From Tannerellaceae bacterium (GTDB lineage Bacteria; Bacteroidota; Bacteroidia; Bacteroidales; Tannerellaceae), in the NCBI GenBank assembly GCA_031273385.1, contig JAISRY010000096.1, positions 1 to 15,620 of the forward strand: 15,620 bases of DNA, written 5' to 3'. Below, in pieces: positions 1 through 15,620 of this stretch (within the stretch, counting starts at the first letter, position 1; the number at the start of each line of letters is the position of its first letter). The notes below the pieces were generated by a model. That model ran no database searches and was not told the origin of the DNA. It saw only the letters and a program-made list of their open reading frames with translations. A program made the translations under genes and the position numbers.

Positions 1-1200
1 ACGACCACACCGGCTCCATCGGGTAACAAGCTGATAGGTGCAAAAAATACACCGGTGACGATCAAACTGAAAATGAATAAGACTGCTACCGCTACGGCGA
101 CCTTCTATGTCACCGCCGGACGGCTCAAGAAACAGATCACACTGATACCAAGACTGAATCAGTTGAAATATGTGAGCACAACAAGTCTGACTATTCCTCA
201 AGGGGGAGGCAATCCGGTGACTGACTTGACCATGAAATTTACTGGGGAGTATGCCGGTTCGTTTAATGTCAATGCCTATGTCGGTGCAACGCCCGTTGGC
301 ACGTACAGCGATTCCAATAAAGATACGCATCCCGTGAGAGTCGACCCGAATGAGACATGGTCGGCAAGAACGGTTAAATTTACCTATTCCGGTGTCAATC
401 TACCCGAACAGGCTATTCCCGATACGAGAAGCCAATCCGGATATAACATAACAGGGACTGGAATTAATAATACTAGTATTCCCTGGAATGGCCACAATTA
501 CAGCATCACCATAACCGGTGATTATCCGACTGGAGTGCTCATCTACGCTGTTAAAAAGGGAACAAATACTCTTGTGTCGAATGAAGTTGGCGCAATTCCT
601 ACTACTGTCCTTGCCATTGAGCCAAATCTTGATAATGCGACAAGAGCTCTTGAAATAAGAGCTAAACACACTGATATGCTCACTCCCGGCTACTTAAAAC
701 TGAAAGAGACCAATCTGACACAAAACCATCGACCGATAACATTCACATACAATAGTGCTACCTATGCTGTGGTGGAAATGTACAATCAAAGCAGCCAGAA
801 TATTCTTGCTACAAATCGTGTGCCGACGTTTACTTTGAGCAGCTACGTTCCCGAAGGTTATACGCTTGTGACTGAAAACTCTACTATACGGAGTGCATTG
901 ATAACGTTTGTGACGACTAATAACGGGTACGCATTAAATAACAACACGCAATCTGTTAAAACGGTAAACTATACAGTGTTTGGAATATTATTTGTGGATA
1001 ATAACACAGCTATTTCAACAACCCCTAAATCAAGTGGCGCAAGAGAAATTGAGACGAATAGCGGGATACATTTTGGAAATGACGGAAACTTTTCTCAATT
1101 CTGGTCAGACGGAGGCAATACCGGTATGTGGCTCATAAACGGTGCCAGTACAAATTATACACATATAAAATTCTATATCGTAGTAAGAAAGAATTCGTAG
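1..1200 (+). CDS. C-terminal part of a large Asn/Thr-rich probable surface protein (5' truncated)
   Basis: The reading frame is open from base 1, so the gene starts outside the window and about 400 C-terminal residues are visible. GTG at 55 and ATG at 73 are internal codons, not convincing starts. The sequence is rich in Asn, Thr, Ser, Gly and Tyr, with alternating beta-strand-like segments, few Cys and no membrane helix. This composition resembles Bacteroidetes exported adhesin or fimbrillin-type proteins. I recognise no specific family motif, so that is inference from composition. The protein ends with a short basic tail (VVRKNS) and has no visible type IX sorting domain. The gene is AT-richer than the rest of the window: bases 901-960 are about 35% GC, against about 67% for 4501-4560. 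This could reflect horizontal acquisition or the relaxed composition of a surface protein. The following gene is over 200 bp away, so they are probably separate transcription units. Confidence 0.6.
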   Translation, partial: TTTPAPSGNKLIGAKNTPVTIKLKMNKTATATATFYVTAGRLKKQITLIPRLNQLKYVSTTSLTIPQGGGNPVTDLTMKFTGEYAGSFNVNAYVGATPVGTYSDSNKDTHPVRVDPNETWSARTVKFTYSGVNLPEQAIPDTRSQSGYNITGTGINNTSIPWNGHNYSITITGDYPTGVLIYAVKKGTNTLVSNEVGAIPTTVLAIEPNLDNATRALEIRAKHTDMLTPGYLKLKETNLTQNHRPITFTYNSATYAVVEMYNQSSQNILATNRVPTFTLSSYVPEGYTLVTENSTIRSALITFVTTNNGYALNNNTQSVKTVNYTVFGILFVDNNTAISTTPKSSGAREIETNSGIHFGNDGNFSQFWSDGGNTGMWLINGASTNYTHIKFYIVVRKNS

Positions 1201-1268
1201 TAATAAAGAGGAGGAAAAAGACATTTTCATTTGCAATTTAGTAATAATACAGAAAAAAACTTGGAGAG

Positions 1269-1318
1269 CCAACCGATACAGGAATGAGGAAAGGAAGCGT
1301 TTTTCGATCGTTGGTTTT
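1269..1318 (+). terminator. Weak hairpin followed by TTTT, possible terminator
   Basis: CCAACCGAT (1269-1277) can pair with ATCGTTGG (1307-1314) through one bulged C. TTTT follows at 1315-1318. The loop is long (about 29 nt), so this is only a weak candidate terminator for the gene ending at 1200. Confidence 0.25.
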
Positions 1319-1331
1319 AGACTGGAACACT

Positions 1332-1354
1332 CCTGCCGGCGCATGGCCGGCAGG
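1332..1354. terminator. Perfect 9-bp GC-rich hairpin in the intergenic gap
   Basis: CCTGCCGGC (1332-1340) and GCCGGCAGG (1346-1354) form a perfect 9-bp stem with a 5-nt GCATG loop. It lies 132 nt after the surface-protein stop and 72 nt before the next start. No T-tract follows on either strand, so it is not a textbook intrinsic terminator. It may cap the 3' end of the upstream transcript. The remainder of 1201-1425 shows no gene and no convincing TAnnTTTG promoter. Confidence 0.4.
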
Positions 1355-1425
1355 AAGCTCCGGTCAAAAAATAGACAGACAGTAAAACAGCATACCCTAT
1401 AAACTGATATAAACTTTTTCTGACA

Positions 1426-2019
1426 ATGAAAGAACTGAAATTATTGGCTTTTGTCTCCATCGACGGCTACTCATCGCGCTTGAACGGCGATATGGACTGG
1501 GTCTATCGCGGAGATAGAAGCCCATTGGAAATGTACGACTTCACCTCGTTTTTTAACAGCATCGACCGCGTGGTGATGAACCGTATGCAGTACTTAGCAT
1601 TACATTTCCATGACTACACCTGGCCTATCCACGATAAACAATGCTTCGTGCTAACGGGTAAAGGTTCGCCCGTCCCGTTGTATAACCACGGCCTGCTGCG
1701 TTTTGAGTTGCTGACCTCCGACGACGATCACGGCAAGAACGCCCTGCACTACATCCGCGAGTTACAGTCCCAACCCGGCGAAGGGGATATCTGGGTGATG
1801 GGCGACTACCGCCTGACGGCCGCATTATTGCAGCACGACCTGATCGATGAAATCAACATCCTGCGCCTGCCGATCACGTTGGGCAGTGGGATCAGCTTCC
1901 TCACCGGCTTCGGCACGGAGAGGGCGTGGGAGCTTTGCCAGGTCGCAGAATGCGCCGGCGGCGCCGTCCTGACCCGCTATCACCGCCTCGCCGCTGCCGC
2001 CGCCCAGAAAGCAGGATAG
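1426..2019 (+). CDS. Dihydrofolate reductase family protein (RibD C-terminal-like fold)
   Basis: The 197-residue protein begins with KELKLLAFVSIDGY, the first beta strand and SxDGY/F motif typical of stand-alone DHFR/RibD-C family proteins, followed by NGDMDW. The second half has DIWVMGDYRLTAALLQHDLIDEINI and then LPITLGSG, matching the family's cofactor-binding Gly-rich strand, the LIDE helix end and the P-x-x-LG-x-G motif. These proteins are presumed NAD(P)H-dependent reductases of pteridine- or flavin-like substrates; the substrate here is unknown. In the usual V-x-GG motif the second Gly is Asp (MGD), which may alter cofactor binding. The C-terminus is an Ala-rich tail. It starts with ATG without a recognisable ribosome binding site and stands alone between two gaps, so context gives no functional clue. 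It is not the true folate-pathway folA type. Confidence 0.8.
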   Translation: MKELKLLAFVSIDGYSSRLNGDMDWVYRGDRSPLEMYDFTSFFNSIDRVVMNRMQYLALHFHDYTWPIHDKQCFVLTGKGSPVPLYNHGLLRFELLTSDDDHGKNALHYIRELQSQPGEGDIWVMGDYRLTAALLQHDLIDEINILRLPITLGSGISFLTGFGTERAWELCQVAECAGGAVLTRYHRLAAAAAQKAG

Positions 2020-2131
2020 TAACGAAACACGTTCTGCCTTCCTGCACGCGAACTGCTGAAAGGAGGTACCTTAATCCTCAAAATGAGGCCAAAACCAAAT
2101 CGGGAATGGGGCATAGATTAAAAAAAAGAAG

Positions 2132-2139
2132 TATCTTTG
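2132..2139 (+). promoter_or_regulatory. Bacteroides-type -7 promoter element
   Basis: TATCTTTG fits the Bacteroides -7 consensus TAnnTTTG. It lies 67 bp before the DUF4254 start codon. A good TTTG box about 20 bp upstream is not evident. It would drive the five-gene LPS operon from a start near 2145, leaving a leader of about 60 nt. Confidence 0.5.
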
Positions 2140-2168
2140 TGCTATTCATTTATTTAAAAAATAAAACT

Positions 2169-2198
2169 ATGGTAATAGAAAGAATCGTTACCGAATAA
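2169..2198 (+). CDS. Possible 9-codon leader ORF (MVIERIVTE)
   Basis: ATG at 2169 opens a 9-codon frame ending in TAA at 2196-2198. It lies between the putative promoter at 2132 and the DUF4254 start at 2206. A second tiny frame, ATG TTA TGA at 2201-2209, overlaps the ATGATG start itself. Together they could make translation of the first operon gene depend on reinitiation. There is no run of a single amino-acid codon, so classical attenuation is not indicated. It may be fortuitous. Confidence 0.2.
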   Translation: MVIERIVTE

Positions 2199-2205
2199 AC
2201 ATGTT

Positions 2206-2814
2206 ATGATGAGTTTCAGCGAATTAAGCTATTCCATATTTGAGAGGGCGACGAATGATTATCATGTGGCCGACCATGTGGACACGCCTATATGCAATCC
2301 ATACGAAATAAAGAGTATAGAGTATTACCTGTACCTCAAAAACTGGATCGACGCCGTGCAGTGGCATCTGGAAGATATCATCCGCAACCCCGCTATCGAC
2401 CCGGTGGAAGCCCTGGCCTTGAAACGCCGTATCGACGCTTCCAATCAGGATAGAACCGACCTGGTTGAATTGATAGACAGCTATTTCTTAGAAAAATACC
2501 GCGACGTGCCGGTGCGGGCGGATGCGACGATCAATACCGAAAGCCCGGCATGGGCGGTAGACCGACTGTCGATCCTCGTCCTAAAAATCTTCCACATGCA
2601 GCGGGAAGCCACCCGTCCGGATGCCGGTACCGCCCATACGACGGAGGCGGGGAAGAAACTGGCCGTTTTGTCCGAGCAGAAAAAGGATCTTTCGACGGCT
2701 TTGGATCAATTGCTTAAAGATATTCAAGAAGGGAAGAAATACATGAAAGTCTACAAACAGATGAAAATGTATAACGACCCGTCGCTCAACCCCATACTCT
2801 ACGGTAGGAAGTAA
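2206..2814 (+). CDS. DUF4254 domain-containing protein
   Basis: A 202-residue, mostly helical, charged protein with no signal peptide or membrane segment, so presumably cytoplasmic. Features such as the N-terminal IFERATNDYHVAD, the central HLEDIIRNP and DASNQDRTDLVELID, and the C-terminal KKYMKVYKQMKMYNDPSLNPILY match my recollection of the Bacteroidetes DUF4254 family. That family is typically found beside family 9 glycosyltransferases in LPS loci. No biochemical function is known to me. Two adjacent ATG codons (2206 and 2209) are possible starts. Its TAA stop shares one base with the ATG of the next gene (TAATG), indicating translational coupling. A role in core-oligosaccharide assembly is inferred only from this linkage. 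Confidence 0.8.
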   Translation: MMSFSELSYSIFERATNDYHVADHVDTPICNPYEIKSIEYYLYLKNWIDAVQWHLEDIIRNPAIDPVEALALKRRIDASNQDRTDLVELIDSYFLEKYRDVPVRADATINTESPAWAVDRLSILVLKIFHMQREATRPDAGTAHTTEAGKKLAVLSEQKKDLSTALDQLLKDIQEGKKYMKVYKQMKMYNDPSLNPILYGRK

Positions 2815-3845
2815 TGGCTCAGGTACTGATCATACGGCTTTCGGCGATCGGCGATGTGGCCATGACCATCCCGGTTATCTATTCTGCGGCGAAAGCCCGT
2901 CCGCAGGATTCGTTTACCGTACTGACACAGGCATTCCTTATTCCTGTTTTTATGAACCGCCCGCCGAACGTCGATATGTTGGGGATCAACACGTTGGGGG
3001 CAGAGAAAAGCCTCAGGGGCTTGCTCCGTTTCAGCCGGGCGCTGGTCAAATACGATTACGATATTGTTCTGGATTTACACGACGTGTTGCGTACCCGGAT
3101 CCTGCGCACTCTTTTCCGCCTGCGGGGAAAGCGCGTCTACGTCATAGATAAAGCCCGGAAAGAACGCGCCCGCCTGACAGCCCGTAAGAACAAACTGCTC
3201 ACCCCCCTGCGCCTGATGACAGACCGTTATGCCGATGTATACCGCGCTGCCGGGCTGCATTTTGACGGCTCTTTCCGCTCCCTTTTTGAAGACCGTCCGC
3301 CTGCCCTGCAGGTGATGGAATCCGTCACCGGGAAGAAGAGGGGGAAATGGATAGGGATCGCCCCTTTTGCGAAGCATCGCGGCAAAATCTTCCCCACAGG
3401 GAAAATGGAAGAGGTGATCGCCGCCCTGTCGGAAAAGGAGGAGGCGACGCTTTTCCTCTTTGGGGGCCGGGGGGAAGAAGAGGCGGCCATGGCACAATGG
3501 GAGGCGAAATACCAGAGAGTCAGGTGCGTCACGGGGCGTTACTCTTTGGATAACGAACTGGCGTTGATCAGTTCGCTGGATTTGTTGGTCAGTATGGATT
3601 CGGCAAATATGCACTTTGCCTCGTTGGTGGGGACGAGGGTTGTCTCTATCTGGGGGGCGACGCATCCCTATTCCGGCTTCTACGGCTACGGGCAACGGCC
3701 GGAAGATGCGATACAGGTGGAGCTACCTTGCCGCCCTTGCTCCATCTACGGGAACACGCCCTGTTACAGGGGCGACTGGGCATGTATGGCACAGCTCACG
3801 CCCGGCATGGTACTGGCTAAAATTGAAGAGGCGTTGGGAATATGA
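2814..3845 (+). CDS. Glycosyltransferase family 9 (heptosyltransferase-like)
   Basis: The 343-residue protein opens with VLIIRLSAIGDVAMTIPV, the GT9 N-terminal strand and R-x-S-x-x-GD loop around Asp14. The C-terminal GT-B domain has the signature D262-S-x-x-x-H267-x-A269 followed by GTRVVSIWGATHP, where GT9 enzymes bind the nucleotide-sugar donor. These enzymes add heptose or related sugars to the LPS inner core at the cytoplasmic face of the inner membrane. The donor is not determined from sequence. A four-cysteine cluster (Cys306, 309, 317, 324) near the C-terminus could bind metal or form disulfides; I recall similar clusters in Bacteroidetes GT9 proteins. It overlaps the upstream gene by one base and the downstream gene by four (ATGA), so it sits inside a tightly coupled operon. 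Length is normal for the family. Confidence 0.9.
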   Translation: MAQVLIIRLSAIGDVAMTIPVIYSAAKARPQDSFTVLTQAFLIPVFMNRPPNVDMLGINTLGAEKSLRGLLRFSRALVKYDYDIVLDLHDVLRTRILRTLFRLRGKRVYVIDKARKERARLTARKNKLLTPLRLMTDRYADVYRAAGLHFDGSFRSLFEDRPPALQVMESVTGKKRGKWIGIAPFAKHRGKIFPTGKMEEVIAALSEKEEATLFLFGGRGEEEAAMAQWEAKYQRVRCVTGRYSLDNELALISSLDLLVSMDSANMHFASLVGTRVVSIWGATHPYSGFYGYGQRPEDAIQVELPCRPCSIYGNTPCYRGDWACMAQLTPGMVLAKIEEALGI

Positions 3846-4780
3846 AGACCGTTCTGCATCCTGCCTACCGCCGGTTTGCCGGCTTTATCGAACAGCTCCC
3901 CGCCCTGTTCGGCACACAGGGCGAGACGCTCTATGAGGGGCGCAATACCTTAAAGGCCTACCGCCTGCCCGACGATACGCCCGTCGTCGTCAAACGATTC
4001 AGAATCCCCCTGTTGATCAACCGGATCAGGTACGCCCTTTTGGGAGAGACAAAAGCCTCCCGTTCCTATCACAACGCATTGGGAATTCTTGAAAAAGGGA
4101 TCTCGACACCCGCGCCTGTGGCCTATATCGAAGAGAAACGATATGGGTTGCCGGCCTATTGCTATTACCTCTCCCTCTACGAAAGGGAGACGGAGACCGT
4201 CCGCTCCTATATGGGCGGGCAGGCCGCGGGGAACGAGCGGATACTGACGGCATTTGCCCGCTTCACCGCCGCGATGCACGAAGCGGGCATCGTCCATCGT
4301 GACTATTCTCCCGGGAATATCCTGCGGCGGACGGACGCCGGAGCGGGCGACGCCTTTACCCTGGTCGATATCAACCGCCTGAGATTTTCTACCCTGACCG
4401 AAGAGGGGGCGTACCGCAACCTGCAAAGGCTCTGCCTCTCGAAAGAGGCCAGCACATGGATCGCCAGGGAGTATGCGCGGGAAAGGGGATTCGACGAAGC
4501 CCGTGCAGTGGCGGCGGTCAACCGCTACAGCGACCGCTTCTTTGCCCGGAAAGCGCTCTCCTTTGCCCGGAAAGATATACGGAAACAGCGCCGCCACGCT
4601 CTCCCCCACTACCTCCGCCTACTCCTTTTCTCCGCCCTCCGTTTCCTGCGGACGGCGGCAGGGACGAAGCCTCGGGGGTATCTCTACGACAGGGAGAAAG
4701 CGTTGTACCTTACCTATATTGAGCGGTGCGACATACGCAAGGTATGGCAGCCCGATTATATGGGAGAGAAAGAAACTTAG
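3842..4780 (+). CDS. Lipopolysaccharide kinase, Kdo/WaaP (InaA-like) family
   Basis: A 312-residue protein-kinase-like fold. VVVKRF supplies the ATP-anchoring lysine (Lys51). The catalytic loop is H152-R-D154-YSPG-N159, and VDIN (Asp176) occupies the metal-binding DFG position. All expected catalytic residues are present, so the enzyme is probably active. The family phosphorylates Kdo or core heptose on LPS. Bacteroidales LPS is known to carry phosphorylated Kdo, so Kdo phosphorylation is the best inference here, but heptose cannot be excluded. There is no signal peptide; the basic C-terminal half (about 230-270) could associate with the membrane. The ATG overlaps the upstream stop by four bases. 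The next gene follows after 23 bp. This third position in a glycosyltransferase operon supports a core-assembly role. Confidence 0.85.
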   Translation: MKTVLHPAYRRFAGFIEQLPALFGTQGETLYEGRNTLKAYRLPDDTPVVVKRFRIPLLINRIRYALLGETKASRSYHNALGILEKGISTPAPVAYIEEKRYGLPAYCYYLSLYERETETVRSYMGGQAAGNERILTAFARFTAAMHEAGIVHRDYSPGNILRRTDAGAGDAFTLVDINRLRFSTLTEEGAYRNLQRLCLSKEASTWIAREYARERGFDEARAVAAVNRYSDRFFARKALSFARKDIRKQRRHALPHYLRLLLFSALRFLRTAAGTKPRGYLYDREKALYLTYIERCDIRKVWQPDYMGEKET

Positions 4781-4803
4781 GTAAATAAAGAAACGCATAC
4801 GGA

Positions 4804-5937
4804 ATGAAAATCGGATTCGACGCAAAAAGGGCTGTTCAGAACAATACCGGCTTAGGGAATTACAGCCGGCATATTATCGAAATCGTATCGGGCTTTTATC
4901 CCGGCAATGACTATGTTCTTTTTGCACCTGAAAAGAGGAAAAACAGCCGGTTAAAGACGATTCTGGAAAGGCGGAATGTGACATTTGTCTTTCCCTCCGG
5001 ACTGCTGGGGAAGTGCGCTTCCCTGTGGCGCTTTTCCGGTATAAAAAAGGATATAAGGAAAAAGGGAATCGCCGTTTACCACGGGCTTAGCGGCGAACTG
5101 CCTTTTGGGATTGAATATACGGGAACGAAGACGGTCGTCAGCGTTCACGACCTGATCTTCCTGCGCTATCCCGGGTTTTATACCTGGATCGACCGGACGA
5201 TCTACCGGTGGAAGTTCAAACGCGCCTGCCGGATAGCGGATCGTATCATTGCCATTAGCGAATGTACGAAACGCGATATCGTCTCTTTCTTCCACGTACC
5301 GGAAGAGAAGATCAGCGTCGTCTACCAGCCCTGCCATCCCGACTTCAGCCAAAAAGCCTCCGAAGCGAAGAAGAAAGAGATCGGCGAAAAACATACGCTT
5401 CCCCATCGCTTCCTGTTATACGTAGGGAGCATCGAATCGCGCAAGAATCTGTTATTGGCGGTAAAGGCCTTACGGATGATTCCGGAAGAGATTCATTTGG
5501 TGGCCATCGGGAAATCAACGCCTTATCAGCGGGAAGTGGAAGCGTATGCCCGTGCAGCGGGAGTGGAGTCGCGCCTGCATATTAGAAACGGCGTGCCGTT
5601 TGACGACTTGCCGACCGTTTATCAGTTGGCTTCCCTCTTTCTTTATCCCTCCTTTTTTGAGGGGTTCGGTATTCCGGTTATCGAAGCATTGACAAGCGGC
5701 ATACCGGTGATCGCCGCCAAACATTCCTCTTTGGAAGAGGCGGGAGGCCCCGGTTCAATCTATGTCGAACCGGACGATGCACAGGCATTAGCCGGCAGCA
5801 TCATGGAGGTTCTCGGCAACCGGGCATTAGCCGGCGAGATGGTTGAAAAAGGGAAAGAATATGTCGCCCGCTTTTCAGGAAAAAACATAGCCGCCGATAT
5901 GATGGCTATCTATCAATCACTACATAATAAACAGTAA
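4804..5937 (+). CDS. Glycosyltransferase family 4
   Basis: The 377-residue GT-B protein begins MKIGFDAKRAVQNNTGLGNYS, with the Gly-rich acceptor-side loop (TGLGNYSR, 15-22). SVHDLIFLRYP (113-123) closes the N-terminal domain. The C-terminal domain has YVGSIESRKN (206-215) and the GT4 retaining motif E286-GFGIPVI-E294 (EX7E), followed by SGIPVIAA. It likely transfers a sugar from a nucleotide donor to the growing core or O-chain acceptor in the cytoplasm. The sugar is not predictable. There is no signal peptide or membrane helix. It is 23 bp after the kinase gene and 5 bp before the GT2 gene, so it is cotranscribed. Confidence 0.9.
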   Translation: MKIGFDAKRAVQNNTGLGNYSRHIIEIVSGFYPGNDYVLFAPEKRKNSRLKTILERRNVTFVFPSGLLGKCASLWRFSGIKKDIRKKGIAVYHGLSGELPFGIEYTGTKTVVSVHDLIFLRYPGFYTWIDRTIYRWKFKRACRIADRIIAISECTKRDIVSFFHVPEEKISVVYQPCHPDFSQKASEAKKKEIGEKHTLPHRFLLYVGSIESRKNLLLAVKALRMIPEEIHLVAIGKSTPYQREVEAYARAAGVESRLHIRNGVPFDDLPTVYQLASLFLYPSFFEGFGIPVIEALTSGIPVIAAKHSSLEEAGGPGSIYVEPDDAQALAGSIMEVLGNRALAGEMVEKGKEYVARFSGKNIAADMMAIYQSLHNKQ

Positions 5938-5942
5938 ACGCT

Positions 5943-6737
5943 ATGATTAAGACTTCTTTATTGATTTCTACCTACAATTGGAAAGAGGCTTTGCACCTTT
6001 CCCTTTCAAGCGCATTCAAACAGGCCGTATTACCTTGTGAGATCCTTGTCGCAGACGACGGGTCGCGCGACGATACTCGCCGGCTTATCGACGGAATGAG
6101 GGAAATCTCCCCCGTCCCCATCGTCCATGTATGGCACGAAGACACCGGATTCAGGCTGGCCGGCATACGGAACAAAGCCATTGCGCAAGCATCGGGGGAT
6201 TATATCATCCAGATCGACGGCGATATTGTCATGAAGCGGTATTTCATCTCCGATCACCTGGACTTGGCGGAGAGAGGGTATTTTATCTGCGGCAGCCGGG
6301 TCAGGCTATCTCCCCGGAGCACCCAACGGCTACTGGAAAAGGGCAGTGAGATAGGCCGCTTCCAGGAGTTCAACATCAACAACCTGCGCTCAAAGATCAT
6401 CCGGCATTACCTGGCCGACCGCTACGCCAAAGGAAACATCATGCGCCTCCGCGGGTGTAACATGTCTTTCTGGCGGGAAGACCTGATCGCCATAAACGGC
6501 TACAACGAACAGTTCACCTCCTGGGGACACGAAGACGCCGAACTGGCCTACCGCCTCTTCTTCTCCGGCATACAAAAGCGCTACCTGAAAATGGGCGGCG
6601 TAGCCTACCACCTCGACCACCCCTTCAACTCCAGGGAAAAAGAAAGGGAGCACTTCAGCATCGTCGAACAACTGAAAGAAGCAAAGACCAGCTGGGTAGA
6701 AGACGGGATAGACAAATATCTTCGAGTTGAGAATTGA
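5943..6737 (+). CDS. Glycosyltransferase family 2, with galactosyltransferase-type C-terminal segment
   Basis: A 264-residue GT-A enzyme. TSLLISTYN (4-12), ADDGSRDDT (37-45) and the metal-binding D92-G-D94 are classic GT2 features. RGCNMSFWREDLIAINGYNEQFTSWGHEDAEL (170-201, key residues Gly195, Glu197, Asp198) matches the C-terminal segment shared with galactosyltransferase and chondroitin-polymerase-type enzymes. HLDH at 223-226 is probably a further metal or donor ligand. It likely adds one sugar of the LPS core. No membrane segments are seen, so it is not a polymer-exporting synthase. The last residues and the TGA stop are encoded by the first arm of the inverted-repeat element starting at 6721, so the native C-terminus may have been replaced by repeat-derived sequence (LRVEN). 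It is the last gene of its operon. Confidence 0.9.
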   Translation: MIKTSLLISTYNWKEALHLSLSSAFKQAVLPCEILVADDGSRDDTRRLIDGMREISPVPIVHVWHEDTGFRLAGIRNKAIAQASGDYIIQIDGDIVMKRYFISDHLDLAERGYFICGSRVRLSPRSTQRLLEKGSEIGRFQEFNINNLRSKIIRHYLADRYAKGNIMRLRGCNMSFWREDLIAINGYNEQFTSWGHEDAELAYRLFFSGIQKRYLKMGGVAYHLDHPFNSREKEREHFSIVEQLKEAKTSWVEDGIDKYLRVEN

Positions 6738-6911
6738 GAGTTGAGAGTTGAGAGTTGGGGGAAGCCCTTATCTTCAAAGGCGCTCTTAAGAATCTTAAGA
6801 GGCTTAAGGAGCTTAAGAGGCTTAAGGGCGCCTTTGAAGATCAACTCTCAACTCTCCACTCTCAACTCTCAACTCGAAGATCAACTCTCAACTCTCAATT
6901 CTCAACTCGAA
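6721..6911. repeat. Nested inverted-repeat element between convergent operons
   Basis: The outermost 30 bp (6721-6750) are a perfect inverted copy of 6882-6911. The left arm is a 7-bp-period tandem of GAGTTGA (five units, 6724-6758). The right side has the complement TCAACTC as five units (6841-6875) and, after GAAGA, four more (6881-6908). Inside lies a second perfect 14-bp inverted repeat, ATCTTCAAAGGCGC (6770-6783) against 6828-6841. It encloses five CTTAAG sites at exactly 9-bp spacing (6785-6826). A 40-bp offset duplication is visible on the right (6836 and 6876 both begin GAAGATCAACTCTC). The element can fold on either strand and lies between two converging genes, so a bidirectional terminator role is plausible. 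There are no long T-tracts. The stops of both flanking genes fall within it. Confidence 0.9.
6785..6826. repeat. (CTTAAGNNN)5 tandem repeat, copy 1
   Basis: CTTAAG starts at 6785, 6794, 6803, 6812 and 6821, an exact 9-bp period, with variable trinucleotides AAT, AGG, GAG and AGG between. CTTAAG is itself palindromic. It forms the loop of the inner 14-bp inverted repeat. The preceding CAAAGGCG (6775-6782) and the order of the first units match a second copy at 14694-14749. Confidence 0.85.
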
Positions 6912-7940
6912 TTTGGCCAGGTTGCCTTTGTGGTCGGTGGGCCATACGCTGCGGGGTTCTATGAATTCGTCGGCGGCGTCGGGGGGGGATATTTTTCCGT
7001 ATAGGACGGAGGCGGGGGGGCCGACGATGTGGGCGGATGTTAGTTTGAGGCCGGGGTGGGGGGAGTAGTAGATGAAGTCGATGCGGTCGCGTTCGTCGGC
7101 GTCGGGGACGCAGTGGAGGCTTTCGAGGCGTGCTGCCGTGTTGCCTGCCGGATAGGTGAAGCCGGGATGGGTGACGGCGTTGGGGTGGCATTGGCGGTAG
7201 GTGTCGATATAGCCGGCGGCCTGTAGCATCAGGGAAACGTCCCAGTCGACGACGGCTCCCCCGTGACAACGCATATCTTTTGTATCTTCCCGCCAGTCGA
7301 GGTGCGACGGCTCGTTGAAGTCGCCGCCGAGGATGACGATATGTCCTTTCGCCGTTTCGCGTTCGGCGTCTGCAAGGAAGCTGCGGGCGTATTCGTCGCG
7401 GAAACCGTCGCGGTTGACGGCCAGGATGGAGTCGGGATCGGTGACGGGCGCATCAATCTTCTTCCAGGTCATCGCGCTGGCGCCCCGCGGCAGGTAGCAG
7501 GCATAATGGAGGTGATCCATGTGGGCGGAATAGGCGGTAACGATCCGTCCGCTTACGTCCAGTTGCGCTTTCAAGAGGGGGCGGTGGCGCTCTTCGGTCG
7601 GGAGGAGAAGCGTGGTGTTGGCCAACGGGTATTTGGCGAGGATGCCGACTTGGGCGTTCTTGTCGTCGCCGAAGTAGGTTTTTCCCCGCTTCTTCAGTTC
7701 TTCGACGAGCCAGGGGACGAACGGGTGTTCGCTTCCGGCGTTCAGTTCACACAGGAGAACGATGTCGGGGTTTGTCTGGACGACGAGGTCGACTACTCCT
7801 TGCGGCGCGCCTTCCACGTTCGCGCCCTGTACCCAGAGGTTCAATTGCAGAACCGTCAGTTCCCTGTCCCGCTCATTTGAGCAGGATAGGGAAAAGAGGG
7901 TAAACAGTACCGTTAAAAACAGCAGTTTGTATACGTTCAT
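6888..7940 (-). CDS. Secreted lipoprotein of the endonuclease/exonuclease/phosphatase family
   Basis: From ATG at 7940 the protein has 350 residues. An in-frame TTG three codons upstream is a less likely start. Residues 1-20 form a lipoprotein signal ending FSLSC, with Cys20 as lipidation site followed by the acidic SNERDRE, so surface or periplasmic anchoring is expected. The EEP fold motifs are complete: QLN (32-34), CELN with Glu65, AHMDH with His140, GGDFN with Asp207 and Asn209, RIDFIYY with Asp288, and TDHKG with Asp336 and His337. This indicates an active metal-dependent phosphodiesterase or phosphomonoesterase. The substrate (nucleic acid, phospholipid or phospho-sugar) is unresolved. 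It follows susD by 21 bp and is the only enzyme in the Sus-type operon, so it probably processes the imported ligand. The C-terminal FELRIES and TGA stop lie in the outer arm of the inverted-repeat element. Confidence 0.88.
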   Translation of the reverse strand: MNVYKLLFLTVLFTLFSLSCSNERDRELTVLQLNLWVQGANVEGAPQGVVDLVVQTNPDIVLLCELNAGSEHPFVPWLVEELKKRGKTYFGDDKNAQVGILAKYPLANTTLLLPTEERHRPLLKAQLDVSGRIVTAYSAHMDHLHYACYLPRGASAMTWKKIDAPVTDPDSILAVNRDGFRDEYARSFLADAERETAKGHIVILGGDFNEPSHLDWREDTKDMRCHGGAVVDWDVSLMLQAAGYIDTYRQCHPNAVTHPGFTYPAGNTAARLESLHCVPDADERDRIDFIYYSPHPGLKLTSAHIVGPPASVLYGKISPPDAADEFIEPRSVWPTDHKGNLAKFELRIES

Positions 7941-7961
7941 ATTATTCAATAGATGATTTGC

Positions 7962-9497
7962 CTACTTTAAAATCCACATCAGTTCGTTCACGTCGTCGTT
8001 CCCTCCGAACTGGCGTTGTACGGCTTCTTCCACGTTTTCGCGGTTGTAGTCGTATTCGCGTTGTTCGTACATCCAGCGCATGGGCATTTTGTCGGGGACG
8101 GTATTGAGGTTGGTTTCCGGATTGATGGGCAGCGCCGGATAGCCGGTGCGCCGGTACTCGTAATAGTTGTCCCAGGTGTAGTGCATGAAATTGGCGAGGT
8201 ACTTTTGTGTGATGATCTTGTTGAGATCGCTTTCAAAGGAGCTTTCGCTTTTGCCGAGCTGGATCGCGGGGCTGGCGAGGAACGCCTGGATATAGTCGCC
8301 GGTGATGGGGCGTCCGTGATGGTAGGCCTCGTCGTTCGGCGTATTGTCGGTGGTAAACTTCATACTGGCTTCGATGGCTTTATGGTAATACACCGTCGGG
8401 TCTTCGTTGATCCACTTGCGGAGGCAGGCTTCGGCGAGGATGAAGTTCTGTTCGGCATAACCCAGGCGGACGGTCGGTTCGCCGGTTTCGAGTTGGGTGT
8501 AGCGCGTGTTGATATTGGACAGTTCGCCTGCGGTAAAGAGGCTGCCGATATCGCCAAAGGAGCGCGACGGGTCGATGCCGACGTAGGCGTCCCAGTCGTC
8601 CGCCGCTACGCCGGCGGCCGTTTTCGCGGTTGCCGGTTGTGCGTAGTAGAAGAGCCGGTAATCATTGTACTTTTTCAGCGTGTCGATCACCATGGTGGTC
8701 ACCATCGGATAGGGGACGAAACGGTTTTTCGTCACGTTCACCGGATGGATTTGCGAAGCCTTTGTGCCGTAGACCAGCTGGAAGTTGTCGCCGTTGGAGG
8801 CAAAGAGGGAACGACTGCCGACGAGTTGTGCAAAGCGCTGCTTGACGTTCAGGTCGGTGTCGGACTCTTTTTTCGACAGGTTGATGAGTACTTTCAGGTG
8901 GAGGGCGGTCGTTGCCTTTTTCCACTGCTCCAAATTCCCATCGTATATGATATCCCCGTCAAACGCCCGGGTAGCGTTGGAGAAATGGGTGTAGGCGGCT
9001 TCCAGGTCGGCAAGGATATTGAGCATCACCTCTTTCTGGGTATCGTATTTGGGCTTGGTCACGCCCTCTTCCCCTTTCAGGGCATCGCTGTAGGGGATGT
9101 CGCCCAGGTCGAGCGAGGTGTTGAAGAGGCGGAACGCCTTGATGAACAAAGCCAGCCCCTCGTAGGCATCCTTATCTATATCGGCAGCCAGCTCAACCAT
9201 TTTCAGGCAGTTTGTCAGGCCGGTGTAGATATTCAGGCCGGTTCTGCCGAAGCGGTTGTATTGATTCGCTTCCATCACTTCTCCCCATGCGATATGTTTG
9301 CTTACGAGCATATCATAGAAATAACCTTTGTTATCGGATTTACCGACCGTTGCTTTGATCTGCCCCGTCGCTAACATGGCGGAGGTGGAAGAGGTCGGGT
9401 TGTCGGGGTTGGTATTGATCGCGTCGAAATTGCTACACCCTCCGCATACCAGCAGGAAGAGGGCAAGGATTGTGCAATGATAATATATTCTTTTCAT
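7962..9497 (-). CDS. SusD/RagB-like nutrient-binding outer-membrane lipoprotein
   Basis: A 511-residue lipoprotein with signal peptide MKRIYYHCTILALFLLVCGGC; Cys21 is the lipidation site. The mature start, CSNFDAINTNPDNPT, is typical of SusD-like families, most like the SusD_2-type group. Helical TPR-like segments follow, for example ALFIKAFRLFNTSLDLGDIPYSDAL near residue 120. The C-terminal part (KYLANFMHYTWDNYYEYRRTGYPALPINPETN, then DKMPMRWMYEQREYDYNRENVEEA) is the characteristic conserved end of these proteins. SusD caps the SusC channel on the cell surface and captures substrate. The ligand cannot be inferred from sequence. The start is 12 bp after the susC stop, the normal susCD arrangement, and the phosphoesterase gene follows after 21 bp. 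Confidence 0.95.
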   Translation of the reverse strand: MKRIYYHCTILALFLLVCGGCSNFDAINTNPDNPTSSTSAMLATGQIKATVGKSDNKGYFYDMLVSKHIAWGEVMEANQYNRFGRTGLNIYTGLTNCLKMVELAADIDKDAYEGLALFIKAFRLFNTSLDLGDIPYSDALKGEEGVTKPKYDTQKEVMLNILADLEAAYTHFSNATRAFDGDIIYDGNLEQWKKATTALHLKVLINLSKKESDTDLNVKQRFAQLVGSRSLFASNGDNFQLVYGTKASQIHPVNVTKNRFVPYPMVTTMVIDTLKKYNDYRLFYYAQPATAKTAAGVAADDWDAYVGIDPSRSFGDIGSLFTAGELSNINTRYTQLETGEPTVRLGYAEQNFILAEACLRKWINEDPTVYYHKAIEASMKFTTDNTPNDEAYHHGRPITGDYIQAFLASPAIQLGKSESSFESDLNKIITQKYLANFMHYTWDNYYEYRRTGYPALPINPETNLNTVPDKMPMRWMYEQREYDYNRENVEEAVQRQFGGNDDVNELMWILK

Positions 9498-9509
9498 GTC
9501 TGTACTGTA

Positions 9510-12500
9510 TTAAAAGTTTAACTTGAGATTCACACCGACGTACCGTATGGAGGGGGAATTGATATTCTCCGTATCGACATCCGGGTCGGAGAAGCGGAAG
9601 TCTTTCGTCCATATCAGCAGGTTTTGCCCGACGAGCGAAATCTCCGCCCCTTTTATCCTTAGCGACTGGCACAGGCTCGGCGGCAGGGCGTAGCCGAGCG
9701 ACAGTTCCCGCAGCTTGAAGAAGGTTTTATTCCGGAAGTAGCTCAATGGCCGGGTGTGGTTATCGTCCGTCACCCACCGGATGTATGTTTCGTACGATAC
9801 GGGGATGTCGTTGGGCGCAAAGACGCGCGTATCTTCGAGTATATTCCCGTCAAGGTCATACGTGACATCTCCTGAAACGATCTTCACGCCGGGCCCGATG
9901 AAATTGGTCAGGCCGTCTACCACTTCGTCGTAACGCCACTGGTTGTCCGAGTCGATATGCCTGCCGGAGTGCCAGAGGCGCGAGTCGATGTAGTCGAACA
10001 TGATTCCGCCCGTTCTCCCGTCTAAAGAGATATTGAGGTGGAGATTTTTGTACCTGAGGGTATTTGTCCATCCCCATACCCAATCGGGATTGGAGCTTCC
10101 CGCCAATGTCGGGTAGTCGCTTTTCCTTGGCCATCCGTTGTAATTGATCAGGTTTCCGTCCGGGTCTTTTTCCAAATCGTATACCTCTACCCACCACCAG
10201 TCTGCACCGGCCGTTAGCCATGGCTTCTTAGTCGAATACATGTCGTCGAGCTTGTGGTAATAGTAGCGGTCTAATGCCCAGTTAAAGGTGGAGTTCCAGG
10301 TAAAGTCCTTGCCTTTGAAGACGTCGCCGCCCAGCGTAAATTCCACGCCCCGGCTCAACTGCTGTTCGCCGAAGTTGATCAGTGTGGATTCAAAGCCGCT
10401 GGCATAACTCATGCTGGCGTTCCGCTGTAGGTCGTACGACAGCTTGTTGTAATAGGCTACGTCGAACTTCAAGCGGTTGTTGAAGAAACGGAAATCCATC
10501 CCGATCTCGTATCCTTTGGACGAGCGCGGTTTGAGAGAGACGTCGCGTATGGAGCCAGGGTAAAAGGTCGCCGTCATATCTCCCCAATAGTTGCGGGATA
10601 CGGAATAGGACTGGTTGATATCATAGACGCCGGCCGGGTATTTGGTTTGAGTCCACGAGCCGCGTACTTTCCAGAAATTGAACACTTCGGGCAGGGGAAT
10701 AAATTCCGACAGGACGAGGCTTCCCGATACTGACGGGTAGAAATAGGATCGTTCGGATTCGGCGAGGGTCGATACCCAGTCGTTTCTTCCCGTCACTTCA
10801 AGGAAGAGCAGGTTTTTCCATGACCCGCCGACCTTCCCGTACAGACTGTTTGTCTGTTGTTTGACAACGGAGGAGGAGGTTGTGGCCGGGTCGATGGAGG
10901 CGTTGAGGGAGTAAAAGCCCGGCAGGTTCAATCCGTTGCTGGTCGAGGAAATATGTTCGTTGTTTTCGCGGAAATAGATAGAGCCTCCCAGGAAACCGTT
11001 TACATTAAAGTCTCCCCACTTTTTATCCGCCATCAACAACAGGTCGTCGTTCGTACTGTAACCGGAGAGATCCGTCAGTTGATACTGCCCTTTCAGGTTA
11101 TTTCTCGTACTGATCGGGCTTTTCGCCTCTGTCCGGCTGCGGTAGGAGTCCAGCCCGACACGCGCCAGTACCTTTAGCCATCCGGTGAGATCGTAGGTAA
11201 GGTTGAAATAACTGTTCGTCAGGTCGTAATGGTTTCCGTTCGTTTTTGCGTTAGCGAGGAAGTAGGGGTTGTCGTACCAGTATTCGTCCATCCAGTTTTG
11301 TTCGGAATGTTCTTTCCCGGCTCTCCAATAGTTCTTATAATCGCGGAGGTCATATTCTGCGCCCGTCCAGATCAGCAGGTTGTAGAGGAAGCCCCCTGTG
11401 CCGTACCCCGTGCCGAGATCGTTGGAATAAAAGCTCTTATTGTAGGTGACTCCCGCGTCGAGGTGGAATTTGTTCCAATCCATTTCACCGCCTACGGAGA
11501 AGGTTACTTTTTGCTGGTCGGTATTGGGATACTGTCCCTTGTTATAGACATGGTTTAACGACGTGCGGACGCTTCCGTACTTGCCTTTCTGTGCGATACT
11601 AATGTGATTATTGGTAACGAGCGCCTGTTCGAGGAAATTTGTAAAATTATCTTTCCCGGCAGACGTGAGCGGCATCTCTCTCCATTCGTAGGTATAGGGG
11701 TCGTACTGCACTGCCGTACGGCCGATGTCGAGCTTGTCGCCCCAGACGTAGTCGCCCGCGCCATACCGTCCGTTGCCTCCCGAACTGTAGGCGGTCTGTA
11801 CTTCGGGTATCTTGAGGAAACCGGCATGGAACATGGTGTTGCTGTTGACGGTAATGTCGAGCCCCTCTTTCGATGCCTTCTTGGTGGTTACCATAATTGC
11901 GCCGTCGCCGCCGCGTGAGCCGTAGAGCGCCGAGGCGGTAGAGCCTTTCAGGACGTTGACGGATTCGATATCGTCGGCGGGTATGTCATTTAGCCCGACA
12001 TTGTAGTGCGGCACGCCGTCGACGACAAGCAGTGGCGTGCTGCCGCGTAGCGTCAATTCCGGCGTGGCGGCAAACTCTGTGCTGTTCTTGATGTTCAGCC
12101 CGGCGATCTTGCCGGTGAGCGAAGTGGCTACGTTGGCGCCCTTGACGGAAGCGATCTGTTCGCCGCTTACTTTCTGTACGGCATATCCCAACGCCTTTTC
12201 TTCGCGCCGTATACCGAGGGCGGTGACCACTACTTCGGAGATGATCCGGACATCTTCCTTGAGCTGGATATTGATCACGATGTTGTTTCCGATATTGATC
12301 TCCTGCGTGATGTATCCGATATAGGAGACGACGATGGTGGAATTGGGCGAAAGCTCGAGGTCGAACTCGCCGTCCATGCCGGCTATTGTGCCGTTGGCGC
12401 GGCTGTTCTTCTCGATGATGTTAGCTCCGGTCACCGGTTCGCCCGCCTCGTCGACAATGACGCCCGTCACTTTACGGGGGCCGCCGGCGACGGGCGTTTC

Positions 12501-12845
12501 GGGCGTGCGCGCCTGGTTGCTGATGGTGATCGTGTTGTTCTCGCGGCTAAAATTCAGCTGTGTCTGCCGCGTGATGGCGGCCAGGACGGTGTTGAGCGGC
12601 GTGGCGGAGAAATTGAGCGTCACGCGCTGTCCGGCGACGACCTGCTCACTGTAAAAGAACTTCAGCCCCGTTTGTTCGCCGAGGGAGGCGATCACCTTTT
12701 CCAACGGTTGGTTTTGCACATTGATCGTGACATTCCCTGAGGCAGACGGCTGGGCGGCCATGAGTTGCACGCCGCAGACCATTAAAAAAACGAAAAAAGC
12801 ATAACGGTACTTTTCCGCGTCCATTATTCGCTTGATAATATTCAT
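9510..12845 (-). CDS. SusC/RagA-family TonB-dependent transporter with STN signalling domain
   Basis: The 1111-residue protein has a signal peptide ending near AA-Q32. A secretin/TonB N-terminal (STN) domain spans about 37-110, a carboxypeptidase-regulatory-like beta domain about 125-196, and a TonB-box-like EVVVTALG about 204-211. The plug domain (about 220-325) contains LLVVDGVPH, DDIESVNVLKGSTASALYGSRGGDGAI. A 22-strand-type barrel ends in NF at the C-terminus, the usual aromatic outer-membrane signal. It imports a ligand captured by SusD using TonB energy. The STN domain marks it as a transducer-type transporter that signals to a FecR anti-sigma factor, and the FecR and sigma genes lie just upstream. 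A second ATG eight codons in (MDAEKYR) is an alternative start. Length is normal for the family; no frameshift was noticed. Confidence 0.95.
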   Translation of the reverse strand: MNIIKRIMDAEKYRYAFFVFLMVCGVQLMAAQPSASGNVTINVQNQPLEKVIASLGEQTGLKFFYSEQVVAGQRVTLNFSATPLNTVLAAITRQTQLNFSRENNTITISNQARTPETPVAGGPRKVTGVIVDEAGEPVTGANIIEKNSRANGTIAGMDGEFDLELSPNSTIVVSYIGYITQEINIGNNIVINIQLKEDVRIISEVVVTALGIRREEKALGYAVQKVSGEQIASVKGANVATSLTGKIAGLNIKNSTEFAATPELTLRGSTPLLVVDGVPHYNVGLNDIPADDIESVNVLKGSTASALYGSRGGDGAIMVTTKKASKEGLDITVNSNTMFHAGFLKIPEVQTAYSSGGNGRYGAGDYVWGDKLDIGRTAVQYDPYTYEWREMPLTSAGKDNFTNFLEQALVTNNHISIAQKGKYGSVRTSLNHVYNKGQYPNTDQQKVTFSVGGEMDWNKFHLDAGVTYNKSFYSNDLGTGYGTGGFLYNLLIWTGAEYDLRDYKNYWRAGKEHSEQNWMDEYWYDNPYFLANAKTNGNHYDLTNSYFNLTYDLTGWLKVLARVGLDSYRSRTEAKSPISTRNNLKGQYQLTDLSGYSTNDDLLLMADKKWGDFNVNGFLGGSIYFRENNEHISSTSNGLNLPGFYSLNASIDPATTSSSVVKQQTNSLYGKVGGSWKNLLFLEVTGRNDWVSTLAESERSYFYPSVSGSLVLSEFIPLPEVFNFWKVRGSWTQTKYPAGVYDINQSYSVSRNYWGDMTATFYPGSIRDVSLKPRSSKGYEIGMDFRFFNNRLKFDVAYYNKLSYDLQRNASMSYASGFESTLINFGEQQLSRGVEFTLGGDVFKGKDFTWNSTFNWALDRYYYHKLDDMYSTKKPWLTAGADWWWVEVYDLEKDPDGNLINYNGWPRKSDYPTLAGSSNPDWVWGWTNTLRYKNLHLNISLDGRTGGIMFDYIDSRLWHSGRHIDSDNQWRYDEVVDGLTNFIGPGVKIVSGDVTYDLDGNILEDTRVFAPNDIPVSYETYIRWVTDDNHTRPLSYFRNKTFFKLRELSLGYALPPSLCQSLRIKGAEISLVGQNLLIWTKDFRFSDPDVDTENINSPSIRYVGVNLKLNF

Positions 12846-12893
12846 ATATTTGTAATTTAAGGAGTTGTTTGTACTTAATTAGAAGCAACTGCG

Positions 12894-12926
12894 TTCAATA
12901 CAAAGTGTCGAGCTTGGTGTATTGAA
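12894..12926 (-). promoter_or_regulatory. Inverted repeat in the susC leader
   Basis: TTCAATACA (12894-12902) and TGTATTGAA (12918-12926) are a perfect 9-bp inverted repeat. Allowing a 2-nt bulge, three more pairs (AAG/CTT) extend the stem, leaving a 7-nt loop. It ends 48 nt before the susC start. No T-tract follows on the - strand, so it is not a standard terminator. It could be an operator or an RNA structure in the susC leader. The rest of the 190-bp gap between fecR and susC holds no TAnnTTTG element on the - strand, consistent with use of the operon's own ECF sigma factor. Confidence 0.4.
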
Positions 12927-13035
12927 ACTATTTGAGGTAGGGGGGATCGGTATCCGGTCTTCCCTACGTTTTTTCCGGTTTGTTAGGAGGTGTCTTTCAT
13001 ATTGGGTACTTTTTAAGGGTGTTAAACATGATCGG

Positions 13036-14034
13036 TTATTCGTATAGGACAATGCTGTCCGCCTCTTTCCGGTAGTTGATGCCGGTCGTATAGTAAATAG
13101 AATTCAAGACGGCTTCGAGCGTTTTGTTGTCGTGCTCTCCGGAGATGTATTCGTTGTGCGCCTTTCCTTTTTGGAAGGTGATGGCGCAATCGTAGCGCCG
13201 CGACAGCTCGTTGACGACGCTTTGGATCGGCGTCTTGTTGAAGTATAATCCGCCGGAGATCCACGACTTGACGGATGCCGTATTCTCCCGTTTCTTATGG
13301 ATCTCGAGTGTCGTCTTGTCCAGCCAAAACTGTTCCCCGGGCGACACCTGCATCATGGCCTCCCCGGTCTCCACTTGCACCTTTCCCTTTTCGACCGTAA
13401 CGGAAATAAACTCGTCCTCTTCGTGCGCCTTGACGTTAAATGCCGTCCCGATCACCCGTATGACGGCATACCGCGTCTCTACGATAAATGGCTTATGCTT
13501 GTCGCGCGCCACATCGAAAAAAGCCTCCCCGTCGAGGCGGATCGTGCGGCTCTCCCTGTCGAACCGTTCGGGGTAGGCCAGCGAGGTGCCGGCATTGAGG
13601 ACGACGCGCGTCCCGTCCGCCAGTATTTTCTGCTCCTGCCTGCCCTTTTCCACCCTCGTTTCGGTATAAGGCAACTCTTGCTCCGCTTCCCCCGATGGGG
13701 AATAGAGAAGATAAAGCCCTGCGCCGGCAAGGAGAAGAAGGAAGACGGCGGCATACCGAAGGAGAGAGGGGAGGCGGAGGGTTTTCCTTTTCACAGGCGC
13801 CGCTGCCGGCTTCAGCCATTGCTGCATCTCCGCCTGCGAAAGGGAGCGGTCGTCCCCGCTGTCGGGGGTTTCCAACGCGTCGCTCCATACCTTGTCCATC
13901 ATCTCTTCTACCGCGCGTCGGACGTCGTCATCCTCTTTGACGCCGTCAAAGAGGGCGTGCGCGTCGGCCTCGCTATATACATTATATATATAGCGCGCGA
14001 CCATCCGGCGGGTATTTTCTTTCGACTTCGACAT
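13036..14034 (-). CDS. FecR family anti-sigma factor
   Basis: A 332-residue single-pass inner-membrane protein. Residues 1-80 are a cytoplasmic anti-sigma region with conserved W50 and W73. A hydrophobic helix spans about 91-111 (LLRYAAVFLLLLAGAGLYLLY). A periplasmic FecR domain covers about 127-235 (LADGTRVVLNAGTSLAYP, then RLDGEAFFDVA, then VIGTAFNVKA). A C-terminal DUF4974-like domain (about 262-331, GGLYFNKTPIQSVVNELSRRY) resembles STN and likely contacts the SusC signalling domain. In the known model it holds the ECF sigma factor inactive, or assists it, until the transporter signals. It lies 75 bp after the sigma gene and 190 bp before susC, the standard order. The start is ATG at 14034; there is no clear Shine-Dalgarno. 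Confidence 0.93.
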   Translation of the reverse strand: MSKSKENTRRMVARYIYNVYSEADAHALFDGVKEDDDVRRAVEEMMDKVWSDALETPDSGDDRSLSQAEMQQWLKPAAAPVKRKTLRLPSLLRYAAVFLLLLAGAGLYLLYSPSGEAEQELPYTETRVEKGRQEQKILADGTRVVLNAGTSLAYPERFDRESRTIRLDGEAFFDVARDKHKPFIVETRYAVIRVIGTAFNVKAHEEDEFISVTVEKGKVQVETGEAMMQVSPGEQFWLDKTTLEIHKKRENTASVKSWISGGLYFNKTPIQSVVNELSRRYDCAITFQKGKAHNEYISGEHDNKTLEAVLNSIYYTTGINYRKEADSIVLYE

Positions 14035-14059
14035 ACGTTTCTTTTCTCTTCGTATATAT

Positions 14060-14068
14060 AATACAAAG
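14060..14068 (-). promoter_or_regulatory. CTTTGTATT motif upstream of fecR, also upstream of susC
   Basis: On the - strand CTTTGTATT lies 25 nt before the fecR start. An identical 9-mer lies at 12897-12905, 51 nt before susC, inside the inverted repeat there. Both are on the coding strand of the sigma/FecR/Sus operon. They are candidates for a shared promoter element, but two occurrences is thin evidence and the spacing to the start codons differs. Confidence 0.25.
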
Positions 14069-14109
14069 GAAAAGGGGGAAGCTGGGATATGTTTAACGAT
14101 TTTTATGCA

Positions 14110-14667
14110 TTATCTCGCATATTTGGTGAAATAGGCGCGGATTACCTTTAGCGCGTCGGAGATATGTTGCTGGACGGTATAGACGGAGATACCGAGCTGG
14201 GCGGCTATTTCGCGGTGCGTTTTCAGCTCTTTGCGGCTCATTTCGAATACGCGCCTCTGCTGCTTTGTTAGCGCGGCGACGGCCTTTTCGAGCAGCAGCT
14301 CCATATCGGCGGAGAGGAGGGCTTCGTCGGTGTCGTCGGCGACGGGGAGGGCGTTGGCGAGGATGGCCTTTTTCATCTCCTGTTCGCGGTCGATCCCGGC
14401 GAGGAGATTCAATATCCTGTTGCGGACGATCGTATAGATATAGGGGGCAAAGGGAGCGTCGGGGTTGAGGAAACGCCGGTTTTGCCAAACGGAGAGGAAA
14501 GCGTCCTGGAGAACGTCCTTCGCCGCATCGTGGGATTTCAGAAACTGCATGGAGAAATAGATCAGCCTGTTCTTATACAATGCATATAATTCACAAAAAG
14601 CCGACTCGTCGTCTCCCAATACGCCAGCAATGAGTTCCCGCTCCAATTTCTGATCCGTCTTGTGCAT
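14110..14667 (-). CDS. ECF-type RNA polymerase sigma-70 factor
   Basis: A sigma factor of about 185 residues from ATG at 14667; an ATG at 14685 would add six residues (MTIFAA). Region 2 is clear: AFCELYALYKNRLIYFSMQFLKSHDAAKDVLQDAFLSVWQNR, followed by PYIYTIVRNRILN. After a linker rich in Asp and Leu, region 4 has LTKQQRRVFEMSRKELKTHREIAAQLGISVYTVQQHISDALK, a helix-turn-helix that would read the -35 region. It presumably directs transcription of susC, susD and the phosphoesterase, and is controlled by the FecR gene 75 bp downstream. I prefer the 14667 start because a perfect Bacteroides -7 box (TATATTTG) occupies the six codons between the two ATGs and would make the first one part of the promoter. 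The transcript might then be almost leaderless. Confidence 0.93.
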   Translation of the reverse strand: MHKTDQKLERELIAGVLGDDESAFCELYALYKNRLIYFSMQFLKSHDAAKDVLQDAFLSVWQNRRFLNPDAPFAPYIYTIVRNRILNLLAGIDREQEMKKAILANALPVADDTDEALLSADMELLLEKAVAALTKQQRRVFEMSRKELKTHREIAAQLGISVYTVQQHISDALKVIRAYFTKYAR

Positions 14668-14672
14668 AGCTG

Positions 14673-14680
14673 CAAATATA
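14673..14680 (-). promoter_or_regulatory. Bacteroides-type -7 promoter element for the sigma gene
   Basis: The - strand reads TATATTTG, a perfect TAnnTTTG. It lies five bases before the ATG at 14667. No TTTG box is seen at the expected 19-21 bp upstream; a CTTTGC occurs only 13 bp upstream. If used, the transcript would start at or next to the start codon. Confidence 0.45.
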
Positions 14681-14693
14681 GTCATTTTCTCCG

Positions 14694-14749
14694 CAAAGGC
14701 GGTATGTAAGAATCTTAAGAGGCGTAAGAATCTTAAGGGGCTTAAGGGG
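14694..14749. repeat. (CTTAAGNNN)5-type tandem repeat, copy 2
   Basis: After CAAAGGCG (14694-14701) come five units of 9 bp starting at 14705, 14714, 14723, 14732 and 14741. Their cores are TGTAAG, CTTAAG, CGTAAG, CTTAAG and CTTAAG. The first spacers are AAT then AGG, as in the copy at 6775-6826, and CAAAGGCG precedes both. The two copies are therefore homologous, differing by a 1-bp indel and point changes. Here the complementary right half of the inner inverted repeat is absent. It lies upstream of the sigma gene, directly behind its promoter. Confidence 0.8.
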
Positions 14750-14775
14750 ACTAATGATTATCTTACGGGGAACTC

Positions 14776-14806
14776 TTGTGCGGGTGCAATAGTTTTCTTA
14801 ATTTTG
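14776..14806 (+). promoter_or_regulatory. Promoter for the HU-like gene
   Basis: TAATTTTG (14799-14806) is a perfect TAnnTTTG -7 element. TTG at 14776-14778 is placed 20 bp upstream, close to the expected -33 box spacing. The predicted start, about 6-9 bp after the -7 box, is 14812-14815, exactly where the large palindrome begins. The resulting leader would be about 170 nt. Confidence 0.5.
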
Positions 14807-14814
14807 TCGGGACT

Positions 14815-14936
14815 AACTAATGGTCTCACAGCTGTGAACTGATCGTCTCACAAGGGTGAGACGATCGTCTCACAGCTGTGAGATGGAAGTCCCACTCTTG
14901 TGAGACGATTAGTTCACAGCTGTGAGACCATTAGTT
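14815..14936. repeat. 122-bp near-perfect palindrome
   Basis: The two 61-nt arms meet at 14875/14876. By hand pairing, 54 positions are Watson-Crick, 4 are G-T (G-U wobbles in the + strand RNA: 14841, 14855, 14865, 14867) and 3 are mismatches (14859, 14863, 14864). The outer 26 pairs and the central 8 are uninterrupted. Smaller hairpins nest inside: TCACAGCTGTGA occurs at 14826, 14870 and 14914, and an 11-bp stem with an AAGG loop spans 14841-14866. It can therefore be one long hairpin or a chain of five short ones. It ends 46 nt before the HU-like start. Confidence 0.95.
14823..14932. repeat. Five tandem 22-bp units with an 18-bp palindromic core
   Basis: Units start at 14823, 14845, 14867, 14889 and 14911 without gaps. 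The consensus core is GTCTCACAGCTGTGAGAC, a perfect 18-bp palindrome, followed by a 4-bp spacer GATC/GATT. Units 1 and 3 to 5 vary by a few bases, and unit 2 has AAGG in the centre. The 22-bp period is about two helical turns. The array is centred within the 122-bp palindrome. Confidence 0.85.
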
Positions 14937-14982
14937 GTTCGGGAGGAAAACAGTAGTTATTCACTAGCAAAATATTAATTGT

Positions 14983-15600
14983 ATGCCTTTGGAGTATGAC
15001 TTTTACGAGAATCCGGCGCCGGAAGGTAGCGGCCGGGAAAAGCGGCTACACGCACGGGCTATCACGCGGAGTACGATGAATACAGATGAGATTGCCGAGC
15101 AGATTCATGAGATGTCTACCCTGACCACCAGTGACGTGAAAGGAGTGTTGGTGTCGCTGGTCGGATTGATGGAGAAAGAGCTGGCGTCGGGAAGACGTAT
15201 CCACATAGAGGGGCTCGGGTTTTTCCAATTGACGCTCTCCTGTCCGCCGGTTAGTTCGGAAAAGGAGATACGGGCGGAATCTATAAATGTCAAGTCAATC
15301 GTTTTTCGTCCGGAAGCTGGTTTTAAAGATCACTTCCGCGCTGTATCGCTTGTGCGTGCCAAGCAGAAAAGCCACTCGAAGCGTCACTCCGAAGCGGAGA
15401 TCGACCACCTCCTGACCCGTTATTTTGCGGAGAATGAGTTTTTGAGCAGCGCCCGCTTCCAGATGCTTTTCGGGCTGACAAAAAGTACCTCCGCCCGCCG
15501 CATCCAGCAATTGCTGGCGGCGGGGAAGCTGAGGAAGGTGGGGCTGTCGGGGCATCCGTTGTATGAGCCGGCGCCGGGGTGGTATCAGAAAGAAAAATAA
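14983..15600 (+). CDS. HU-related DNA-binding protein with C-terminal winged-helix-like segment
   Basis: A 205-residue protein. Residues about 30-125 form an HU/IHF-like domain of the Bacteroidetes HU-related type: TDEIAEQIHEMSTLTTSDVKGVLVSLVGLMEKELASGRRIHIEGLGFFQLTL has the helical dimerisation part followed by the first beta strands, and SINVKSIVFRPEAGFKDHF leads to the end of the beta arm. Residues about 135-200 (SEAEIDHLLTRYFAENEFLSSARFQMLFGLTKSTSARRIQQLLAAGKLRKVG) look like a winged helix, predicted to bind DNA. It is presumably a nucleoid-associated or regulatory protein, and its target is unknown. The ATG at 14983 has no Shine-Dalgarno. It lies just after the large palindrome, and HU-family proteins are known to bind cruciform and bent DNA, so autoregulation is a reasonable hypothesis. 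A few residues of the basic arm could be missing compared with true HU, as in other members of this group. Confidence 0.85.
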   Translation: MPLEYDFYENPAPEGSGREKRLHARAITRSTMNTDEIAEQIHEMSTLTTSDVKGVLVSLVGLMEKELASGRRIHIEGLGFFQLTLSCPPVSSEKEIRAESINVKSIVFRPEAGFKDHFRAVSLVRAKQKSHSKRHSEAEIDHLLTRYFAENEFLSSARFQMLFGLTKSTSARRIQQLLAAGKLRKVGLSGHPLYEPAPGWYQKEK

Positions 15601-15613
15601 ATAAGGAATAGAT

Positions 15614-15620
15614 ATGAAAA
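15614..15620 (+). CDS. Possible start of the next gene (cut by the window end)
   Basis: ATG at 15614 follows AAGGA (15603-15607) at a suitable distance, 13 bp after the HU-like stop. Only two codons (Met-Lys) are visible, so nothing can be said about the product. Confidence 0.25.

Follow-up and report, generated by a model that had tools for sequence, protein, structure and literature searches.

A 22-bp-phased array of short palindromes precedes HU-HIG genes of Bacteroidales and is a candidate operator array

The HU-HIG gene and the palindrome in front of it

The window analysed here is a stretch of 15,620 nt (contig JAISRY010000096.1, positions 1 to 15,620) from a Tannerellaceae bacterium, whose genome is a Bacteroidales draft of 2.3 Mb and about 70% complete. 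Near its right end, an ECF sigma gene (14110-14685) diverges from a gene for an HU-like protein (14983-15600), and a palindrome lies between the two. The initial annotation had named both the divergent arrangement and the HU-like gene from the letters alone, and both were borne out. The features of the intergenic region and the gene are as follows.

14799..14806, + strand: TAATTTTG, which fits TAnnTTTG (read from the sequence)
14815..14936, no strand: array of five 22-bp units, outer arms AACTAATGG / CCATTAGTT
14826..14837, no strand: unit 1, TCAC AGCT GTGA
14848..14859, no strand: unit 2, TCAC AAGG GTGA
14870..14881, no strand: unit 3, TCAC AGCT GTGA
14892..14903, no strand: unit 4, CCAC TCTT GTGA
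14914..14925, no strand: unit 5, TCAC AGCT GTGA
14937..14982, + strand: A-rich stretch from the array to the start codon, without a T run
14983..15600, + strand: HU-HIG gene (PF18291, E 5e-35; TIGR01201; predicted model; structure matches)

By its Pfam match (120.7 bits against a cut-off of 26.2) the encoded protein belongs to the HU-HIG clade (PF18291) of the HU superfamily. An HU/IHF domain at about residues 31-120 is followed by a MarR-like winged helix at about residues 134-204 (predicted structure with pLDDT 88.5 and pTM 0.57), and this order of HU fold and then winged helix is that of the clade. Two proteins compared with the PADLOC defence families had no match. Elsewhere in the window, positions 6888-14685 hold a SusC/SusD-like locus with the ECF sigma, FecR and an Exo_endo_phos gene, and the intergenic stretch 6718-6911 is made up of simple repeats of CTCAACT units, whose inverted arms measure up to 40 nt and enclose 9-bp CTTAAGRR-type repeats. 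Repeats of 9 bp and TAAGRRNCT type, of the same family as those at 6778-6837, are found at 14698-14766, just before the start of the sigma gene and near the array.

The two 61-nt arms of the palindrome pair at 58 of 61 positions including G-T pairs (54 Watson-Crick and 4 G-T), exactly as first described. The four G-U pairs were counted correctly there, but they are accompanied by one A-C mismatch, the three unpaired positions being A-A, G-A and A-C. With a repeat finder the arms reached 74 nt, 82% of it complementary. In the proposed comparison of the two strands, the RNA of 14800-14950 folded at -108.3 kcal/mol (z -16.4) on the plus strand and at -91.4 kcal/mol (z -15.1) on the minus strand, and none of 200 shuffles was as stable on either. 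No family exceeded the threshold in an Rfam scan of the window, and since no T run follows the palindrome, 14937-14982 does not hold an intrinsic terminator.

In detail, the palindrome resolved into a 22-bp tandem array of five short palindromes of the form YCAC-N4-GTGR. At an offset of 22, 47 of 66 positions match (next best offset, 34). Symmetrical, equally spaced units and shared outer arms would yield the 122-bp hairpin as a side effect.

The 22-bp period in HU-HIG leaders and its tie to the winged helix

We compared 40 loci from Parabacteroides, other Tannerellaceae, Bacteroides, Phocaeicola oris, Candidatus Azobacteroides and two Prevotellaceae. One locus with no upstream DNA (L119) and two partial ones (L149 and L150) were left out, which gave 38 usable leaders (37 fetched loci and the window); the start sites of L146 and L148 were placed by hand. 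Arrays like that of the window, in different letters, precede the HU-HIG homologues of other species. The best repeat offset, searched over a range of 12-40 within 320 bp 5' of the gene, was exactly 22 in 35 of the 38 leaders, compared with 4 of 185 random windows from the same loci, and the exceptions were L123 (23 bp) and L125 and L139 (none). In L128, the best 22-bp window was another repeat that lies closer to the gene than its palindrome. Mirror arms of 40 held at least 25 pairs in 28 of the 38 leaders versus 1 of 114 shuffles. With a strict detector of even-centred palindromic units, only 9 of the 38 leaders exceeded the highest of 98 controls, so the period holds more widely than the symmetry. 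The search of relatives suggested by the initial annotation supports conservation of the palindrome, with the 22-bp period as the most conserved feature.

An order-wide search added 20 leaders, after four loci used earlier and duplicates had been dropped (one of the 20 had been examined before); 15 had an offset of 22, five of them weakly, and five failed. The offset was also 22 in all 11 leaders from P. distasonis, Phocaeicola massiliensis, Bacteroides finegoldii and faecal clones, one of them weak (L283). A match at E 1e-25 or better was present in 10 of the 149 genomes of the order-wide sample, and in the phylum sample, among the matches listed, those spanning the winged helix all came from this genome.

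In most leaders the array lies behind a promoter box, TAnnTTTG, the Bacteroidetes -7 box. Of 33 leaders (five of the 38 were left out of this count), 23 have an exact match no more than 45 bp 5' of the array, versus 16 of 660 shuffles, and in 21 of those 23 it sits 16-25 bp before the array. Repeated sites thus stand beside the promoter of the predicted binder's own gene, as in an operator array. At the three Azobacteroides loci there was no -7 box before the array; in two of these (L128 and L129) the array is separated from the gene by a promoter-like stretch resembling TTAATTTTA.

The arrays are tied to the winged helix. Among HU homologues whose match stops before the winged helix, the offset of 22 was found in 0 of 29. 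In the order-wide set, one protein without a winged-helix match (L236) had a weak 22-bp signal. In G006 and this genome (G000), all five paralogues with full-length matches (L183, L184, L185, L187 and L194) had arrays scoring 42-50 of 66, and arrays were present as well at L186, where the frame is broken, and L188, where the fetched piece is cut. Nine paralogues of the same two genomes, with matches ending by profile position 139, gave a weak 22-bp signal in one case, some of these sequences ending near the match so that longer proteins are possible there.

The similarity of array motifs correlated with winged-helix identity (0.52 over 30 arrays, six of 36 being left out: L112, L116, L123, L125, L128 and L139). 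The correlation was 0.36 after HU identity had been removed, and that with HU identity after removal of the winged helix was 0.12; none of 1000 permutations reached either 0.52 or 0.36 for the winged helix. By sequence comparison, array letters thus track the winged helix more closely than they do HU, with a correlation that partly reflects shared ancestry.

Dispersed arrays

A similarity search of this genome revealed related arrays in 12 further places on 11 contigs, and like REP elements they are dispersed extragenic palindromes. Their TCAC and GTGA half-sites are nearly constant, and the cores (AGCT, AGGA, TCCT) and linkers vary (58 windows, a few of which lie outside the arrays proper). 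A profile search of frames of at least 60 aa found no HU-HIG gene at the 11 loci around them. Outer inverted arms are present on dispersed arrays. At L027-L037, further ACTAATGATTAGGTCGGGAACAACTAAT-like repeats surround the dispersed arrays.

The array pattern, searched with spacings of 12 to 42, matched in 17 of 18 genomes of the genus, several with one or two hits that may be due to chance. Five genomes had 28 to 89 hits on both strands and 0 or 1 hit of the reversed pattern. In G011, G017 and G001 the reversed pattern (GTG-N4-CAC pairs) was about as frequent or more so; those hits may represent another array motif or other tandem repeats. P. bouchesdurhonensis has arrays in 10 places besides the leader, along one contig of 3.7 Mb, and Phocaeicola oris carries dozens of them (148 forward and 142 reverse pattern hits). 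None with the searched motif was found in P. goldsteinii, whose own leader motif differs. Of the 129 CACN4GTG pairs in 52 dispersed loci, 128 have a spacing of 22 bp and one of 23, and in four genomes 51 of 52 dispersed arrays have no frame of at least 100 aa across them. A promoter box lies near 6 of the 52.

Dispersed arrays fall into families, and in one genome (G006) paralogue and family match: two paralogues each match their own separate dispersed set only. In G015, two copies (L173 and L178) continue beyond the cognate gene's start codon, one of them (L178:1672-1845) with a truncated HU-HIG start of 13 codons behind the array that matches this gene, and other copies reach back over its promoter region.

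The positions of dispersed arrays were not kept between genomes. Among 127 proteins encoded beside arrays in eight genomes, there was one clear cross-genome orthologue (77% identity), presumably rlmH by resemblance; the other seven cross-genome pairs, including sigma and FecR-like proteins, shared 20-41% identity. We thus rejected a conserved regulon, as positions are not kept except beside the rlmH-like gene. Flanking genes were divergent in 16, convergent in 7 and in the same direction in 14 cases in three genomes, and 4, 6 and 10, respectively, in two genomes. Among five records from P. distasonis, Phocaeicola massiliensis and B. finegoldii, the pattern hit the leader array alone in four and nothing in the fifth. 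The unconserved positions, together with these leader-only records, suggest that the leader array is the constant element and that dispersed arrays come and go. At the 3' end of the rlmH-like gene, arrays of different families are found in two species (L152 and L254).

Pattern matches were also found in 108 stretches of viral contigs, none of which encodes a relative. The phage collection gave 8 records, which are faecal clones (three fetched ones are marked unverified), and the plasmid collection gave 16, partly resembling chromosome pieces, one with mutL, rpsL, rpsG and fusA; 11 of these 24 records were fetched. Given such sources, we do not claim mobile carriage of the arrays.

Operator array, leader RNA or mobile repeat

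The initial annotation took the G-U pairs as a sign that the structure is kept as plus-strand RNA. Over 32 of the 38 HU-HIG leaders, oriented and with six of poor arms dropped, mirror-arm mismatches numbered 108 G-T versus 107 A-C, so the proposed bias is not general. A structured leader is expected to hold more G-U than A-C, and over these leaders it does not; this genome is an exception, with a ratio of 25:10 in its dispersed copies, unevenly spread among them (p 0.01). Dispersed copies gave 52:54 in G006 and 49:39 in G015. The lean in this genome may reflect an RNA effect or strand-biased C-to-T mutation. In four of five families, pairing of mirrored cores inside one array did not exceed that across different arrays, the exception being G015 family A (2.18 within versus 1.38 between, of 4). 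Taken together, the mismatch counts and core pairing favour short sites on DNA, and they are the reason that an RNA leader or small-RNA precursor takes second place as a general reading.

We consider it likely that the palindrome serves the HU-HIG protein encoded beside it as a phased operator array; binding by this protein, autoregulation and whatever role the dispersed arrays may play are inferred. With its two winged helices, a HU-HIG dimer would recognise a single 22-bp unit (here with half-sites TCAC and GTGA), and the HU body would bend or grip the DNA. Spaced by roughly two turns of the helix, four to five such dimers would line up on nearly the same side of the DNA, immediately behind the -7 box, and when stacked could repress or tune their own promoter, each paralogue having its own array letters. 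Dispersed arrays in the same letters could be extra architectural sites, or satellites that originated at the 5' end of the gene. The earlier suggestion that the neighbouring protein binds here fits such a linear array of protein sites, and the cruciform part of it is given up.

The hairpin could also act as RNA, in a structured 5' leader transcribed from the array onward that regulates the HU-HIG mRNA or serves as an RNA ligand of the protein. The array starts near the expected transcription start in most leaders and 14800-14950 folds very stably; the Azobacteroides arrays, however, have no -7 box in front, few dispersed arrays have one near, and Rfam has no match. The G-T lean of this genome and the within-array core pairing of G015 family A would suit an RNA, but neither recurs over the 32 leaders, in the other two genomes or in the other four families, and we regard this explanation as quite improbable. 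Its precedent is E. coli HU, which works with naRNA4, an RNA from REP325, one REP element (PMC6907758). The two cases are alike in tying an HU protein to extragenic palindromes; they differ in that HU there has an RNA partner and no sequence reader, whereas here the letters follow the winged helix and a general RNA-strand bias is lacking.

A REP- or MITE-like repeat that spreads by itself, with the HU-HIG gene as its helper or birthplace, would account for the 12 further places here, the 10 in P. bouchesdurhonensis and the dozens in Phocaeicola oris, for the unconserved positions and for the G015 copies that extend past the start codon. Leader arrays nevertheless occur in four records that show no dispersed copy, no target duplication was seen at the filled sites, the ones viewed, and the profile of the REP-type transposase (PF01797, Y1_Tnp, RAYT) had 0 matches in this genome, which is about 70% complete. 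We consider this explanation improbable, although as a reading of the dispersed arrays it can go together with the operator array. Long inverted repeats do occur between genes, but a chance palindrome or plain terminator is barely conceivable when the same period recurs before HU-HIG genes across species, no T run follows and no shuffle folds as stably.

Tandem operator arrays, REP elements and dispersed nucleoid-protein sites are known kinds. REP/BIME elements are dispersed extragenic palindromes in families, associated with a RAYT transposase; the arrays share the dispersal and the families, and differ in their fixed 22-bp multi-unit layout, in their HU-winged-helix partner gene and in that no Y1_Tnp protein was found in this incomplete genome. 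Iterons and ParR-bound parC are tandem sites about two helical turns apart beside the gene of their binder, with autoregulation. The present arrays have the same spacing beside the gene of a predicted binder and putative autoregulation, but a chromosomal context, an HU fold, dispersed families and one motif per paralogue. MatP (matS), SlmA and Noc act on dispersed single sites with well conserved letters; here, many chromosomal sites likewise belong to one predicted DNA-binding protein, but as arrays with paralogue-specific letters and unconserved positions.

HU-HIG proteins were reportedly predicted by Burroughs and colleagues in 2017 to recognise invasive DNA and act in chromosome partition, and that work is said not to describe 22-bp arrays. 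We know of no case in which an HU protein equipped with a sequence reader is paired, paralogue by paralogue, with its own family of 22-bp-phased arrays. Our literature searches on HU-HIG DNA targets or such arrays found nothing, which is not to say that nothing is in print, and those on 22-bp or palindromic repeats in Bacteroides or Parabacteroides and on HU domains in Bacteroidetes found nothing relevant. More speculatively, and with odds we judge to be against it, HU-winged-helix proteins might be paralogue-specific chromatin proteins that form phased multi-dimer complexes on their own 22-bp arrays, sense their own level via the promoter array and tie dispersed arrays together, with new arrays copied from the 5' end of the gene and co-evolution of protein and letters in the manner of an arms race or of a self-mark.

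Several HU-HIG paralogues occur in gut Bacteroidales, and the arrays offer a specific, testable target for each; the motifs and their cognate winged helices form a natural panel for learning a recognition code. If an HU body carries a sequence reader, one protein would unite general DNA packaging and addressed binding, which are usually separate in bacteria. P. distasonis, a human gut species, carries a HU-HIG gene and array upstream of rpsL, which brings a test within reach. In B. finegoldii (L278, L281 and L277), HU-HIG genes adjoin DUF3874, VapE and BT4734/BF3469 genes.
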